DNA from: Prochlorococcus sp. AG-363-B11
GTDB lineage: Bacteria > Cyanobacteriota > Cyanobacteriia > PCC-6307 > Cyanobiaceae
NCBI GenBank assembly: GCA_003278425.1
Contig: QCFE01000001.1
Span: 1 to 64,000 of the forward strand
Direction of reading: 5' to 3'
DNA: 64,000 nucleotides
Position 1 is the stretch's first letter, and every line of letters starts with the position of its first letter. The notes below the pieces were generated by a model. It was not told the DNA's origin. It saw only the letters and a list, made by a program, of their open reading frames with translations, and did no database searches. Made by a program: the position numbers and the translations under genes. Shown in pieces: positions 1 through 64,000 of this stretch.

Positions 1-957
1 ACTCCTTTCAAGGAGTATCAACTTATCAGGAGATAACATAATTATCTCTTTGCATAGTTGACTTCCAATAGAACCACCAGCTCCTGTTACACATACTGTT
101 GAATCTTTAATCCCTGGACCTAAAAGATTATTCTCTGGTGAAACACTATCTCGTCCTAATAAGTCTTCTATTAAAATAGGTTTTAGGTTATCAATTTTGG
201 TTCTCCCAGAAATTATATTTTCCAATGAAGGAACTTGTAGAACCTCTTTATTATAGCCTTGTAGTGAGTTAAATATCTCTTTAAATCTATTAGTAGGGAC
301 TGAAGGAATTGCAATAAGTATTTTTTTTACATTATATAAATTGTCCTTTATTTCATTTGGATTTCTTACAGGTATTCCATTAATTCTAGTGTTCCACAAA
401 TGAGATGAGTCATCAATAAATAGCCTTACTTTATATTTTCCACCTGTATTAATAGCCGATGCTAACAGGAAACCAGCAGACCCAGCTCCATAAATAGCTA
501 CTCCGATTTTATTCCCATCATTTGATATATTCAATTTTTTAAATATATCACTTAAGACTAGTCTAGAAGAGCAAATCATAAAGTTAGTCAAGATCCAAAT
601 CAATAAATAATATCTTAGGTTATAGTTAATATCGTATAATCTTTGAACTAGGAAATAGAGAAAGCAGATAAATGTATTTCGAAAAATAATCTCATACAAA
701 GTAGTACTCTGCATATATCTACTAAGCCCTTTATATTGCCCAGTAAATACATATATTGGTAAAGCTATTAAAATTAACGGTATCAAGTTAGAAAGTGTTT
801 CATCTAATAATTCCAATTTGTAAATAGTATAATTTTCATTAATAATAAATCTAGTCAGCAAAATACTAAATAAAAGTATGATTGTATCTATCGAAGATAA
901 TTGAAACCTTCTAAACCATATAGGCTGTGAAAATAATTTTTTTGAAAATTTTCTCAT
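1..957 (-). CDS. FlaA1/CapD-family nucleotide-sugar 4,6-dehydratase, truncated by window edge
   Basis: The first 319 codons are present and the frame is open to base 1, so the C-terminus lies outside the window. Reading from the ATG at 957, about four hydrophobic membrane segments fall in residues 18-130. A first Rossmann motif (GAGSAG, near residue 155) follows, and an NAD-binding GAGGSIG near residue 292 opens the catalytic dehydratase domain. This layout is that of the long membrane-bound FlaA1/WbpM/PglF-type enzymes, which convert UDP-GlcNAc to a 4-keto-6-deoxy sugar at the cytoplasmic membrane. It follows a sugar aminotransferase with only 40 bases between them, so the two could make a 4-amino-4,6-dideoxy sugar (inference). 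The catalytic residues cannot be checked here. Confidence 0.85.
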   Translation of the reverse strand, partial: MRKFSKKLFSQPIWFRRFQLSSIDTIILLFSILLTRFIINENYTIYKLELLDETLSNLIPLILIALPIYVFTGQYKGLSRYMQSTTLYEIIFRNTFICFLYFLVQRLYDINYNLRYYLLIWILTNFMICSSRLVLSDIFKKLNISNDGNKIGVAIYGAGSAGFLLASAINTGGKYKVRLFIDDSSHLWNTRINGIPVRNPNEIKDNLYNVKKILIAIPSVPTNRFKEIFNSLQGYNKEVLQVPSLENIISGRTKIDNLKPILIEDLLGRDSVSPENNLLGPGIKDSTVCVTGAGGSIGSQLCKEIIMLSPDKLILLERS

Positions 958-997
958 AGTTCTATAAAGTTATTATAAACATAAAGCCGTTATGTTT

Positions 998-2164
998 TCA
1001 TTTACAAGATCTATATATTATAGATCTTATAACATCTGCATATTCAGTCATTTGTTCAAGTGTAATGGTTGGGTGCACTAAAAACATCAAACTGGTTTCT
1101 CCTAATTCTTTTGCCACTTTTAATCTTACCTTTGGAGAAAGATTATTCCTTATAAAAAATTCCTCTAAATAAATTTCACTGCAGCCTCCATGAAAGGCTG
1201 GGTAACCTGCTTGATTTATTTCGTATACAATTTTATCTCTGCTCCATCCATCGGATAATCTTTCTGGGTAAAGATAACAGTAAAATTTATACCAAGCATG
1301 TTCATATTCTTCATCTGGGGTTTCTAACCTCAATAAAGAGAGATCTTTTAGGGTTTCAATCAATATCTTTGAATTTCTTTTTCTAATCTCATGCCAATTA
1401 TTAAGTTTTCTTATTTGACAACGTCCAATTGCACTTTGCAAATTAGAAAGTCTAAAGTTAGACCCTAAGCTCTCATGCAACCATCTAAAGCCTTCAGCAT
1501 GAGATGCCTTATAGACTTTATCCCAGCTTTTCCCATGATCCTTTAAAGACCACATATAATCCCATAATTTCCTACTATCAGTTGAGACCATACCACCTTC
1601 ACCTCCTGTAGAAATAATTTTATCTTGGCAAAAACTCCAGGTAGAAACATGACCAAACCCTCCTACAGACTTATCGTTTATGCTCGCTCCATGGGCTTGA
1701 GAACAATCTTCAACAACTTTTAAATTATATGAATTAGCTAAATTCATTATTTTTTCCATATCTGCAGGCCATCCTGCCAAATGAACAACTGAAATCAATT
1801 TCGTATTTTTTGTTATTAAAGGCTCTATTGTATCTGCAGATATGCATCCAGAACGTTTTTCTACATCTGCAAAGATAGGCTTTGCACCTAATTCTATACC
1901 AGCTGTAGAAGTTGCCAAAAAAGTCCTAGGAGTAGTAATAAATTCATCTCCCTCCGATAGTCCCAATGAGCTATAAGCAGCATTTAATGCCAAGGTTCCA
2001 TTTGCCATTGCAATAGAATAATTAGTACCAATAAATTCGGAGAATTCAGATTCAAAAAGTTTTCCTTCATCACCAGTCCAATAATTTACTTTTCCACTAA
2101 TCAAGCAATTTGATACTTTTTGTATTTCATCGGAATCAAAGAATGGCCAATTAGAAAGTTTCAA
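998..2164 (-). CDS. DegT/DnrJ/EryC1/StrS-family sugar aminotransferase
   Basis: This is a PLP-dependent aminotransferase of the nucleotide-sugar class, 388 residues, the usual family length. The AMANGTLAL stretch near residue 52 and VEDCSQAHG (D153) are the cofactor-binding landmarks. K182 in FCQDK, just before GGEGG, is the expected Schiff-base lysine. The start is a TTG that directly abuts the TAA of the upstream transketolase subunit, so translation is probably coupled. With the FlaA1-like dehydratase after it, this could be the PglE-type step (4-amination of UDP-4-keto-6-deoxy-GlcNAc). It could equally aminate a ketone made by the adjacent transketolase. The substrate cannot be told from sequence alone. 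Confidence 0.88.
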   Translation of the reverse strand: MKLSNWPFFDSDEIQKVSNCLISGKVNYWTGDEGKLFESEFSEFIGTNYSIAMANGTLALNAAYSSLGLSEGDEFITTPRTFLATSTAGIELGAKPIFADVEKRSGCISADTIEPLITKNTKLISVVHLAGWPADMEKIMNLANSYNLKVVEDCSQAHGASINDKSVGGFGHVSTWSFCQDKIISTGGEGGMVSTDSRKLWDYMWSLKDHGKSWDKVYKASHAEGFRWLHESLGSNFRLSNLQSAIGRCQIRKLNNWHEIRKRNSKILIETLKDLSLLRLETPDEEYEHAWYKFYCYLYPERLSDGWSRDKIVYEINQAGYPAFHGGCSEIYLEEFFIRNNLSPKVRLKVAKELGETSLMFLVHPTITLEQMTEYADVIRSIIYRSCK

Positions 2165-3130
2165 TTAAATAAGCGATTTAACTGTTTCGATAATATTTTC
2201 TGTTGTCAATTTATAAGTCTTAAGGAGTTGTTCATAAGTTCCAGAACTTAAGTAAGAAGAAGGTAAAGAGATATACTTATAAGCCTTAGTTCTTAGGTTA
2301 TGTTGTATTAATATTTCTGAAATTATTGAATTCAAACCACCAACACTAGAATGCTCTTCAACTACTAAAACATATTTATAGTTATTGATCAAGTCAGGCA
2401 ATCTATTATCTATTGGCCTTAATGTATGAATATTAACTACAGATACTGAGATATTTTCATTACTCAGTAGATTGGCTGCTTTAAGGCTTACAGAACACAT
2501 AGATCCATATGTAAGAATTAAAACATCTTTACCTTCAGTTAAGATATGATACTTACCTAACTCAAATTGATAGTCTTCATTATGGACTACAGGGCATCCT
2601 GCAACTCCTGTCAACCTAATGTAAGCAGGTCCAGTGTAATTTGATAAAGCCTCTATAACTTTATAGACTTCTACACAATCACATGGATTAACAATAGCTA
2701 TATTAGGCAAAGATCGTATGATTGAAATATCTTCAAGACCAAAATGTGAATTACCTAAGAAACCCATGGATATACCACTACCAATTGCTACTAATTTGAC
2801 ATTGCTTTTCATATAGGAGAGATTCATCCTAACTTGTTCTCCTGCCCTAAGAGACAAGAATGGAGCAAAACTTGAAACAAATACATTGTAAGAACAACTT
2901 GAAAGCCCAGAAGAAAAGCCAATCATATTTTGTTCTGCTATACCAATATTTAAATATCTCTCTGGGTAAGCCTTTTTGAATCTATCTAAACCTGATGAGT
3001 TTCCTAGATCTGCAGATATAGCAAATATTTTATGATTTTCCTCTGCAAATTCTAAAATAGATTGTCCATAAATGGCTCTAGGTCCTAACCTAGACCACTG
3101 TCTTGCTAATGATTTATTTATATTTATCAT
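2165..3130 (-). CDS. Split transketolase, C-terminal subunit (PYR plus C-terminal domains)
   Basis: A 321-residue protein matching the pyrimidine-binding and C-terminal domains of transketolase/DXS-type enzymes. The NIGIAEQNM motif near residue 61 carries the thiamine-diphosphate-activating glutamate (E66). The C-terminal domain (about 190-321) has the usual transketolase-C fold pattern (SVVNIHTLRPID). It overlaps the N-terminal subunit gene by four bases (ATGA), so the pair is almost certainly translated together and forms one heteromeric enzyme. Split transketolases of this kind occur in archaea and in specialised pathways rather than in the cyanobacterial Calvin cycle, which uses a full-length single-chain enzyme. 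A dedicated role in polysaccharide precursor synthesis is inferred from its neighbours. Confidence 0.9.
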   Translation of the reverse strand: MININKSLARQWSRLGPRAIYGQSILEFAEENHKIFAISADLGNSSGLDRFKKAYPERYLNIGIAEQNMIGFSSGLSSCSYNVFVSSFAPFLSLRAGEQVRMNLSYMKSNVKLVAIGSGISMGFLGNSHFGLEDISIIRSLPNIAIVNPCDCVEVYKVIEALSNYTGPAYIRLTGVAGCPVVHNEDYQFELGKYHILTEGKDVLILTYGSMCSVSLKAANLLSNENISVSVVNIHTLRPIDNRLPDLINNYKYVLVVEEHSSVGGLNSIISEILIQHNLRTKAYKYISLPSSYLSSGTYEQLLKTYKLTTENIIETVKSLI

Positions 3131-3951
3131 GGTTCTAAGGCCTTTATGGCTTCTTGATAAAGGACTTCAGTAAGTCTCCCATGATGCCATGCATTATTAT
3201 TCTCCATAAAATCTACACCTTTGCCCTTTATAGTAGAAGCTAAAATTAATTTAGGCTTGTCTAGAGTCAAAGAGAAGGCTCGATGAATCTCATTGAAATC
3301 ATGTCCATCAATTTTTATTACCTCCCAACCAAAAGCCTTCCACCTATTTTCCAAATCAACGCAATTTATAATTTCATTTGTAGGACCATCACTTTGAAAG
3401 CGATTGTTATCAATAATACATGTAATATTAGTTAAATTTAAAGCTGAGCCAGACATTGCAGCCTCCCAAACAGATCCTTCATTACACTCTCCATCACCTA
3501 GTAATACATAAACTTTTGATTTAACATTTAAACTCTTTAAACCTAAAGATATTCCTAATCCATAGGAAAGTCCGTGGCCTAAGCTTCCATTAGAAGATTC
3601 AATAGCGTTATCAAGATTTCGAATTGGATGGGATATCAATTCACTACCCTCGGTCTTATAAGTAGAAAGTAGTTCATCTGAGATAAAACCATATTTATTC
3701 AAAACTGGGTAAAAACCCAGGACACCATGCCCTTTAGATAAAATAAATCTATCTCTATCAAAAGAGTTTTTATTTTTTATATTTAAATTGAGCTTTAATC
3801 CATATAGATAACACATTATTTCAACCATTGACATGCCTCCACCAATATGTTGACCACCTCCAGATTTAAATGAGAGTTCTAAAATTTTATTTCTAACTTG
3901 ATAGGCTTCATCTGAAAGCCTTTTCAATACGTGATTTGGTAATTCATTCAT
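3127..3951 (-). CDS. Split transketolase, N-terminal (thiamine diphosphate-binding) subunit
   Basis: A 274-residue protein when started at the ATG at 3951, which has a strong GGAGG ribosome-binding site just upstream and lies one base after the SDR stop. A longer reading from 4005 would overlap the SDR gene and lacks that support. Family landmarks are SKGHG (active-site histidine region) and the ThDP/Mg motif, GDGECNEG followed later by IIDNN. It must pair with the C-terminal subunit, whose gene overlaps by four bases. The reaction class is transfer of a two-carbon ketol unit from a ketose to an aldehyde. The aldehyde acceptor could be the product of the LuxC-like reductase encoded upstream (inference). 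Confidence 0.9.
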   Translation of the reverse strand: MNELPNHVLKRLSDEAYQVRNKILELSFKSGGGQHIGGGMSMVEIMCYLYGLKLNLNIKNKNSFDRDRFILSKGHGVLGFYPVLNKYGFISDELLSTYKTEGSELISHPIRNLDNAIESSNGSLGHGLSYGLGISLGLKSLNVKSKVYVLLGDGECNEGSVWEAAMSGSALNLTNITCIIDNNRFQSDGPTNEIINCVDLENRWKAFGWEVIKIDGHDFNEIHRAFSLTLDKPKLILASTIKGKGVDFMENNNAWHHGRLTEVLYQEAIKALEP

Positions 3952-3952
3952 A

Positions 3953-4687
3953 TCATAGACCTCCGTCAACTTGTAATACTTGTCCTGTGATATGCGAAGC
4001 TTCATTAGAGCATAAAAATAATATTACTGAAGAAATCTGTAATGGATCTGCAATCATTTTAAGAGAACTTTGTGACACTTGCTGTTCTATTGCATTTGGA
4101 TCCATTTTATCAAGCATATCTGTCTTTGTAACTCCTGGTGCAACAGCATTTACCCTAATTCCTGAGTCACCTAATTCTCTAGCTAGAACTTTTGTTGCAA
4201 AGTTTAAGGCTGCTTTTGATGACCCATAAACTAATGTGCCTGGATCATATCTAAAAGAAGAACTAGAAGATATATTGCATATTACTCCAGATTTGTTCCT
4301 TGACATTAATCTTGCAACTAATTGACTTAAATATAAAAGTGAAAAATAGTTTATATCAAATATATTCTTTAAATCATCAACCTTTGTCATTGAAAACAAA
4401 GAGCCATGAGGTGCGCCCACGCAATTAATAAGGATATCTATTCTAGAAGACTCTCTCCAAATAGATTGAATTGCATTCTTAGCCTCTTGGTAATCGGTAA
4501 CATCAAATTGATATATATACAAACTACTATTAGGATTAGACTTAGCTTTAGAAAGCTCTACAAGGTATTTTGATTCTCTCTTTGAACAAGCACAAACAGT
4601 ATTTCCCATTTTGAGAAGTTCCTTAACTACTGTTAAACCTATGCCTCGTCCAGCACCGGTAACAACGCATACTTTGTTTTCAATCAT
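3953..4687 (-). CDS. Short-chain dehydrogenase/reductase (FabG-like)
   Basis: A classical SDR of 244 residues. The cofactor motif TGAGRGIG is at residues 10-17, the catalytic serine is in the NISSSSS run (about 141), and the active-site pair Y154/K158 is in YGSSK. The C-terminal ITGQVLQVDGG stretch is typical of FabG-like reductases. It reduces a ketone or oxidises a secondary alcohol with NAD(P). Lying between the GMC oxidoreductase pair and the split transketolase, it may act on an acyl-ACP intermediate or on an alpha-hydroxyketone made by the transketolase. It is four bases downstream of the small-protein gene and one base upstream of the transketolase N-subunit start. Confidence 0.9.
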   Translation of the reverse strand: MIENKVCVVTGAGRGIGLTVVKELLKMGNTVCACSKRESKYLVELSKAKSNPNSSLYIYQFDVTDYQEAKNAIQSIWRESSRIDILINCVGAPHGSLFSMTKVDDLKNIFDINYFSLLYLSQLVARLMSRNKSGVICNISSSSSFRYDPGTLVYGSSKAALNFATKVLARELGDSGIRVNAVAPGVTKTDMLDKMDPNAIEQQVSQSSLKMIADPLQISSVILFLCSNEASHITGQVLQVDGGL

Positions 4688-4691
4688 TTAA

Positions 4692-5108
4692 TTAGAAAGT
4701 TCTTGGATGGAAATTATTATTTTTGCTAGTAACTTCCTCGATAACCATCCTAATCTCATGTTCATTTATTGGTATGGGCAACGAAGATAATACCACTGGA
4801 TGTGAAAAGTAAGAATAAATTATTAATTCTCTTATTTCAGTGATAAATTTATGAAAATCTTCCTTAGAAAAACTCTCAACTGCAAATCCTTCGATTTGAT
4901 CGAAAGAATTGTATGGCTTTTTCTTATTATTTAATACTACCATATTCAAAAAATTAATATATCTTTTTTCAAATTTATTTAGTCTATCTCTACACAATTT
5001 ACTTGATGAAGTCGAAATATAGTAACAAGCTTTTTCTTTTAGATAATCGGAAGGAGGGATAGAAAGATCTACAATTATCTTCAAACCATCAGAAATGCTA
5101 TTTCCCAT
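4692..5108 (-). CDS. Small unrecognised protein coupled to the GMC oxidoreductase (possible accessory subunit)
   Basis: A 138-residue protein from the ATG at 5108, which overlaps the end of the GMC oxidoreductase gene by 11 bases; a start four codons earlier is possible. I recognise no domain. There is no clear signal peptide or membrane helix. The composition is mixed and charged, with a helix-rich look (SKEDFHKFITEIRELIIYSY). Some FAD-dependent GMC sugar dehydrogenases work with a small partner subunit encoded next to them (gluconate 2-dehydrogenase subunit 3 type). Size, position and overlap suggest such a role, but this is inference and not supported by a motif I can point to. Confidence 0.6.
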   Translation of the reverse strand: MGNSISDGLKIIVDLSIPPSDYLKEKACYYISTSSSKLCRDRLNKFEKRYINFLNMVVLNNKKKPYNSFDQIEGFAVESFSKEDFHKFITEIRELIIYSYFSHPVVLSSLPIPINEHEIRMVIEEVTSKNNNFHPRTF

Positions 5109-6714
5109 TAATATTCTCAAATAAATAGCTATACCTCTTCAATATATTATCAGAAATATATAAGGAGAGCGCATGGATAGTAGAAGCTGGGTTTACACCA
5201 GAAGATGAAGGAAATATAGATGAATCAACTATGAACAAATTTTCAATATCATGACACTTGCCAAATTTATTTACAATCGAATCTTTTGGGTCCTCACCCA
5301 TTTTACAAGTGCCCATAATATGCCATCCAGTTGATCTAACCGGTCCAAATGCAAATGTTTTGTAAGCACCAGCTTCCTTCAAAAGCCTTCTTCCGCTAGT
5401 TAAACCATGAGATAACATCCGTTTTGAATTGTGAGAAAGTTGATAATTTATTGAAATGCCAGGTTGGTTAAATTTATTCTTTTTAGACCAATCTAATTCA
5501 ATTTTATTTGAAGCTTCAGGAAAATCCTCGGTTATTATTGTCATATGAGCCGTATGATTATAAATAGAAAGAAAGTCATCTATAAAAGTTTTACTGCCAA
5601 GTTTAAGTTTCTTTCGTGCAATTAAGCTTAAAGAAGATTCTACAGGAAGTGGTCCTCTAAGAACCTGAAATGTATAACCTCGTTTAAAATCATGTTCGGC
5701 TCTTGTTTCATAAAATTCCTGAGATAATAAACAACAACCCTGAGGTCCAATATTTGAATAAAGATTATCTTTAAAATAGCCTTCAACATATCCAAGAGGA
5801 TGAAGCATAAGGTTTTTACCAAGTAATCCAGATGAATTCGCTAGACCATTACTATATAAATCATTACTAGAATTAAGCAGTAAACGAGGTGTACCAATTC
5901 CACTAGCTGCAAGTATGTAGACTCTAGAGATTGCCGATTGAGAAGAACCATTCGCATCAATAAAATGTACCTTCTTTATTTTGTTTAATCCACTTTCTAA
6001 TTTAATAACAATACAGTTAGTTTTCAATATTAAGCCTTTCTTAATAGCTTTTGGAAGATATGTATGATTACTTGAACCTTTAGATCCTGAAAAATCACCT
6101 ATATTAGAGGGTCTAGAATAATTATCTGAAGGCCTACCATCATAAGGAACAGTAGCAATAGCACTATAAGCTGGCCACCAATGCCATCCTAATGATTCAA
6201 AGGCTCCTGCAATTTTTTTACCCATAGGAGCTAATGGGACAGGAGGTAATAAATTTTTAATATCTTTATAAAAAGGATCACCCTCAACACCAGCAACACC
6301 TGTTAATTCTTGATCAAGTTCATAATATTTTTTCAGGTCAGAATATGAGATAGGCCAATCAGCGCCTACACCATCTAATGAATATGTAGAAAAATCCGAC
6401 TCATGGAACCTTGGGTATTGAGCAGAGTATAAAACTGTTGAGCCTCCCACGCCATTAAAATTGGCTATATTTATTGGCGAATTAGAAGAGTCTATATTAT
6501 ATTCAAAATCATTCTTTCTTACATTAGGGTCATAACTTAAGGATGAATATCTCTGCAACTCTCCTCCTTCTTCTATAGAAATAAAATCCTCTTTATTCAA
6601 AAAATCTCCCTGTTCAAAGCATGCAACTTTAAGTCCAGAGTTAACTAAATGCCAAGCACTCGCTAATCCTGATGCACCCCCACCAATAATTATTACATCA
6701 TATTTTTCTGTCAT
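5098..6714 (-). CDS. GMC-family FAD-dependent oxidoreductase
   Basis: A full-length GMC oxidoreductase of 538 residues. The N-terminal dinucleotide motif is IIIGGGASG (about 9-17). The C-terminal catalytic region has H465 in GWHIMGTCKMG and N508 in SSGVNPAS, the usual histidine/asparagine pair. The family oxidises primary or secondary alcohols of sugars, polyols or lipids using FAD. No signal peptide is visible, so it is probably cytoplasmic or peripheral. It overlaps the FabZ-like gene upstream by four bases (ATGA) and the small-protein gene downstream by 11, so it belongs to the same unit as the ACP/LuxCE genes. The substrate is unknown; an acyl or sugar alcohol intermediate of the cassette is likely. 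Confidence 0.92.
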   Translation of the reverse strand: MTEKYDVIIIGGGASGLASAWHLVNSGLKVACFEQGDFLNKEDFISIEEGGELQRYSSLSYDPNVRKNDFEYNIDSSNSPINIANFNGVGGSTVLYSAQYPRFHESDFSTYSLDGVGADWPISYSDLKKYYELDQELTGVAGVEGDPFYKDIKNLLPPVPLAPMGKKIAGAFESLGWHWWPAYSAIATVPYDGRPSDNYSRPSNIGDFSGSKGSSNHTYLPKAIKKGLILKTNCIVIKLESGLNKIKKVHFIDANGSSQSAISRVYILAASGIGTPRLLLNSSNDLYSNGLANSSGLLGKNLMLHPLGYVEGYFKDNLYSNIGPQGCCLLSQEFYETRAEHDFKRGYTFQVLRGPLPVESSLSLIARKKLKLGSKTFIDDFLSIYNHTAHMTIITEDFPEASNKIELDWSKKNKFNQPGISINYQLSHNSKRMLSHGLTSGRRLLKEAGAYKTFAFGPVRSTGWHIMGTCKMGEDPKDSIVNKFGKCHDIENLFIVDSSIFPSSSGVNPASTIHALSLYISDNILKRYSYLFENINGK

Positions 6715-7172
6715 TTTGGAAGATACTGTGTGAATATATCCGGAATAGTTATCAACATATTAGCTGATGATACTATTACATTATCAACTTTGCAGATTGC
6801 ATTTCCTCTGGCAATTCCTCTTTTCCATGAGGTTAATTCTGCTCTAATATCTAATCTGTCACCAGGCACAACTTCTTTCATAAACTTAACTTTATGCTCT
6901 AATGCATGGGTAACTTTGCCTTCAAGGCCATCTAAGGTGGTAATTGCAACCGTAAGCATTTGTGCCATTGATTCAAGTTGAAGGGCCCCTGGCATATTTG
7001 GATGGCCTTCAAAATGCTTAGGGAAAAACCATTCATTGTTTGTAAGGTTTTTATATCCTTCTGCATATTCTCCAGGAACAACGCTGACTACACGATCAAT
7101 CATTAAAAAAGGATATCTATTAGGCTGATATCTCTGAAGCTCAATTGAACTTAAAGAAAACTCATCAGTCAT
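6711..7172 (-). CDS. FabZ-like hotdog-fold 3-hydroxyacyl-ACP dehydratase
   Basis: A 153-residue single hotdog domain, slightly longer than FabZ. RYPFLMIDRV near residue 19 and KHFEGHPNMPG near 52 align with FabZ. The catalytic pair is present as H53 and E67 (LES). The conserved histidine that normally precedes RYPF in FabZ is asparagine (N18); it is not the catalytic one. The expected reaction is dehydration of a 3-hydroxyacyl thioester on ACP, or a related thioester reaction. This is a second, cluster-specific hotdog protein next to a dedicated ACP, LuxC and LuxE, so it probably acts on the cluster's acyl carrier and not in general fatty-acid synthesis. Confidence 0.85.
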   Translation of the reverse strand: MTDEFSLSSIELQRYQPNRYPFLMIDRVVSVVPGEYAEGYKNLTNNEWFFPKHFEGHPNMPGALQLESMAQMLTVAITTLDGLEGKVTHALEHKVKFMKEVVPGDRLDIRAELTSWKRGIARGNAICKVDNVIVSSANMLITIPDIFTQYLPK

Positions 7173-7174
7173 AG

Positions 7175-8386
7175 CTAGTAAATTTGAACTTGTCTAGATA
7201 ATGATGAAACAATATCATGACCATCCCAAAAAAGATGCATATTCAATGCATCGCCTGATTTGACTAGCCTATCAGTACCTAATGGACCAACTAATTGAAT
7301 AAGTTTAGAGTTAAGAGATTCTTCATATGGGATATTAACCAAGGTCTGATTATTATCAGGCAATAAGCTGTGTAGTTCTTCCAATGATTCTATACAAATT
7401 AATAGTAAACAAGCATTATCTGGACGATATTTAAGAACTTTTGAGCTTGGTTTAGATTTAGATGTTGCAACAAATAGATGTCTACCTTTAAAAAACTTCT
7501 CCAAGTCCAAGGGATCTTGAAACAAGAAATCTATCGCTGACTTATAATTATCAAGGCAAGAAATTTGATTATTATGCTTGTCTCCAATAGTATTATCAAC
7601 TTTCTCAAGAAATTTATTAATTTCGAATAGATCTATATCTAAGTCATCAGACTTTAAAAGAAAAATAATAAATGGGGAAGAGCATGCTCTTTGAGAAAAA
7701 GTAGCAATATCTCTTGCAAAACCTTCTATAAGGTTAATATATTTATCTTTATCCAGATGAACTAATTTAGAAGGTGATATAAGTGCACATGAAGTTCTAT
7801 TTGGGAAACATAGATCAACACAAGCTGGAGAGGTTTGATAATTCTTAAAGAGGTTAATAGTATCATCGCCTCCCCAAAGAAGCCTAGAAGAAGCACTTAT
7901 AGATAATTCTTTATTAATACTTTCAGAATGAATATAACTAATGATAGAAATATAATTTTTTATATGAGTAAATTCCTTTAAATCAAGAATTTTGTTGATC
8001 TCCTTAAGAATAGAAGTTAAAGTTTCCTTGGTTTTAGAGGAAACTCTTATAACTGAAGGGGTACCTGATAATAATCCAAAAGCTAATGAAAAGAGTGCGT
8101 TTGCTGGAACATTACTAGGTGTTATATGCAAGCTTCCTCCTCTTCCAAAGCGCCTATGTAGATTTTTATATTCATTCTTAACTGCTTTAAGGTTAGCTGA
8201 GCGAATCCAAAAGAAAAAACCTGCAAATTCCCGTAAAGATGGATCTTGCTTATACTTAACAAGTATTTTGCTAGATAATACTGAAAAGAATTCAAGAACA
8301 GTTGGATCAAACACCTTAAAAGGTCGTGTCTTAATTGTACTTAAGGGTTCAGATCCTATTAATACCTCTATGTTCTCCATATTCAT
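7175..8386 (-). CDS. LuxC-like acyl-thioester reductase (aldehyde-forming)
   Basis: A 403-residue protein of the LuxC branch of the aldehyde dehydrogenase superfamily. Landmarks are HITPSNVPANALFS (near 88), GGDDTI (172-177) and the nucleophile C235 in FSQRACSSP, matching the acyl-accepting cysteine of LuxC. LuxC reduces an acyl group, passed from LuxE or as acyl-CoA, to the free aldehyde with NADPH. It overlaps the luxE-like gene by four bases (ATGA), so the two subunits are probably made together. There is no luciferase gene nearby, so bioluminescence is not its role here; the aldehyde is more likely an intermediate for the downstream transketolase and oxidoreductases. Confidence 0.88.
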   Translation of the reverse strand: MNMENIEVLIGSEPLSTIKTRPFKVFDPTVLEFFSVLSSKILVKYKQDPSLREFAGFFFWIRSANLKAVKNEYKNLHRRFGRGGSLHITPSNVPANALFSLAFGLLSGTPSVIRVSSKTKETLTSILKEINKILDLKEFTHIKNYISIISYIHSESINKELSISASSRLLWGGDDTINLFKNYQTSPACVDLCFPNRTSCALISPSKLVHLDKDKYINLIEGFARDIATFSQRACSSPFIIFLLKSDDLDIDLFEINKFLEKVDNTIGDKHNNQISCLDNYKSAIDFLFQDPLDLEKFFKGRHLFVATSKSKPSSKVLKYRPDNACLLLICIESLEELHSLLPDNNQTLVNIPYEESLNSKLIQLVGPLGTDRLVKSGDALNMHLFWDGHDIVSSLSRQVQIY

Positions 8387-9459
8387 CTTCTAAATGTATC
8401 ACTACAGCCTCTAACTTCGGCAGTTTTAGTTCTTCCATGTACTAAAAAGGCTTGACCAGGTCTTCCACATGGGCAATTTTCTTGATGTATAACTTCCACT
8501 AAGTCATCCGTAAGTAAGCTATGACCTGGGTAACTTGTAGGTAATCCCGAAAGCACCTGAGCTAAACCAATATTTCCAATACTGATTGGCTCCAAATCTA
8601 ATTGGGATCTACAAATTAAAGATGCTAAAGGATTAGAATGTAAATAACCTTTTTCACATTCCATAAATATAGATCCAGTTTGCTCGATCATTCCATAATA
8701 AGATAATACACTATGCGTACCTAATGACTCCTTAGCTATAGAGTTGAACTGATTCCTACTAATAGACAAAGATTGTAATTTCTTCCAACCTCCTCCATGC
8801 AAAACAACTGCTTTTGAAAGGTATTCACGAATAGAAGGAGGTAGTTTACTTTGAAGGAAATATTTGTAAATTATCCAAGTAAAACCAAATATCAATATAT
8901 TTTGATTGGTAGTATTTTCTAAAAATTTCTCAATGCTATTTAAATCTACCTGATAATTGCTATCTAAGCCATAAGCAGACTTTCTACATAAGCCTCTAAA
9001 ACCAATGATGCCAGCAACTCTAGCATTAAATTCTCTTCTATCTGAAATAAGATCTGGAGAATCGATAATTAATATGTCAGGACGTTTTAATTTAGTAAAT
9101 GCTGTAAATATCTTTGACAAGGCAATTGTCTGATTCCTAGCATTTTCTCTAGTAAGATAAATTGAAGAGGGGGTTTTACCTGATGTGCCTGAAGAATGAA
9201 GAACCTTAAAAATTTCTTCATCAGGACAAGAAATAAGTTTATAGGATTTAAAAAGATTTACTGGTAGAAAAGGCAAGCTATATAAATCCTCATAATGATC
9301 AAACATATTTTCACTGTAAAAGTTATCAATTAAAGCTCTATAGTAAGAACAGTTATTCTGATGAAAATCATGTAGAGAATATAGATGTGTTTGAAATTCT
9401 GCGCTGAAGTCTTTCTCCGACAACAATGAAAAGCTTTCAAGATATTGCTTTAAGTCCAT
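8383..9459 (-). CDS. LuxE-like acyl-protein synthetase
   Basis: A 358-residue member of the LuxE family of acyl-adenylating enzymes. The nucleotide motif is HSSGTSGKTPS (about 88-98), and the central region has the family's STYG-like GESLGTHSVLSYYGM pattern, read here as KESLGTHSVLSYYG. The C-terminus has CPCGRPGQ, then a late cysteine (C352) that could be the acyl-carrying residue of this family. LuxE activates a carboxylic acid with ATP and hands the acyl group to LuxC. The gene overlaps the AMP-ligase gene upstream by ten bases and luxC downstream by four. Having both an AMP ligase and LuxE is odd, because either could activate the acid. Confidence 0.86.
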   Translation of the reverse strand: MDLKQYLESFSLLSEKDFSAEFQTHLYSLHDFHQNNCSYYRALIDNFYSENMFDHYEDLYSLPFLPVNLFKSYKLISCPDEEIFKVLHSSGTSGKTPSSIYLTRENARNQTIALSKIFTAFTKLKRPDILIIDSPDLISDRREFNARVAGIIGFRGLCRKSAYGLDSNYQVDLNSIEKFLENTTNQNILIFGFTWIIYKYFLQSKLPPSIREYLSKAVVLHGGGWKKLQSLSISRNQFNSIAKESLGTHSVLSYYGMIEQTGSIFMECEKGYLHSNPLASLICRSQLDLEPISIGNIGLAQVLSGLPTSYPGHSLLTDDLVEVIHQENCPCGRPGQAFLVHGRTKTAEVRGCSDTFRR

Positions 9460-10862
9460 TGATTCCCTTTCAACTCTTTATAAAGTATTTTACCAGATTC
9501 ACTTCTTGGTAAATCTTCTATAGTCTTTATAACTATAAGTATAGGGTTTATATTTACTTTCTTTAGTATACTTAATTTAATTTCTTTAAAATTAATCTCG
9601 TCTATTGTTTCGATATATATATAAATTTTATTGTCATCAGATATAACAGCATTAGTAAAATCCTTAGATAATAAATCCTGGATATCATCAAGTGAAACCC
9701 TGTTTCCACTAATTTTGGCAAATCTATTTATTCTTCCACAAATATAATAAAAGCCTTCAGCATCAACGTAAGCCAAATCTCCTGTATCCAAACTAGCCTT
9801 AACCTCATATATCTGATCCAGATCCTTGCAGTTATATGCATAGCCCAATGTAACATTTGGTCCTTTATAAACAAGTTCACCACTTGGAAAACCATTAATT
9901 CTATTGTAAAGACTCTTATTTCTTAAACTGAAGCTCCCTCCTGGAATAGCTATACCAATACTTCCTATTTTCGTATTTAAATCTCTTGGAGGCAAGTAAC
10001 TCATACGAGCTGTAGCTTCAGTTTGTCCGTACATAACAAAGAATTCTTTACTAGTTTCCATGCAAAATTTATTTAGAGGCTGCAAATACTTAGGTGAAAG
10101 CTTCCCACCTGCTTGCGTAAACTTAGTTATACTATTTAACGGCAACTTATCCAATCCAAGGCGACATAACATCTCATATGTATAAGGAACTCCAGAAATA
10201 GTTGTTGGTTTCCAGGAAGTAAATAATTCCCAGAAATCACTACTAAGAATAGATTCATTATTTAGTATGATCGATGCTGAGGAATATAAATGAGTATTAA
10301 TCGCTGAAAGTCCATAAGTATAATTCATAGGCAAGGTTGTAATATGTCTCTCTTCAGATGATACCTTTAAATATTTAATTATAGATTTAGTGTTTGACAA
10401 TAGATTTTCCTTGCTAATATTAACTACCTTAGGGCTACCAGTACTGCCAGATGTTGTCAGAAGTAGTGCTGTTGTATTTGAGCTGATAGAGTAACTCTTA
10501 TTGAATATATATATATATATACTATCATTTCTAACAAGCTTAGAGTTAGGTATAGATAGTTCTTGATTACTTATTAAAGAGTACGGGCAGAATCTATTGA
10601 TAAATTCATATAATTGTTCGATTTTAATATTATCGGGTAAAAGTAAAGGGACTGAACCCATCCTTAAACATGATAGATAGCTAGCAATAGTTCTTATATT
10701 ATTTGAGCCAAGAATTATTACTATCTTATTGCTTTTTGTAAATTCATAAAAACTATCTCTTATTTTATTGAGCTCTAAATATGTCCAAGAAGTAGAATTA
10801 TCTATGATTGCAACTTTGTCTTCATTTCCTTCTATAATTGAATTAGAAGTCAGGTCAATCAT
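9450..10862 (-). CDS. Acyl-AMP ligase, likely loads the adjacent ACP
   Basis: A 470-residue member of the AMP-binding (ANL) superfamily. The phosphate loop is TTSGSTGSPKV (about 121-131), MYGQTEATAR (near 283) is the A5-type motif, and LDTGDLAYVD is the A8 hinge aspartate region. The C-terminus keeps the late lysine in SESGKILYKEL. Enzymes of this length next to an ACP gene usually form an acyl-adenylate and transfer it to the phosphopantetheine arm. The gene overlaps the ACP gene by eight bases and luxE by ten. A (AT)8A tract at 10505-10521 lies inside the coding region near residue 115. The acid substrate is not predictable by eye. Confidence 0.88.
   Translation of the reverse strand: MIDLTSNSIIEGNEDKVAIIDNSTSWTYLELNKIRDSFYEFTKSNKIVIILGSNNIRTIASYLSCLRMGSVPLLLPDNIKIEQLYEFINRFCPYSLISNQELSIPNSKLVRNDSIYIYIFNKSYSISSNTTALLLTTSGSTGSPKVVNISKENLLSNTKSIIKYLKVSSEERHITTLPMNYTYGLSAINTHLYSSASIILNNESILSSDFWELFTSWKPTTISGVPYTYEMLCRLGLDKLPLNSITKFTQAGGKLSPKYLQPLNKFCMETSKEFFVMYGQTEATARMSYLPPRDLNTKIGSIGIAIPGGSFSLRNKSLYNRINGFPSGELVYKGPNVTLGYAYNCKDLDQIYEVKASLDTGDLAYVDAEGFYYICGRINRFAKISGNRVSLDDIQDLLSKDFTNAVISDDNKIYIYIETIDEINFKEIKLSILKKVNINPILIVIKTIEDLPRSESGKILYKELKGNQWT
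10505..10521. repeat. Dinucleotide repeat (AT)8A inside the acyl-AMP ligase gene
   Basis: Seventeen bases of alternating A and T encode alternating Ile and Tyr (SIYIYIF) on the minus strand. Loss or gain of one AT unit would shift the ligase frame. It may be a slippage site, or only a result of AT-rich codons. Confidence 0.75.
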
Positions 10863-11097
10863 TAAAATCTATTCCATATTTCCCAAGAGTTTCCTTACCT
10901 TTTTCAAATGAACTGAAGTCAATAATATCATCCATTTCCAACATAATATCAAACTCCTCTTCTAGCATTGCAATCATACTCATATGACCGACAGAGTCCC
11001 ATTGAGGTATATCTTGATATTTAAGATCCTTAAGTGTACTTTCATCAGTTTCAAAGGATTCAATAAATACTTTTTGATAGCGTTCTAAATTAGACAT
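10855..11097 (-). CDS. Dedicated acyl carrier protein
   Basis: An 80-residue acidic carrier protein. The attachment serine is S35 in the WDSVGHM motif, followed by the helix IAMLEEEFDIMLEMDD typical of ACP/PCP domains. It carries the acyl group as a phosphopantetheine thioester. It is not the housekeeping AcpP, whose motif is DSLD. The WDS(V/L) form is typical of specialised carrier proteins in polysaccharide and secondary-metabolite loci. It overlaps the ligase gene by eight bases and follows the acyltransferase gene by four, so carrier and loading enzyme are made together. It needs a phosphopantetheinyl transferase from elsewhere in the genome. Confidence 0.9.
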   Translation of the reverse strand: MSNLERYQKVFIESFETDESTLKDLKYQDIPQWDSVGHMSMIAMLEEEFDIMLEMDDIIDFSSFEKGKETLGKYGIDFND

Positions 11098-11101
11098 AGA
11101 A

Positions 11102-11749
11102 TCAATTAAAAACCTTACGATCCTTGTTTTTAAGAATAGCTCGAGCTGGATTGCCCATTACAATTATATCATTAGGAACATCTCTCTGAACTATTGAACC
11201 CATAGATATTATTGAAAAGCTCCCAATATTCAAACCCTCTCTAACCTGAGCTCCCATTGCAACATAGGCACCATCGCCTACCCTAACTGCTCCACCTAAA
11301 TTAACAGTTGATGAAATGACCGCATGTTTACCTACTTGTATATCATGACCTATAATTGATTGACGATTTACTAAGACATTTTCATTAATTAATACATCAC
11401 TAGATATTGAGCAAAAATCACAAATAATAGACCCTTCTCCAATATAAGCACTAGGTGAAACTAAAGCTGTATTATCTATCAAAGTATCGAAGGATAATCC
11501 TTTACTATGAAGTTCATTAAATATTGACTGTCTTACAGCTGGCTCACCATTAGCAATTATAACCTTATCAAGATTTGAATAAGCCTCAAATAAGTCTTCT
11601 TTGGAAATGATATCTATTTTATCTGCTGTAAATTTATTGGCGTTTTTATTCTCATCTACGAAAATGATATCCTTTTTCTTATATTTTGTCCTAATCGCTA
11701 AATCATATATTTCTTTGCCTAAAGAGCCAGCACAAAAAATATAAAGCAT
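11102..11749 (-). CDS. PglD/NeuD-like left-handed beta-helix acyltransferase
   Basis: A 215-residue protein with an N-terminal nucleotide-sugar-binding half (residues 1-85, MLYIFCAGSLGKEI) and a C-terminal hexapeptide-repeat beta-helix (about 95-205). H135 in SIIGHD sits where the PglD catalytic histidine is expected. The VMGNPARAI ending is typical. PglD adds acetyl to the 4-amine of UDP-bacillosamine precursors; NeuD acetylates sialic acid precursors. Here it follows the PglC-like transferase by seven bases, the same pairing as in pgl operons, so an N-acetyltransferase for a 4-amino sugar is the first guess. Given the ACP gene just downstream, it could instead use an acyl-ACP donor. Confidence 0.85.
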   Translation of the reverse strand: MLYIFCAGSLGKEIYDLAIRTKYKKKDIIFVDENKNANKFTADKIDIISKEDLFEAYSNLDKVIIANGEPAVRQSIFNELHSKGLSFDTLIDNTALVSPSAYIGEGSIICDFCSISSDVLINENVLVNRQSIIGHDIQVGKHAVISSTVNLGGAVRVGDGAYVAMGAQVREGLNIGSFSIISMGSIVQRDVPNDIIVMGNPARAILKNKDRKVFN

Positions 11750-11756
11750 TTAAAAT

Positions 11757-12365
11757 CTATTTAAATGTAGGGAGCCTATCATGATCTATTCTGTTAGTAA
11801 AGTCTTTGACTATATATACAGCCGTTAAGAGTATAATTTTAAGATCTAATAAAAGAGAAATCTGCTTTACATATTTAATATCGAAATTTAATCTAGTTTG
11901 AAAATCCAATTTTTCAGATCCATTAACTTGAGCTAATCCTGCAATACCAGGCAAAACATTGTGTCTTAAACGTTGTTCTGAAGTATATAAAGGTAAATAT
12001 TCTACAAGTAAAGGTCTAGGACCGACAAAACTCATATCTCCTATAATTATATTTGCTAATTGAGGGAACTCATCAATTCTTAATTTTCGAATAAGAGTTG
12101 AGATTTTTGTAACACGATGGTTGTCTGAATAATGTTTCTCTGAAGAACGTGGTGTTCTCATTGTTTTTAATTTAATTAAATTAAATAGTTTTTCTTTATA
12201 TCCAGGCCGCTGTTGAACAAAAAATGGATTCTCCCCCAAATTAATGAAAAGGATAACAGAAGTTAGCACAACAATTGGTAAGAGTAAGCAGGATAAAATA
12301 ATTGCTATAGAAATGTCTAAAGTCCTTTTTAGAGTTGTATATGAAATACTTACTTTATTAATCAT
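11757..12365 (-). CDS. PglC-like initiating sugar-phosphate transferase
   Basis: A 202-residue member of the small monotopic phosphoglycosyl transferase family (bacterial sugar transferase). KRTLDISIAIILS starts a hydrophobic N-terminal re-entrant helix (about 13-40). FFVQQRPGYKEKLFNLIKLKTMR carries the family's core motif, and KLRIDEFPQL with FVGPRPLL is the signature. It transfers a sugar phosphate from a UDP-sugar to undecaprenyl phosphate, which starts the repeat unit at the cytoplasmic membrane. The short form lacks the extra membrane domain of WcaJ. It overlaps the glycosyltransferase gene upstream by eight bases. The sugar may be a diamino or N-acetyl-fucosamine type, both made by this locus (inference). 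Confidence 0.92.
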   Translation of the reverse strand: MINKVSISYTTLKRTLDISIAIILSCLLLPIVVLTSVILFINLGENPFFVQQRPGYKEKLFNLIKLKTMRTPRSSEKHYSDNHRVTKISTLIRKLRIDEFPQLANIIIGDMSFVGPRPLLVEYLPLYTSEQRLRHNVLPGIAGLAQVNGSEKLDFQTRLNFDIKYVKQISLLLDLKIILLTAVYIVKDFTNRIDHDRLPTFK

Positions 12366-13602
12366 CTAAATCTTTAGAATGTATAACTTGGTTAAATAGA
12401 GAAATGAATTGATTAATGCCTTGCTTAGAAGAAAGATTATTAAAATAATATTCTTTCCCATTAGAGCCAAGCTGATCAAGTTGATTTTTACTCATATTAT
12501 ATAAAGATATTGCCGAATCAACAAGCGCATGATGGTCTCCAGGTTTAAAAGTAACACCTGAATTCGAATCTAAGACTAAATCTGCTGCATTTCCTTTTAC
12601 ACCAAGTAATATTGGTCTTCCAATTGCCATATAGGCTTGAATCTTGGATGGTATTGTTATTTCAAAAAGAGGCTCATCTATAAGATGTACGAATAGGCAA
12701 TCAGCTGATTTTAAATAACAGCCTACATCATTCATTGGTACTGTAGGTAGGAAATATAAATTATTTAATTGATATATAGCTGCTTGGTTTACTAAATGAT
12801 CTTTCTCTAGTCCATCTCCTAATAAAATAAAATCTATATTTAATTTCTTGTCTTGTATAATCCTTGCTGCTTTAATTAATGTTATTAGACCTTGAGCAGT
12901 TCCCATATTTCCAGCAAATAAAATCTTAAAATTTTTATTATCAGTAAAAATGCTAGGAACATAATCTTTAGATTTTAAAAGCTTACTTTCATCGCACCAA
13001 TTATAAATAACTTTAATCTTACTTGATAACAAGCCTCTTTGAACTAATTTATCTTTAAAGCCAGGTGAAAGAACAACTATATGTTTAGCAGATCTATAAA
13101 CAAATAAACATATTTTAGATATTATTCTCATAAGAGTTTTGCTATGTATCATGCCAGTTAATGGCAAGTTATCTGGCCACAAGTCCTGTATATCATAAAC
13201 AAAAGGTATCTTTCTAAAAAAGGAAATTATAGAAGCTGATAAACCTGTAGTAATGGGAGGATGATAAGCATAAATCAGATCAGTTCTGCGTAAAAGAAAC
13301 AATCCATAAATCATAGATGAGAAAAAGAAACTAATATAATTAAGTGAACGACGAATTGCTGAATTATCATGGCTTGGATATAGAATTACTCTAGTAATAT
13401 CTATACCATTAATTCTTTCTTTCTTGATCAAAGTTAGTTTGTAGCTTGGATATAAAACTCCCTGAGGGTAATTTGGGAACCCTGTTAAAACTTCTACATC
13501 AAATCCTTTATCCTTTAATGTTTTAGCAAATAATAATCCTTTGAAGGTTGGCTCAGGTTCAAACCACTGATTTAAAATTAATATTCTTTTTTTATAACTC
13601 AT
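12358..13602 (-). CDS. Family-4 glycosyltransferase, WbuB-like (probable L-FucNAc transferase)
   Basis: A 414-residue GT4 (GT-B fold) glycosyltransferase. The N-terminal half has NQWFEPEP and a hydrophobic patch at about 90-105. The C-terminal half has ILFAGNMGTAQG (near 232) and the nucleotide-binding SKIQAYMAIGRPIL region with an E-x7-E-like context. The closest family type I recognise is WbuB, which adds N-acetyl-L-fucosamine to lipid-linked intermediates. That fits the UDP-FucNAc genes directly upstream. It overlaps the 2-epimerase gene by four bases and the PglC-like gene by eight. Donor specificity is inferred from context. Confidence 0.85.
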   Translation of the reverse strand: MSYKKRILILNQWFEPEPTFKGLLFAKTLKDKGFDVEVLTGFPNYPQGVLYPSYKLTLIKKERINGIDITRVILYPSHDNSAIRRSLNYISFFFSSMIYGLFLLRRTDLIYAYHPPITTGLSASIISFFRKIPFVYDIQDLWPDNLPLTGMIHSKTLMRIISKICLFVYRSAKHIVVLSPGFKDKLVQRGLLSSKIKVIYNWCDESKLLKSKDYVPSIFTDNKNFKILFAGNMGTAQGLITLIKAARIIQDKKLNIDFILLGDGLEKDHLVNQAAIYQLNNLYFLPTVPMNDVGCYLKSADCLFVHLIDEPLFEITIPSKIQAYMAIGRPILLGVKGNAADLVLDSNSGVTFKPGDHHALVDSAISLYNMSKNQLDQLGSNGKEYYFNNLSSKQGINQFISLFNQVIHSKDLDD

Positions 13603-14735
13603 CTATATTTTTTCCATACATAACGATTAATATAGTCAGTATAACTAACTATAATTCTTAAAACTTTATCACTTACATTATGTACATCATAATCTGAAAC
13701 AGTCTTGGGTTCAAAATTATTTCTTAATTGCTCTAATATTATGTCAACAGATTGCCTAAACCTATCTAATGAAAGGCCAGATAGAATAACTGAAGATTCC
13801 TCCATACCCTCAGGTCTTTCATGAGACTCTCTTAAATTAATTGCTGGGAAATTAAGTATTGAAGACTCTTCTGTAATAGTTCCACTATCTGAAATTACTA
13901 ATTTTGAATTAATTTGGAGTTTAATATAGTCTGTAAATGACATTGGTTGAAGTAATCTTACATTAGGATGAATTGTAAAGTCATTTTCTTTTACTTTCTT
14001 AAAAGTTCTAGGGTGAGTTGAAACTATAACAGGAATTTTATATTCTTCTGCAAGAAAATTTATGATGTTAACTATTTTTTTAAAATTATCATCAAGATCT
14101 AAATTCTCTTCTCTATGAGTACTGAAGACAAAGTAATTATTTTTGCTTAATGTTAATGATTCCATTATAGATGAGCCATCTATTTTATCTCTATAAAACT
14201 CCAAAACCTCCTTCATCGGACTACCTGTTTTTATAATCTGCTGAGCTGGTAAACCCTCCTTCAATAAATACTCTCTAGCTATATCACTATAAGTAAGATT
14301 AATATCTGATGTATGATCTACAATTCGCCTATTAATCTCTTCAGGAACCCTCAAGTCAAAGCATCTATTACCCGCTTCCATGTGAAATATAGGTATTTTC
14401 CTTCTCTTTGCTGGAATTACCGCCAAACAGCTATTAGTATCCCCAAGAACTAAAAGGGCATCTGGCTGAATACTTGAAAATAAATTATCAGACATTGAAA
14501 TTATATTTCCAATTGTATTTGCTGCACTAGTTGTGTCTTTAGTACTATTTAAGAAGTGGTCTGGTTTACGCAAGTTAAGGTCATCAAAGAATATTTGATT
14601 CAATTCATAATCATAATTTTGACCTGTGTGCACAAGAGTATGATCAGTGTATTGATCTAATTTACTTATAACTCTTGAAAGTCTTATAATCTCAGGTCGA
14701 GTACCTAGTACTGTTACTATTTTAATTTTATTCAT
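13599..14735 (-). CDS. capG: UDP-N-acetylhexosamine 2-epimerase, CapG/FnlC type
   Basis: A non-hydrolysing UDP-GlcNAc 2-epimerase family protein (WecB-like), 378 residues from the ATG at 14735. A TTG six bases earlier abuts the capF stop and is less likely. Landmarks are VLGTRPEIIRLS at the start, HTGQNYD near 38, HMEAGNRCFD, and SDSGTITEESSIL near 285. In the CapE-CapF-CapG pathway it performs the last step, 2-epimerisation to UDP-N-acetyl-L-fucosamine. The gene order capE, capF, capG supports this over a ManNAc-forming role. It is probably not the hydrolysing NeuC needed for sialic acid. Confidence 0.88.
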   Translation of the reverse strand: MNKIKIVTVLGTRPEIIRLSRVISKLDQYTDHTLVHTGQNYDYELNQIFFDDLNLRKPDHFLNSTKDTTSAANTIGNIISMSDNLFSSIQPDALLVLGDTNSCLAVIPAKRRKIPIFHMEAGNRCFDLRVPEEINRRIVDHTSDINLTYSDIAREYLLKEGLPAQQIIKTGSPMKEVLEFYRDKIDGSSIMESLTLSKNNYFVFSTHREENLDLDDNFKKIVNIINFLAEEYKIPVIVSTHPRTFKKVKENDFTIHPNVRLLQPMSFTDYIKLQINSKLVISDSGTITEESSILNFPAINLRESHERPEGMEESSVILSGLSLDRFRQSVDIILEQLRNNFEPKTVSDYDVHNVSDKVLRIIVSYTDYINRYVWKKYR

Positions 14736-14741
14736 TGTCAA

Positions 14742-15884
14742 TTATTGATTTGAATAAGGATAAGTGTCTGGTTTCTCTCTGTCAAATACCTCATTACACC
14801 ATAAAAGAACTATCAATTCATCTTCTCCTATATTTTTAACTGAATGAGCCCAACCAGGTATTGAGTCTATGACCTGAGACTCTTCATTTGAGGCTACTAA
14901 TTCATATTTTTCTAATGTATTAATGTTTGTAAAAGTAAACTTAGCGACGCCCTTAATTACGAAAAATTTCTCATTCTTTGTATGATGATAATGATTTCCT
15001 CTAACGACTCCTGGATTAGCTGTGAAATATGAGAACTGGCCAGAATTATTTGTTTTTAAAAACTCAACAAAATCTCCTCGCTCATCAACATATTTTGGAA
15101 CATTGTAAGAAAAGTCTTTAGGCTGTAAATAGGCTAAATAAGTTGCATAAAGTTTTCTATTAAAACCATTAGCTACCTCTTCTATTTTAAGAAGTTTGCG
15201 ACTTTTATGGTATTTAGTGATTTTAGATGAAAGGTCATCCAAGGAAATTTTATAGGTACTTTCAATATATTTAATTGGTTTAATATCATAATCATTTCCT
15301 TCATTATTTATAAGATTAACAAATTCACTTATAACGTCATCTATATATGTAAGTTCCACCTCTGTCTTTGGATCATTTATCTTTATAGGGAGTCCTCTTG
15401 CTATATTATGACAAAAAGTAGCCACAACAGAATTATAATCTGGTTTACTCCATTTACCAAATAAATTTGAAAGTCTATATATATATAAAGGTATATTAAA
15501 TTTTTGAGATAATTTAATCAAGCTTTCTTCTGCTCTCAACTTGCTTTGACCATAAGGGTTATCAAGGTCAACCTGTATTGAAGATGAGTAAATAATAGTA
15601 AGTTTATTAGTTCGATAGGGAAATGATGATTCGATTTTTCTACAAATTTCCTTTGTTAAGAGTGAATTACCTTGTTCAAATTGATTGAGGGATCTAGGTC
15701 TATTAACTCCAGCCAAATGAAAAATATAATTAACATCTGATAATAATTTAGAGTCAAGTTTATGATAATTTTCTCTTGAAATAGGTATTATTTGTATATT
15801 GTTATTCTGCTTTAGAGAACATACAAGATTGGCACCTAAGAATCCTTGAGAGCCTGTAACTAAAACCCTAATCTTAGTATTCAT
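14742..15884 (-). CDS. capF: CapF-type bifunctional enzyme: SDR reductase plus cupin epimerase
   Basis: A two-domain protein, 380 residues from the ATG at 15884, which overlaps the capE end by 11 bases; an upstream start at 15917 is weaker. The N-terminal SDR has VTGSQGFLGANL (about 8-19) and YGQSK. The C-terminal domain (from about 265) is a WxcM-like cupin with metal-ligand pattern GNHYHHTKNEKF and a late WAHSVKN. This is the architecture of Staphylococcus CapF, whose cupin epimerises C-3 and whose SDR domain reduces C-4 with NADPH on the way to UDP-L-FucNAc. It is the middle gene of the capEFG order. Confidence 0.9.
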   Translation of the reverse strand: MNTKIRVLVTGSQGFLGANLVCSLKQNNNIQIIPISRENYHKLDSKLLSDVNYIFHLAGVNRPRSLNQFEQGNSLLTKEICRKIESSFPYRTNKLTIIYSSSIQVDLDNPYGQSKLRAEESLIKLSQKFNIPLYIYRLSNLFGKWSKPDYNSVVATFCHNIARGLPIKINDPKTEVELTYIDDVISEFVNLINNEGNDYDIKPIKYIESTYKISLDDLSSKITKYHKSRKLLKIEEVANGFNRKLYATYLAYLQPKDFSYNVPKYVDERGDFVEFLKTNNSGQFSYFTANPGVVRGNHYHHTKNEKFFVIKGVAKFTFTNINTLEKYELVASNEESQVIDSIPGWAHSVKNIGEDELIVLLWCNEVFDREKPDTYPYSNQ

Positions 15885-16938
15885 ATTGTAATTTAATAGA
15901 TTTTTGTACAATCTCAAGCTTAAGTAATAATTTCTTCATCCCTTCAATGTCTAATCTGTTAACATTATGAGAATTATATTCCTCCTCATCTGACTCTGAA
16001 GTACTTAGATTACTACCTTTATCTAAGTAAATTGTATAATTCAAATCCCTTGTATCAGATGGTATCCGATAATAACTTCCTAAGTCCTCAGCTTTCACCA
16101 TTTCTTCTTTACCTAATAAAGATTCATAAAGTTTCTCACCATGTCTAGTACCTATATAATTTATAGGGTAATTCTTATTATTAAGAAGCTCAAGTAAACC
16201 TTTAGCTAATACCTCTAAAGTAGCTGAGGGTGCTTTTTGAACAAATATATCTCCATTATTTCCATTTAGGAATGCATAAATAACAAGGTCCAATGATTCA
16301 TCAAGAGTCATCATAAACCTAGTCATATTTGGATCAGTTATAGTTATAGGCTTTTTCTGATGAATTTGATCAAGAAATAAAGGTATAACAGACCCTCTTG
16401 ATCCCATCACATTTCCATATCTAGTTCCGCATATTACTGTTTTATTTTTATCAATATTTCTACTTTCAGCTATTAAAACTTTCTCCATCATTGCCTTAGA
16501 TATACCCATAGCATTAATAGGGTATACAGCCTTGTCGGTACTTAAGCAAACAACCTTAGATACTCCTAGATTAATACACTCTCTTATTACATTTTCAGTG
16601 CCTAATACATTTGTCTTAAATGCCTCTATCGGAAAAAATTCACAAGAGGGTACTTGCTTTAGAGCTGCTGCATGAAAGACATAATCGGCATTTTGAAGAG
16701 CCCTTCTCAAACTATTGCAATCTCTAATATCACCAACATAAAATTTCACATTACTTTTGGCATAATATCTCCTCATTTCATCCTGCTTCTTCTCATCCCT
16801 ACTAAATACTCTTATTTCCTTAAGATCAAAATTCACAAAGCGCTTAAGTATTGCATTACCAAAGGAGCCTGTACCACCAGTAATAACAAGAATCTTGTCC
16901 TTAAATTTTTCTTTATAGGATGCGTAGTTATTATCCAT
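15874..16938 (-). CDS. capE: UDP-GlcNAc 4,6-dehydratase/5-epimerase, CapE/FnlA type
   Basis: A 354-residue soluble dehydratase of the FlaA1/CapE group, without the membrane segments of the protein at the left edge. The cofactor motif is ITGGTGSFG (19-27). The catalytic set is S133/D135 (STDK), M144 and K148 (MGISK); methionine replaces the usual SDR tyrosine, as in CapE. It makes the 4-keto-6-deoxy-L-sugar that CapF and CapG turn into UDP-N-acetyl-L-fucosamine. A 102-base AT-rich gap separates it from the Wzy-like gene upstream. That is the largest break inside the minus-strand series, so a promoter there is possible. Confidence 0.92.
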   Translation of the reverse strand: MDNNYASYKEKFKDKILVITGGTGSFGNAILKRFVNFDLKEIRVFSRDEKKQDEMRRYYAKSNVKFYVGDIRDCNSLRRALQNADYVFHAAALKQVPSCEFFPIEAFKTNVLGTENVIRECINLGVSKVVCLSTDKAVYPINAMGISKAMMEKVLIAESRNIDKNKTVICGTRYGNVMGSRGSVIPLFLDQIHQKKPITITDPNMTRFMMTLDESLDLVIYAFLNGNNGDIFVQKAPSATLEVLAKGLLELLNNKNYPINYIGTRHGEKLYESLLGKEEMVKAEDLGSYYRIPSDTRDLNYTIYLDKGSNLSTSESDEEEYNSHNVNRLDIEGMKKLLLKLEIVQKSIKLQYEY

Positions 16939-17040
16939 TGCTTAAATAGTTTAGTGTCATAAATTATATAAATAATTTGTAGCTATTATAAAGCAACTTA
17001 AATAAAAATAGTTGATTGAAGTAAAAGCATTTAAATGCAA

Positions 17041-18207
17041 TTAATAAGATTCTTGGTTTTTAGTAGGTAAAGTGGATGTGGCCGCTCCTCCTAGAAAAAA
17101 CCAAAACAAAGGATTTATTGCAATGTTAGCACTAAGAAAGAACGCTGGGAGATAATATAATATATAGATATAGGCAAAACTATTAGCCCTTTCCTGACTT
17201 TTCCTTATTAACAGCAACTTCCTAAACAGGATAGAAAAAATAAGTATTGGTAGAATTAAACCGCATTGAATAGCATATGTCAGAAAAGTGTTATGAACAT
17301 ACCATGATTGTTCATCTGAAACGATATAAGTCACAATAGAACCAGAACCTGGACCAATAAGTTGATTAAATACTGAGGTCGTAACCAAGTTCCAACCTGA
17401 AACAATTTGTTCAATTCTTCCTGCAGAAATAACATCTAGAGAATTGAATAAATCATCAGAGTTAAATCCAGTTATTCCAGTCTCCCATCTTTGTAGGTAA
17501 GTTAGAATTTCTGTTGTATATAAGCTAAATCCTAGCAACATAAAACCTAACAAGTAAATAGGGTAAAGAGAAAATTTTCTAAGGCTAAATAATCTTCTTC
17601 TTATTATTTGGTCTAACGCAACCCCAAATATTGACAATACTGCTATTCTCTTTGCTTGTAAAATAGTAGCTATTGGTATGAGGAATATAAATAGTTTGTT
17701 TCTTGTATAAATTGATAAATAAAGTAGTGGTATAACAATAGCAATGGAATTACCAACTCTTCCTATATAGCCCATATAATTTATATATCCATATATAGAT
17801 GCTTGAATAAGCATAAAAACAAGTGAGATATACATAGGTACCTTTAGTGTCTTTTCAAATGTAATAGTATCTCCATAGGATTGATAAACTGATCGACCAT
17901 ATTTCATCATAATAATAGGCATCAAGAAAATATAAAATGACATTATTGAATATTGAGAATAAGTTCTATTTATAAACCCTGAGATAAGACTTATGACGAG
18001 TCCTAAAATGAATAGAATATCTAAGATAGACAAATTTTTGAGCAAACGAAGTTTAGTTATCTTTATAAAGGCATATAAAACCAACAATCCTTCTACTATA
18101 AGTGTAAAAGGAGGTAAAGCTGTAATGCCCAAAACAGCAATAAAACGAGCAACTATATCATTTACACCATATAAAAAAAGTATCGTTACTAAAAATATCT
18201 TAAACAT
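17041..18207 (-). CDS. Wzy-like O-antigen polymerase / ligase family membrane protein
   Basis: A 388-residue protein with about 10-12 hydrophobic helices and a large loop near residues 240-310 that contains the GPGSGS and WYVHNTFLTY stretch. The pattern H-N-x-x-L in such a loop is typical of the Wzy_C/O-antigen ligase superfamily. It would join repeat units on undecaprenyl pyrophosphate at the periplasmic face. The family diverges strongly, so no substrate can be given. Its start overlaps the NeuA stop by one base. It is the only polymerase candidate in the window; a Wzx flippase was not found and may lie beyond the left edge. Confidence 0.78.
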   Translation of the reverse strand: MFKIFLVTILFLYGVNDIVARFIAVLGITALPPFTLIVEGLLVLYAFIKITKLRLLKNLSILDILFILGLVISLISGFINRTYSQYSIMSFYIFLMPIIMMKYGRSVYQSYGDTITFEKTLKVPMYISLVFMLIQASIYGYINYMGYIGRVGNSIAIVIPLLYLSIYTRNKLFIFLIPIATILQAKRIAVLSIFGVALDQIIRRRLFSLRKFSLYPIYLLGFMLLGFSLYTTEILTYLQRWETGITGFNSDDLFNSLDVISAGRIEQIVSGWNLVTTSVFNQLIGPGSGSIVTYIVSDEQSWYVHNTFLTYAIQCGLILPILIFSILFRKLLLIRKSQERANSFAYIYILYYLPAFFLSANIAINPLFWFFLGGAATSTLPTKNQESY

Positions 18208-18959
18208 TATTGAATATTATTTTGAGAAGATTTATTAGTAAATGGATCTAATTGAAATAGACCAGAACTATAAACCATCTTAGCCATTTCATAATCCTCC
18301 TTTGTATCAATATCAATTGCATATTCGTTCATAACGTAAAAGGTTTCAGGAGAACTATGAATTCTTTTTTCTAATAGAAAAAATTCCCTAGAAACAATAT
18401 AAATTGAAGCATTATATATATAAAATGGGGTTCCATCGCCTATATTAATAAGCTCTTCTTGATTTAGATCAGACTTCTTTTTTAATATAGTATGCCTTTT
18501 AGAAAAAGGGCCAACTACAGATGCCAAAGTAGGGCATTTCCCTTTTTCAAAATGTTTTATTGAGGACAAAATATCATATGAGTTTCTAAAAGGGGAGGTA
18601 GGCTGCAACAATATATACGCATCATGAATTATTCCCTTTTCTTGCTCAAGGTAGTTAATTGCATGTTTCATAACCTCGTAATTTGTAATATTATCTGACG
18701 ATATAGAAGCAGGCCTAATAAAAGGTGAATAGGCTCCATAACTCAATGCTATATCTCTTATATTCTGACAATCAGTAGAAAAGATATGATCTATTTTTGA
18801 AGATAATGCTTTTGCACTATTCAGAGAAAATGCTATTAAAGGGTGACTGCCAATCTTAAGTATATTTTTATTAGGTAATCTCTTTGATCCACCTCTGGCA
18901 GGAATAATAGCTAAGTACTTTTTTTCTATCTTATAGTTATCTAATAATTCATTGTTCAT
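18207..18959 (-). CDS. neuA: CMP-nonulosonate (acylneuraminate) cytidylyltransferase
   Basis: A 250-residue NeuA-type cytidylyltransferase from the ATG at 18959. A start at 19016 would overlap the cupin gene for no good reason. The nucleotide motif AIIPARGGSKRLPNKN is near the N-terminus (about 17-32), and LLQPTSPFRNS near 113 is the second family motif. It activates a nonulosonic acid as its CMP form. It lies in the series DapA-like, NeuB, KdsC-like, cupin, NeuA, so the sugar is probably made by the adjacent NeuB. Whether that is Neu5Ac, Kdn, legionaminate or another cannot be decided here. Confidence 0.9.
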   Translation of the reverse strand: MNNELLDNYKIEKKYLAIIPARGGSKRLPNKNILKIGSHPLIAFSLNSAKALSSKIDHIFSTDCQNIRDIALSYGAYSPFIRPASISSDNITNYEVMKHAINYLEQEKGIIHDAYILLQPTSPFRNSYDILSSIKHFEKGKCPTLASVVGPFSKRHTILKKKSDLNQEELINIGDGTPFYIYNASIYIVSREFFLLEKRIHSSPETFYVMNEYAIDIDTKEDYEMAKMVYSSGLFQLDPFTNKSSQNNIQ

Positions 18960-18972
18960 TTTAAATATAATT

Positions 18973-19413
18973 CTATTTCTGAATAATCTCGGAGTCTTCT
19001 GAAGATGGTAGTCCACTAAAATCGTTAGGATCTAAGCCAAATTTCTCCTCTACTCTAACTCTATCATTGAAAAAAGGAGTAGAAACTTCTATTAACTCGA
19101 CATCACTAATTGCAGTTTCCTGATGGATGCATCCACTAGGGAAGTGAAGCCAATCGCCTGGACCAATACTTTTCTTTACCAATTTCCCCTGTTTATCTTC
19201 ATAAGTTACCAAGAGTTCCCCTGATAAAACATATGCTGCTTCATCTTTCTTTCTATGATATTGTAATCCTCCTGAAAAACCTTCTTTTATTTTAAGCTTC
19301 TTCATTGTATATTTTCCAGGGGCAAGTACAAGAAGAATTTCTTCACCCCAATCTCTTTTACCTACAGATTCTGATGCAGGGAATAATGCAGATGGTCTAT
19401 CAACTTCCTTCAT
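18973..19413 (-). CDS. Single-domain cupin protein in the nonulosonate block
   Basis: A 146-residue cupin resembling the C-terminal domain of mannose-6-phosphate isomerase/GMP. The metal site is visible as LQYHRKKDEAAYVLSGE (first cupin motif, H-x-K-x-D-E) and GDWLHFPSGCIHQE (second motif, PxGxxHxE). It may bind or isomerise a sugar intermediate of the nonulosonate pathway. It lies three bases downstream of the KdsC-like phosphatase and 13 bases before NeuA, so it belongs to that block. Its reaction is unknown. A sugar isomerase or epimerase role would fit the missing source of the NeuB substrate (inference). Confidence 0.78.
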   Translation of the reverse strand: MKEVDRPSALFPASESVGKRDWGEEILLVLAPGKYTMKKLKIKEGFSGGLQYHRKKDEAAYVLSGELLVTYEDKQGKLVKKSIGPGDWLHFPSGCIHQETAISDVELIEVSTPFFNDRVRVEEKFGLDPNDFSGLPSSEDSEIIQK

Positions 19414-19416
19414 AAT

Positions 19417-19926
19417 TTAATTATAAGAATTATTTTTAATATTAATGAACATATCACAGACTTCTCTTACGGCACCACAACCACCTTTCTTATCGCAAGT
19501 ATAATCACAAATATCTAACACTTCTTTATATGAATCAGAAACACCTATTGATACACCAACTGCTTTTAAAGCACCTAAATCGTTAATATCATTCCCTACA
19601 AAAGCAAATTGGCTAAGTGGAATAGATAATTCCTCTGATATTTGATTGATCACAGAAACTTTATTTTCAACAGCTTGATAACAATTTATTTTTAGCTTCT
19701 TGCACCTTTTAGAAACAACAGGATTTTTCTCTGTTGAAACTACAAATATTTTCATCCCTAAAGAACTAAGTCTAGAAAGACCTATACCATCACTGCGATA
19801 ACAGGCAACACTTTCTTTACCATCCTCATCTACATAAACTTTATTATCTGTAAAAACACCATCGAAGTCAAAACAAATTACTCTGACTGAACTCATTCTC
19901 ATCAAATTTTCTTTATTACTATTCAT
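19417..19926 (-). CDS. KdsC-like HAD phosphatase for a nonulosonate phosphate
   Basis: A 169-residue HAD phosphatase of the KdsC/NeuA-C type, without a cap domain. The nucleophile motif is CFDFDGVFTDN (about 18-28), VVSTEKN is motif II, and FVGNDINDLGAL near 118 is motif III. The late CDYTCDKKGGCGAVRE matches KdsC ends. It hydrolyses an 8- or 9-phosphate from Kdo-P or nonulosonate-P. Bacterial Neu5Ac synthesis by NeuB needs no phosphatase, so its place here suggests a phosphorylated route such as Kdn-9-phosphate. It overlaps neuB by eight bases. Alternative starts lie eight and ten codons inside. Confidence 0.87.
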   Translation of the reverse strand: MNSNKENLMRMSSVRVICFDFDGVFTDNKVYVDEDGKESVACYRSDGIGLSRLSSLGMKIFVVSTEKNPVVSKRCKKLKINCYQAVENKVSVINQISEELSIPLSQFAFVGNDINDLGALKAVGVSIGVSDSYKEVLDICDYTCDKKGGCGAVREVCDMFINIKNNSYN

Positions 19927-20956
19927 CTATAGCTATTTCAGATAATTCAATAGGGTCTCCAGAGTTTATATCATTAAGTAATCTTGCTCCTACAAAATCA
20001 GCTGAATTTCTAACAGGTACGTGATTTTCGTTAAATATTTTTCCAGAAAGGTTATCCAAGGTAAGAATATCTCCTTTCTTTAAATCGGATGCCGCTACAA
20101 TTGATTTACCTAACTTCTGGAATACTTTTTCTTTCCCTAAAGTATCTTTAGGTTTACTTGGAAGCATTTTTGGTGTTCTTTTTATATCTCTTACGAATTG
20201 AGAAAAACCATGCGATGTAAGTGAAAAGCTATGATCTGTACCTTTTAAAGACCTATCAAGAGTCACATGCTTTTCAAAGACTCTTGCTCCTAAAAGGTAT
20301 GCAATAGGTCCTGTACTAATTCCGTTAAAATGATCTGACAAGCCAATGGTAAGATTGGGGAAATTGGTACTTAAATTAGTAATTTCTGAAAGCCCTAGTT
20401 TATCTACTGGGCAAGGGTACTCAGAGACGCAGTGTAACAAAGCAAGGTCAGAATGATACTTTTGTATTTCTTCAATGCTTAATTTAATTTGATTATCCAA
20501 ACCTCCTCCTGTACTTATTACGACAGGAATTGATGTCTTTGCAATTTTATCTATAAAGGGAAGGTTACCTATATCAAAAGATGCAATTTTTATGGCATCA
20601 ACTTCTAATTTACAAAGCAAGTCTAAGCTTGGCTCATCGAAAGCAGTAGACATAAATTTAACGTTGAAATTTAAGCACTCTTCTTTTATTTTCTCTAATT
20701 CATGTTCTTTTAATTCTAACTTCTCTCTGTGTTCACCATATGTATTAGCAAAAGAGTTTTCTGAATCATAAGTCTTAGTGTAAGCATCATTAGAAAATAA
20801 ATATCTATTATTCCTTGTCTGAAATTTAATTGCATCCGCTCCTGCATCAGCAAAGATTCTTATATATTTCTTTGCTGTTTCGATATCTCCTTGGTGGTTC
20901 TGTCCTACCTCGGCTATTATAAAAGAATCCTTATCGTCTTTCAAAAAAGAAAACAT
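19919..20956 (-). CDS. neuB: NeuB-type nonulosonate synthase
   Basis: A 345-residue NeuB family enzyme with an N-terminal TIM barrel (IIAEVGQNHQGD near 13-24, IKFQTR near 42) and a C-terminal SAF antifreeze-like domain (about 285-345, GKSIVAASDLKKGD). It condenses phosphoenolpyruvate with a six-carbon aldose or its phosphate. The KHVTLDRSLKGTDHSFSL segment with its metal-binding histidine is intact. The order aldolase, NeuB, phosphatase, cupin, NeuA is a nonulosonate block. The sugar acceptor is not known: no ManNAc-forming NeuC lies in the window, and a Kdn-type phosphorylated acceptor is possible. Confidence 0.92.
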   Translation of the reverse strand: MFSFLKDDKDSFIIAEVGQNHQGDIETAKKYIRIFADAGADAIKFQTRNNRYLFSNDAYTKTYDSENSFANTYGEHREKLELKEHELEKIKEECLNFNVKFMSTAFDEPSLDLLCKLEVDAIKIASFDIGNLPFIDKIAKTSIPVVISTGGGLDNQIKLSIEEIQKYHSDLALLHCVSEYPCPVDKLGLSEITNLSTNFPNLTIGLSDHFNGISTGPIAYLLGARVFEKHVTLDRSLKGTDHSFSLTSHGFSQFVRDIKRTPKMLPSKPKDTLGKEKVFQKLGKSIVAASDLKKGDILTLDNLSGKIFNENHVPVRNSADFVGARLLNDINSGDPIELSEIAIDE

Positions 20957-21005
20957 TATCTATTAAAAGATTTCTATATACATATTAATATCATACCTTT
21001 TTTAT

Positions 21006-21908
21006 TCACCAAGCAAGTTCTTTCTTATACTTCTCAAAGAATTCTAATAAGAGTCCTTCTTCGGACGAAGACAACTGCCTGTAGTATTTTGTTACATACC
21101 TAGGGGTGAGGTCCCTTAAGTTCATTAAGAATTTAATTTCCGATATCCGTAAGAAATTATCTTTAGTAGCTGGCGAAGGATAATTAAGCAATGAATTATT
21201 TAAAAACTGTTGCTTCTTTAAAGCCTCTTCATACAAGCCTTGCTCAAATAGGGTAAATATTTGTTGTATATAAGGGCAAAAAAGATTAGCTTCGATTGTT
21301 GTTGCAGCCTTTACTCCCAAAGATAAACAACTATAAAGAGACTTTACAACTGCCGTGATAACTTGAAATTTATCATCTTGCAACTCAATAGCTCCTTGTA
21401 TATCTAAAATATTTGACGAACTATATTTTACACCTTGAATATTAGGATGATTTTTTAAATCTCTAATAAATTCAGGTGGCATTCTTTTTGCCCAATTTCC
21501 ACTGGTGTAACACCAAAGGGGAAGAGTTGAGTAATCAGCTATGTCCTTATACCAATTTTTTATCTGATTTAAACTAACCTTTTGATGGTAAGGCATAGCA
21601 TGGTAAGCCTTAATTTTAAAATTAGATGTTGCATCTATAAATTTTAATGTTTCTTTAGGGGAAAAAAAACTGCAACCAACAATTAAATCCAAATCATATC
21701 CGACGACCTCAGAAACAGTTTGAGTAACCTGAAGCCGGTCATCATAAGTTAGACACATATCCTCACCCCCTGTTCCAAGAACCCACAAACCTTTAACCCC
21801 CAATGATTTATACTTTAAACAGAGTTTTTCTAAGGCATCACGATCAATACAATCATCTTCAGTAATAGGGCTAATTAAAACAGGTATTAATCCAGTTAGT
21901 TTATTCAT
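21006..21908 (-). CDS. DapA/NanA-family class I aldolase
   Basis: A 300-residue member of the dihydrodipicolinate synthase/N-acetylneuraminate lyase family. K161 in GVKYSS is the Schiff-base lysine and Y134 in WCYTSG is the catalytic tyrosine; both fall where the family has them. The usual GTTGE loop is GTGGED (46-50 region), a change at a substrate-contact position. It is unlikely to be the lysine-biosynthesis enzyme, because it sits in a nonulosonate block directly before neuB (49-base gap). It probably makes or cleaves a keto-acid sugar. The direction and product are open. Confidence 0.85.
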   Translation of the reverse strand: MNKLTGLIPVLISPITEDDCIDRDALEKLCLKYKSLGVKGLWVLGTGGEDMCLTYDDRLQVTQTVSEVVGYDLDLIVGCSFFSPKETLKFIDATSNFKIKAYHAMPYHQKVSLNQIKNWYKDIADYSTLPLWCYTSGNWAKRMPPEFIRDLKNHPNIQGVKYSSSNILDIQGAIELQDDKFQVITAVVKSLYSCLSLGVKAATTIEANLFCPYIQQIFTLFEQGLYEEALKKQQFLNNSLLNYPSPATKDNFLRISEIKFLMNLRDLTPRYVTKYYRQLSSSEEGLLLEFFEKYKKELAW

Positions 21909-21912
21909 TGTT

Positions 21913-23433
21913 TTAACCTTTTAATTCCTTCAATCTATCAGATTGAGCCTGAAGACATCTTTTATATTTAGTCAAGGCATCTAATATGTAATTTATATTT
22001 TGACTTTTGAGAAAAGATTTATCTTTACTCAAAAAAGTTCCCTGCTGAATACAGGCAGTGTAGGCTGAAAAATAATTAATATATTCATCAGACAAATCAG
22101 TAAGGGAAGATTCATTAATACACTTAAAAAAATTACCGATGACATCAGTTGTTATATCTTCATAATGATCAAATCTAGTTAACCTTGGTAAATTCATCCA
22201 ATAAGAATTGCCTAAAATTATAACTGGCTTTTCATTTAAATAAGCTTCAAGAGCCAATGTACTATTAATTGTGATTACTCCCAATGAATCATTAATAAGG
22301 TCTCTGTTACTAGAGTCTCTATCTACTACCAATAAAACATTTTTTAATCTAGATATCTCTATATAATCATCTAGCTTTCTATAACCTTCATTACCTTTAT
22401 GCTCCTTTACAACAAGAAGAGTATCTTCTTCTAAAGATAATGAAATATGTTTAATGATATCTATCTGATTATGGTTTGGATATGCTCTTACTGATGCCGT
22501 TGCTTCTGGTTCAAACTGAAGAGGAAATATAATATACTTTTTTCCTTTAAGTGTATTTAATTTGCAAAAATTTTTCTTTATTTTATTTGAATAACGAATA
22601 GCATATAAGTTCCTAGCTCTTTTTAACCAGTATATTATTCTATGTTTTAAATGTATGATCGTAAAGTTATTTGATTTAACATTTCGATTAGGCAAGCTAA
22701 TAAGAATTTGTAGAAACCGAAAGATATGTCTTAAGCTTAAGAAAGAGCCTTTCTTAGAAGTAAACCTCATATAAGCAGGCAACTTTCTATTATCTTTTCT
22801 TGATTTAATAAAATATTCAACCTTATTAAGAGTTTCATTTGGTACTGCTTCTTTAAGTTTTTGATATTTATTAAAATAATAATTAAATTCTATAGGTATT
22901 TCTGTATAAGGATCGCAGAATACAATTCCATTGCTAATCCTTGAATTCCTGATACCAATCCAACTGATTCCTTGTGTTTTTGCTACTTCATACAAAATAG
23001 CGTCTTGAATACCTAAAATTAACTCACTAAATATATAGTCAATATCATTATATTTAAAGAAATCTTCAAATCCTAAAATACATGCTGCAGAAAACCTTTT
23101 AATTTCTATTATAGATAAAGAAGGTAAATTAAGATAACTTCTATAAAATGAAATAACTCGATCTATCTCTATCCATTTGCCAAGATTAAATGATGGATAC
23201 TTAGAAAGTATACTGTCAAGGTATTCCTCATTAAAAGAACAATCCTTATAGTATTTTTCTATCCAATAATCTACCTTTTCTCGTTCTTTACTCAACCTAT
23301 ATTCACCATTATCTAAAATGGTAGATATTGATTGATCTAAATAATTATTAGATTGATTTATAACTCTTTGAAGCTTCTTAAACAACCTATAATGACTAAT
23401 ATTATGAGAGTAGAATAGAATATTCATTTTCAA
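21913..23433 (-). CDS. Capsule polysaccharide biosynthesis protein, KpsC/KpsS-like
   Basis: A 506-residue protein that resembles the capsule synthesis (KpsC/KpsS) superfamily. The most telling region is the C-terminal half: QFEPEATASVRAYPNHNQ near 305, KEHKGN near 343, and GVITINSTLALEAYLNEKPV near 385, where NST-x4-E-A and the following G-x-P-V/I are family-typical. The N-terminal half (1-290) is less clear and has no membrane helix. In other systems this family adds Kdo or related acidic sugars. Next to CMP-nonulosonate genes, a nonulosonate or acidic-sugar transferase is plausible (inference). Four bases separate it from the aldolase gene. Confidence 0.7.
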   Translation of the reverse strand: MKMNILFYSHNISHYRLFKKLQRVINQSNNYLDQSISTILDNGEYRLSKEREKVDYWIEKYYKDCSFNEEYLDSILSKYPSFNLGKWIEIDRVISFYRSYLNLPSLSIIEIKRFSAACILGFEDFFKYNDIDYIFSELILGIQDAILYEVAKTQGISWIGIRNSRISNGIVFCDPYTEIPIEFNYYFNKYQKLKEAVPNETLNKVEYFIKSRKDNRKLPAYMRFTSKKGSFLSLRHIFRFLQILISLPNRNVKSNNFTIIHLKHRIIYWLKRARNLYAIRYSNKIKKNFCKLNTLKGKKYIIFPLQFEPEATASVRAYPNHNQIDIIKHISLSLEEDTLLVVKEHKGNEGYRKLDDYIEISRLKNVLLVVDRDSSNRDLINDSLGVITINSTLALEAYLNEKPVIILGNSYWMNLPRLTRFDHYEDITTDVIGNFFKCINESSLTDLSDEYINYFSAYTACIQQGTFLSKDKSFLKSQNINYILDALTKYKRCLQAQSDRLKELKG

Positions 23434-23443
23434 ATTTATAAAG

Positions 23444-24667
23444 TTACCAATAGTTAATTTTTGGTATTGCTGTTACCAGCTTATATTCATTTTTATCATT
23501 ACTAATCTCATTAATTAGATTCCATGGCAATACTAAAAGCAAGCTTGGGTTATAATCCTTTATTTGATTTGGTGTAATTATTGGTATATGGCTGCCTGGC
23601 AAATATTTACCCTGCTTACTTTCAGCTTGATCAGCCACCGCAGGAAGCAATCCTTTTTTCACACCCGCAAAATTTAATAATGTGTTTCCTTTGGCTGCTG
23701 CACCATATCCTATAACTAATTCATTTTTCTTTTGAGATTGTATAAGAAATTCGAGTAAGTTATTTTTTATATGTTCTGCTTTATGTTCAAAATTTTTATA
23801 AGTATTAATATTCTGCAGTCCACTATCTTTCTCAAGTTTTAATACCCTTATTACTTCTTGATTACTTTCGACAACACCTTTATGTGTAATCCAGACTCTT
23901 AAACTTCCTCCATGAGTCTGTAAAGTTTCCACATCAGCTACAATAAGACCGTGAGATTCAACTATTTCCTTTACATTAAATAAACTTAAATAGCTATAAT
24001 GTTCATGGTATATTGTATCGAATTGAGTATCTTCTATTAATTTTAATACATGCGGGAATTCAATAGAAGCATAACCTTTTGAATTTAAAATCTTTGCGAT
24101 ACCAGCAATAAAGTCATTTATATCCGGGACATGGGCTAATACATTATTTGCAATAAGTAAATCAACTCCATCTTTTAATTGGCTAGTTTCAGAACGTAAA
24201 TCCTTAGCAAGGTCTTCAGTAAAGAATTCTTCCATTGTATTAATTCCAAGCAACCTTGCTGCTTCTGCTGTTTCGTGCGTAGGTTCAATGCCCATACAGG
24301 GTATATTCCTATTTTTCATATATTTAAGTAAATATCCGTCATTACTAGCCAACTCAACCACAAAGCTCTTTTCATTAAGATCTAGCCTTTGAATAGCAGA
24401 CTCAACAAACTTTTCAGCATGCTTACACCAACTTGATGAGACACTAGAGAAGTAAGCATAATCTGATGTAAACAATTCTTTGTAATTTGCATATTCAGGT
24501 ATTTGCATTAGCCAACATTTAGTGCACAAAAATACTTTTAACGGATATGTCATTTCAGGTTGCTCTAACTGTTCTTTTTTTATATATGCATTACTTGGTG
24601 GCTGATGTCCTAAATCTATAACCTCATGATCTAGAAGAGATGAACAAGCGCGACAGTGGTAATTCAA
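23444..24667 (-). CDS. SAM-dependent sugar C-methyltransferase with N-terminal zinc domain
   Basis: A 407-residue three-domain C-methyltransferase. The zinc-binding N-terminus has CRAC (5-8) and a later CTKC (near 52-55). The central Rossmann SAM domain has VVELASNDGYLL (near 103). The C-terminal domain has VIGYGAAAKGNTLLNF (near 318). This is the TylC3/NovU-like layout, which methylates C-3 of dTDP- or related 4-keto-deoxy sugars. It follows the RfbC-like epimerase by only one base, and the two act on the same 4-keto-6-deoxy sugar in known pathways. The product would be a branched 3-C-methyl deoxysugar (inference). Confidence 0.88.
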   Translation of the reverse strand: MNYHCRACSSLLDHEVIDLGHQPPSNAYIKKEQLEQPEMTYPLKVFLCTKCWLMQIPEYANYKELFTSDYAYFSSVSSSWCKHAEKFVESAIQRLDLNEKSFVVELASNDGYLLKYMKNRNIPCMGIEPTHETAEAARLLGINTMEEFFTEDLAKDLRSETSQLKDGVDLLIANNVLAHVPDINDFIAGIAKILNSKGYASIEFPHVLKLIEDTQFDTIYHEHYSYLSLFNVKEIVESHGLIVADVETLQTHGGSLRVWITHKGVVESNQEVIRVLKLEKDSGLQNINTYKNFEHKAEHIKNNLLEFLIQSQKKNELVIGYGAAAKGNTLLNFAGVKKGLLPAVADQAESKQGKYLPGSHIPIITPNQIKDYNPSLLLVLPWNLINEISNDKNEYKLVTAIPKINYW

Positions 24668-24668
24668 T

Positions 24669-25211
24669 TTATGGAAGCAAGGGAAAAGTCAGATCTCGTT
24701 CATTCATTTGGCTTGCAGGCAAAGGCCACTGAATGTCCAACTTGGGATCATTCCATCTAACGCCAGATTCTGCCTCTTTAACCCAATCTCCAGAGTGTAA
24801 ATAGAGTAGCTGACTATTTGAATTTAACACTTGATAGCCGTGAGCACATCCCTCTGGGATTAACAAAGCCTTTCCATTCTCAGCGGTCAATTCTGCAGCA
24901 TGCCATTTGCAATAAGTTTTAGAATCAGGTCTTAAGTCAACCGCCACATCAAACACTGCGCCAGTTAGACATCTAACGATTTTTGCTTCGCTATATCTAT
25001 CCATTTGAAAGTGCATTCCTCTAATAGCACCTGTTTCCTTAGTTAAACTTAAGTTAATCTGCTTAATATCTCTTTTGGCCCAAACCTGTTTCCAGAAATG
25101 ATCATTTTTTCTAAAAATATTTAGAAACATACCTCGATCATCAAAAAAAGCAGTTGTCTGCAACTCAAAAACATCTTCGATAAATGTCGTATTAATTTCT
25201 AGAGAAGACAT
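24669..25211 (-). CDS. rfbC: dTDP-4-dehydrorhamnose 3,5-epimerase family protein
   Basis: A 180-residue RmlC/RfbC-type cupin from the ATG at 25211. An ATG 75 bases earlier would add an N-terminal tail not seen in the family. The active-site regions are AIRGMHFQMD (catalytic His) and YLHSGDWVKEAESGVRWND. It epimerises C-3 and/or C-5 of dTDP-4-keto-6-deoxyglucose. It starts the long minus-strand series; the rest of the rml set (RfbA, RfbB, RfbD) is not in the window. With the C-methyltransferase immediately after it, it probably supplies a C-methylated sugar and not plain rhamnose. Confidence 0.9.
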   Translation of the reverse strand: MSSLEINTTFIEDVFELQTTAFFDDRGMFLNIFRKNDHFWKQVWAKRDIKQINLSLTKETGAIRGMHFQMDRYSEAKIVRCLTGAVFDVAVDLRPDSKTYCKWHAAELTAENGKALLIPEGCAHGYQVLNSNSQLLYLHSGDWVKEAESGVRWNDPKLDIQWPLPASQMNERDLTFPLLP

Positions 25212-25488
25212 AGAACTTTCTCTAAGGTATTTATATTCTAGTGTATTCCTATTGAAGAAGGCTTCATTTATACTTAAAATTATCAAATACTGTGTTTGGG
25301 GTAAAGGTAAAAGATTATATCTTAATTATTTTTATTAAAATAATTTCTATAAAGAGTTCCTATGCATACTATTCTTTAACAAGATTGTTTTATATCTTAA
25401 TAGAAAACTGTTGTTAAAGTTGAATTCAATTTAAAGTCAATTTACACATGCTTCTTTTGAAGTTAAATAAATCTATTGGTTTATTTAT

Positions 25489-26682
25489 ATGATTATGCAG
25501 TCTTTCAAAGATCTAAATTTTTGCAATGTCCCACAAATTTTTATAGGTAATGGTGCAATCAAGAATATTTCAGATTGGCTTAGAAAAAGAAGTATTAAGT
25601 CTGTAATATTAGTTATAGGAGGAAAGTTTCTTGAAAGAACAGGCAAGCTAAATGAAATAATGCAATTTATTGAAAAAGAATCTTGTATTATTGAACAAGT
25701 AGAATGTTTGAAAGAATCAGATATTGTTTTTATAGACAATATAGTCAGCAAGAATTACAAAAAAGGGATAGGTGCAGTTATTGCAGTTGGAGGAGGGAGT
25801 GTAATTGATTGTGGAAAGGCGATTTCAGCAATGCTGCCTAATGGGAACTCAATAGGTGATCATTTAAATCTTTCTAATAAAGCCCTACCTCATAGCGGAA
25901 AGAAAGTTCCTTTTTTAGCAATTCCAACCACTTCAGGAACGGGAGCAGAGGCCACAAAAAATGCAGTAGTTACTCAAATTGGTAAAAATGGCTATAAAAG
26001 TTCCATCCGACATGAAAATTTCATCTCGGATGGAATTATTATTGATGGTTCATTGTTAGTTCATGCTCCTAAAAGAATAACTATTTTCGCAGGTTTTGAT
26101 GCTCTCACGCAGCTTTTAGAGTCATATTTCTCCCCAAAAACAAATCCTTTAAATGATGCAATTATCTTAAGTGGATTAGAGCATTTGATAGATAATTTCC
26201 TCAGTGCATGTGGTAATGGTTCTAACGATATTGATGTTAGGCAATCTATGGGCTATGCAGCATTATGTTCTGGGATTGGTTTAGCCAATTCAGACCTTGG
26301 CATAGTGCATGGAATTGCAGTACCTATAGGAGCTCATTTTCCCATTCCGCACGGAGCAGCATGTGGCACTCTCCTAGGAGTATCTCTGAGAACTAACTTT
26401 ATAGCTATGAGTCAAAGGGATCCCAATAATATTTGCATAGTAAAGATGAGTAAAATAGGCCAATTATTAACCGACAATAAGCATCTAACATCAACTGAAT
26501 ACATTGAAAAACTAATAGAAACTATTGATAATTGGACAAGAGAATTAGAGCTCCCTCGGTTGGGTGAGTTTGGAATAAATAATAGTAATTTTAAAAAGAT
26601 TGTAAATTTATCAGTTAATAGAAATAATCCTATTAAACTTACTAAAAAGGAAATTGAATATATAATTAAAACAAGGATTTAA
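25489..26682 (+). CDS. Iron-containing (group III) alcohol dehydrogenase
   Basis: A 397-residue Fe-ADH. Landmarks are GGGSVIDCGKAI (about 100-111, NAD binding), PTTSGTGAEATKNAVVT (near 145), GFDALTQLLESYF and HGIAVPIGAHFPIPHGAACG. The last two hold the metal-binding aspartate and histidines. It reduces an aldehyde to an alcohol or the reverse, with NAD(P)H. It stands alone on the plus strand between the island (divergent from rfbC) and the tRNA. The family also includes phosphonoacetaldehyde reductases, but no phosphonate gene is nearby. Reduction of a sugar-derived aldehyde is possible. The start at 25489 has a second ATG two codons in. Confidence 0.9.
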   Translation: MIMQSFKDLNFCNVPQIFIGNGAIKNISDWLRKRSIKSVILVIGGKFLERTGKLNEIMQFIEKESCIIEQVECLKESDIVFIDNIVSKNYKKGIGAVIAVGGGSVIDCGKAISAMLPNGNSIGDHLNLSNKALPHSGKKVPFLAIPTTSGTGAEATKNAVVTQIGKNGYKSSIRHENFISDGIIIDGSLLVHAPKRITIFAGFDALTQLLESYFSPKTNPLNDAIILSGLEHLIDNFLSACGNGSNDIDVRQSMGYAALCSGIGLANSDLGIVHGIAVPIGAHFPIPHGAACGTLLGVSLRTNFIAMSQRDPNNICIVKMSKIGQLLTDNKHLTSTEYIEKLIETIDNWTRELELPRLGEFGINNSNFKKIVNLSVNRNNPIKLTKKEIEYIIKTRI

Positions 26683-26747
26683 TTATATTTATTAATTAGA
26701 AAAGTTCAAAAAGTAATTGAAAGCATTCAGTGTCAGTTATAAATTCG

Positions 26748-26773
26748 AAAAAAGATCTTTTAAAAAGAAGATC
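26748..26773 (-). terminator. Candidate intrinsic terminator downstream of tRNA-Ala
   Basis: Read on the minus strand, GATCTT and AAGATC form a 6-bp stem with an 8-base loop, followed by six T residues. It lies about 150 bases past the tRNA 3' end and would end leftward transcription before the dehydrogenase gene. Confidence 0.45.
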
Positions 26774-26923
26774 AAATCAAGTCAATTAATGCTTTGATCT
26801 ATTAATAGCAAATAGGCTTGCCAAGGATTCTATACACAGAATTCATAATGTTACTTAGATGTCCCATATAGGATTAATGTGATTTTTTCGTAAAAGCATA
26901 ATGTTATAAATAAAAAAGACTAA

Positions 26924-26996
26924 TGGAGCCAAGCGGATTCGAACCGCTGACCCCCTGCATGCCATGCAGGTGCTCTACCAACTGAGCTATGGCCCC
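26924..26996 (-). tRNA. tRNA-Ala (anticodon GGC)
   Basis: The minus-strand sequence folds as a 73-base cloverleaf. The acceptor is GGGGCCA with TGGCTCC plus discriminator A, and one G-U pair occurs. The anticodon stem CCTGC/GCAGG encloses the loop ATGGCAT with anticodon GGC. The T arm has GGTTCGAATCC. CCA is not encoded. The GGC anticodon reads GCC/GCU alanine codons. It lies on the edge of the polysaccharide island with its 3' end facing the island side. No partial copy of its 3' end was noticed elsewhere in the window. Confidence 0.97.
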
Positions 26997-27370
26997 ATGT
27001 ATACAACTTAACAGTAATAGCAAGCTTTTTGAAAGAATAATAGGTCAATTTAATTTTTGAAAGCTACTAAAAGCATGTTGGAACTCTTCGAGGAAAGGGG
27101 TGACTCAATTATCTGCTTAATTCGATAGTCTTACTAGCTGATTAATTTTCTGACGAAGCTATGGGTAATACCAGTTGTTCTGGTGGACTTATATACTAGG
27201 CAGACTCAAAAAATAAAAGCGAGGTGGCATCAAGCTTAGCCAGTCATGGGGAGACTCTAAAGAAAACGAATCTTTAATAGAAACTTGCGACAAGTAGTCA
27301 GAGTTTCATTTCTTAAGACCTTGCAAAACTAAAAAATCTAGTATGGTAGGGAATAAGCATTTAAAGAATA
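26997..27370. other. 374-base stretch without a gene, between tRNA-Ala and the export gene
   Basis: It must hold the promoters of the leftward tRNA and the rightward export gene. A small perfect hairpin (ACCAG, five-base loop, CTGGT) lies at 27170-27184. I see no open reading frame worth calling and no clear -35/-10 pair. Confidence 0.5.
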
Positions 27371-28609
27371 GTGAACAGAGGAAAAACAAAATATTTCAAA
27401 AGGCTTGTTCTCCTTAATCTTCTTGGATGTATATCTTTAAACGGGCTCGCTATTGCTGAAGGGCAGGAAGTTCAGAAAGAAAGTCCAAGTTTTACAGATA
27501 CCGCTTACTTAAAATCTGGACACAGGTTAAAAGATTATATATTAGATACTGGAGATACACTATCTATTGAATTTGTTGATGCTCCAGAACTTTCTACCTC
27601 AGTTACTGTTGACCCCCAAGGTCAAATATATCTTCATAGAATAAAAAATGCATATGTCAGAGGACTAACTATTAAAGAACTTACAAGAATTCTTGAAAAA
27701 CGTTATGAAGAGTTTCTTCTCTCCCCAGAAATTTTTATAAAAATCACCACATTTAAATCCATTAGAATTTCAGTTAATGGAGAGGTCAGAAATCCAGGTT
27801 TATATAGATTTAGTCCTTTCACACCAGCCACTTCAGGAAGTAAGTTAAATGAAACGGAAAGAATGAATTTAGGCTTAGAAAATACCAATACTTATACAGA
27901 TTTAAATGATATAGATCCTATAGCACTGGATGGAGAGAGAGTTATAAATAATAATGTACCAACAAAATCTTCATCTGAAATAAAAAGATCTAGTGAGTTT
28001 ATAACTACATTATCAAATGCAATTACTAGGGCAGGAGGTTTAACCTCTTATAGTGACTTATCTAAAATAAGAATAGTTAGAGACATCCCTCTTGGGAAAG
28101 GTGGTGGTAAAAAAAGAGCCATAATTGATTTTAATCCTTATCTAAGAGATTCTATTAGTTCATCAGATTTAAGACTTTTTGATGGAGACTCTATTTTTAT
28201 ACCAAGACTAGAAAAAGCTGACCCCACAATACTTCAGTCATCTATACTTTCTGGATTGACTCCGAAATTTATTTTTGTAACAATTGGAGGAAAGATAGAA
28301 ACTCCTGGAATAGTTAAGGTCCCTCTAGAAAGCGCTTTATCTGATGTAATGAATCTATCTGGACCTAGAAAACCACTTTCAGGAAAGATCTTTCTTATTA
28401 GATATAACAAAGATGGGACTCTCTTAAGGAAAAACATTAGGTATTCATCAAATGCCACGCCTGGCTCACTTAAAAACCCTTATTTGCTGTCTGGTGATTT
28501 AATAAGTGTGAAAAATAGTATTTTAGGGAGAAGTGCCGGAAACATTAAAGAAATAACAGCTCCAGTAGTAGGTATTTATACATTTAGAGAAGTTCTCAAA
28601 AACTGGTAG
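27371..28609 (+). CDS. Wza-like polysaccharide export protein (PES and SLBB domains)
   Basis: A 412-residue outer-membrane polysaccharide export protein. The GTG start gives a signal peptide: charged N-terminus, LVLLNLLGCISLNGLAIA core, and a likely cut after AIA near residue 28. A lipobox-like LLGC also occurs. The polysaccharide export (PES) domain spans about 55-135 (YILDTGDTLSIEF, EIFIKI). Two SLBB-type repeats follow, at ISVNGEVRNPGLYRF and VTIGGKIETPGIVKV. It would form the periplasm-to-surface channel for the polymer made by the adjacent island. No Wzc-type kinase gene is in the window. Transcription is separate from the island. Confidence 0.9.
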   Translation: MNRGKTKYFKRLVLLNLLGCISLNGLAIAEGQEVQKESPSFTDTAYLKSGHRLKDYILDTGDTLSIEFVDAPELSTSVTVDPQGQIYLHRIKNAYVRGLTIKELTRILEKRYEEFLLSPEIFIKITTFKSIRISVNGEVRNPGLYRFSPFTPATSGSKLNETERMNLGLENTNTYTDLNDIDPIALDGERVINNNVPTKSSSEIKRSSEFITTLSNAITRAGGLTSYSDLSKIRIVRDIPLGKGGGKKRAIIDFNPYLRDSISSSDLRLFDGDSIFIPRLEKADPTILQSSILSGLTPKFIFVTIGGKIETPGIVKVPLESALSDVMNLSGPRKPLSGKIFLIRYNKDGTLLRKNIRYSSNATPGSLKNPYLLSGDLISVKNSILGRSAGNIKEITAPVVGIYTFREVLKNW

Positions 28610-28822
28610 TTTCAGAATCTAAATGCCTTTATATCTTTATACACCAAGGAGTCTGTCTAATAACAATAATTTAATCCGAATCAATTAACCATACTGATAA
28701 AAGTCACCTAAAATATTGCCCATACAATTATATATATAAGCTTTAGGAAAATATAAGCGGCTATCTTCCATACGAAGTTATTAAATTCATTATTCCTTGC
28801 TAAAATAAATATAAGTTTTTAT

Positions 28823-28835
28823 AAGGTTAACTATC
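28823..28835 (+). promoter_or_regulatory. Ribosome-binding site pointing to an ATC start for the UDP-glucuronate epimerase
   Basis: AAGG at 28823-28826 lies six bases before ATC at 28833. The in-frame stop TAA at 28812 and the lack of ATG, GTG or TTG before the Rossmann motif make ATC (or ATA at 28821) the only plausible start. Confidence 0.55.
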
Positions 28836-29867
28836 AAAAATAAATCTCCATTTCTGGTTACAGGGTCTGCAGGTTTTATAGGTGCAGCTTTAGTTCTTCG
28901 TTTATTAGAAGAAGGAGAGCATGTTATTGGTATAGATTCTATAAATGATTATTATGAACCTTCATTAAAATTATCTAGACTAGAGCTTATTAAAGCAAAG
29001 GCAAATTCATCCTATGGCAGATGGAGGTTCTTTAAAGCAAGACTAGAAGACTATAAAAGTATTAATGATATATTTAAACAATACAAGCCTGGAGTTGTAT
29101 TCAACTTAGCAGCTCAAGCTGGTGTGAGATATTCTTTAAAAAATCCTTTGGCTTATATAAATTCTAATATAGTAGGTTTCGCTAATATATTGGAGCTATG
29201 TAGAGAGTATCAAGTAAATAATTTCATTTATGCATCAAGTAGCTCAGTTTATGGAGGTAATCAACTCTTACCATTCAAAGAAGAGCATTCTGTTGATCAC
29301 CCTATCAGTCTATATGCTGCAACGAAAAAGTCTAATGAGGTAATGGCTCATACATATAGCCACCTATATAAGATACCTTCAACAGGCTTAAGATTTTTCA
29401 CAGTATATGGTCCCTGGGGAAGGCCTGACATGGCTCCTATGATCTTTACTAAATCAATTCTTGCTGGTAAGCCTATCTCCATTTTTAATTATGGAAAAAT
29501 GATGAGAGACTTTACTTATATTGATGATATTGTTGAAGGAATCTTGAAGTGTGGCTACAAACAAGCATCAATTGATGAAAAGTTTAATCGGTTATTACCA
29601 AATCCTGCAAAATCATTTGCTCCCTATAGAATTTTCAATATTGGTAATAGCAAGCCAATAGAGTTATTAACCTTTATAGAGTTACTTGAACAAGCATTAG
29701 GTATGAAATCTAAGAAAGAATTTAAATCCATTCAACAAGGAGATGTAGAATCTACCTTTGCTGATACTTCTAAAATTGAAGATTGGGTTGGTTATTTTCC
29801 AAAAACATCAATAGAAGATGGTGTTAGAAATTTTGTTAAATGGTATAAAGATTACTATAAGGAATAA
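28833..29867 (+). CDS. UDP-glucuronate 4-epimerase-like NAD-dependent epimerase, non-standard start
   Basis: A 344-residue extended SDR. The cofactor motif TGSAGFIGAAL sits about ten codons after the ATC. The catalytic YAATK and the substrate region RFFTVYGPWGRPDMAP match UDP-glucuronate 4-epimerases, which interconvert UDP-GlcA and UDP-GalA. The first ATG, at 29124, would delete the whole NAD-binding motif, so a start near 28833 (ATC) is assumed. The UDP-glucose dehydrogenase that would supply UDP-GlcA is the next gene, on the opposite strand. The missing standard start could mean very weak translation, a mutated start codon or a sequence error. Confidence 0.8.
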   Translation: MKNKSPFLVTGSAGFIGAALVLRLLEEGEHVIGIDSINDYYEPSLKLSRLELIKAKANSSYGRWRFFKARLEDYKSINDIFKQYKPGVVFNLAAQAGVRYSLKNPLAYINSNIVGFANILELCREYQVNNFIYASSSSVYGGNQLLPFKEEHSVDHPISLYAATKKSNEVMAHTYSHLYKIPSTGLRFFTVYGPWGRPDMAPMIFTKSILAGKPISIFNYGKMMRDFTYIDDIVEGILKCGYKQASIDEKFNRLLPNPAKSFAPYRIFNIGNSKPIELLTFIELLEQALGMKSKKEFKSIQQGDVESTFADTSKIEDWVGYFPKTSIEDGVRNFVKWYKDYYKE

Positions 29868-30120
29868 TCGATAGAGTATACTTTAGCAATAGAGCAATCT
29901 GATTATCATTAATATTTAATTACTAGGTAAATAATATTTTTTGCATAATGAGTAACCATTCAATTTTACTATTTTTAGAATAGTATTGTTCATTAATTAC
30001 CATTCTAATTTTTACTGTAAAGCTTTATTTATATTAACAATAAGTCTAATAAACTATATTGATTTTCATCTAATTACTATTAACCCATATCTGTAAGTAT
30101 TAAATAATCTTTTATCCATC

Positions 30121-31578
30121 CTATACTTCCCAATTTGAACCATCTCCTACTCGCCAGAAATTGAGTCCTGCCTCAATCACTTTTTTATGATTAATAATTG
30201 ATCTGGAGTCAAAAACCCAAGCTGGTTTTCTCATTTGCTTTGCAATTTTTACCCAATTTAACTGCGAATATTCTTCCCATTCAGTAAGCAGCAAAATAGC
30301 ATCCGCATCTTTTGCCGCATCACTAATTTGATCAACTGAAGACCAATCACCATCCTTATAAAGAGTTAATTGTTTGAAAGCTCCTGATACTTTATCAATT
30401 GGTTCACTACCCAAATCAATTGCAATTTGCTTTGCTGAAACCCTAGGGTCATGAATAAAGAGTATTGCACCTTCATTCTGCAAGTCTTTACAAATCTGTA
30501 TTGCAGCAGATTCTCTGGTGTCATTTGTATTGGCCTTAAATGCAAATCCCAAAACAGCAATCTTCTTACCTGCGAGTGTTCCAAAAAGCTTTTTAACGAT
30601 TAAATGCGAGACCCTCTTTTGATGCCATGTATTTAAATGAACAACCCCCTCCCAGAAATCCGCAACCTCTGGTAATCCAAAAAATCTTGATAAGTAAACA
30701 AGGTTAAGAATATCTTTTTTGAAACAACTTCCACCAAAACCAGGACCTGAATCTAAAAATCTTGAACCAATTCGACTATCAGAGCCTATTGCCCTAGCAA
30801 CCTCTCTGACATCAGCACCAGTAGCTTCGCATAAAGCACTAATAGAATTTATAGAGCTTATACGTTGAGCTAAAAAAGCATTTGCTGTTAGCTTCGCTAG
30901 CTCGCTACTCCAAATATTCGTGTGTAAAATCTTATCTTCATCAACCCAATTTCTATAAATCTCTGACAAAGCTTTTATTGCATTATTATTCTCACCCCCA
31001 ATTAAAACTCGGTCAGGGTCTTCAAGATCTTTTACTGCTGAACCTTCAGATAAAAATTCTGGATTTGACAAGATATCAAAAGTTGGGACCTCTGACTGCA
31101 TAGTTAAAGCTGGTTGCGATGTATTTAGAATTTCCTTGATTACCTCAGCTGTCCTTACAGGCAATGTACTTTTTTCAACAACAATTGTGTGACCTTGAGC
31201 ATAGCTAGCCACTTGACGAGCAGAAGACTCTACCCATTTAAGGTCACTTGCCTGACCTGCCCCAATACCTTTAGTTTTAGTTGGTGTATTTACTGAAATA
31301 AATATCATATCTGCAAGTGAGATATGTCTTTGCAAATCAGTTGAAAAATGGAGATTTTTTCCTCTGCATCTACCGACTATTGAACCTAAACCTGGTTCAT
31401 ATATAGGTAAATTCTGAAGATTGGGATCATTCCAATTTTTAATGCGTTCATGATTAATGTCAACAACATTAACCTGAATATCTGGGCAATGGGCTGCTAA
31501 TACAGACATTGTTGGACCACCTACATAGCCTGCTCCAATACAACAAATATTCTTAATCTGACCGTTCATTGTTTCCAC
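30121..31578 (-). CDS. ugd: UDP-glucose 6-dehydrogenase, long (animal/plant-like) form
   Basis: A 485-residue UGDH. The N-terminal Rossmann motif is IGAGYVGGPT (14-23), the catalytic cysteine is C285 in GFGGSCFKKD, and FAFKANTNDTRESAA near 345 is the C-terminal UDP-binding part. It oxidises UDP-glucose twice to UDP-glucuronate with two NAD. The long form, with GPTMSVLAAHCP and DILSNPEFLSEG, resembles the eukaryotic enzymes more than the short bacterial Ugd, which is known in some cyanobacteria. The start may be the ATG three codons in. It feeds the epimerase upstream on the plus strand. Confidence 0.93.
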   Translation of the reverse strand: METMNGQIKNICCIGAGYVGGPTMSVLAAHCPDIQVNVVDINHERIKNWNDPNLQNLPIYEPGLGSIVGRCRGKNLHFSTDLQRHISLADMIFISVNTPTKTKGIGAGQASDLKWVESSARQVASYAQGHTIVVEKSTLPVRTAEVIKEILNTSQPALTMQSEVPTFDILSNPEFLSEGSAVKDLEDPDRVLIGGENNNAIKALSEIYRNWVDEDKILHTNIWSSELAKLTANAFLAQRISSINSISALCEATGADVREVARAIGSDSRIGSRFLDSGPGFGGSCFKKDILNLVYLSRFFGLPEVADFWEGVVHLNTWHQKRVSHLIVKKLFGTLAGKKIAVLGFAFKANTNDTRESAAIQICKDLQNEGAILFIHDPRVSAKQIAIDLGSEPIDKVSGAFKQLTLYKDGDWSSVDQISDAAKDADAILLLTEWEEYSQLNWVKIAKQMRKPAWVFDSRSIINHKKVIEAGLNFWRVGDGSNWEV

Positions 31579-32085
31579 CTAATTTTTGATCTTAAAATAT
31601 TTATAATTTATTATAGAATAAGGACTCTTTTTCTAATGCTATTAATGGTCATAAATATATAATTTCAAATAATAATTAAACTGTGTGTAGCTTAAAGACG
31701 AAAAGTCTCTTAACTAGAGTTATTAGGATTTTTACTTAAAATAAGAGGAATATTTTTCAGAATCGAGCGAAAAGGTAAATCACGTTAATTAAATAATATT
31801 TCAGCAATACTTCATATATTTGAATAGAAGAATACTCAACTAGATCTCTTAACTCTATTAACATTTAATTGTTTTTTACTAGAATCTTCTATAAGAGTCT
31901 TTTCAATTAAGTATCACAATTAAAAAACAAAAAATGAAATTTTATGAGGAAAAATTTAAAAGCTCTTTTTTCATATTTTATTATAAAATCAACCAGAAAT
32001 AAAAAAATTTCAATATCTATACTAAAGACTGGAAAAAGCTAGTGAATGATTCCTATAATTTATAAGGTAAGATAAGCTCATTTTC
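31579..32085. other. 507-base AT-rich stretch without a gene, between divergent ugd and galE
   Basis: It must carry the promoters of ugd (leftward) and galE (rightward). A small hairpin (AGAC, loop GAAAA, GTCT) occurs near 31698-31711. One 22-codon reading frame begins near 31933 but has no other support. I see no RNA gene or repeat. Confidence 0.5.
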
Positions 32086-33159
32086 GTGAAAGATAGTTCT
32101 CTAAGATCAATTTTAATAACAGGGGGAACTGGATTTATTGGTAGTCATACATGCCTAAAACTTCTGGAAAAAGGCTACTTTCTTTATGTAGTCGATTCAT
32201 TTATCAATAGCTCCCCTAAGGTATTAAGAAAACTGGAAGAATTATTTCCACAAGGGAGTGAAAAGTTTAATCAGCAATTTAATCTTATAGAAGGTGATAT
32301 AAGAGATAGTACTGTAATTGAAAATATTTTTATAAATTCAATTAATCAGAATAGGTGTATAGAAGCAGTAATTCATTTTGCTGGCCTAAAGTCTGTAGAG
32401 GAATCATTGTTAAATCCTTCTCTTTATTGGGATATAAATGTGGGTGGTTCTATTGCATTAGTAAAAGTATTAGAGAAGTACAATTGTAGAACAATTGTTT
32501 TTAGTAGCAGTGCAACTGTCTATAATTCTATTTCAGACTCGCCATTATCTGAAAATTGTGAGGTTAGACCTTGCAACCCCTATGGAGAAACAAAAGCAAC
32601 TGTTGAAAATATTTTAAGGAGTTTATATAAGAATAAAAGGAAAGATTGGAGAGTAATTAACTTAAGGTATTTCAACCCAATTGGAGCACATTCATCTGGG
32701 GTAATAGGAGAAGATCCTATTAGAAAAACTAACAATTTATTTCCATATTTAAGTAAAGTTGCCTCTGGTAACAAAGAAGTCTTGAAGATCTTTGGTAATG
32801 ATTGGCCAACATTTGATGGAACCGCTATAAGGGATTACATTCACATAATGGATCTTGCAGATGTTCATTGCCTCGCTCTAGAGTATTTGTTGCAAAAAGA
32901 GGAATCTAGATTCCTTTGCTTAAATGTTGGCACAGGAAAAGGAACTAGTATTTTGGAACTGTTAAAAACATATGAAATTGTAAATTCATGCAAAATTCCT
33001 TTTATTTATGTTGATAGGCGGCCAGGTGATATTGCCATTTCTTTTGCAAAGACTGAGTTGGCTACTTCAATTTTAAACTGGAAGCCTAAATTTGATATAT
33101 CAGATATGTGTAGAGATGGATGGAACTGGCAAAAGTTAAATCCATGTGGTTATCAATAG
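32086..33159 (+). CDS. galE: UDP-glucose 4-epimerase
   Basis: A 357-residue GalE from a GTG start. The NAD motif TGGTGFIGSHTCL lies at about 12-24, the catalytic set is SSSATVY and YGETK, and RYFNPIGAHSSG (near 192) and DGTAIRDYIHIMDLADVH (near 245) are GalE signatures. It interconverts UDP-glucose and UDP-galactose. It is slightly longer than E. coli GalE. Together with Ugd and the UDP-GlcA epimerase it fills the nucleotide-sugar pool for the neighbouring polymer. It stands alone, with long AT-rich spacers on both sides. Confidence 0.93.
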   Translation: MKDSSLRSILITGGTGFIGSHTCLKLLEKGYFLYVVDSFINSSPKVLRKLEELFPQGSEKFNQQFNLIEGDIRDSTVIENIFINSINQNRCIEAVIHFAGLKSVEESLLNPSLYWDINVGGSIALVKVLEKYNCRTIVFSSSATVYNSISDSPLSENCEVRPCNPYGETKATVENILRSLYKNKRKDWRVINLRYFNPIGAHSSGVIGEDPIRKTNNLFPYLSKVASGNKEVLKIFGNDWPTFDGTAIRDYIHIMDLADVHCLALEYLLQKEESRFLCLNVGTGKGTSILELLKTYEIVNSCKIPFIYVDRRPGDIAISFAKTELATSILNWKPKFDISDMCRDGWNWQKLNPCGYQ

Positions 33160-33433
33160 ATAGTATTCTCTTAAATAAAATCTCTTGTTCAAGTTCTTAT
33201 ATTTTGTTCTATAAATTTTAATACCAAGTATACTTTTAAAATGGAATTTTTGCTATATACATGGCTTTAATTAGTTATTAAATTTTTTATTTTCCTAGTA
33301 AAGAGTATCTTACCAAGCATAACTTAATTATACATTCCTAAAAAACAAGGTATTATAATCATAGTTCAAATAAAAATATATTATAGCCTTTTAAATTAAC
33401 TAAAGATGGATAAAAGTCTAGATGGAGTTATTG

Positions 33434-35269
33434 CTAAAATAATAAGCTCATCCTGATACCTTTTCTTATCTCATTAGACCTTAGCAATTGTCCTAAATCC
33501 TGAATACCAGCAGCTGAACTTACATATAAATCAAGATAAAAATTCTTTTTAAATGTTCGCCTTAAAGAAAAGCTTGCGTTTGTTTGAGATAGCTCTGACA
33601 TGCTTATATTCAATTCTGGGATCAACTGGTATAAATCTGATAAATGAATATTAGATGAAAGGCCAAAAGAATATAAGCTTCCCATACCTCCTAATACCAT
33701 TTTTGGATTTAAATTAATAGCCACTTTATCATTTAGCTCAAAAGTGTTAATCCACTCGTTAAATAAATAACCTTGTTTATTTTGTTGGTTTCTGCCAACA
33801 CTTATTCTAGAGGAAAGCCATGTAAAACCATTTCTTAAAGGACTCATTAAAAGAAATTTACCGCCAACTCTAGTGTTAAAATTAGATTCACTCATAAAAG
33901 TTCCAACAAAAGCATTATCCTTTTCTGAAAAGGTGTTTTGATTATTAAATGAACCAAGGTTTGCTATCTCTAACTGAAAAGAGTTAGAAAGTGACTTTGA
34001 AATTGATCCAAATAAATTGCCTTTACTATCTATATTAAATGAATAAGATGATTTAGAGCGAGGAGGTATTAAAGCAGATCCAACAGTAAGTCCATCAAAA
34101 ATCAATACACTGTGACGAGGGGAAAGTTTGCTCTCAGGAGGTTCTATAGCAAAAGGCTTATAACTTATTCCAGCAAAATAAAGTAACTTATTCTCAGATG
34201 GAATAGTTAGCAAGGAAGTTGAAGGAGACGCTCCAAATCCATTGGTAATACGTCCTTGAATTCCTATTATGGGACTTATATCATAATCAACTCCGAAATT
34301 GTAAATTGGAGCTCTATAAAAATACTTATTTGAGTCAAATACATTATTCCCTGGACCCATAGGTATTAAAATTGATCCAAAAGAGTTAATCTTCTGATTT
34401 ACTCTCCACGACAATCCTGAGCCTAAGTATAAATTATTACCATAAAAATTGTCTTCAGAATTAATAGCATCTAACTTAGAAGGTAAAAGTGATCCACCTG
34501 CTAGAAAATGTAAATCTAAGTTATCATTTAATTTTCTAGAAATAGGAAATGATATAGAGCTTATAAAGCTTCTATTTGAAATAGATGACTCTCTAGAATT
34601 AAATATGTTGCCATTTTCATCATCTCCATTCTTAATCAACCAAGATTCTAAAGAAACCAAAGTTGATATAGACCATTTAGTACTATCAAAGAGTCGCTTC
34701 TTTATAGAAAATCCATAGATCTCCCAATAGTTAGGGATAACTTTACTTCCATCTATAAGTGAATATAAAGGGTCATCGGCAACTGAATAAAAAGCTGAAA
34801 TATGGGTGTTTTCATTCAACCCATAATCGAGCATATATGCATAGTTTTGATTACCTGAACCACTTGTAGATCCTCCAGATTTAAAAGTTGACAAAGAGTA
34901 AATTAAATGCTCAGCTTCATCGATAGGTGGCTGGTTATTAGTAGGAAAAGAAATTCCAATGCGCAGAGGTTTATATAAATCGTTCTCTTCTTGGTTAATT
35001 GAGTGTATTAAATCTTTTCTTTTCTCTGAAGATTCACTCGGATTAGAAAAATCATCTAAGTAATAAGGATCTGATAAGCCTTCGCCCTTGGGATTTTCTA
35101 GTATCTCCCACTGAATTTCTCTCTCACCAATTTTGAATGGTGAATCAATTTTTTCCCATTTAATTTTAGTTTCTGCTAAGGAGAAAGTTGGTATCCAAAT
35201 ATTGTTCCCAAGCCAGGAGCCAAATAGTAAAAATGCAAAAATATATCTTGGATCTGATCTATTCATCAT
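33434..35269 (-). CDS. Predicted outer-membrane beta-barrel protein of unknown function
   Basis: A 611-residue protein that I cannot assign to a named family. The N-terminus has a signal-peptide-like stretch (YIFAFLLFGSWLGNNIWIPTFSLAE). The body is rich in alternating hydrophobic/polar strands with many Gly, Ser and aromatic residues (such as LYLGSGLSWRV, FYLDLYVSS). It ends with phenylalanine in RMSLLF, the usual C-terminal signal for barrel assembly. A surface porin or polysaccharide-associated barrel is inferred. It lies 22 bases downstream of lexA on the same strand, so it may be read from the lexA promoter. No repeats or enzyme motifs were seen. Confidence 0.7.
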   Translation of the reverse strand: MMNRSDPRYIFAFLLFGSWLGNNIWIPTFSLAETKIKWEKIDSPFKIGEREIQWEILENPKGEGLSDPYYLDDFSNPSESSEKRKDLIHSINQEENDLYKPLRIGISFPTNNQPPIDEAEHLIYSLSTFKSGGSTSGSGNQNYAYMLDYGLNENTHISAFYSVADDPLYSLIDGSKVIPNYWEIYGFSIKKRLFDSTKWSISTLVSLESWLIKNGDDENGNIFNSRESSISNRSFISSISFPISRKLNDNLDLHFLAGGSLLPSKLDAINSEDNFYGNNLYLGSGLSWRVNQKINSFGSILIPMGPGNNVFDSNKYFYRAPIYNFGVDYDISPIIGIQGRITNGFGASPSTSLLTIPSENKLLYFAGISYKPFAIEPPESKLSPRHSVLIFDGLTVGSALIPPRSKSSYSFNIDSKGNLFGSISKSLSNSFQLEIANLGSFNNQNTFSEKDNAFVGTFMSESNFNTRVGGKFLLMSPLRNGFTWLSSRISVGRNQQNKQGYLFNEWINTFELNDKVAINLNPKMVLGGMGSLYSFGLSSNIHLSDLYQLIPELNISMSELSQTNASFSLRRTFKKNFYLDLYVSSAAGIQDLGQLLRSNEIRKGIRMSLLF

Positions 35270-35291
35270 TCAACATAGAGCCTTTGGGAAT

Positions 35292-35900
35292 CTATGCTTT
35301 TCTCCAAACTGCTATTAGTTTACCTTGTATCTCAACCAATTCGGAATCTATTTCGATAGGTTCATATGCTTGGTTAGCAGCTTCAAGCCTTACCAAATGG
35401 CCTTTACGGTAAAAATGTTTTAGGGTAGTTCCAGAGCCAGGAACTAAAGCACTCACTACAGTCCCATTTCTAATGTTTTGTGGTTCTTGAACAGGTTCCA
35501 TTAAGACAACATCTCCGTCAGCTATATAAGAGTCAACCATTGAATCTCCATTAACAGTCAAAGCAAACAAACCTCTTCTTTTTAATACTGAGTCCATATC
35601 AAGATTTTCTTTTACATCTTCAAAAGTTTCAACTAAACCACCAGCTGCCACTGCTCCAAGTAAAGGTATCCCTGAAGCTAAATTTCCAATGAGTTGCAAA
35701 GTCCTCGCTTGGCCCTCTTCCCAAGTTATCCATCCTTTTTCTTGAAGATGCTTTAGTCGACTCTGAATTGGAGCAGGAGAGCGAAGTCCCATAGCATGCA
35801 TCATCTCCCTGATGGAAGGGCTGTGATGATTAGTACCTATGTAATCTGAAAGCCAATCAAAGAGCTCTTGTTGAGCTGGTGTCAATTGTTCTACTTTCAT
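35292..35900 (-). CDS. lexA: LexA repressor
   Basis: A 202-residue LexA. The N-terminal winged helix-turn-helix spans about 1-70 (SIREMMHAMGLRSPAPIQSRL). The self-cleavage site is the Ala-Gly pair in AVAAGG (near 85), and the serine/lysine dyad is the serine in NGDSMVDS and the lysine in GTTLKHFYRKG. It represses DNA-damage genes, or in cyanobacteria other genes, until cleaved. A near-consensus cyanobacterial SOS box lies 27 bases upstream, implying autoregulation. The length and both catalytic residues suggest a cleavable, functional protein. Confidence 0.96.
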   Translation of the reverse strand: MKVEQLTPAQQELFDWLSDYIGTNHHSPSIREMMHAMGLRSPAPIQSRLKHLQEKGWITWEEGQARTLQLIGNLASGIPLLGAVAAGGLVETFEDVKENLDMDSVLKRRGLFALTVNGDSMVDSYIADGDVVLMEPVQEPQNIRNGTVVSALVPGSGTTLKHFYRKGHLVRLEAANQAYEPIEIDSELVEIQGKLIAVWRKA

Positions 35901-35926
35901 TTATAAAAAGATTTTCATTAACTCCT

Positions 35927-35940
35927 AATACATATGTACC
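35927..35940 (-). promoter_or_regulatory. Cyanobacterial SOS (LexA) box upstream of lexA
   Basis: On the minus strand the 14 bases read GGTACATATGTATT, which match the cyanobacterial consensus RGTACNNNDGTWCB at all but one position (T for C at position 13). The site is 27 bases before the lexA start. Confidence 0.75.
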
Positions 35941-35964
35941 TAATAAAATGAATATACGCAAGAC

Positions 35965-36921
35965 TTATAAGCCTCCAAGCAAAGCAGCTAAAAGAGCCTG
36001 CTGGGTATGCAATCTATTCTCAGCCTGATCAAAAATTCGACTGAATTTACTTTCGAAAACTTGATCGCTGATTTCTTCTCCTCTATGTGCAGGCAAGCAA
36101 TGAAGAACAATGACTTCAGGAACAGCTTGATCAATTAGGTCTTTATCAATAGTGAAACCTTTAAAAGCCTCTTTCCTTTGTAGTTGTTCTTGTTCTTGTC
36201 CCATCGATGCCCAGACATCGGTATAAATTACATTTGAGCCTAAAACTGCTTCATAAGGGTTATTAAATATCTGAATACTAGACTTGGAGTGATTTATCGT
36301 TTTTGCTTTCTCAACAATTGAAGCAGGTGGCTCAAAATCCTTTGGACAGGCCAATCTTATATTTACACCCAAAGAAACTCCTAATAACAATAAGGAATTT
36401 GCGACATTATTCCCATCGCCAACATAAGAAAGTGTTAACCCCTCAAGCTTGCCAAATTCTTCTTGAATAGTGAGAAAATCAGCCAATGCTTGGCAAGGAT
36501 GCTCTAAGTCTGTTAAAGCATTTATAACTGGAACAGAAGACCATTTAGCATATTCAAGCAACTCTTCATTACCAAAGGTCCTAATGGCTAAAGCATCACA
36601 ATAACGGCTTAAAACTCTAGCAGTATCTTTTATTGGCTCTCCTCTACCTAACTGGGTAGTTTGCGTGCTTAAATCAATTGTTTGAGCACCCAGTCTAGCC
36701 ATTGCAACCTGAAAGCTTACTCTTGTTCTTGTAGAAGCCTTGCTAAAAATAAGACCCAATACGCGATTACCAAGATCTATTCTTCGCAAATTGTTCTTAA
36801 ATTGAGAAGACAGTTCTAGCAAAGATGTAATTTCATCAAAAGAAAGATCTGCACATGAAATAAAGTTCTTTCCTCGAAGATTTGCAAGATCTTTAGATAA
36901 AGGTTTAGAAAATTTGTCCAT
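35965..36921 (-). CDS. argF: Ornithine carbamoyltransferase
   Basis: A 318-residue enzyme from the ATG at 36921 (MDKFSKP); ten further upstream codons are not family-like. Family motifs are STRTRVSF (carbamoyl-phosphate binding, near 65), HPCQALADFLT (near 142) and HCLPAHRG (near 280, the ornithine-site cysteine). It makes citrulline from ornithine and carbamoyl phosphate in arginine synthesis in the cytoplasm. It is followed by lexA on the same strand with a 64-base gap that holds the SOS box, and follows ftsH by 65 bases. All landmark residues are present. Confidence 0.96.
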   Translation of the reverse strand: MDKFSKPLSKDLANLRGKNFISCADLSFDEITSLLELSSQFKNNLRRIDLGNRVLGLIFSKASTRTRVSFQVAMARLGAQTIDLSTQTTQLGRGEPIKDTARVLSRYCDALAIRTFGNEELLEYAKWSSVPVINALTDLEHPCQALADFLTIQEEFGKLEGLTLSYVGDGNNVANSLLLLGVSLGVNIRLACPKDFEPPASIVEKAKTINHSKSSIQIFNNPYEAVLGSNVIYTDVWASMGQEQEQLQRKEAFKGFTIDKDLIDQAVPEVIVLHCLPAHRGEEISDQVFESKFSRIFDQAENRLHTQQALLAALLGGL

Positions 36922-36986
36922 AAGAATCACTATAGTTTTACCTTTTATCAAAAATAAATGCTTAAAATCGGCACCTATGAGGCAGA

Positions 36987-38849
36987 TTATCCTGGCATAA
37001 CAGTTTCAGCTAGTAAGCTCTTTAAATCCTCTCCTTCAATAACTTCTTTCTCAAGAATCTTTTGAGAAATGCTTTCTAGTAATGGCAAATTCTTCTTGAG
37101 AATGTTAAGAGCATTTTCATGGGCTTCATCAACAAGACTTCTTACTTCCTTATCTATAGCCTGGGCTGTTGCATCACTTACAACTCTTCGGGGGTTATTA
37201 TTACCTCCCAAAAACTGACCTCCGCCTTGTTTGTCATAAGCTAAAGGTCCCAAGATATCACTCATTCCATAGGTGCCTACCATTTGTTCTGCTATATCAG
37301 TCGCCCTCTGCAAATCATTTGAGGCGCCAGTAGTAACTTTGCCAAAAACAATTTCTTCAGCAGATCTACCTCCTAACAATGTAGCTATTTGACCTTTCAG
37401 CTCATCTTTCGAATTAAGGAATCTTTCTTCTGTTGGCAATTGCAATGTATAACCTAATGCGCTCATGCCTCTAGGCACAATTGATATTTTCGCCACCTTG
37501 CTGCCACCAGGCATTAAATGTCCAACAATTGCATGCCCTACTTCGTGATAAGCAACTACTTTCTTTTCATCATCTTGTAAAACCCTACTTTTTTTCTCCA
37601 ATCCTGCGACAACTCTTTCTATTGCCTCATTTAAATCTCTTTGCTCTACTGAAGTCCTTTTAGCTCTAGCAGCCAATAAAGCAGCTTCATTAACCATGTT
37701 AGCCAAATCGGCTCCTGCAAAACCACTGGTTGCTTGAGCTATTGAATCTAAATCTATTTTGTCAGCTAATTTAATCTTCTTTGTATAAATCTCTAGAATT
37801 GTTTTCCTTCCAGATAAATCAGGTCTGTCAACTAAAACTTGTCTATCAAATCGCCCTGGTCTCAACAAAGCAGCATCAAGTACTTCTGGTTGGTTAGTAG
37901 CAGCAAGGACAATTACAGGCTTATCAGCTGAAGAAAAACCGTCCATCTCAGTGAGTAATTGATTAAGAGTCTGCTCCCTTTCATCATTACCCCCAACTAC
38001 TCCCATTGAGCCTGATCTGCTTTTACCAATTGCATCCAACTCATCAATGAAAATTATGCATGGTGCTTTTTTCTTTGCTTGTTCAAATAAGTCCCTAACC
38101 CTTGCAGCACCTGCCCCAACAAATAGTTCAACAAATTCAGATCCGGAAATAATAAAGAAAGGAACTTCTGCCTCTCCAGCTACAGCTTTAGAGAGTAATG
38201 TCTTACCTGTACCAGGAGGGCCTACTAATAAGACTCCTTTAGGTATGCGAGCGCCAATATCAGAATATCTTTGAGGGCGTTTTAAAAAATCAACTATTTC
38301 TGTTAATTCATCTTTAGCCTCATCAACTCCAGCAACATCATCAAAGGTAACTCTGGACTCTTCATCAGGTACATATACTTTTGCTTTGCTTTTGGTAAAG
38401 CTCAAAGCTCCTTGAGCTCCCCCTCCTCCCATGCTTCTACGAGCGAAAAATTGGAGTACCAATATGAAAATCAAAGGAGGGACTACCCAACTAAGAATGG
38501 TTGTAAAAATATTGGGTTTTTTAGGAGGTGCTGCAGCAAATTCAACGCCTTTTGTTTCTAAGCGCTGTGGCAAATCCATATCAAAGATAGGTGTAGTTGC
38601 TAAGACTGACGGAGCTCCTTCTGTAGGAGAAGAAAGCTCATACCTAATTTGATCTTGAGTAATATATGCCCTCTTGACCTCTCCATCATTTACCTGATTA
38701 ATAAATAATGAATAAGGTACGCGAGGAACTTGCATATTTTGGCTTGGGAAGAAACTGCTAAAAAGCAATAATGCTCCAAACCCAATTAAAACCAGATTTA
38801 TTATCCCGAAGCGGCGATTCGGCTGATTTTCGTCTTGTCGAATCGGCAT
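36987..38849 (-). CDS. ftsH: ATP-dependent zinc metalloprotease FtsH
   Basis: A 620-residue FtsH from [10 protein letters not shown] at 38849, which matches cyanobacterial homologues; a further upstream ATG at 38894 is unlikely. Two N-terminal membrane helices (about 16-36 and 118-138) frame a thylakoid-lumen or periplasmic domain. Walker A is GPPGTGKT, Walker B is [11 protein letters not shown], and the AAA second region of homology is [20 protein letters not shown]. The zinc site is HEVGH. In cyanobacteria FtsH turns over damaged photosystem II D1 and other membrane proteins. It is one of several paralogues in such genomes; which one this is cannot be stated from the sequence alone. Confidence 0.96.
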
Positions 38850-38945
38850 GAGAACCAAAATTTCTAGGAATACAAAACTAACAAATATATGCAAATTATA
38901 TGAAGGAAATTAGGTGTAAGAACCGAACGAAGTTAAGAGGAATAT

Positions 38946-40052
38946 CTAGTGAGGGTTATCAACAACCATATTAAAAACAAAGTCCTCTCCTGTTTTAGAA
39001 GAAGAAATCTCTCCTAAAGTAAAGGCTTGCTCTATGGACTCAAATCCAAGATCAGCTAATGGCGTCATTGCAGAAGTACCACCTAGAATCTTAGGTGAAA
39101 AAAATAGCAATATTTCCTGAACACAATTGTGTTGAAGTGCAGCAGTAGCAAGCGAACTTCCACACTCCCAAAGAACCTTATTGCAACCTCTTTGAGCCAA
39201 AACTTCTAATAATTTAACTGGACTATTCTCCTTAATAAGAATCTTTTCAGGTCCATCAGGTAAATCATCTAAAAGAGTGACGTCACTATCAGGGCCATAA
39301 CAAATAAAAGTTTTTGCTTGCTTGGTATCCCAAAGTTGAGCCTCAACAGGTAGTTTAAGCGAAGAGCTAAAGACAACTCTTAAAGGTTCTTTTTTAGAAA
39401 TGCCTCTACTAGTAAGAAGTGGATCATCCTTTCTAACAGTTCCTCCTCCAACAATTACTGCATCACATTTTGAACGAAGATAGTAAACATTTCTTCTGGA
39501 TTCAACACCACTAATCCATTTACTTTTCCCATTAGGAAGTCCTATGCGTCCATCAAAACTCATTGCCCATTTAAGGATGCCCCAGGGCCTCCCTGTTCGA
39601 TTACGAAAAACAAAAGCTCTATTTAAAAAATTAGCTTCTTTTTTAAGGACTCCGCAAATAACTTCAATACCAGCTTTTCTTAGTAGAGAAACACCCTTCC
39701 CTGAAACTCTTGGATCAGGATCATTTATAGCAATTACAACTCTTGCAAGACCTGATTTGATGATCGCATCTGTACAAGGAGGAGTTCTACCTTGATGGCA
39801 ACATGGTTCAAGATTCACTAAGAGAGTTCCACCTTTTGCAGAAGATCCAGCTTGTAATAAAGCTTCTATTTCTGCATGAGGTTGGCCTGCGAAAGAGTGA
39901 TACCCCTCTCCCACCAATCTTTTATTAGAATCTAGAATCACAGCCCCTACAAGTGGGTTTGGACTAGTTTGCCCATCAGCTAACGCAGCTAATTGCAAGA
40001 CACGTCGCATCCATGGAATCCAATTGTGATTTTTTCGATCAGTTATTGTCAT
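38946..40052 (-). CDS. ribD: Bifunctional riboflavin deaminase/reductase RibD
   Basis: A 368-residue RibD from the ATG at 40052, overlapping the upstream DUF3122 gene by 14 bases. The N-terminal deaminase domain (1-145) has the zinc motif HAEIEAL and PCCHQGRTPPC. The C-terminal reductase domain (about 150-368) has KWAMSFDGRIG, VGGGTVRKDDPLLT and the late GGTSAMTPL. It performs the second and third steps of riboflavin synthesis, deaminating and then reducing the pyrimidine. FMN/FAD use is also served by ribF at 45.7 kb. Longer readings up to 40118 lack homology. Confidence 0.94.
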   Translation of the reverse strand: MTITDRKNHNWIPWMRRVLQLAALADGQTSPNPLVGAVILDSNKRLVGEGYHSFAGQPHAEIEALLQAGSSAKGGTLLVNLEPCCHQGRTPPCTDAIIKSGLARVVIAINDPDPRVSGKGVSLLRKAGIEVICGVLKKEANFLNRAFVFRNRTGRPWGILKWAMSFDGRIGLPNGKSKWISGVESRRNVYYLRSKCDAVIVGGGTVRKDDPLLTSRGISKKEPLRVVFSSSLKLPVEAQLWDTKQAKTFICYGPDSDVTLLDDLPDGPEKILIKENSPVKLLEVLAQRGCNKVLWECGSSLATAALQHNCVQEILLFFSPKILGGTSAMTPLADLGFESIEQAFTLGEISSSKTGEDFVFNMVVDNPH

Positions 40053-40566
40053 CTTTAGATGGAATTGGATCAATTGAACGCCATTCTTTAACCAAATAAG
40101 GCGGTACTGGTAATTCACTAAACCCTCCTTTCAAAGAAAGTCTTAATGGTCGATTGTTTTGTAGATCTTCCAACAATGGGTTCAATAAAAATTCTGCAGC
40201 AGCATCTCGAGAATCATTAGCCAATTGAGGATCATCCAAAGTTATATCTTCTAAATTCCATGTTTTTAATCCCGATTCCATTATTAGTTTTGTTGGATGA
40301 TCCAATCTAAGGCTGCCTGTAAAACCAACAATTCTCAAAACAATTTTATCTTGACTTTCTTCTTTAGGGTAAACAACTAGTTGCCAAGTCTGGTTGTCAA
40401 GATCTCTAAGATTTTCTAAGCTTCTATGAATTTGAACACCTTCATTGGTGTCAAAAAACTCCAGTTTTGCTTCAAGAGAGGAAGGACAAGTAATCAAAAA
40501 AGAAAATGCTATCAATAGAAATGCAATGCAATACTGAAAGTATTTAACAAGAGAATTTTCATTCAC
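40039..40566 (-). CDS. DUF3122 family exported protein
   Basis: A protein of about 175 residues with a signal peptide (YFQYCIAFLLIAFSFLITC then SSLEAK, cut near residue 35). It resembles the DUF3122 family of cyanobacteria, which has no known function. The preferred start is GTG at 40566, which overlaps the upstream small gene by eight bases; an upstream ATG at 40596 is possible. The mature part is acidic with a beta-rich look (TWQLVVYPKEESQDKIVLRI). It overlaps ribD by 14 bases, so it is co-transcribed with it, which may be organisational only. Confidence 0.75.
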   Translation of the reverse strand: MNENSLVKYFQYCIAFLLIAFSFLITCPSSLEAKLEFFDTNEGVQIHRSLENLRDLDNQTWQLVVYPKEESQDKIVLRIVGFTGSLRLDHPTKLIMESGLKTWNLEDITLDDPQLANDSRDAAAEFLLNPLLEDLQNNRPLRLSLKGGFSELPVPPYLVKEWRSIDPIPSKDDNN

Positions 40567-40837
40567 TTTGTAGCACCTCAGAGTCAAGCATGGCATCTAA
40601 TGTTATCGAGGAATTAACCAATGATTGGTACTTAGCTAAAACACGTCGATTCCGATCCAACCATTGAGCAGGGTCAGTGGCATTACTCCCTTTAGAATCA
40701 AACCTCGGTGTTTCAGAATCCATTAATTCCAAATCATCTTGTTGATTAATGAGAGCGATCAATAGTTCATGCTGACGCTGTCGTCTAATAGGATCTTTAT
40801 TTATTTGGAGGCTTGTCTTTTCCAATGAACTCTTCAA
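40559..40837 (-). CDS. Small hypothetical protein, probably conserved in picocyanobacteria
   Basis: A 92-residue protein without a domain I recognise. It is hydrophilic and predicted largely helical (RRQRQHELLIALINQQDDLEL). There is no signal peptide or membrane segment. The central ATDPAQWLDRNRRVLAKYQSLV region looks like a conserved short motif. It overlaps the DUF3122 gene downstream and is divergent from cobL with a 48-base gap. Its real coding status is supported by the overlap arrangement and by the absence of a better reading on the other strand. Confidence 0.7.
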   Translation of the reverse strand: MKSSLEKTSLQINKDPIRRQRQHELLIALINQQDDLELMDSETPRFDSKGSNATDPAQWLDRNRRVLAKYQSLVNSSITLDAMLDSEVLQSE

Positions 40838-40885
40838 GAAACTCCAAGAATCTAATCAATCAATTTAATTAAAGCAGTTTTTAAT

Positions 40886-42196
40886 ATGGAGGTAAACAAT
40901 CAAGAAATCACCAAAGAGGAAATTCCCATACATGTAATTGGCATTTCTGCTTCAGGTGTCATAGGTCTATCACAGGAACTACAAGGTGTTATTCTCTCAG
41001 CAAAAAAATTAGCTGGCCCCTCAAGAGTTTTAAGCAATTTAAATAGCTGGTGGACAAATCAAAATTCAAAAGATCCATTCCCTGATTTTTATAAAAGCGA
41101 TAAGCCAGTTGATTTAATTAACTGGCTTAAAGAGCAAGATCAAAAAATTGTATTACTAGCAAGCGGAGACCCTCTTTGGTTTGGAATTGGAAGAATCCTT
41201 TTGAAGCATTTCCCTTCAGAAAGGCTTATTTTCCACCCTTCACCAACATCTTTACAGTTAGCATTCTCAAGATTAGCAAGACCATGGCAAGACACAACTT
41301 GGATCAGTCTTCATGGGAGAGATTCAAGTCCTCTACTTCAACTTTTACATAAACAACCTGAGTCAATTGGCATCCTCACTGATCCAAATGTAGGAGGAGC
41401 TAAAGAAGTTAGAGAAGTACTTCGCGCATCTCAACTTGAGATGGTTTATCAATTTTGGATTTTTGAAAACCTTGGAGGTGAAGCAGAGCGTATTTATCAA
41501 ATCTCTACAGAAGAAGCCTTACCAGAGTTAGGACCTCTTCATTTAGTTGTTCTCATCAAAAAAAGAATCATTTTAGATAATGAGAAAGACTTACCTCTTT
41601 TTGGTATAGAAGACGGCTTTTACTTAACACATAAAGACAGACCAAGTCTTATAACAAAAAGAGAAGTTCGTATTCAAGTTTTGGCAGATCTTGAACTTCC
41701 TCAAACTGGTGTAATTTGGGATATTGGTGCAGGAGCAGGGACCATTGGTCTAGAAGCATTAAGAATAAGACCAAAACTTAAACTTCTTTCCATTGAAAAA
41801 CGTTTAGGAGGAAAAGAACTAATTATCGCAAATGCAAAACGTCTATCAATTTCCCCAAGCAAAATAAAAGTAATAGAGTCAGAAGCCTTATCTATCCTTG
41901 AGAAAAGAGAAATACCTGATGAATTTAATACCCCAAGTAGGGTAATTCTTGGTGGCGGAAGTTCAAATAAAGCAATGATGATAGAAAAAATTCTGAACCT
42001 ACTGTCCCCAAAAGGGATTATTGTTATTCCACTAGCAACACTTGAAAGTCTAGAAAAAATATTGTTACTTTTAAAGGCAAGGCGATGCAATGTAAAAATC
42101 AGTCAGCACCAAAACTTCCGTGGAATTCCATTAAAAAAAGGTACCAGACTTCATCCAATTAATCCTGTTTTTATTATTAAAGGCATTTTAAAATGA
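40886..42196 (+). CDS. cobL: Precorrin-6Y C5,15-methyltransferase/decarboxylase (CbiE-CbiT fusion)
   Basis: A 436-residue two-domain enzyme. Residues 1-215 form the CbiE tetrapyrrole methylase (VIGISASGVIGLSQEL, LLASGDPLWFGIGR), and residues about 230-436 the CbiT SAM methyltransferase (VIWDIGAGAGTIGLEALR near 275, VILGGGSSNKAM). Together they methylate C5 and C15 and decarboxylate the corrin ring in cobalamin (pseudocobalamin) synthesis. The CobL fusion form is usual in cyanobacteria. It ends 21 bases from the convergent nadK stop, so both probably share a short terminator region. No cobalamin riboswitch was seen. Confidence 0.95.
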   Translation: MEVNNQEITKEEIPIHVIGISASGVIGLSQELQGVILSAKKLAGPSRVLSNLNSWWTNQNSKDPFPDFYKSDKPVDLINWLKEQDQKIVLLASGDPLWFGIGRILLKHFPSERLIFHPSPTSLQLAFSRLARPWQDTTWISLHGRDSSPLLQLLHKQPESIGILTDPNVGGAKEVREVLRASQLEMVYQFWIFENLGGEAERIYQISTEEALPELGPLHLVVLIKKRIILDNEKDLPLFGIEDGFYLTHKDRPSLITKREVRIQVLADLELPQTGVIWDIGAGAGTIGLEALRIRPKLKLLSIEKRLGGKELIIANAKRLSISPSKIKVIESEALSILEKREIPDEFNTPSRVILGGGSSNKAMMIEKILNLLSPKGIIVIPLATLESLEKILLLLKARRCNVKISQHQNFRGIPLKKGTRLHPINPVFIIKGILK

Positions 42197-42216
42197 GAAA
42201 CTAAACTGCTAAAGAT

Positions 42217-43137
42217 TTAATCCTTCCCTGGCTTAGCAATATGAGGCAAACCCCAGCCCAATTTGTTACGGAGTACTTGAAAGAACTCATGATCGGACAA
42301 ACGAACAAATCTTACAGGGTGGCTGCTTTTTCTAATAAGAACCCTATCTTCTGGCCAAACATAACACCCTGCCGTTCCATCAACTACCATCATTAGTCTT
42401 TCAGGGGTAGCCGGAAAGACTGTTACAGGTTCCAAGTCACTAAACACAAGTGCTCTAGATGCCAATGAATGTGGAGCGATAGGGGTTAATTGCAGTACTG
42501 GGCAATCTGGTGTAATTACTGGTCCACCAGCACTAAGCGAATAGGCAGTTGAGCCAGTAGGTGTAGACAGGATAACTCCATCTGCGGAAATATCGACAGG
42601 AGCATGTCTACCAATTGAGATTTCAAAATGACACATGCTTGTTAAAGGCTCCCTATGCAATGCCATCTCATTAAGGCAAAGGGCCTCCCACCGCCTTTGT
42701 TCTCCCCTAAAGACACTTACAACAAGACTTGTCCTTTCTTCTAAATCCCATTTAGTTGTTAAAACCTTCTCAAGTGCATTATCTAGATCATTTAAATAGG
42801 CCTCAGCAAGAAAGCCTAAATGGCCAGTATTAATTGTCAGTATTGGAATGCCTATTGGTGCAGTTTGACGAGCTGCAGAAAGAACCGTACCATCTCCTCC
42901 CAAAACAATGGCTAATTTCATAGAAGGATCAAAACCCTCTGGTACACATGCGTTGTATCCAAGCATTCTCATATGTTGATCAGGATTAGCAAAACCAACC
43001 ATGCCGCCTGAGCTACTAGCTCTCACAACTTCATAACCTGATTTCTCAAACCTATTTTGAATATGCAGAGCTGTCTTTAAAGAAAGCTCCTTACCATCAT
43101 TGAAAATCAGTCCTAATCTAGGCACTGAAAAAAACAA
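42217..43137 (-). CDS. nadK: NAD kinase
   Basis: A 306-residue NAD kinase (PpnK). Key motifs are [11 protein letters not shown] (about 77-87), where GGDG binds the nucleotide, NTGHLGFL (near 105), LNEMALHRE (near 148) and [17 protein letters not shown] (near 175). It phosphorylates NAD to NADP using ATP or polyphosphate and is essential for NADPH supply. It is convergent with cobL and follows pheS by 84 bases on the same strand. It is one of two NAD kinase paralogues usually found in cyanobacteria; this sequence alone does not decide which. Confidence 0.95.
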
Positions 43138-43221
43138 GCAACAACTTAATCACTTTAATAAAAAATTATTTTTAAAATAAATCTAACTTCAGTACTTTGA
43201 AATTACAAGAAACTTTAGCAC

Positions 43222-44229
43222 CTAAAACTGCTCTAAGAACCGAAGATCACTTGTATAAAACCTCCTAATATCATCAATTTCATGTCGAACCATGCAGAAG
43301 CGCTCTACCCCCAACCCTGCTGCAAACCCAGTCCACCTATCAGGATCAATACCTAAGCCTTCTAATACTGCAGGGTCCACCATTCCACATCCCATAACTT
43401 CAAGCCATTTACCTTTCCATTGAACATCAACTTCAACCGAAGGTTCAGTAAAAGGAAAATAACTTGCTCTAAATCGAACAGGTAAATCACCAAAGAAAGT
43501 CTTTAAAAACGCCATAACAGTTCCACGAAGATGGCTAAAGTCCAATCCTTCATCAATTGCCAGTACCTCAACTTGATGAAAGACAGGAGAATGAGTTGCG
43601 TCAACAGCATCTCTTCTATACACCCTGCCTGGAGCAATAATTCTTACTGGAGGAGGGTTTTTCTCTAGACATCTAATCTGGACTGGTGAAGTATGAGTCC
43701 TAAGGAGCAAATCATTATCTAAATAAAAAGTATCCTGCATATCCCTTGCAGGATGATCTTCTGGAATATTTAATGCCGCAAAGTTATAATAGTCATTTTC
43801 AATTTCAGGACCCTCCTGCACTTCATATCCAAGGCCGCAAAAGATATCTACAATCTGCTCAGTTGTTGAGATTAAGGGATGCCTGTGGCCAAATGGAGTC
43901 CCTGCAGGGGGAGCTGTTACATCAAGTTTCTCATTAGCAATTTGTTCAGCTAAAGCTTCTTCCTTTAACTTATTAAACCTTCCTGAAATTAGTTCATTAA
44001 GTTGTTTTTTTAACAGGTTTGCCCTTTGGCCAACAATTGGACGTTCAGAGCTTTCTAAAGCTCCCATCGAACCAAGTATCTTTGACAAACGGCCTTTCTT
44101 CCCAAGAAAATGTATTCTCAGTTTTTCAAGCTCTTCTTTCTCTACTGCGAGAGAAATATTATTAGCAGCCTCTTTTTCCAACCTCTCAAGGTCATCAGTT
44201 AGCTGCTTAAGAGAGACGTTGTTACTCAC
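43222..44229 (-). CDS. pheS: Phenylalanyl-tRNA synthetase alpha subunit
   Basis: A 335-residue PheS. The N-terminal coiled coil spans about 1-90 ([18 protein letters not shown]). The class II catalytic core includes the motif-2 region ([20 protein letters not shown]) and motif 3 ([20 protein letters not shown]). It pairs with PheT, encoded elsewhere, to charge tRNA-Phe. It is divergent from surE with a 78-base gap that must hold both promoters. Length and motifs are normal for a bacterial PheS. Confidence 0.96.
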
Positions 44230-44307
44230 AAGAAAAAGATATTGAATACAACTTTAATCATCCATGGGTACTAATTTAATAAAGAGTCTTCATTAAAAAC
44301 GAAACCC

Positions 44308-45108
44308 TTGAGAATTCTAATTAGTAATGATGATGGTGTCTTCGCGGAAGGAATACGAACCCTTGCCATTGCAGCAGCACTGAGGGGACATGAAATTACA
44401 GTTGTTTGTCCAGACCAAGAGCGCTCTGCAACTGGTCATGGCCTTACTTTGCACTCGCCCATTCGAGCAGAGAGAGCAGATGAACTATTTGGAGAAGGAA
44501 TCAAAGCATGGGGATGCAATGGGACTCCTGCTGACTGCATTAAGCTTGCCTTAAATGAACTTCTTAATGAAAGACCTGACTTAATACTTTCTGGTATCAA
44601 TCATGGTCCAAATCTTGGTACAGATATTTTCTGCTCTGGCACGGTTGCGGCTGCACTTGAAGGAACACTTGAAAACATTCCTTCACTAGCAATAAGCATA
44701 GCCAGCTTTAAATGGAAAAAATTCAGCGATGCTGGTCAAATAGCATTAAATATTGCTGAAGATGCATTATCAAAAAACTGGCCCAAACAATTACTCCTAA
44801 ATCTAAATATTCCTCCATGTAGTGCAAAGGAAATGGGAGAAATTAAATGGACTAGACTTTCAATTAGACAATATGAAGAACAATTCAGCAAACGGGAAGA
44901 CCCACGAGGGAACACCTATTACTGGATGGCAGGAGAAGCAGTTAAAGATATTGATTCTGCGGGTGATGGTCCAATTCAATGGCCTAGTGATGTTTCTCAA
45001 ATAGAGACTAACTCTCCTTCTTTGACTCCTATACAACCGGATTTATTTTGGAGAGGGGAGATTAATAATCTCCCAAAATTAAGTTTAAAGAATCACCTAA
45101 CCCGATAA
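44308..45108 (+). CDS. surE: 5'-nucleotidase SurE
   Basis: A 266-residue SurE from a TTG start ([10 protein letters not shown], with M at translation). The metal site is NDDG near residue 7-10 plus the downstream serine in DQERSATGH and asparagine in [10 protein letters not shown]. It hydrolyses nucleoside 5'- and 3'-monophosphates. The start is supported by the conserved IL(I/V)SNDDG beginning at residue 3. Its end overlaps by 16 bases the convergent DUF3611 gene at 45093. The neighbours pheS (divergent) and ribF say nothing about its function. Confidence 0.94.
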
Positions 45109-45659
45109 ATCCTTTGAAGCAACCAAAGAGAAAAAATCAATCCAATTAAATGAGCAAATAAAACTTGTGTATTGCTTAGGACTGAAAGCATTTCTAAAGA
45201 GGTAATAGGATAGTTTTCCATTGATCTCATTCCTGCCCCAATAGAGATTCCTGGAGCTTGCATCGATGCTTGAACAAAAAGAGCCCCTGCTAATGATTGA
45301 TAACCAACAGATGAAAAAACAAGCCCAATTAAATCCACTATCAAGCCCCTCTTTAATAAGCGTGCCGTTTCACCTCTGCTAGGGCGAGCAGGACTATTGA
45401 TTGCTCTTCCGGTTAGTACTATCAGCCAACCCTGCCAAAGGCTGTATAACAATAAAATAAACGCCAAACTGGTTAGGGATAAACCTGGTCCTAGACCTAA
45501 AGCTCTTTCAGAGTTTCTCGCTAAACTGCTTCCTACATTGTTAAAAAGCAAAACACCTACCACTACAACTCCAAGCACTGTTTGGGTCCAAAAACGTATC
45601 CAACCAATACGTTTCATCCCCAAAGCAAGCAAAGGGAAATCAGGCTGGTCAGCCATCAA
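45093..45659 (-). CDS. DUF3611 family integral membrane protein
   Basis: A 188-residue protein with about four membrane helices (near 22-40, 60-80, 108-130 and 162-182). It matches the DUF3611 family found in cyanobacteria and plastids; its function is not known. A plausible conserved region is [23 protein letters not shown] near 92-115. The start at 45659 has two Met in a row. It overlaps the surE end by 16 bases in convergent arrangement and is divergent from ribF, with a 57-base gap to the favoured ribF start. Confidence 0.82.
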
Positions 45660-45716
45660 CTTTAATGCGGCATTAATTCAAACTTGCCACCAAATCGTAA
45701 AAATTGCACGCTCATC

Positions 45717-46628
45717 TTGATATCACTCTGCTCCCCTAATCAAGCTCATCTTCCTACAGCTTTAGCTCTTGGGAGCTTTGATGGCCTACATGCAGGCCAT
45801 AGAAGCATTATCAAGACAATAACAAATAGTGATCTTGGGATTCCAACAGTTGTAAGTTTCTGGCCTCATCCTAGGGAAGTGCTACTTGGTGAGACGAGGC
45901 TTCGTCTTGACCTTCCTTCTGAAAAGGCAATTTTGCTGGAACCTTTAGGAGTTAAACAATTAGTTCTAGTTCCATTTAATTTGTCATTAGCATCTTTAAG
46001 TCCTGAAGAGTTTTTCAATCAAGTCCTCATAGAACAATTACAAGCAAAACATATCTCCATAGGAGAAAACTTCCGGTTTGGTAAGAATAGAGAAGGAGAT
46101 CCTTCAATTTTGTCAAAACTTGGTAGAGCCTCAAATGTAAAAGTTTCTGTCGGGGAAATAATCGAAGACAATCAAGGAAGAATGAGCAGTAGTCGAATTA
46201 GATCTGCTCTTAAAGCAGGAGATTTAACAATCACCAATATTCTTCTTGGGAGAGAATATTCCTTCAGTGGCTCAGTAATCCCAGGGAAAGGATTAGGGAG
46301 AGAGATAGGTTGGCCTACGGCAAACCTACAAGTTGATTCCAGGAAGCTTTTGCCAGGTCCTGGAGTTTATGCAGCCTTCGCAAAAGAGACTAATACTGAA
46401 GAATTCTTTCCTGCAATAATGAATTTAGGTCTTCAACCAACAATAGACCCAAATGCCCCATCAGCAACTGAAGTGCACTTCCTAAATAAAAGGTTAAATC
46501 TTGATAAAAAAGAATTAAATGTTAAGCCAGTTAAGCGAATAAGATCTCAAAAAAAATTCAATAGTCTTAAAGAGCTAAGCAATCAAATCAAGTTAGATGC
46601 AAAACAAGCTCTTTCTATCTTGACTTAG
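45717..46628 (+). CDS. ribF: Bifunctional riboflavin kinase/FAD synthetase
   Basis: A 303-residue RibF from the TTG at 45717, which gives the usual beginning (ISLCSPNQAHLPTALALG); an alternative TTG at 45684 adds 11 unlikely residues. The N-terminal FAD synthetase domain has GSFDGLHAGHR (HxGH nucleotidyl-transfer motif) and MSSSRIRSALKAGD. The C-terminal riboflavin kinase domain (from about 178) has GKGLGREIGWPTANL and PGVYA. It turns riboflavin into FMN and then FAD. Because the gene starts opposite DUF3611, the two may share the same short intergenic promoter region. Confidence 0.93.
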   Translation: MISLCSPNQAHLPTALALGSFDGLHAGHRSIIKTITNSDLGIPTVVSFWPHPREVLLGETRLRLDLPSEKAILLEPLGVKQLVLVPFNLSLASLSPEEFFNQVLIEQLQAKHISIGENFRFGKNREGDPSILSKLGRASNVKVSVGEIIEDNQGRMSSSRIRSALKAGDLTITNILLGREYSFSGSVIPGKGLGREIGWPTANLQVDSRKLLPGPGVYAAFAKETNTEEFFPAIMNLGLQPTIDPNAPSATEVHFLNKRLNLDKKELNVKPVKRIRSQKKFNSLKELSNQIKLDAKQALSILT

Positions 46629-46645
46629 AGATAGAATTAAAGAGT

Positions 46646-46753
46646 TTAGGGGTAAGCATTTGTCAAACCCCAAACCACAAAAAAACCAATACCTCCAAGT
46701 AAAACAACTCCCCAAATGAGCACATTAGTGCTATCAAAATCAGCATTTTCCAT
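46646..46753 (-). CDS. Small single-helix membrane protein (35 residues)
   Basis: From the ATG at 46753 the frame gives 35 residues: an acidic start (MENADFDSTNV), then one hydrophobic helix (LIWGVVLLGGIGFFVVWGL), ending NAYP. The size and layout resemble the many small photosynthetic or membrane-complex subunits, but I cannot match it to a named one. It lies in a 167-base gap between ribF and thiE on the opposite strand. A GTG two codons upstream could also be used. A clear ribosome-binding site is lacking, which is common in these genomes. Confidence 0.55.
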   Translation of the reverse strand: MENADFDSTNVLIWGVVLLGGIGFFVVWGLTNAYP

Positions 46754-46795
46754 AACCACGGGAAGCGCAACCTTCTTAACCTTGGCACGAAATAG

Positions 46796-47833
46796 ATGAG
46801 TGTCACCCCTAAGACAACCCAAGATGTGGCTCAGCTAATAGATGCCAATCTTGATAGAGCAAGAGAAGGCCTTCGAGTGATTGAAGATTGGTCTAGATTT
46901 GGACTAAATAACAAAGAATTTGTTATTTCTCTCAAAGACTGGAGGCAACAACTTGGACAACATCACTATGAGTTTTACAAAAAAGCTCGGTCTACACGCA
47001 CCGATAAAGGAGCAGGGCTAGAGCATCCTGCGCAGTTAAATCGATGTGAGCCCAAAGAAGTAGTCGCAGCAAATTTTGCACGGGTACAAGAAGCATTAAG
47101 AGTCTTAGAAGAGTTTTGTCGCATAATCCATCCAGAACTTTCAAAAATCTCAGCCAATATTCGATATAAGATTTACGACTTAGAGATTGATATTTTAAAA
47201 GCTTCTAATTACAGCAATAGAATTTCTAAAATTAAAAACTGTAAACTTTGTCTAATTACAAAACCCCATCCGCAATTAATTGAAACTATTTCCTTAGCTT
47301 TAAAGGCAGGAGTAAAAATGATTCAGTTTAGATGCAAAGAAGGGGCTGATTCAGACAACATTGAACTAGCACAAAAAATAGCTTCGGCCTGCAAAAGCCA
47401 TGATTCACTCTTCATAATCAATGACAGATTAGACATTGCGCTTGCGACAGATGCAGATGGAATCCATTTAGGACAAAAAGACATCCCAATAGAAATTGCA
47501 AGAAAATTAATTGGTCCCGAAAAAATAATTGGAATCAGCACACATTCTCTTAAGCAAATCAAAGTCGCTGAGAATCAAGCATGCGACTATTTAGGTGTAG
47601 GGCCAATCTACAAAACTTCCTCAAAACCAAAAGAAAAGAGTCTAGGGGTTGATTTTCTAAAAAAAATTGCTCACCAAATAAAAACTCCTTGGTTTGCAAT
47701 TGGTGGAATAAATAAAGTAACTATTTCTGAGATAAATTCCTTAGGAGTAAGACGAGTAGCTTTAATAAATGCAATTATGAATTCTGAAGATCCATACTCA
47801 GCTAGCAGAGACCTTTTGGAGAAAATAAAATGA
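46796..47833 (+). CDS. thiE: Thiamine-phosphate synthase, cyanobacterial long form
   Basis: A 345-residue ThiE with a 135-residue helical N-terminal extension that is typical of cyanobacterial enzymes (LIDANLDRAREGLRVIEDW). The catalytic TIM barrel follows, with MIQFRCKEG near 176, FIINDRLDIALATDADGIHLGQKD near 200 and GPIYKTSSKP near 265. It joins the pyrimidine and thiazole halves of thiamine. The ATG start is supported by the conserved extension. It overlaps thiS by four bases (ATGA), so the pair is translated together and both serve thiamine synthesis. Confidence 0.95.
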   Translation: MSVTPKTTQDVAQLIDANLDRAREGLRVIEDWSRFGLNNKEFVISLKDWRQQLGQHHYEFYKKARSTRTDKGAGLEHPAQLNRCEPKEVVAANFARVQEALRVLEEFCRIIHPELSKISANIRYKIYDLEIDILKASNYSNRISKIKNCKLCLITKPHPQLIETISLALKAGVKMIQFRCKEGADSDNIELAQKIASACKSHDSLFIINDRLDIALATDADGIHLGQKDIPIEIARKLIGPEKIIGISTHSLKQIKVAENQACDYLGVGPIYKTSSKPKEKSLGVDFLKKIAHQIKTPWFAIGGINKVTISEINSLGVRRVALINAIMNSEDPYSASRDLLEKIK

Positions 47834-48039
47834 GATTCTTTATCAATGGTCAAATAGAAATTATAAACTTTCAAGAAAGACAACCAAGCCTAGAATTATT
47901 AGTAAATGAACTTAATCTAAATCCTAAATTAATAGTCGTTGAATTCAATGGGGTTATATTAAATCAACAAAAGTGGGGAAGTCAGAAAGTAAAGGATGAC
48001 GACAGGCTAGAAATAGTAACAATTGTTGGAGGGGGCTAA
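47830..48039 (+). CDS. thiS: Sulfur carrier protein ThiS
   Basis: A 69-residue beta-grasp protein that ends in VGGG. The C-terminal GG is the thiocarboxylate-forming end, with one extra glycine at the start of the tail (TIVGGG). It carries sulfur for the thiazole ring of thiamine. It overlaps thiE by four bases, so the two are coupled. The length is within the ThiS range (about 65-70). It is activated by ThiF/MoeB-type adenylation from elsewhere in the genome. Confidence 0.92.
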   Translation: MRFFINGQIEIINFQERQPSLELLVNELNLNPKLIVVEFNGVILNQQKWGSQKVKDDDRLEIVTIVGGG

Positions 48040-48166
48040 TTAGCTTCTATATAAGCAGATAGAAACTTTTCAGATATATTTTATTTTTATCTCATAAGAA
48101 AATTAAATTACCAAGCCCCATCAAACTCCCTTAAATCTTAAGCATTTATAAAATTTTCATCGGAAA

Positions 48167-48268
48167 AACTGTGTTTTTGGAAATCTTTAGATTTTCTTCT
48201 ACTAAAAACTCGCAACATGAGCCAAGTCAGGGGTTTAACACAGTTAAGTTATCTGTAAGTTTTTTTTT
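48167..48268 (+). other. Candidate structured RNA element with terminal T-run upstream of a small gene
   Basis: A perfect 9-bp inverted repeat (AACTGTGTT at 48167-48175, AACACAGTT at 48237-48245) encloses a 7-bp hairpin at 48179-48196 (stem GGAAATC, loop TTTA, GATTTTC with one G-U). Nine T residues follow at 48260-48268, just before the small gene at 48275. It could be the 3' end of the thi transcript or a leader of the small gene. Confidence 0.45.
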
Positions 48269-48274
48269 ATAAAG

Positions 48275-48442
48275 GTGTCTGCTTCATCTAAACCTGAGCC
48301 TCGCTCAATGAAGTGGGAAAGCAATGGTGAATTAGCTCAAAGAGACTTATCAGAGCTTGTCAATCGTTTACTAGATGTTGAATCCCAAAGTCATAGCAAT
48401 GAATTGTCTAGATTAGGCATGAAATATGAAGAACAAGATTAA
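48275..48442 (+). CDS. Small hypothetical protein (55 residues)
   Basis: From the GTG at 48275 the frame encodes 55 residues, or 45 from the ATG at 48305 region (ATG at 48307). The protein is hydrophilic and helical (KWESNGELAQRDLSELVNRLL, ELSRLGMKYEEQD), without a signal or membrane segment. Codon choice and the heptad-like charged pattern look coding. A second small gene follows 75 bases later on the same strand. I recognise no family; small proteins of this kind are frequent in picocyanobacterial genomes. Confidence 0.55.
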   Translation: MSASSKPEPRSMKWESNGELAQRDLSELVNRLLDVESQSHSNELSRLGMKYEEQD

Positions 48443-48517
48443 TCTTGAGCTCTATCACTTGCGAACCTTCTATTACTAATCCAAATTTAGAGGACTAAGC
48501 AATATTATTCTTTGATA

Positions 48518-48652
48518 GTGAAAAGATCTAGATCATTAAATTGGGTAAACACTCCTGTTCTTGCAGAAGCATTGTCTAGATATCAAGAAAGTAGATTACC
48601 TCGTCCTATAAGGCTCTGGCTTGAAGAAATTCTAGAGTTAAATAAAGACTAA
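48518..48652 (+). CDS. Small hypothetical basic protein (44 residues)
   Basis: From the GTG at 48518 the frame gives 44 residues. The N-terminus is basic (VKRSRSLNWV) and the rest is helix-like with proline and arginine (RYQESRLPRPIRLWLEEILEL). It is in the same direction as the preceding small gene, and its stop lies ten bases before the convergent larB stop. The coding call rests on its plausible amino acid pattern and position, since no family is recognised and no strong ribosome-binding site is seen. Confidence 0.5.
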   Translation: MKRSRSLNWVNTPVLAEALSRYQESRLPRPIRLWLEEILELNKD

Positions 48653-48662
48653 AGTCCTTGCT

Positions 48663-49331
48663 TCAAATATTTTCATTGAGATTTGCTTTAACAATCCTTA
48701 AGGCTGCCATAGCAGCGCCATAACCATTATCAATATTTACAACCAATAGTCCTGGCGCACAACTGGCAAGCATTCCTTGTAAAGCTGCATTACCACCCTT
48801 GCTTACACCATATCCAACTGATACAGGTAGACCAATAACTGGCTGAGGAATTAATCCTGCAACGATTGTAGGAAGAGCCCCTTCCATGCCAGCGCAAACA
48901 ATGACTGCTTTAGCTGCTTTAAGTTTATCCAATCTTCCTAATAGTCTGTGCAATCCAGAAACTCCGAGATCCATCAACATCTCTGCTTTTACACCATGGC
49001 ATCTTAATGAGAGCAAAGCTTCAGCTGCAACCTTCAAGTCACTTGTCCCAGCAGTTAATACTAAAACCTCTCCAAGTGATTCATTTGTTACAAGTGCTGG
49101 ACCTAACGTTAGACAAGATGCTTGAGAGTGATATTTCGCCTTTTCAAAAGACCTCAACAAAATTTCTGCTTTTTCCTGAGATACTCTCGTTACAAGGGCA
49201 AGCTGAGAAGCCTCTTCTAAGTCTCTAAGAATTACAGCAATTTGCTCGCATGTTTTATGTTCCCCCCATATTGCCTCAACCATACCCAAGCGTCCTAAAC
49301 GATCAAGATCTAGCAAAACTTCCTTATTCAT
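48663..49331 (-). CDS. larB: LarB-like nickel-pincer cofactor carboxylase / PurE-related protein
   Basis: A 222-residue LarB family protein with a C-terminal PurE-like domain (about 85-222). Landmarks are VLTAGTSDLKVAAEA (near 90), DLGVSGLHR, VCAGMEGALPTIVAGL, GLPVSVGYG and NIDNGYGAA, all matching LarB. LarB carboxylates and hydrolyses nicotinic acid adenine dinucleotide in the synthesis of the nickel-pincer cofactor. No LarC or LarE gene is in the window. In cyanobacteria this gene is often kept alone, and its role there is unclear. It overlaps the downstream-read TIGR03792 gene stop by four bases (ATGA). Confidence 0.88.
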   Translation of the reverse strand: MNKEVLLDLDRLGRLGMVEAIWGEHKTCEQIAVILRDLEEASQLALVTRVSQEKAEILLRSFEKAKYHSQASCLTLGPALVTNESLGEVLVLTAGTSDLKVAAEALLSLRCHGVKAEMLMDLGVSGLHRLLGRLDKLKAAKAVIVCAGMEGALPTIVAGLIPQPVIGLPVSVGYGVSKGGNAALQGMLASCAPGLLVVNIDNGYGAAMAALRIVKANLNENI

Positions 49332-49786
49332 TGTTGAGGTAGCAACTCACCTTGGTATTTGATTGGGAAAGGGTTAATCCCTTTTTTACCAGTCAAATCA
49401 TTTGCTATTTTCTCAAAAGCCATCTGGACATAATCTATTTCTTCCTGAGGAATCTTTTTCCAATCATCGCGACTAGTCCAAGTGATAAGCAATATGGCCT
49501 CTTCTCTTTCAGGGTCCCAAAGAAGCTGTCTTCCAAGAAAACCCTTTTGCTCTTTTAACCATGGCTCCCAACTCTTTTGTTCAGCAATTAACCAAGCTTT
49601 TCGATCCTTATGAGTAACACGTAATCGAAGGTACTCAATAATCTGTTGATTAGAAGGGTTCAATTCAAATGAAATAGCAGCTAAAGCAACTTGAGTATTG
49701 CTGAAAAAGAGAATAAAAGCGAAAAAAAGAGATACTAAAGAAAGGGAAGCTTTTCTAAAGTTTAATGTACTTGGAAAAAACATCAT
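49328..49786 (-). CDS. TIGR03792 family exported protein
   Basis: A 152-residue protein with a clear signal peptide ([22 protein letters not shown], cut near residue 36). The mature part has an alpha-beta, antibiotic-monooxygenase-like look ([22 protein letters not shown]) and matches my memory of the TIGR03792 family of cyanobacteria. Its function is not known. It overlaps ispF upstream by four bases and larB downstream by four, so the three are read as one unit. It is probably periplasmic or lumenal. Confidence 0.8.
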
Positions 49787-50283
49787 ATTCTTTCTAACAA
49801 GACTACCGAGTGGCTACTAATACCCTCTTCTCTACCTTCAGGGCCAAGCAACTCATTTGTTGTTGCTTTAATGCCAACAAGGTTACAGTCTATGCCAATA
49901 GACTTAGCAATCTTCTGACGCATTAAATCAATATGGGGCTTTAGTTTCGGTCGTTCAGCGATAACAACAGAGTCAATATTCATCACCTTCCAGCCTTTTT
50001 CTCTAAGCAACTCTGAAACCTTCTCTAATAAAACCAGACTATCAGCACCTTCCCATTTAGAATCTTCTGGGGGGAAATACTTACCAATATCTCCTAATGA
50101 GAGAGCCCCAAGCATTGCATCCATCATGGCATGAGTAAGTACATCAGCATCACTATGGCCATCAAGGCCTAGTCCGGATGGATGTTCCAGCTTAACTCCC
50201 CCTATAATTAGATCCCTATCAGGAACTAATCGATGCATATCATATCCGTTACCTATACGGAGCTGAGTCTTTAATTCATTCAT
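49783..50283 (-). CDS. ispF: 2-C-methyl-D-erythritol 2,4-cyclodiphosphate synthase
   Basis: A 166-residue IspF. Metal-site residues are in GYDMHRLV (D15/H17) and [14 protein letters not shown] (H in LTHA), and GDIGKYFPP with the late KATTNE complete the family signature. It is a step of the plastid-type MEP isoprenoid pathway and works as a trimer in the cytoplasm. The start is GYDMHRL-consistent, with a short N-tail [12 protein letters not shown]. It leads the unit ispF, TIGR03792, larB, with the long gap 50284-50837 as its upstream region. Confidence 0.95.
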
Positions 50284-50837
50284 ACCAATGGATCTCAGAG
50301 AGATGATACGAACCTGTTTTTTAACTGTACTTGAAAAACGACAGGCATAATTGAATCACTCTAGGCAGAGAACCACTAATCGCATCATAGCGGAGACATT
50401 TGACTGTGAATAACTACTGTCAAAAAATCTCTGTATAAGCAAGGCCAAAGTTAGAAGATCAAAAGAATGATAGAGGTAGCAAAAAAGACTAGGGGAATGC
50501 TTATCTTCCTGGGTTATTAATTCTATTTCTATAGAGGTAGTGTGAGCCTTATTAGTAGTTTTAGAGATACTATTTATTTCCTAAATAGCTCTTAAGAGCC
50601 AAAACAATTAGATGGAGGTACTAGTTGTCTTTACTATATGAAAACGTTGCTCATAATTAAAGGCTTCAATAGAAGCTATAGCTACTGATTCAGCTCTCAT
50701 AGATTCAGCTTAAATTAGAGGAATAGAAATCACTACTATAAGCATAACTGTTGTAGAAAGAGAGTTTCCCGCGGTATAATTCTAGTTCTTCTTATGTAAT
50801 TCTTATTAGACAATTCCAAGAGATATCAGCCAACGAA
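50284..50837. other. 554-base stretch without a gene, upstream of ispF
   Basis: No reading frame of note and no match to RNase P RNA or tmRNA landmarks were seen. It holds an imperfect hairpin near 50312-50346 (CCTGT with ACAGG and T/A runs) and a palindrome CTCTTAAGAG near 50590. It also has the plus-strand promoter-like pair listed separately. The ispF promoter must lie here, reading left. Confidence 0.5.
50751..50780 (+). promoter_or_regulatory. Orphan sigma70-like promoter, plus strand
   Basis: TTGTAG at 50751-50756 and a perfect TATAAT at 50775-50780 are separated by 18 bases. The transcript would start near 50787 and run into the 3' end of trmD as antisense. No plus-strand gene follows within the next 1.8 kb, so this may be fortuitous. 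Confidence 0.35.
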
Positions 50838-51635
50838 TCAATCATCAAACCATGGATCAGGAATACATTTATCTTGCCTAATTCCAATGTTCAGGGTATT
50901 AAAACCATTTGGATCTTTTCTTAAAATATAAGATCTTTCTTTCACTTCAACCCATTTTTCATAAAGTTCTGGCCTTCGTTCCCTTGTTCTCAATTCTCTT
51001 TGAATCTGCCGCCATTTCTTAATCTCAGAATGATTACCGCTTAACAAAATTTTAGGGACATCAAGATTCCTAAAGCTTGCAGGTCGAGTGTAATGAGGGT
51101 GCTCAAGTAATAAATCCGAATGACTTTCTTCCACTAAGGATTCTGACCTTCCTACCGTCCCTGGAAGCAATCTCATGACTCCATTAATAATTGACATTGC
51201 AGCCAATTCTCCTCCCGTCAATACAAAGTCCCCTATTGAGATTTCTTCATCAGCAAGGGTGCGAATACGTTCATCAAAACCCTCATATTGACCACAAATA
51301 AAAACAAGCTGATCATATTGTGTAGACCACCTTCGAAAATCTTTTTGTGAGGGCTGATACCCCTGTGGCGTCATCATTAACACTCTTCTCCTTGGCAAAA
51401 CAGGGATTGCGTCAAATGCTTCGAAGAAAGGTTCAGGCTTTAAGACCATTCCAACACCTCCACCATATGGCTCATCATCTACCTGGCGATAGCTATTTTT
51501 CGTATAATCTCTAGGGTTAAATATTCTCAGAGCCGCAATCCCTGAAGTTAGCGCTCTCCCAATTACACCAAGTTGCAATAGGCCATCAAAAGATTTAGGA
51601 AATAGACTAAGCACTTCAATTCGATATGTTCCCAT
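50838..51635 (-). CDS. trmD: tRNA (guanine-N1)-methyltransferase
   Basis: A 265-residue TrmD. The N-terminal SPOUT domain shows YRIEVLSLFPKSFDG, RQVDDEPYGGGVGMVL, FICGQYEGFDERI (near 112), and the trefoil knot region IGDFVLTGGELAAMSIING (near 131). The catalytic aspartate region is NPRDYT and the C-terminal helical domain follows, with GNHSEIKKWR. It methylates G37 of tRNAs that read CUN, CCN and CGN codons, preventing frameshifts. It follows era by five bases on the same strand. The family length is normal. Confidence 0.96.
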   Translation of the reverse strand: MGTYRIEVLSLFPKSFDGLLQLGVIGRALTSGIAALRIFNPRDYTKNSYRQVDDEPYGGGVGMVLKPEPFFEAFDAIPVLPRRRVLMMTPQGYQPSQKDFRRWSTQYDQLVFICGQYEGFDERIRTLADEEISIGDFVLTGGELAAMSIINGVMRLLPGTVGRSESLVEESHSDLLLEHPHYTRPASFRNLDVPKILLSGNHSEIKKWRQIQRELRTRERRPELYEKWVEVKERSYILRKDPNGFNTLNIGIRQDKCIPDPWFDD

Positions 51636-51640
51636 AACGA

Positions 51641-52585
51641 TTATTTACCCTCATACCCTAGTTCTGCGAGCCTTCCTGGGTTGCTTCTCCAATTAGGAAC
51701 AACCTTTACGAAAAGTTCAAGATATACAGGCCCATCTATAAGTTTCTGCATCTGCAGCCTAGCGCCCTGACCTATCATTCTCAACATAGCTCCTCCTTTC
51801 CCGATTAAGATTCCTTTTTGACTTTTACGTTCTACTAGGACAGTAGCCAAAACAGCAGTTCTTGTAGATTTATCTCCTTTTTTCTTTCCTAAAGGCACTT
51901 CTTCAACACGATCAATTTTTACAGCAACACTATGAGGAATTTCCTCTCTTGTATTTAATAAAATCTGCTCACGAATAAGCTCGCTTAACAAAATCTCTTC
52001 CGGTTGGTCCGATGTGATATTTGAAGGGTATAAATAAGGTCCTAATGGCAAAAAAGTTGAAATCTGATCTATTAGTCCATCACAACCATGACCACTAAGT
52101 GCACTACAACAAAAAATTAGCCAGTCATCATTACCAACAAGAGTTCTATATTCTTTTATTCTTTTTATTCGATCATTTTCATTAACTAGATCCCATTTAT
52201 TTAAAACGATAACAACAGGTATAGATTGAGCCTTTAGCAAATTGACAATAAAAGCATCTCCTCTTCCAGGCGTTTCACAACCTTCAAGGACTAATAAAAT
52301 CGTATCAACTTCACCTATAATCTTCTTAGAACTTGCGACTAACCTCTCACCTAATAAATGATGGGGTCTATGAATTCCTGGAGTGTCAACAAAGACTAAC
52401 TGTGCTTTAGAAGTAGTTAAGATTGCCCGTAATCGATTGCGAGTTGTTTGAGCGACTGGGGATGTTATTGCAACTTTCTCTCCAACAAACTTATTCACCA
52501 AAGTTGATTTACCAACATTCGGCCTCCCAATCAAAGCTACAAATCCTGATCGATAACCTTCTCTAGCAGGTTGAAATAATGACAT
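51641..52585 (-). CDS. era: GTPase Era
   Basis: A 314-residue Era. The G1 motif is GRPNVGKST (20-28), G3 is DTPGIHRP (near 67), G4 is NKWD (near 129), and the C-terminal KH domain (from about 210) has VERKSQKGILIGKGGAMLRMIG. It binds 16S rRNA and aids maturation of the 30S subunit. It is coupled to trmD, five bases away, and the divergent small gene starts 50 bases from the other side. Motifs and length are normal for Era. Confidence 0.96.
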   Translation of the reverse strand: MSLFQPAREGYRSGFVALIGRPNVGKSTLVNKFVGEKVAITSPVAQTTRNRLRAILTTSKAQLVFVDTPGIHRPHHLLGERLVASSKKIIGEVDTILLVLEGCETPGRGDAFIVNLLKAQSIPVVIVLNKWDLVNENDRIKRIKEYRTLVGNDDWLIFCCSALSGHGCDGLIDQISTFLPLGPYLYPSNITSDQPEEILLSELIREQILLNTREEIPHSVAVKIDRVEEVPLGKKKGDKSTRTAVLATVLVERKSQKGILIGKGGAMLRMIGQGARLQMQKLIDGPVYLELFVKVVPNWRSNPGRLAELGYEGK

Positions 52586-52634
52586 GATCTAAGTACCTTC
52601 CTCATCTAGCCTGGCTCCAAAAAACAATAAAGCT

Positions 52635-53153
52635 ATGAAAAAAAAGATTCCAAGTTTTGAAGAAGCAATAAATGCTTCCTCCTTATGGTGTTCCGCATGG
52701 GAGGAAGGTGAGCTGAGTGATGAAGTCTTAGCTGACAGAGTTTCTGAACTATTAGAAAGCAGGGATGGTAGCAGAGGGTTCTTTGCCTTCACTCTTTCAA
52801 GTAACTCCCCACTAATGGATCGTCTACCAGATGCCTTAATTTTTCGGATAAGAGAAGCTGGTGAAATAATTGTTGACCTTACAGTAAAAAACCTTGCAAT
52901 GAGTACTGCTATGGCATTGCATCATCAACTTAATCAAAAAACTGAACAAAAGGCTGCCTCTGAAAATATTAAAAGAAGATGTATAGAACTTTTAAGGTTG
53001 CTAGAGCCAAACACTGTAAAAAAAAGACTTGAGATTCTTCTAGATGGAACAAAAGGGAAAGGGAAGGATGTGGATTTCCTTAATCGTTGGAACTACGATG
53101 ATGAGCAAAAAAAAGAAATCGCTAATGCTATTAATTCTATTCCTGAAAATTGA
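52635..53153 (+). CDS. Conserved cyanobacterial hypothetical protein
   Basis: A 172-residue soluble protein with no domain I can name. The N-terminal helical half (PSFEEAINASSLWCSAWEE, LADRVSELLES) is followed by a region RGFFAFTLSSNSPLMDRLPD and a helical C-terminus (AASENIKRRCIELLRLLEP, KRLEILLDG). Its regular pattern and strong intrinsic terminator after the stop support a real gene. There is no signal peptide or membrane segment. It is divergent from era. A role in ribosome or cell-cycle processes would be a guess only. Confidence 0.75.
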   Translation: MKKKIPSFEEAINASSLWCSAWEEGELSDEVLADRVSELLESRDGSRGFFAFTLSSNSPLMDRLPDALIFRIREAGEIIVDLTVKNLAMSTAMALHHQLNQKTEQKAASENIKRRCIELLRLLEPNTVKKRLEILLDGTKGKGKDVDFLNRWNYDDEQKKEIANAINSIPEN

Positions 53154-53155
53154 AC

Positions 53156-53187
53156 AAAAAAAGGCTGTGAAATTCACAGCCTTTTTT
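53156..53187. terminator. Bidirectional intrinsic terminator
   Basis: An 8-bp GC-rich stem (GGCTGTGA, loop AAT, TCACAGCC) is flanked by seven A residues and six T residues, so it works in both directions. It ends the hypothetical gene from the left and the BI-1 gene from the right. Confidence 0.92.
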
Positions 53188-53211
53188 AATCAGTTTAAAA
53201 TCAGTTAATTT

Positions 53212-53946
53212 CTAATCTCTACGCCCACCACCTTGAAGAGCAATCATTAATCGAAGTATAAAAACAAACAGATTTATATATGTTAAATACATACCCAATG
53301 CACCTGCAAGATACTGATCATCTGAATACCTACGTGGCATTGTATAAAAGTCCACGAAAGACATGCCTATGAAAAGAACTGTTCCAAACCCAGCAATTAT
53401 TAGTTCAAGGCCTTGAGGCATTCCCCCACCTGTAACGAATGAACCGATCACCTGAACAACCATTGCAATAATCAAACCTATTAGGCCTAGCCCAACTGCT
53501 CCACTAAGTGCTTGTCCAACACTGTCACTCATACGTCGTCCGGTATAAGACGCAACAACAAAAGTTATCCCTGTTGCAAAAGCTGCTGTACCTATAGCAG
53601 CTCCACCTACAGCCAATTTTGCATAAAGAACAATCCCACTAAGTGTAAAACCAGTCAAAAGACTGAACGCTGTCAATAGAGGTAAAGCCTTGCTGTTATT
53701 CGCATTATTTGCAGCACTCATGGCCATGAAGAACAACACAAGCTCTGCAATTACTGCTACTAAAGAAAGTGTTCGGAACAAGCTAGGGTTGGTTGTAAGT
53801 AATGAAAGGCCACTAATTACACCAAAAGCAGTAAGAACCATCCCACCACCAACATAAGGCAAAGCCTTATCAATTACATTTGGCCCAACTATTGAATTTG
53901 ATTGAGCCTCACGAATGGCTTGTTGAAAATTGCTACTTGCTGGCAT
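53212..53946 (-). CDS. Bax inhibitor-1/YccA family membrane protein
   Basis: A 244-residue integral membrane protein with seven predicted helices (about 35-55, 60-80, 88-108, 112-132, 142-165, 180-200 and 218-235). The late DFYTMPRRYSDDQYLAGALGMYLTYINLFVFILRL is typical of the family. BI-1/YccA proteins act as calcium-leak channels or modulate membrane proteases (FtsH in E. coli YccA). A link with the FtsH encoded at 37-38.8 kb is possible but not shown by position. The terminator at 53156-53187 closes its transcription. Confidence 0.88.
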   Translation of the reverse strand: MPASSNFQQAIREAQSNSIVGPNVIDKALPYVGGGMVLTAFGVISGLSLLTTNPSLFRTLSLVAVIAELVLFFMAMSAANNANNSKALPLLTAFSLLTGFTLSGIVLYAKLAVGGAAIGTAAFATGITFVVASYTGRRMSDSVGQALSGAVGLGLIGLIIAMVVQVIGSFVTGGGMPQGLELIIAGFGTVLFIGMSFVDFYTMPRRYSDDQYLAGALGMYLTYINLFVFILRLMIALQGGGRRD

Positions 53947-54015
53947 ATGTATCCAGATAATTAATTACTACTTTGACAGAAAAAAAATATTTGCGCGAAT
54001 TATTTTGTGCGGATG

Positions 54016-54990
54016 TCACGAACTTTTCTCTTTCCTTGCATAAGCATCAACTACCCGCTGTACAAGCTGGTGCCTAACAATGTCTGCAGAAGTCAATTTG
54101 CAAATAGCAATTCCTTTTACTGTTTTAAGTACTTCAACTGCTTCAACAAGACCACTAATTTGCCCTAATGGAAGATCAATCTGAGTTATATCGCCTGTAA
54201 CAACCATTCTAGAACGTTCTCCCAAGCGAGTAAGCACCATTCGCATTTGGGCGGACGTTGTATTTTGAGCTTCATCGAGGATGACAAAAGCATCTTCTAA
54301 AGTCCTACCACGCATATAGGCCAATGGAGCAACTTCAATAATACCCTTCTCAAAAAGGGTTGATGTTTTTTCCAAACCAAGCAAAGAATGAAGTGCATCA
54401 TAGAGAGGTCTTAAATAAGGATCAACCTTCTGCTGGAGATCACCTGGCAAGAATCCCAATCTTTCCCCAGCCTCTACAGCTGGCCTTGTCAAGACAATTC
54501 TTTCTATTTTTCGTTCTGACAACATTCTTACCGCTAAAACAGTTGCAAGAAATGTTTTACCTGTACCAGCTGGTCCAAGAGAAAAAGTCAAATCATGGCT
54601 TTCCATAGCATCTAAATAAGCCTTTTGCCTTAGAGTTCTTGGCCTTAGGAGGTTTCCTCTTTGGCTCCTAGCCAAAACATGATCCCCCAAAGATGCATAA
54701 TCACCTGTTCTGCCTGTATCAATTGAGGAAAGGGCTGCTTTAAGGTCAACATCAGAAACAGCCTGCCCCTCCCCCCAAACTGGACGCATCAACTCAACCA
54801 ATGCTGCAGCCCTTTCAATCTGGCTTGAAAGGCCACTTAGCTCAAGTTTTAACCCTCTTAAGACAATGGATGCACCTGTTAAAGCTTCTAATCTATGAAG
54901 AGTTGAAAGACCTGCACCCGCAAGTGCTATAGCAGCATCTGAGTCAGGTAAATCAATTGCAAATCTTACAGAAGTCTCTGCTTCTGACAT
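54016..54990 (-). CDS. phoH: PhoH-family ATPase
   Basis: A 324-residue PhoH-like protein with one P-loop (LGPAGTGKTFLA, near 138) and Walker B region (FVILDEAQNTT, near 232). TGDITQIDLP follows. The N-terminal 100 residues are a cyanobacterial extension with a KH-like pattern. PhoH proteins hydrolyse ATP and may bind RNA; in cyanobacteria this gene commonly sits next to rpsP, as here (seven bases upstream on the same strand). Whether it responds to phosphate in this organism cannot be told; no Pho box was seen. Confidence 0.93.
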   Translation of the reverse strand: MSEAETSVRFAIDLPDSDAAIALAGAGLSTLHRLEALTGASIVLRGLKLELSGLSSQIERAAALVELMRPVWGEGQAVSDVDLKAALSSIDTGRTGDYASLGDHVLARSQRGNLLRPRTLRQKAYLDAMESHDLTFSLGPAGTGKTFLATVLAVRMLSERKIERIVLTRPAVEAGERLGFLPGDLQQKVDPYLRPLYDALHSLLGLEKTSTLFEKGIIEVAPLAYMRGRTLEDAFVILDEAQNTTSAQMRMVLTRLGERSRMVVTGDITQIDLPLGQISGLVEAVEVLKTVKGIAICKLTSADIVRHQLVQRVVDAYARKEKSS

Positions 54991-54997
54991 AAAAATA

Positions 54998-55357
54998 TTA
55001 CTTGTCAGAAGAAGCTTCTTCTGAACTAGCTTCTTCTACCTTCTTGGAGGACTCTTTTGGGGCTGATTTTCTTGATTCTTCTTGTTTGGACTTTCCAAGT
55101 AATTGAGCTGGGCGAATAGTCTTCTCAAGAAGACCTCCCTTTTCTAGAAGGGAGCGAACTGCATCAGTTGGTTGTGCGCCTTGACTAAGTCTCAACCTAA
55201 GTGCCTCGGTATCTAGCCTTGTTTCCTTAGTTCGAGGATTGTAAAAACCTAATTCTTGAAGAGGACGACCATCCCTTCGCGAAGTGCTATTGCAAGCAAC
55301 TAGGCGGAAACTAGCCTCCCTCTTTTTACCGAACCGCTTCAGGCGGAGCTTGATCAT
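54998..55357 (-). CDS. rpsP: 30S ribosomal protein S16
   Basis: A 119-residue S16 from [10 protein letters not shown] at 55357; the reading to 55417 adds 20 residues that no S16 carries. The conserved region is [31 protein letters not shown], residues about 11-41. The C-terminal 35 residues are a low-complexity, Lys/Glu/Ser-rich tail ([13 protein letters not shown]). It is part of the 30S body. It lies 78 bases downstream of ffh and seven upstream of phoH, all on the same strand. Confidence 0.95.
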
Positions 55358-55435
55358 CTTCGCTTTACTTCTTAGTTGTTTGTATAAAGGCAGTGAAAAT
55401 CCACATACCAATTTCATATACTAGCCTGTCGTGGC

Positions 55436-56866
55436 TCATAAGTCTCCAAACCCTTTCTTTTTCTTATGAGGACGCTGACGTTTTGGTGATCTGACAGAGC
55501 CACCAGTACCTTGAGGCATTCCAGGCATTCCAGGCATTCCAGGCATTCCAGGCATTCCAGGCATTCCAGCACCACTAGACATTTGTTTCATCAAACCACG
55601 CATTTTTTGGAAATCTGCCAAAACCTTATCCATTTCAGCTGGAGTATGACCACTTCCAAGAGCGACTCTTCTCCTTCTTGAAGGCTGCGCTGCAAGTAAT
55701 TCTGGTTGTGTCCTTTCGGCATTTGTCATAGAACCAATCATTGCCTCAATCCTCTTCAGCTGTTCTTCTCCGCTCTTCAACATCCCATCATCAATTTTAT
55801 TCATTCCAGGAATCATTTTCATCAACCCTCCTAAAGAACCCATCCTCTTAATAAGTCTCATTTGCTTAACAAAGTCAGAAAAATCAAAAGTTGCCTCTTG
55901 AAACTTCCTTTGCATTTGCTCAGCATCTGCAATTTCAACTTCCTTCTGCGCTTTTTCTACAAGAGTTAAAACATCTCCCATTCCCAAAATTCTGCCCGCC
56001 ATCCTTTCTGGGTGAAAAGGTTGCAAAGCCTCGACCTTTTCACCCGTACCAATAAACTTAATTGGTTTACCACTTACCTTGCGAATTGAAAGAGCCGCAC
56101 CACCTCTAGAATCACCATCAAGTTTTGTCAGAACAGCGCCAGTAATGCCTACTTTTTCATGAAAAGCACGTGTTAGATCAGCTGCCTCCTGGCCAATCAT
56201 AGAATCAACTACTAATAAAACTTCGTCAGGGTTAACAGCAGATCGAATACGTACCATTTCATCCATCATGTCCTCGTCTATCTGCAATCTTCCCGCGGTA
56301 TCTACTATTAAGGTGTCAAAATCTTCTTCTTGTGCCCTTGCTAAACCTGATGCAGCAATTTCTTCAGGCTTTAAATCTTGACCAAGGCTAAACACCTCTA
56401 GCTCAATTTGATTGCCCAAAGTATTCAACTGATCTATAGCAGCTGGCCTATATACGTCTGCTGCAACCAATAAAGTCTTTTGTCCTTTTTCTTTCAAATG
56501 AAGTCCCAGTTTTGCAGTTGCAGTAGTTTTCCCAGCTCCCTGCAGACCCGCCATAAGAATGACGGAAGGCTTTTTTGTTGCTTCTGCTAATGGAGCATTA
56601 CTACCACCCATAACTTCAATTAATTCTTTATGAACAACCTCAATGAATTTCTCCCCTGGCTTAACCCCTCTTACAACTTCTGCTCCAATAGCCTTTTGAC
56701 GAACTTCTTCTACAAATTCCTTAACAACAGAAAGACTTACATCAGCGTCTAGAAGTGCACGTCGAACTTGCTTAAGTGCAATGTCCACATTGTCTTCATT
56801 AATCTGGTTCTCGCCCCTAAGACCTTTTACAGCATCTTCAAAACGTGCAGAAAGCTCATCAAACAT
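55436..56866 (-). CDS. ffh: Signal recognition particle protein Ffh
   Basis: A 476-residue SRP54/Ffh. The G domain (about 90-295) shows GLQGAGKTTATAKLG, DTAGRLQIDEDMM and TKLDGDSRGG. The M domain (about 330-450) is methionine-rich (MRLIKRMGSLGGLMKMIPGMNK), binds 4.5S RNA and hydrophobic signal sequences. It targets membrane proteins to SecYEG (and the thylakoid). A C-terminal (Gly-Met-Pro) run is encoded by six 9-bp units (see the repeat). No SRP RNA gene was noticed nearby. Confidence 0.96.
   Translation of the reverse strand: MFDELSARFEDAVKGLRGENQINEDNVDIALKQVRRALLDADVSLSVVKEFVEEVRQKAIGAEVVRGVKPGEKFIEVVHKELIEVMGGSNAPLAEATKKPSVILMAGLQGAGKTTATAKLGLHLKEKGQKTLLVAADVYRPAAIDQLNTLGNQIELEVFSLGQDLKPEEIAASGLARAQEEDFDTLIVDTAGRLQIDEDMMDEMVRIRSAVNPDEVLLVVDSMIGQEAADLTRAFHEKVGITGAVLTKLDGDSRGGAALSIRKVSGKPIKFIGTGEKVEALQPFHPERMAGRILGMGDVLTLVEKAQKEVEIADAEQMQRKFQEATFDFSDFVKQMRLIKRMGSLGGLMKMIPGMNKIDDGMLKSGEEQLKRIEAMIGSMTNAERTQPELLAAQPSRRRRVALGSGHTPAEMDKVLADFQKMRGLMKQMSSGAGMPGMPGMPGMPGMPGMPQGTGGSVRSPKRQRPHKKKKGFGDL
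55515..55568. repeat. Six perfect 9-bp tandem repeats within ffh
   Basis: The unit GGCATTCCA is present six times without a change and encodes the Gly-Met-Pro run of the Ffh tail on the minus strand. Because the unit is a multiple of three, copy-number change alters protein length but keeps the frame. Confidence 0.95.
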
Positions 56867-56933
56867 TTAACTAAAATTCTTAAGATAATTCTAACAGCCT
56901 AGCTAAATAAGAATCATTAAATCACAATCAATT

Positions 56934-58994
56934 TTACTTGCTACTCCTAAAATCAACCAACTGCCACTGAGAATTCTTCCTGCCTAAAATATATTTCACC
57001 TTTAAAGAAGGCATACTTGTCTCAGAAGAGACTTCACCAGAATCATTGATTCTCTTATCCTTGTAATCAAGTTCTACTTTTACAGCAATTCTTTTATTTG
57101 TTTGATCTAAAATCTCCAAGGACTTAATTTCAGCATTGATTATTTGTTTTTCACCTAATTTCTCATCTTTTTTTCTCTGATCAGTAACTATATTAACGAG
57201 AGGACCCCTTGCTACTTTCAACAAATTACTATTTGATCTACCAGCAAGAATATCTGCTTTTGAAAGCAACCAAACTTCTATCAAACTAATTAGTTCTTCT
57301 TTAGAGGGAGTTTCAGAAGTTAGGGCTTTAAACTGTAAAGAAGCTACTGAAGGAATAACTTCTTTTGAATTAGCTTTATCATTAAATTCAGTTTTCTTAA
57401 GAGATATTTTGTCCTCATCTAAGGATAACTTTGTGGTTTTACTATTTATTTGAAGCTGACTTCTAATTGAAAGCCATCCGATTAAACCTCCAGAGGCAAA
57501 CATAATTAAAAAAAGCAACGAGCCCAATAGAAGCTTGTTAGATCTAACAGTTATCTTTTTATCAGTTCTTTTAAAAGAAGGAATCTTTAAGGAAGAAATT
57601 ATTTTTTTATAAGTTGCAATAATATTTCCCATAAGAACTTCTGTTTCAAAAAATTCTTCGCCTAACTTTTGGTTCTCTAAAGAGACATTATTAGCTCCTG
57701 CTTCACTCAAAGTAGAAGTTTCTTCAACTGCAGTTGTCGAAGCGACTGACTTTGAAATTGCTTTTTCAGAAGACAATCCAGGAATCAACGAAAACCCAGC
57801 TTTGGCTATTTCCAAAGCTCCTTTTTTTTCAATTTTATCAAGATAGGCTTGAACATCTCTATCTGCAAACCATGCCTCTAGGTCAACAGAGTCAACTTCA
57901 ATATCTCTATATCCAGTAAGAACATCTCTTAACAACCAATTCCTAGAATAGTCGCATAATGCCGCAAGTTTTTCACCTGGATATGCATCAAGCCATTCTT
58001 TTAATCCACTGTCAGTACTATTAGCAAAGCATTCCTCCGCTTGTTTTAAATCAGCCAGCAAAAGGTCTATACACCCAAGCAAAGGCATTGCGTCAAACCC
58101 TTGTAAATTAAGCCTATTAAGTTTCTTTCTAGCCTTTTGTAAAGATTCAGGTTTACGTCTATAGAAACCAGAAGCAACTAGGGAAATTGCACATAAAAAA
58201 CCTGCATCAATAGATCCATTTTTATTCCAATGCCAAAATAAATCTATCTGCTCTTGAACCGTCAAGAATTTCCTTATCTGTTGAAAAAACAACTCAAAGT
58301 CCGATTGTTTTAATTCTGTGCTGGAACGATTATCAAGTTTCTTGCCTTCTAATCCGCCTCGTTTTAAAACAAATCCATCAAGCAAATCCAGTCCCTCTTG
58401 ATGAGACTTTTGATCTGAGAGATCTCTACTGAGCAAATCAAGGATCTTATAAGGCAATAAAACTTCAAGATCGTTTTCAAGGCTGCTTCTATGCTCGGGT
58501 AGCTTACCCATCCTTTGCAGCAAGTGAATGCCTTGTTCTAAAAGTTCCGCAGCAGCTGAATAATGCCTTTGATCTTTTTCTTGACGAGCCGCATCTCGAC
58601 ATGAGAGAGCTGCCAATAAAGTCAGATCAGCCTCTCTTCCGCTCCCTAATGCAGGCGCCTGTGGAGGTTGAAGTGCTTTCCTAGAAAGCTTAAAAGCCTC
58701 ACAAGGAATATCTGCTTCCCATAAAAGTATTAAGCCAGCAACCTCTCGGTTGGAAGACAATTCAAGGCCTTCGGCCCCTCCCAACAACGCAGCTTCGTAC
58801 TTTTCTCTTAACTCCTTATCACAAAGCAAATCAGCTGATCGGCGCAAAAGCTCCGATCGTTGTGCTATCACTTCAGGGGTAAAACCCTTGTCAGGAGTAC
58901 GGTCTAAACGCAACTGGAAAAATCTTAGTACTTCTTCCGGTCCAGAAGAAGGACTAACTCCAAGTAAACGAAAATGATCGATCGGCAGTTCCAA
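56934..58994 (-). CDS. ftn2: Cell division protein Ftn2/ZipN (ARC6-like)
   Basis: A 686-residue ARC6-like division protein. The N-terminus has a J-domain-like start (MELPIDHFRLLGVSPSSGPEE) with no HPD. A long helical cytoplasmic region follows (1-480), then one membrane helix at about 485-505 (LLLGSLLFLIMFASGGLIGW). The C-terminal domain (about 560-686, DUF4101-like) ends KVKYILGRKNSQWQLVDF and is periplasmic. It tethers the FtsZ ring to the membrane in cyanobacteria and plastids. It is divergent from pdhA, with a 107-base gap that holds both promoters. Confidence 0.9.
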   Translation of the reverse strand: MELPIDHFRLLGVSPSSGPEEVLRFFQLRLDRTPDKGFTPEVIAQRSELLRRSADLLCDKELREKYEAALLGGAEGLELSSNREVAGLILLWEADIPCEAFKLSRKALQPPQAPALGSGREADLTLLAALSCRDAARQEKDQRHYSAAAELLEQGIHLLQRMGKLPEHRSSLENDLEVLLPYKILDLLSRDLSDQKSHQEGLDLLDGFVLKRGGLEGKKLDNRSSTELKQSDFELFFQQIRKFLTVQEQIDLFWHWNKNGSIDAGFLCAISLVASGFYRRKPESLQKARKKLNRLNLQGFDAMPLLGCIDLLLADLKQAEECFANSTDSGLKEWLDAYPGEKLAALCDYSRNWLLRDVLTGYRDIEVDSVDLEAWFADRDVQAYLDKIEKKGALEIAKAGFSLIPGLSSEKAISKSVASTTAVEETSTLSEAGANNVSLENQKLGEEFFETEVLMGNIIATYKKIISSLKIPSFKRTDKKITVRSNKLLLGSLLFLIMFASGGLIGWLSIRSQLQINSKTTKLSLDEDKISLKKTEFNDKANSKEVIPSVASLQFKALTSETPSKEELISLIEVWLLSKADILAGRSNSNLLKVARGPLVNIVTDQRKKDEKLGEKQIINAEIKSLEILDQTNKRIAVKVELDYKDKRINDSGEVSSETSMPSLKVKYILGRKNSQWQLVDFRSSK

Positions 58995-59101
58995 TCAAGA
59001 ATCGGGCTATTAGCATTAAACTTTAGACAGAACAAAGATCTATGCAATGCTTATTTCTTCCATAGACCTTTAAAGTCATACATGGATAGATAGGCGATTA
59101 A

Positions 59102-60199
59102 ATGACTCAATCAACAAACGTGACTAATCAACAAGCTGAAAATAATCTGACGTTGGAAGGCGCGCATGCAGAGCGCCTAAAAAACATCTCGTCACAAAAG
59201 CCAGCTCCTATAGACCGTGAAACTGGTATAAGACTCTTTAAGGACATGACATTGGGAAGGAGGTTTGAAGACAAATGTGCAGAAATGTATTACAGAGGCA
59301 AGATGTTTGGCTTTGTTCATTTATACAACGGCCAAGAAGCAGTTAGCTCAGGTGTAATTGGAGCAATGAAACAAAAGCATGATTGGTTTTGCAGTACATA
59401 TCGTGATCATGTTCATGCTTTAAGCGCTGGTGTTCCTGCAAAAGAAGTAATGAGTGAATTATTTGGGAAGGAAACTGGATGCAGTAAAGGTAGAGGAGGT
59501 TCAATGCATCTTTTTTCAAAAGAACATCACCTTCTAGGGGGATATGCATTTATTGGAGAAGGTATACCTGTCGCACTTGGGTCTGCATTTACTAGTCGTT
59601 ACAAAAAAGAAGTTTTGAATAATAATGAAAGTGATGCCGTTACAGCTGCTTTTTTTGGTGATGGGACCTGCAATATTGGTCAATTTTACGAATGTCTAAA
59701 CATGGCTCAGCTATGGAAGCTACCTATTATTTTTGTAGTTGAGAACAACAAATGGGCCATAGGAATGGCTCATGATAGAGCAACTAGTGAACCTGAGATT
59801 TGGAGAAAAGCTGATTCTTTTGGAATGAAAGGAGAAGAAGTAGACGGAATGGATATACTTGCAGTTCGTGGGGCTGCTCAAAGAGCAGTTCAAAGAGCTA
59901 GATCAGGTCAAGGTCCTACCTTGCTTGAATGTCTTACATATAGGTTCAGGGGACATTCTCTAGCAGACCCTGATGAACTACGTTCTTCTGAAGAAAAGGA
60001 ATTTTGGTCTAAAAGAGACCCAATAAAATCATTTGAAAAAAATCTTTCAGAAACAGGCCTCATCACAAGCGATGAACTTCGAACAATAGAAAAAGAAATA
60101 GATCTAGAAATCAATGATGCAGTAGAGTTTGCTCTTGGATCAGCAGACCCAGACCCTTCTGAATTAACAAAATATATTTGGGCAGAAGAAACAAGTTAA
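59102..60199 (+). CDS. pdhA: Pyruvate dehydrogenase E1 alpha subunit
   Basis: A 365-residue PdhA. The ThDP motif is GDGTCNIG followed by [11 protein letters not shown] (near 186-221). The loop region [19 protein letters not shown] (near 278) contains the usual phosphorylation-loop residues. It pairs with PdhB to decarboxylate pyruvate and acetylate lipoyl-E2. The N-terminal about 45 residues are variable. It is convergent with the sigma factor gene (30-base gap). The neighbouring genes do not form a pdh operon, which is normal in cyanobacteria. Confidence 0.96.
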
Positions 60200-60229
60200 T
60201 CAGTTAACTTTTAAAGTTTAAAAATTAAG

Positions 60230-61171
60230 TTAAATACCACTTGGTAGTTTTCTAGTTAAGTTCCTTAACTTTCGAAGAGACTTTAATTCAACTTGTCGAA
60301 CACGCTCACGAGAGACTTCAAGCAATCTTCCTATCTCTGCAAGTGTATGCCTATCATTTCCTTCTAATCCAAACCTCAGCTTAAGTACATGTTGTTCCTG
60401 CTCGCTTAAATGAGTCAACCATCTGCCAAGTTGTTCCTGATGAATACTTTGTTCAACTTTATCCAAAGGCTCCTCTGCAGAACCATCAGCAATTAAGTCT
60501 CCCAGAAAACTGCGCCCATCATCTCCATTAACAGGTGCATCTAAGCTGCTAGTAGTAAGAGCCTGCCGCAAGATTGAATCAAGTTCTTCCACCTCTATAT
60601 CCATTTCTTCGGCAATCTCAATCCTATTAGGCATAGCACCTAACTTATGAGCCAAATCCAGGCTTACTTTTCTAATAGTTGCAAGTCTTTCGCTCAAATG
60701 AACTGGCAAGCGAATAGTACGAGATTGACAAGCAATGGCTCTAGTCATGCTCTGACGAATCCACCAAAAGGCATATGTCGAAAATTTATAACCTCTAGTT
60801 GGATCAAACTTTTCTACCGCCCTTTCTAGACCAAGAGAACCTTCCTGAACTAGATCTAAAAGTTCTAGGCCCTTCCCTTGATATTTTTTTGCAACACTAA
60901 CTACAAGACGAAGATTTGCTTTCATCATTCGTTCTTTAGCTCTTCTTCCAATTCGAATCAACCTACGTTCATGAGAAGTGAACTTCTTAGTTTTTTCATC
61001 AACCATTCCATCTTCAGTCAAATTCATCATTATCTGGACTTGATTCCCTAACTCAATTTCTTCAGCTGGCGTCAACAAAGGTACCCGACCAATAGTTGCT
61101 AAATACCAACTAATAGGGTCTGTACTTCGTCTTTTTTGTGATTCAGCTGGCTTGGGCGCTGATGAAACCAT
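60230..61171 (-). CDS. RNA polymerase sigma factor, group 2 type
   Basis: A 313-residue sigma70-family factor from the ATG at 61171 (a longer start at 61231 is less supported). Region 1.2 begins SWYLATIGRVPLLTPAEEIELG, region 2 has YAFWWIRQSMTRAIA (2.3-2.4), and region 4.2 ends with the HTH TLAEIGRLLEVSRERVRQVE. It lacks the long region 1.1 of the principal RpoD and is short, so it fits the alternative group-2 sigma factors of cyanobacteria, which respond to light, nutrients and stress. The exact paralogue cannot be named from this sequence. Confidence 0.92.
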   Translation of the reverse strand: MVSSAPKPAESQKRRSTDPISWYLATIGRVPLLTPAEEIELGNQVQIMMNLTEDGMVDEKTKKFTSHERRLIRIGRRAKERMMKANLRLVVSVAKKYQGKGLELLDLVQEGSLGLERAVEKFDPTRGYKFSTYAFWWIRQSMTRAIACQSRTIRLPVHLSERLATIRKVSLDLAHKLGAMPNRIEIAEEMDIEVEELDSILRQALTTSSLDAPVNGDDGRSFLGDLIADGSAEEPLDKVEQSIHQEQLGRWLTHLSEQEQHVLKLRFGLEGNDRHTLAEIGRLLEVSRERVRQVELKSLRKLRNLTRKLPSGI

Positions 61172-61325
61172 TTTTTTCTTTTCCCAAACACGTGTATAAG
61201 ACTTTCCTACAGATTTTGGAAAAGAGGCCAATGCTTCAAAAACCCTTCAGATTCTTGCTTTGAAACGTACACATTTCTACAAAAAAGCATCAATAAACAC
61301 CCCAATGTGTATCAATTTGAACATT

Positions 61326-62873
61326 TTAGCGTTGAAGATTCTTCATAACAATTCCTAAGTTTTTAGCAATCAAGCTCGCATTTGATCCTTCTTCGCATTT
61401 TTTGGCAGCATTTGCATGGATCAAAGCTGAATATGCTAACAGCTCGTAATTAAGGGTATTTTTTGAACAGATCCCTAACGCTCCAACTCCTGAAATAAAT
61501 CCTGCTAACAAATCCCCAAACCCAGACCTAGCTACTGTGTTAGAGGTGTTCACCAATTGCCAAGCCGAACCATTAGGAGAGGCAATCACACTATGTGCGC
61601 CTTTAAGCAAGACTCCAACACCACTTGCCTCAGCTGCCATGGTTGCGGCCTTCAATGGGCAAGAAAGGTCTATATCTGGAAACAAACGAGAAAACTCATT
61701 GATATGAGGAGTAATCCATGTAGATCCTTGTCGTTTCCTTAGCCATTTCCAGCCTTCTTTAGAACTAGAGAGTCTATTCAAGCCATCAGCATCTATTACT
61801 AATAGCCCAGTAAATTCTTCAAGCGCCAAACTAAATTGATCCCAATCTTCATTAGCAATGCCTAACCCTGGACCTATCAACAAAGAATCTATACGATTAA
61901 AATTGATCTTCCCGAGACATTTAGCAAGATAAATTTCCTCTTTTTCGGAAGAAGGGTAGTCATGAAAAATCACTTCTGGAACAATTCCAAATAATGCACT
62001 AGATATTTCTGTAGGCAAAACAGTCTGAATACTTCCTACACCACTAGCCATTGCGCCTTGTAATGCAAGCAAAGAAGCTCCTTTATATTTCTTACACCCA
62101 GCAACTACAAATAATCTTCCTCTCTTATATTTACTTGCATCAGGAGAAATTTTTGGAAGTTCAAAAGACTCAATATCATTTGAAGATATTTTCAAAGGAG
62201 TCGTATTGGGGAATGAGTCAAAAAGAGCTTTTGGTATTCCAATATCAATCCTTACTAAAGTTCCTACATGAGGCAATGCAGAATCTTGAAGCAAGCCTTC
62301 CTTTATTAAGCCTACTGTTAAGGTAAAAGATGCTTTTGCAGCACCTGTCTCAAATATTCTCCCTTTTTCTGAGCATATTCCCGCAGGCACATCCAAACTA
62401 ACTAAACGACCTGGTTTTAGTTCTTCTCTTCTTTTCAAAAGCCTGCCAATGGCTTGAGGTATCGGCCTAGACTGAGCAAGACCAAAAAGAGCCTCAATCC
62501 AAATTGCCTCATCAGAAGCATCAGGCTCTTGTTGGAGTTTAGTTATCCCAATAGAACTACAATAGGACAGCTGTTTAGCCGTTAAAGGCCTTTTAACTTT
62601 TATTGGGCACCATATAGAGACATCAAACCCTGCTAGATGAAGCTCCCTTGCCAAGACAAGACCATCCCCGCCGTTATGACCAGGTCCAACCAAAACAATG
62701 ACGCCATTATTTAAATATTTTCGATTCTTCATGAACCAATCTTTCATGCCTAAGCCAACTTTTTCCATCAATGCTTCTTCAGGCATTCCATACGAAAAAA
62801 GTTGTTCTTCTAACCCTCTCATCTGTGAAGATGAGACAATTAAATGATCAGCATCAAAATTAGGCCAGATCAA
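61326..62873 (-). CDS. nnr: Bifunctional NAD(P)H-hydrate epimerase / ADP-dependent dehydratase
   Basis: A 515-residue fused repair enzyme. The N-terminal NnrE epimerase (about 1-210) has GPGHNGGDGLVLARELH, and the C-terminal NnrD dehydratase (about 225-515) has VVAGCKKYKGAS, LLIGPGLG, NEFSRLFP and NTVARSGFGDLLAG. It repairs hydrated NADH and NADPH. The fusion is usual in bacteria. It is convergent at its 3' end with nothing and divergent from mnmA, with a 40-base gap from the mnmA start at 62914. The start at 62873 is acceptable because conserved residues begin near residue 18. Confidence 0.92.
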   Translation of the reverse strand: MIWPNFDADHLIVSSSQMRGLEEQLFSYGMPEEALMEKVGLGMKDWFMKNRKYLNNGVIVLVGPGHNGGDGLVLARELHLAGFDVSIWCPIKVKRPLTAKQLSYCSSIGITKLQQEPDASDEAIWIEALFGLAQSRPIPQAIGRLLKRREELKPGRLVSLDVPAGICSEKGRIFETGAAKASFTLTVGLIKEGLLQDSALPHVGTLVRIDIGIPKALFDSFPNTTPLKISSNDIESFELPKISPDASKYKRGRLFVVAGCKKYKGASLLALQGAMASGVGSIQTVLPTEISSALFGIVPEVIFHDYPSSEKEEIYLAKCLGKINFNRIDSLLIGPGLGIANEDWDQFSLALEEFTGLLVIDADGLNRLSSSKEGWKWLRKRQGSTWITPHINEFSRLFPDIDLSCPLKAATMAAEASGVGVLLKGAHSVIASPNGSAWQLVNTSNTVARSGFGDLLAGFISGVGALGICSKNTLNYELLAYSALIHANAAKKCEEGSNASLIAKNLGIVMKNLQR

Positions 62874-62913
62874 AGCTGTTCAATGCGTCCATCCACACTA
62901 TGAAGAAATTAGT

Positions 62914-64000
62914 ATGGCAATGACTATTACTCCAAAAGAATCATCACGTTTATCTATTAACCAAGAAGAGGAAGTTACTATTGGTGTAAAGCAAGTTTTA
63001 AAAAGATTAAAGAAGCTTAGGGGAGTGCACCATATAGCTGTAGGTCTCTCTGGGGGAGTTGATAGTTCGTTAACTGCTGCTCTTCTCGTAGAAGCAGGCT
63101 GGAAAGTTGAAGGAATAACTCTTTGGTTAATGAGTGGTAAAGGTTCATGCTGTACTGATGGACTTATTGATGCAGCAGGAATCTGCAAACAACTTGAAAT
63201 ACCTCATCATGTTATTGATGCTAGAGATAATTTTAAAAAGGAGATCATTGATTCTCTTGTTAGAGGGTACAAAGAAGGTCTAACGCCCTCTCCCTGTTCA
63301 AAATGCAACCGCTTTGTAAAGTTTTTTCCAATGCTCGATTGGAGTGAAAAGAATCTAGGGTTAACGCGAATAGCTACTGGACACTATGCTCGAATAAGGC
63401 ATTCTGAAGTAGCCTCAAGCACTAATTCAAAGCAATTAATTCTGCGTCATCAACTTTTGAGGGGCCTTGATGAAACAAAAGATCAAAGCTATTTTCTTTA
63501 CGACTTACCACAAGAAGTTCTAGCAAAAGTGGTTTTCCCTCTAGGAGAGCTAAAAAAATCAGACACAAGAAAAGAAGCAAATCGCTTGAACCTTAGAACT
63601 GCAACTAAACCAGAAAGTCAAGATCTATGCCTAGCAGAACATCATGGCTCAATGAAGGCATTTTTAGATAACTATTTACCCTCAAAGAAAGGTGAAATCA
63701 TTCTTCAAAACGGGGAAATCATAGGAAATCATGATGGAATTGAGCATTTCACAATTGGACAAAGAAAAGGCTTAGGGGTTGCCTGGAAAGAGCCACTTCA
63801 TGTGATAGAGATCCAGGCTTCTACTAATCGTGTAATAGTTGCTCCCAGGTCAGAAGCAAGCAAAAGAGAATGTACTGTGGGAGAAATTAACTGGGTATCA
63901 ATAGAACCACCTAATAAAGAAATAAAAGTGGAAGTTCAATTACGCTATCGAAGTAAGCCTGTTTCAGCCACTCTTTCTCCTTTGCAACCTTCAAGAGAAA
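62914..64000 (+). CDS. mnmA: tRNA-specific 2-thiouridylase MnmA, 3' end outside window
   Basis: The 362 codons seen belong to MnmA (TrmU). The PP-loop GLSGGVDSS (about 47-55) binds ATP. The first catalytic cysteine is in PCSKCNRFVKF (near 130) and the second is in ESQDLCL (near 232). GQRKGLGV and the following beta-barrel domain continue to the edge. It makes 2-thiouridine at U34 of tRNAs for Lys, Glu and Gln. The ATG at 62914 is chosen because a 25-residue tail precedes the conserved HHIAVGLSGG. A second ATG lies two codons later. Confidence 0.95.
   Translation, partial: MAMTITPKESSRLSINQEEEVTIGVKQVLKRLKKLRGVHHIAVGLSGGVDSSLTAALLVEAGWKVEGITLWLMSGKGSCCTDGLIDAAGICKQLEIPHHVIDARDNFKKEIIDSLVRGYKEGLTPSPCSKCNRFVKFFPMLDWSEKNLGLTRIATGHYARIRHSEVASSTNSKQLILRHQLLRGLDETKDQSYFLYDLPQEVLAKVVFPLGELKKSDTRKEANRLNLRTATKPESQDLCLAEHHGSMKAFLDNYLPSKKGEIILQNGEIIGNHDGIEHFTIGQRKGLGVAWKEPLHVIEIQASTNRVIVAPRSEASKRECTVGEINWVSIEPPNKEIKVEVQLRYRSKPVSATLSPLQPSRE

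Follow-up and report, generated by a model that had tools for sequence, protein, structure and literature searches.

What chemistry brings a split transketolase (TK) together with an acyl carrier protein (ACP) and LuxE- and LuxC-type enzymes in a bacterial surface-sugar locus? The core of ACP, AMP ligase, LuxE and LuxC is common in glycan loci, where it has so far been listed, without explanation, as a "fatty acid" or "liposugar" set. Here we analyse the first 64,000 nucleotides of a contig of Prochlorococcus sp. AG-363-B11 (the window), in which such a core lies next to both halves of a transketolase and is flanked by amino-sugar genes.

Results and discussion

Organization of the locus

The ORF list and Pfam matches place ten tightly packed ORFs on the minus strand at 2165-11097, in the transcription order ACP, AMP ligase, LuxE, LuxC, FabZ, GMC dehydrogenase, small protein, SDR and the N- and C-terminal transketolase subunits (TKn and TKc). 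An earlier sequence-only reading had described a nine-gene cassette; its gene order stands, the count is ten, and every catalytic residue that it named is correct (ACP S35, LuxC C235, FabZ H53/E67, SDR Y154/K158, TKc E66 and the GDG...NN motif of TKn). The operon extends beyond the block to a DegT aminotransferase and a PglD/NeuD-type acyltransferase, while in the gene content of the window an Fe-ADH gene at 25489-26682 lies on the opposite strand, outside the operon. The features are as follows.

1..957, minus: WbpM/PglF-like UDP-sugar 4,6-dehydratase, 5' part, truncated by the contig end
998..2164, minus: DegT aminotransferase, very close to Psychrobacter Pcryo_0638 (7l7x)
2165..3130, minus: TKc (Transketolase_C/pyr 5e-31; 6yaj 4e-60)
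3127..4005, minus: TKn (Transketolase_N 6e-36; 6yak 1e-56)
3953..4687, minus: SDR, FabG-like ketoreductase, Tyr154/Lys158 (adh_short 8e-50)
4692..5120, minus: small protein, divergent Gluconate_2-dh3 family member (PF13618 matches among homologues)
5098..6714, minus: GMC-type FAD dehydrogenase (Pfam GMC; 6a2u_B 8e-46)
6711..7172, minus: FabZ-type dehydratase, His53/Glu67 (FabA/FabZ Pfam 1.6e-24; above the NCBIfam FabZ cut-off)
7175..8386, minus: LuxC acyl reductase, Cys235 (PF05893 1.9e-27; PDB match 7xc6)
8383..9459, minus: LuxE acyl-protein synthetase (PF04443 2e-42)
9450..10862, minus: AMP-forming acyl ligase, putative acyl-ACP ligase (PF00501 2.8e-38)
10855..11097, minus: dedicated ACP, 80 aa, Ser35 in WDSVGHM (PP-binding E 0.0024 and conserved motif)
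11102..11749, minus: PglD/NeuD/VioB-family sugar N-acyltransferase (TIGR03570, above cut-off)
11757..12365, minus: PglC-like initiating sugar-phosphate transferase (PF02397 7.8e-51)

A portable module

Another complete genome of the genus has the same block order, as do Duganella, Pseudoduganella and Paraburkholderia, one member of the Rhodocyclaceae and one of the Emcibacteraceae; Synechococcus keeps it in part. Co-occurrence in other genomes, which the sequence-only reading had proposed as a check, thus extends to identical gene order across phyla, a recurrence that excludes chance: the block is a real portable module of ten genes in the surface-sugar loci of very different bacteria. The FabZ proteins of GMC-type cassettes are 63-74% identical to that of the window, which shares only 36% identity with the housekeeping FabZ of its own genome. 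Sequence similarities within cassettes are correlated (rho 0.83-0.86 among AMP ligase, LuxE and LuxC, 0.80 for TKn/TKc and 0.70 for LuxE/TKc), with shared taxonomy contributing to these values. Many transketolase cassettes lack FabZ and the GMC enzyme, so the theme does not depend on what these two contribute.

Acyl core and redox enzymes

The ACP of the window gives only a weak Pfam match, below the curated cut-off, and W33-D34-S35 is at least 97% conserved among 69 cassette ACPs. The PDB relatives of the AMP ligase, among them oxalate-CoA ligase and DltA, are all distant. In the conserved columns of 81 LuxE sequences, Cys352 near the C-terminus is invariant; a search of viral contigs with LuxE found no relative. 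The PDB match of LuxC, 7xc6, is a long-chain acyl-protein thioester reductase.

The GMC enzyme is related to bacterial FAD glucose and fructose dehydrogenases (6a2u_B). The adjacent small protein has no Gluconate_2-dh3 match when the window copy is searched alone, and a PDB comparison of its predicted structure (pLDDT 79) gave no match; we assigned its family from its sequence homologues, 8 of 11 of which match PF13618 (best 1.3e-10). A GMC large subunit and a Gluconate_2-dh3 partner, the latter recognized through these homologues, thus make up the gene pair of a two-subunit dehydrogenase, and the small protein is probably the partner subunit of the GMC enzyme.

A transketolase with an altered substrate site

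The TKn ORF as called shares 53 nt with the SDR gene, and its likelier start is an ATG further in, at 3951, just beyond the SDR stop. No phage match to TKn reaches 60% identity, and the ten phage sequences listed come from unannotated records. Cassette transketolases retain the thiamine-site and catalytic residues (E411, GDG, H66, most H100, H261) and depart from the canonical substrate site. In the TKc of the window, Glu66 is kept and canonical H461, D469 and R520 correspond to G117, L125 and G175. H461 and D469 are replaced in every cassette TKc, and the R520 position is Gly in nearly all, although this column is hard to align and both the characterised split transketolase and human transketolase lack an Arg exactly there. 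Loss of H461 and D469 as a cassette-unique trait was rejected: other split transketolase-like paralogues of the same genomes, used as controls, deviate as well. In E. coli transketolase, D469T/R520Q changes bring activity on new, non-phosphorylated aldehydes (PMC5073344, PMC7661550). The cassettes point to a natural transketolase family already substituted at positions that engineers alter to widen acceptor range.

Interchangeable carboligases

Carboligases were counted in 56 core loci of at least 17 kb each. The transketolase pair is present in 24 of these and an ALS/JanthE-like ThDP enzyme in 13, with no locus carrying both (Fisher p 2e-4; the taxa are not independent). New here is this coupling of the core to a ThDP carboligase, either split transketolase or ALS/JanthE-like, never both among the 56 loci. 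The remaining 19 have the core and no carboligase, which means that the core also serves some other purpose. A PglD gene is found nearby in 18 of the 37 loci with a ThDP enzyme and in none of the 19 others. Across twelve cassette-carrying genomes, transketolase-like genes have a background frequency of about 0.02 per 20 kb. Within the cassettes, the pair keeps a fixed position next to the SDR in several phyla. The idea of the sequence-only reading that aldehyde formation by LuxE/LuxC is coupled to a carboligase gains support from the altered transketolase site and from the frequent presence of another ThDP carboligase where transketolase is lacking.

The closest PDB structure to the replacing enzyme is JanthE (8rph, E 4.5e-101; next 1e-77). 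These enzymes have GDG where JanthE has CDG, and we do not claim JanthE orthology. An anticorrelation of NeuB with transketolase was set aside as evidence, since the NeuB of the tested Bacillales and related loci is ordinary PseI (flagellar context); the NeuB-like genes adjoining the ALS-type enzyme are the only ones to score under the PseI cut-off as well as the NeuB one.

Flanking amino-sugar genes

Dehydratase (cut by the contig end), aminotransferase and N-acyltransferase stand in one locus as in the UDP-QuiNAc4N-type (PglF/PglE/PglD) gene set. The sequence-only reading had DegT possibly aminating a hydroxyketone. Its closest match by far is 7l7x, a characterised UDP-4-keto-6-deoxy-GlcNAc aminotransferase (E 4.7e-125; runner-up 5e-49), which makes a sugar the more likely substrate. 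The PglD-family gene lies 4 nt upstream of the ACP gene, an adjacency found again in other cassettes; in the second genus member no PglD adjoins, and an Antibiotic_NAT-family gene occupies that place. The usual donor of PglD-family enzymes is acetyl-CoA. Together the flanks (WbpM/PglF-like, DegT, PglD/NeuD, sugar transferase) suggest that what the pathway delivers is an N-acyl substituent of a 4-amino sugar.

Proposed route and alternatives

We give nearly even chances to the reading that this mobile module builds a short acyl group of an unusual kind, hydroxy or keto, and places it on an amino sugar of the surface glycan. From the computed gene order and its conservation, the catalytic residues, the altered transketolase site, the interchangeable ThDP enzymes and the flanking genes, we infer all substrates, the sequence in which the steps follow one another and what is made. 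A small carboxylic acid would be activated by LuxE and reduced by LuxC to a free aldehyde, to which the split transketolase would add a two-carbon ketol unit, giving R-CH(OH)-CO-CH2OH. Oxidation of the terminal alcohol by the GMC/Gluconate_2-dh3 dehydrogenase and reduction of the ketone by the SDR would yield a 2,3-dihydroxy acid. The AMP ligase would load this acid on the dedicated ACP, its 3-hydroxyl making it a FabZ-type substrate. The PglD-family enzyme would then move the chain onto the 4-amino group of a UDP-2-acetamido-4-amino-2,4,6-trideoxyhexose that the WbpM/PglF-like dehydratase would produce together with DegT. Assembly of the repeat unit would begin with the PglC-like transferase. 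LuxE and LuxC acting before ACP loading fits, because V. cholerae RfbL charges RfbK with 2,4-dihydroxybutanoate (PMC12208996, PMC4772473). More doubtful is a scheme of two-carbon acyl lengthening free of ketosynthase, running through LuxE/LuxC, ketol addition by split transketolase, re-oxidation to the acid, ACP loading, FabG/FabZ-like reduction and dehydration, and finally attachment to an amino sugar of the glycan, with sister cassettes using a NeuB-like synthase and the JanthE-like ThDP enzyme for the carbon-carbon chemistry.

Alternatively, the transketolase pair might add a hydroxyacetyl unit to the keto group of a nucleotide sugar, giving a branched sugar, while a separate component, acyl or aldehyde, would come from the ACP/LuxE/LuxC core. 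Action on keto sugars has been proposed for split-gene transketolases, as for miharamycin (PMC12247030), JanthE belongs to the YerE-like enzymes, which carry out this kind of reaction, and the WbpM-like dehydratase yields a 4-keto sugar. That sugar, however, is expected to go to DegT, the alternative ThDP enzymes lack the CDG motif, and the direct linkage with LuxE/LuxC in all loci is left unexplained, so that we consider this route unlikely. It seems quite improbable that the genes make or add a long-chain fatty glycan component, the liposugar that others have proposed where Enterobacteriaceae and Aeromonas carry the ACP/FabG/ligase/LuxE/LuxC set (PMC4875605, PMC7874193): the window block has no ketosynthase, the Aeromonas flagellin glycan with this core bears only a 102-Da moiety and no fatty chain, and neither transketolase nor GMC enzyme has a role in a fatty chain. 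The retained thiamine-binding and catalytic residues would also suit an ordinary pentose-phosphate transketolase present by happenstance, which the missing H461 and D469 and the fixed place beside the SDR make very hard to believe.

Interchangeable ThDP carboligases beside the core give a formerly unexplained set a concrete chemistry, the joining of an aldehyde with a ketol or acyl unit, and predict new glycan residues in many bacteria.

Comparison with known systems

The sequence-only reading knew of no pathway with this set, yet its core is known. ACP, FabG, AMP ligase, LuxE and LuxC occur in flagellin glycosylation islands of Aeromonas group II and Enterobacteriaceae (PMC7874193, PMC4875605). 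Those islands share the core families and the kind of locus, but no transketolase is reported there and the context is pseudaminic acid and flagellin. We found no published account of the complete order that includes transketolase, GMC and FabZ, or of its product.

In V. cholerae O1 the comparable proteins include RfbK, RfbL and RfbN, the last of which contains a LuxE domain (PMC12208996, PMC4772473). Likened through published descriptions, the two systems share ACP, AMP ligase, LuxE/LuxC function, a sugar N-acyltransferase and an O-antigen locus; in the window, ACP, AMP ligase, LuxE and LuxC stand together in a polysaccharide locus. RfbM, an iron alcohol dehydrogenase, and RfbO presumably complete the RfbK/L/M/N/O set for N-(3-deoxy-L-glycero-tetronyl) perosamine. 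The window differs in its separate LuxE and LuxC, in the added FabZ, GMC/Gluconate_2-dh3 and split transketolase, and in a sugar pathway of UDP-QuiNAc4N type.

For both transketolase subunits the closest solved structure is the Carboxydothermus split-gene enzyme (6yaj/6yak), which keeps H461 and D469 whereas the cassette enzymes lack both. The JanthE/YerE-like enzymes, closest to the replacing carboligase of other cassettes, have no counterpart gene in the window. DegT and the PglD-family transferase match the Psychrobacter cryohalolentis pathway to UDP-2,4-diacetamido-2,4,6-trideoxyglucose (Pcryo_0612/0638/0637), and a 4,6-dehydratase is also present. In Psychrobacter the transferase has been shown to use acetyl-CoA, whereas that of the window adjoins an ACP with an acyl pathway of its own.

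Cassette locus and its surroundings

The cassette is genuine, and it is both conserved and mobile. The ACP, AMP ligase, LuxE and LuxC genes form its core, which is already known and so far unexplained; in the literature searched we found no description of the coupling of this core to a ThDP carboligase. The packed minus-strand block that the sequence-only reading had placed at 2165-11097 was borne out. Pfam and NCBIfam supported the gene families, and a sequence check found every catalytic residue named in that reading at its position. The main features of the locus are:

2165-11097 (-): cassette of ten ORFs, transcribed from 11097 to 2165, most of them overlapping their neighbours or separated by only a few bases: ACP, AMP ligase, LuxE, LuxC, FabZ, GMC, a small protein, SDR and the N- and C-terminal subunits of a split transketolase (TKn, TKc)
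Downstream of the cassette: DegT, then a WbpM/PglF-like dehydratase (cut)
Upstream: PglD/NeuD-family acyltransferase (PglD) and PglC-like sugar transferase
Beyond the PglC-like gene: L-FucNAc-type genes (FnlA-like; WbcJ-type reductase, just below its cut-off; UDP-GlcNAc 2-epimerase) and nonulosonate-type genes
18207-21908 (-): adjacent NeuB-like synthase (under the NeuB and PseI cut-offs alike), KdsC-like phosphatase, PseF-like cytidylyltransferase and DHDPS/NanA-like aldolase
23444-24667 (-): sugar C-methyltransferase (PF08421/PF08484)
25489-26997: iron alcohol dehydrogenase (+) flanking the polysaccharide operon and adjoining tRNA-Ala(ggc), 26923-26997
29124-29867 (+): NAD-dependent epimerase ORF, its top profile match starting only at family position 80
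33434-35269 (-): 611-aa ORF with zero Pfam matches, flanked by the glycan region on one side and housekeeping genes on the other

The G+C content of 1-25286 is 0.315, versus 0.387 past 36 kb, as expected of a surface-glycan island, and 25489-26997 is a possible island edge; its dehydrogenase is possibly an RfbM counterpart. The 18207-21908 group reads as an unusual ulosonic-acid pathway, the C-methyltransferase suggests a further branched sugar in the glycan, and the epimerase ORF looks N-terminally truncated or frameshifted.

Distribution and conserved order

One complete genome of the same genus carries all ten genes in identical order. Its distribution in the family is patchy, since LuxE is present in only 4 of ~300 other genomes. 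A LuxE profile search of public genomes gave 435 relatives, the best 80 of which were read with 10-kb flanks; the core proved near-constant (47 of the 54 loci that span 20 kb or more). The order PglD-ACP-ligase-LuxE-LuxC-FabZ-GMC-small-SDR-TKn-TKc recurs in Duganella, Pseudoduganella and one Rhodocyclaceae MAG, and also in Paraburkholderia/Burkholderia loci, some with single ORFs missed by the ORF calling used. Emcibacteraceae share it without PglD, and Synechococcus AG-679-B05 runs from ACP through TKn, where its contig ends. In variants elsewhere, GMC gives way to an additional SDR or to a radical-SAM gene, or transketolase is missing. Similarity matrices correlate at 0.83-0.86 among core genes and at 0.80 for TKn versus TKc, consistent with co-inheritance, though part of the correlation comes from shared taxonomy.

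Among individual loci from other genomes (coordinates within each locus), the radical-SAM gene lies beside ACP or ligase in L009, L017, L066, L079 and L085, and L024 and L059 each hold two transketolase pairs. TKc is followed by a zinc-type dehydrogenase and a second FabZ in L008:5841-8216 and L096:13914-15381; in L008 an Antibiotic_NAT-family gene, possibly an alternative acyltransferase, comes next.

Interchangeable ThDP enzymes

Some cassettes that lack transketolase, from Rhizobium, Massilia, Curvibacter, Novosphingobium and other taxa, have in its place a ThDP enzyme of the acetolactate synthase (ALS) superfamily (589-612 aa). Among solved structures it is nearest to JanthE, a carboligase of the YerE-like kind (PMC12188165). 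The 56 loci with a length of 17 kb or more divide into 24 with the transketolase pair, 13 with the ALS-superfamily enzyme, 19 with neither and none with both (Fisher p 2e-4, related taxa not being independent). In 13 of 14 cases the gene for the ALS-superfamily enzyme is followed within 9-64 bp by a NeuB-like gene. Acting on an aldehyde, a NeuB-type reaction would yield a 4-hydroxy-2-oxo acid; ErwE uses donors of this type and JanthE accepts them (PMC12247030, PMC12188165). The parallel is putative, but it would independently indicate that the core makes an aldehyde. ACP, FabZ, the ALS/JanthE-like enzyme and the NeuB-like synthase stand in tandem in L032:12187-15897, L040:5735-9239 and 11 similar loci, where the acid could be made and then used for sugar branching.

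The transketolase pair

The nearest relative of both subunits is the Carboxydothermus split-gene enzyme. In the window TKc and all cassette homologues aligned, H461 (E. coli transketolase numbering) is replaced by G, A, S or others and D469 by L, F, S or I, and catalytic E411 is retained in the cassette TKc aligned; the R520 position is G in nearly all, with uncertain alignment there. Of the TKn residues, H66 and H261 are almost always retained and H100 is kept in the majority of sequences, with the H26 region changed. E. coli transketolase with D469T and R520Q changes is active on benzaldehyde derivatives (PMC5073344, PMC7661550). Deviations at H461/D469 occur too in some other split transketolase-like paralogues from these genomes, so this loss marks a non-canonical class and not the cassette alone.

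Probable destination of the product

PglD occurs in 18 of 37 ThDP-bearing loci versus 0 of 19 others, and its gene is the one immediately before ACP both in the window and in most cassettes of the GMC type. The window DegT matches Pcryo_0638 (E 4.7e-125), shown to make UDP-2-acetamido-4-amino-2,4,6-trideoxyglucose (PMC8040287). We infer the product and the order of steps; on the simplest reading, the product would be an N-acyl group on this amino sugar. Such a group is likened to the tetronate on perosamine in V. cholerae O1, where RfbL reportedly activates 2,4-dihydroxybutanoate for RfbK (PMC12208996) and RfbN contains a LuxE domain (PMC4772473). Aeromonas islands with the core are associated with a glycan moiety of 102 Da; the match to the calculated mass of a dihydroxybutanoyl residue (C4H6O3, 102.03 Da) is suggestive only.
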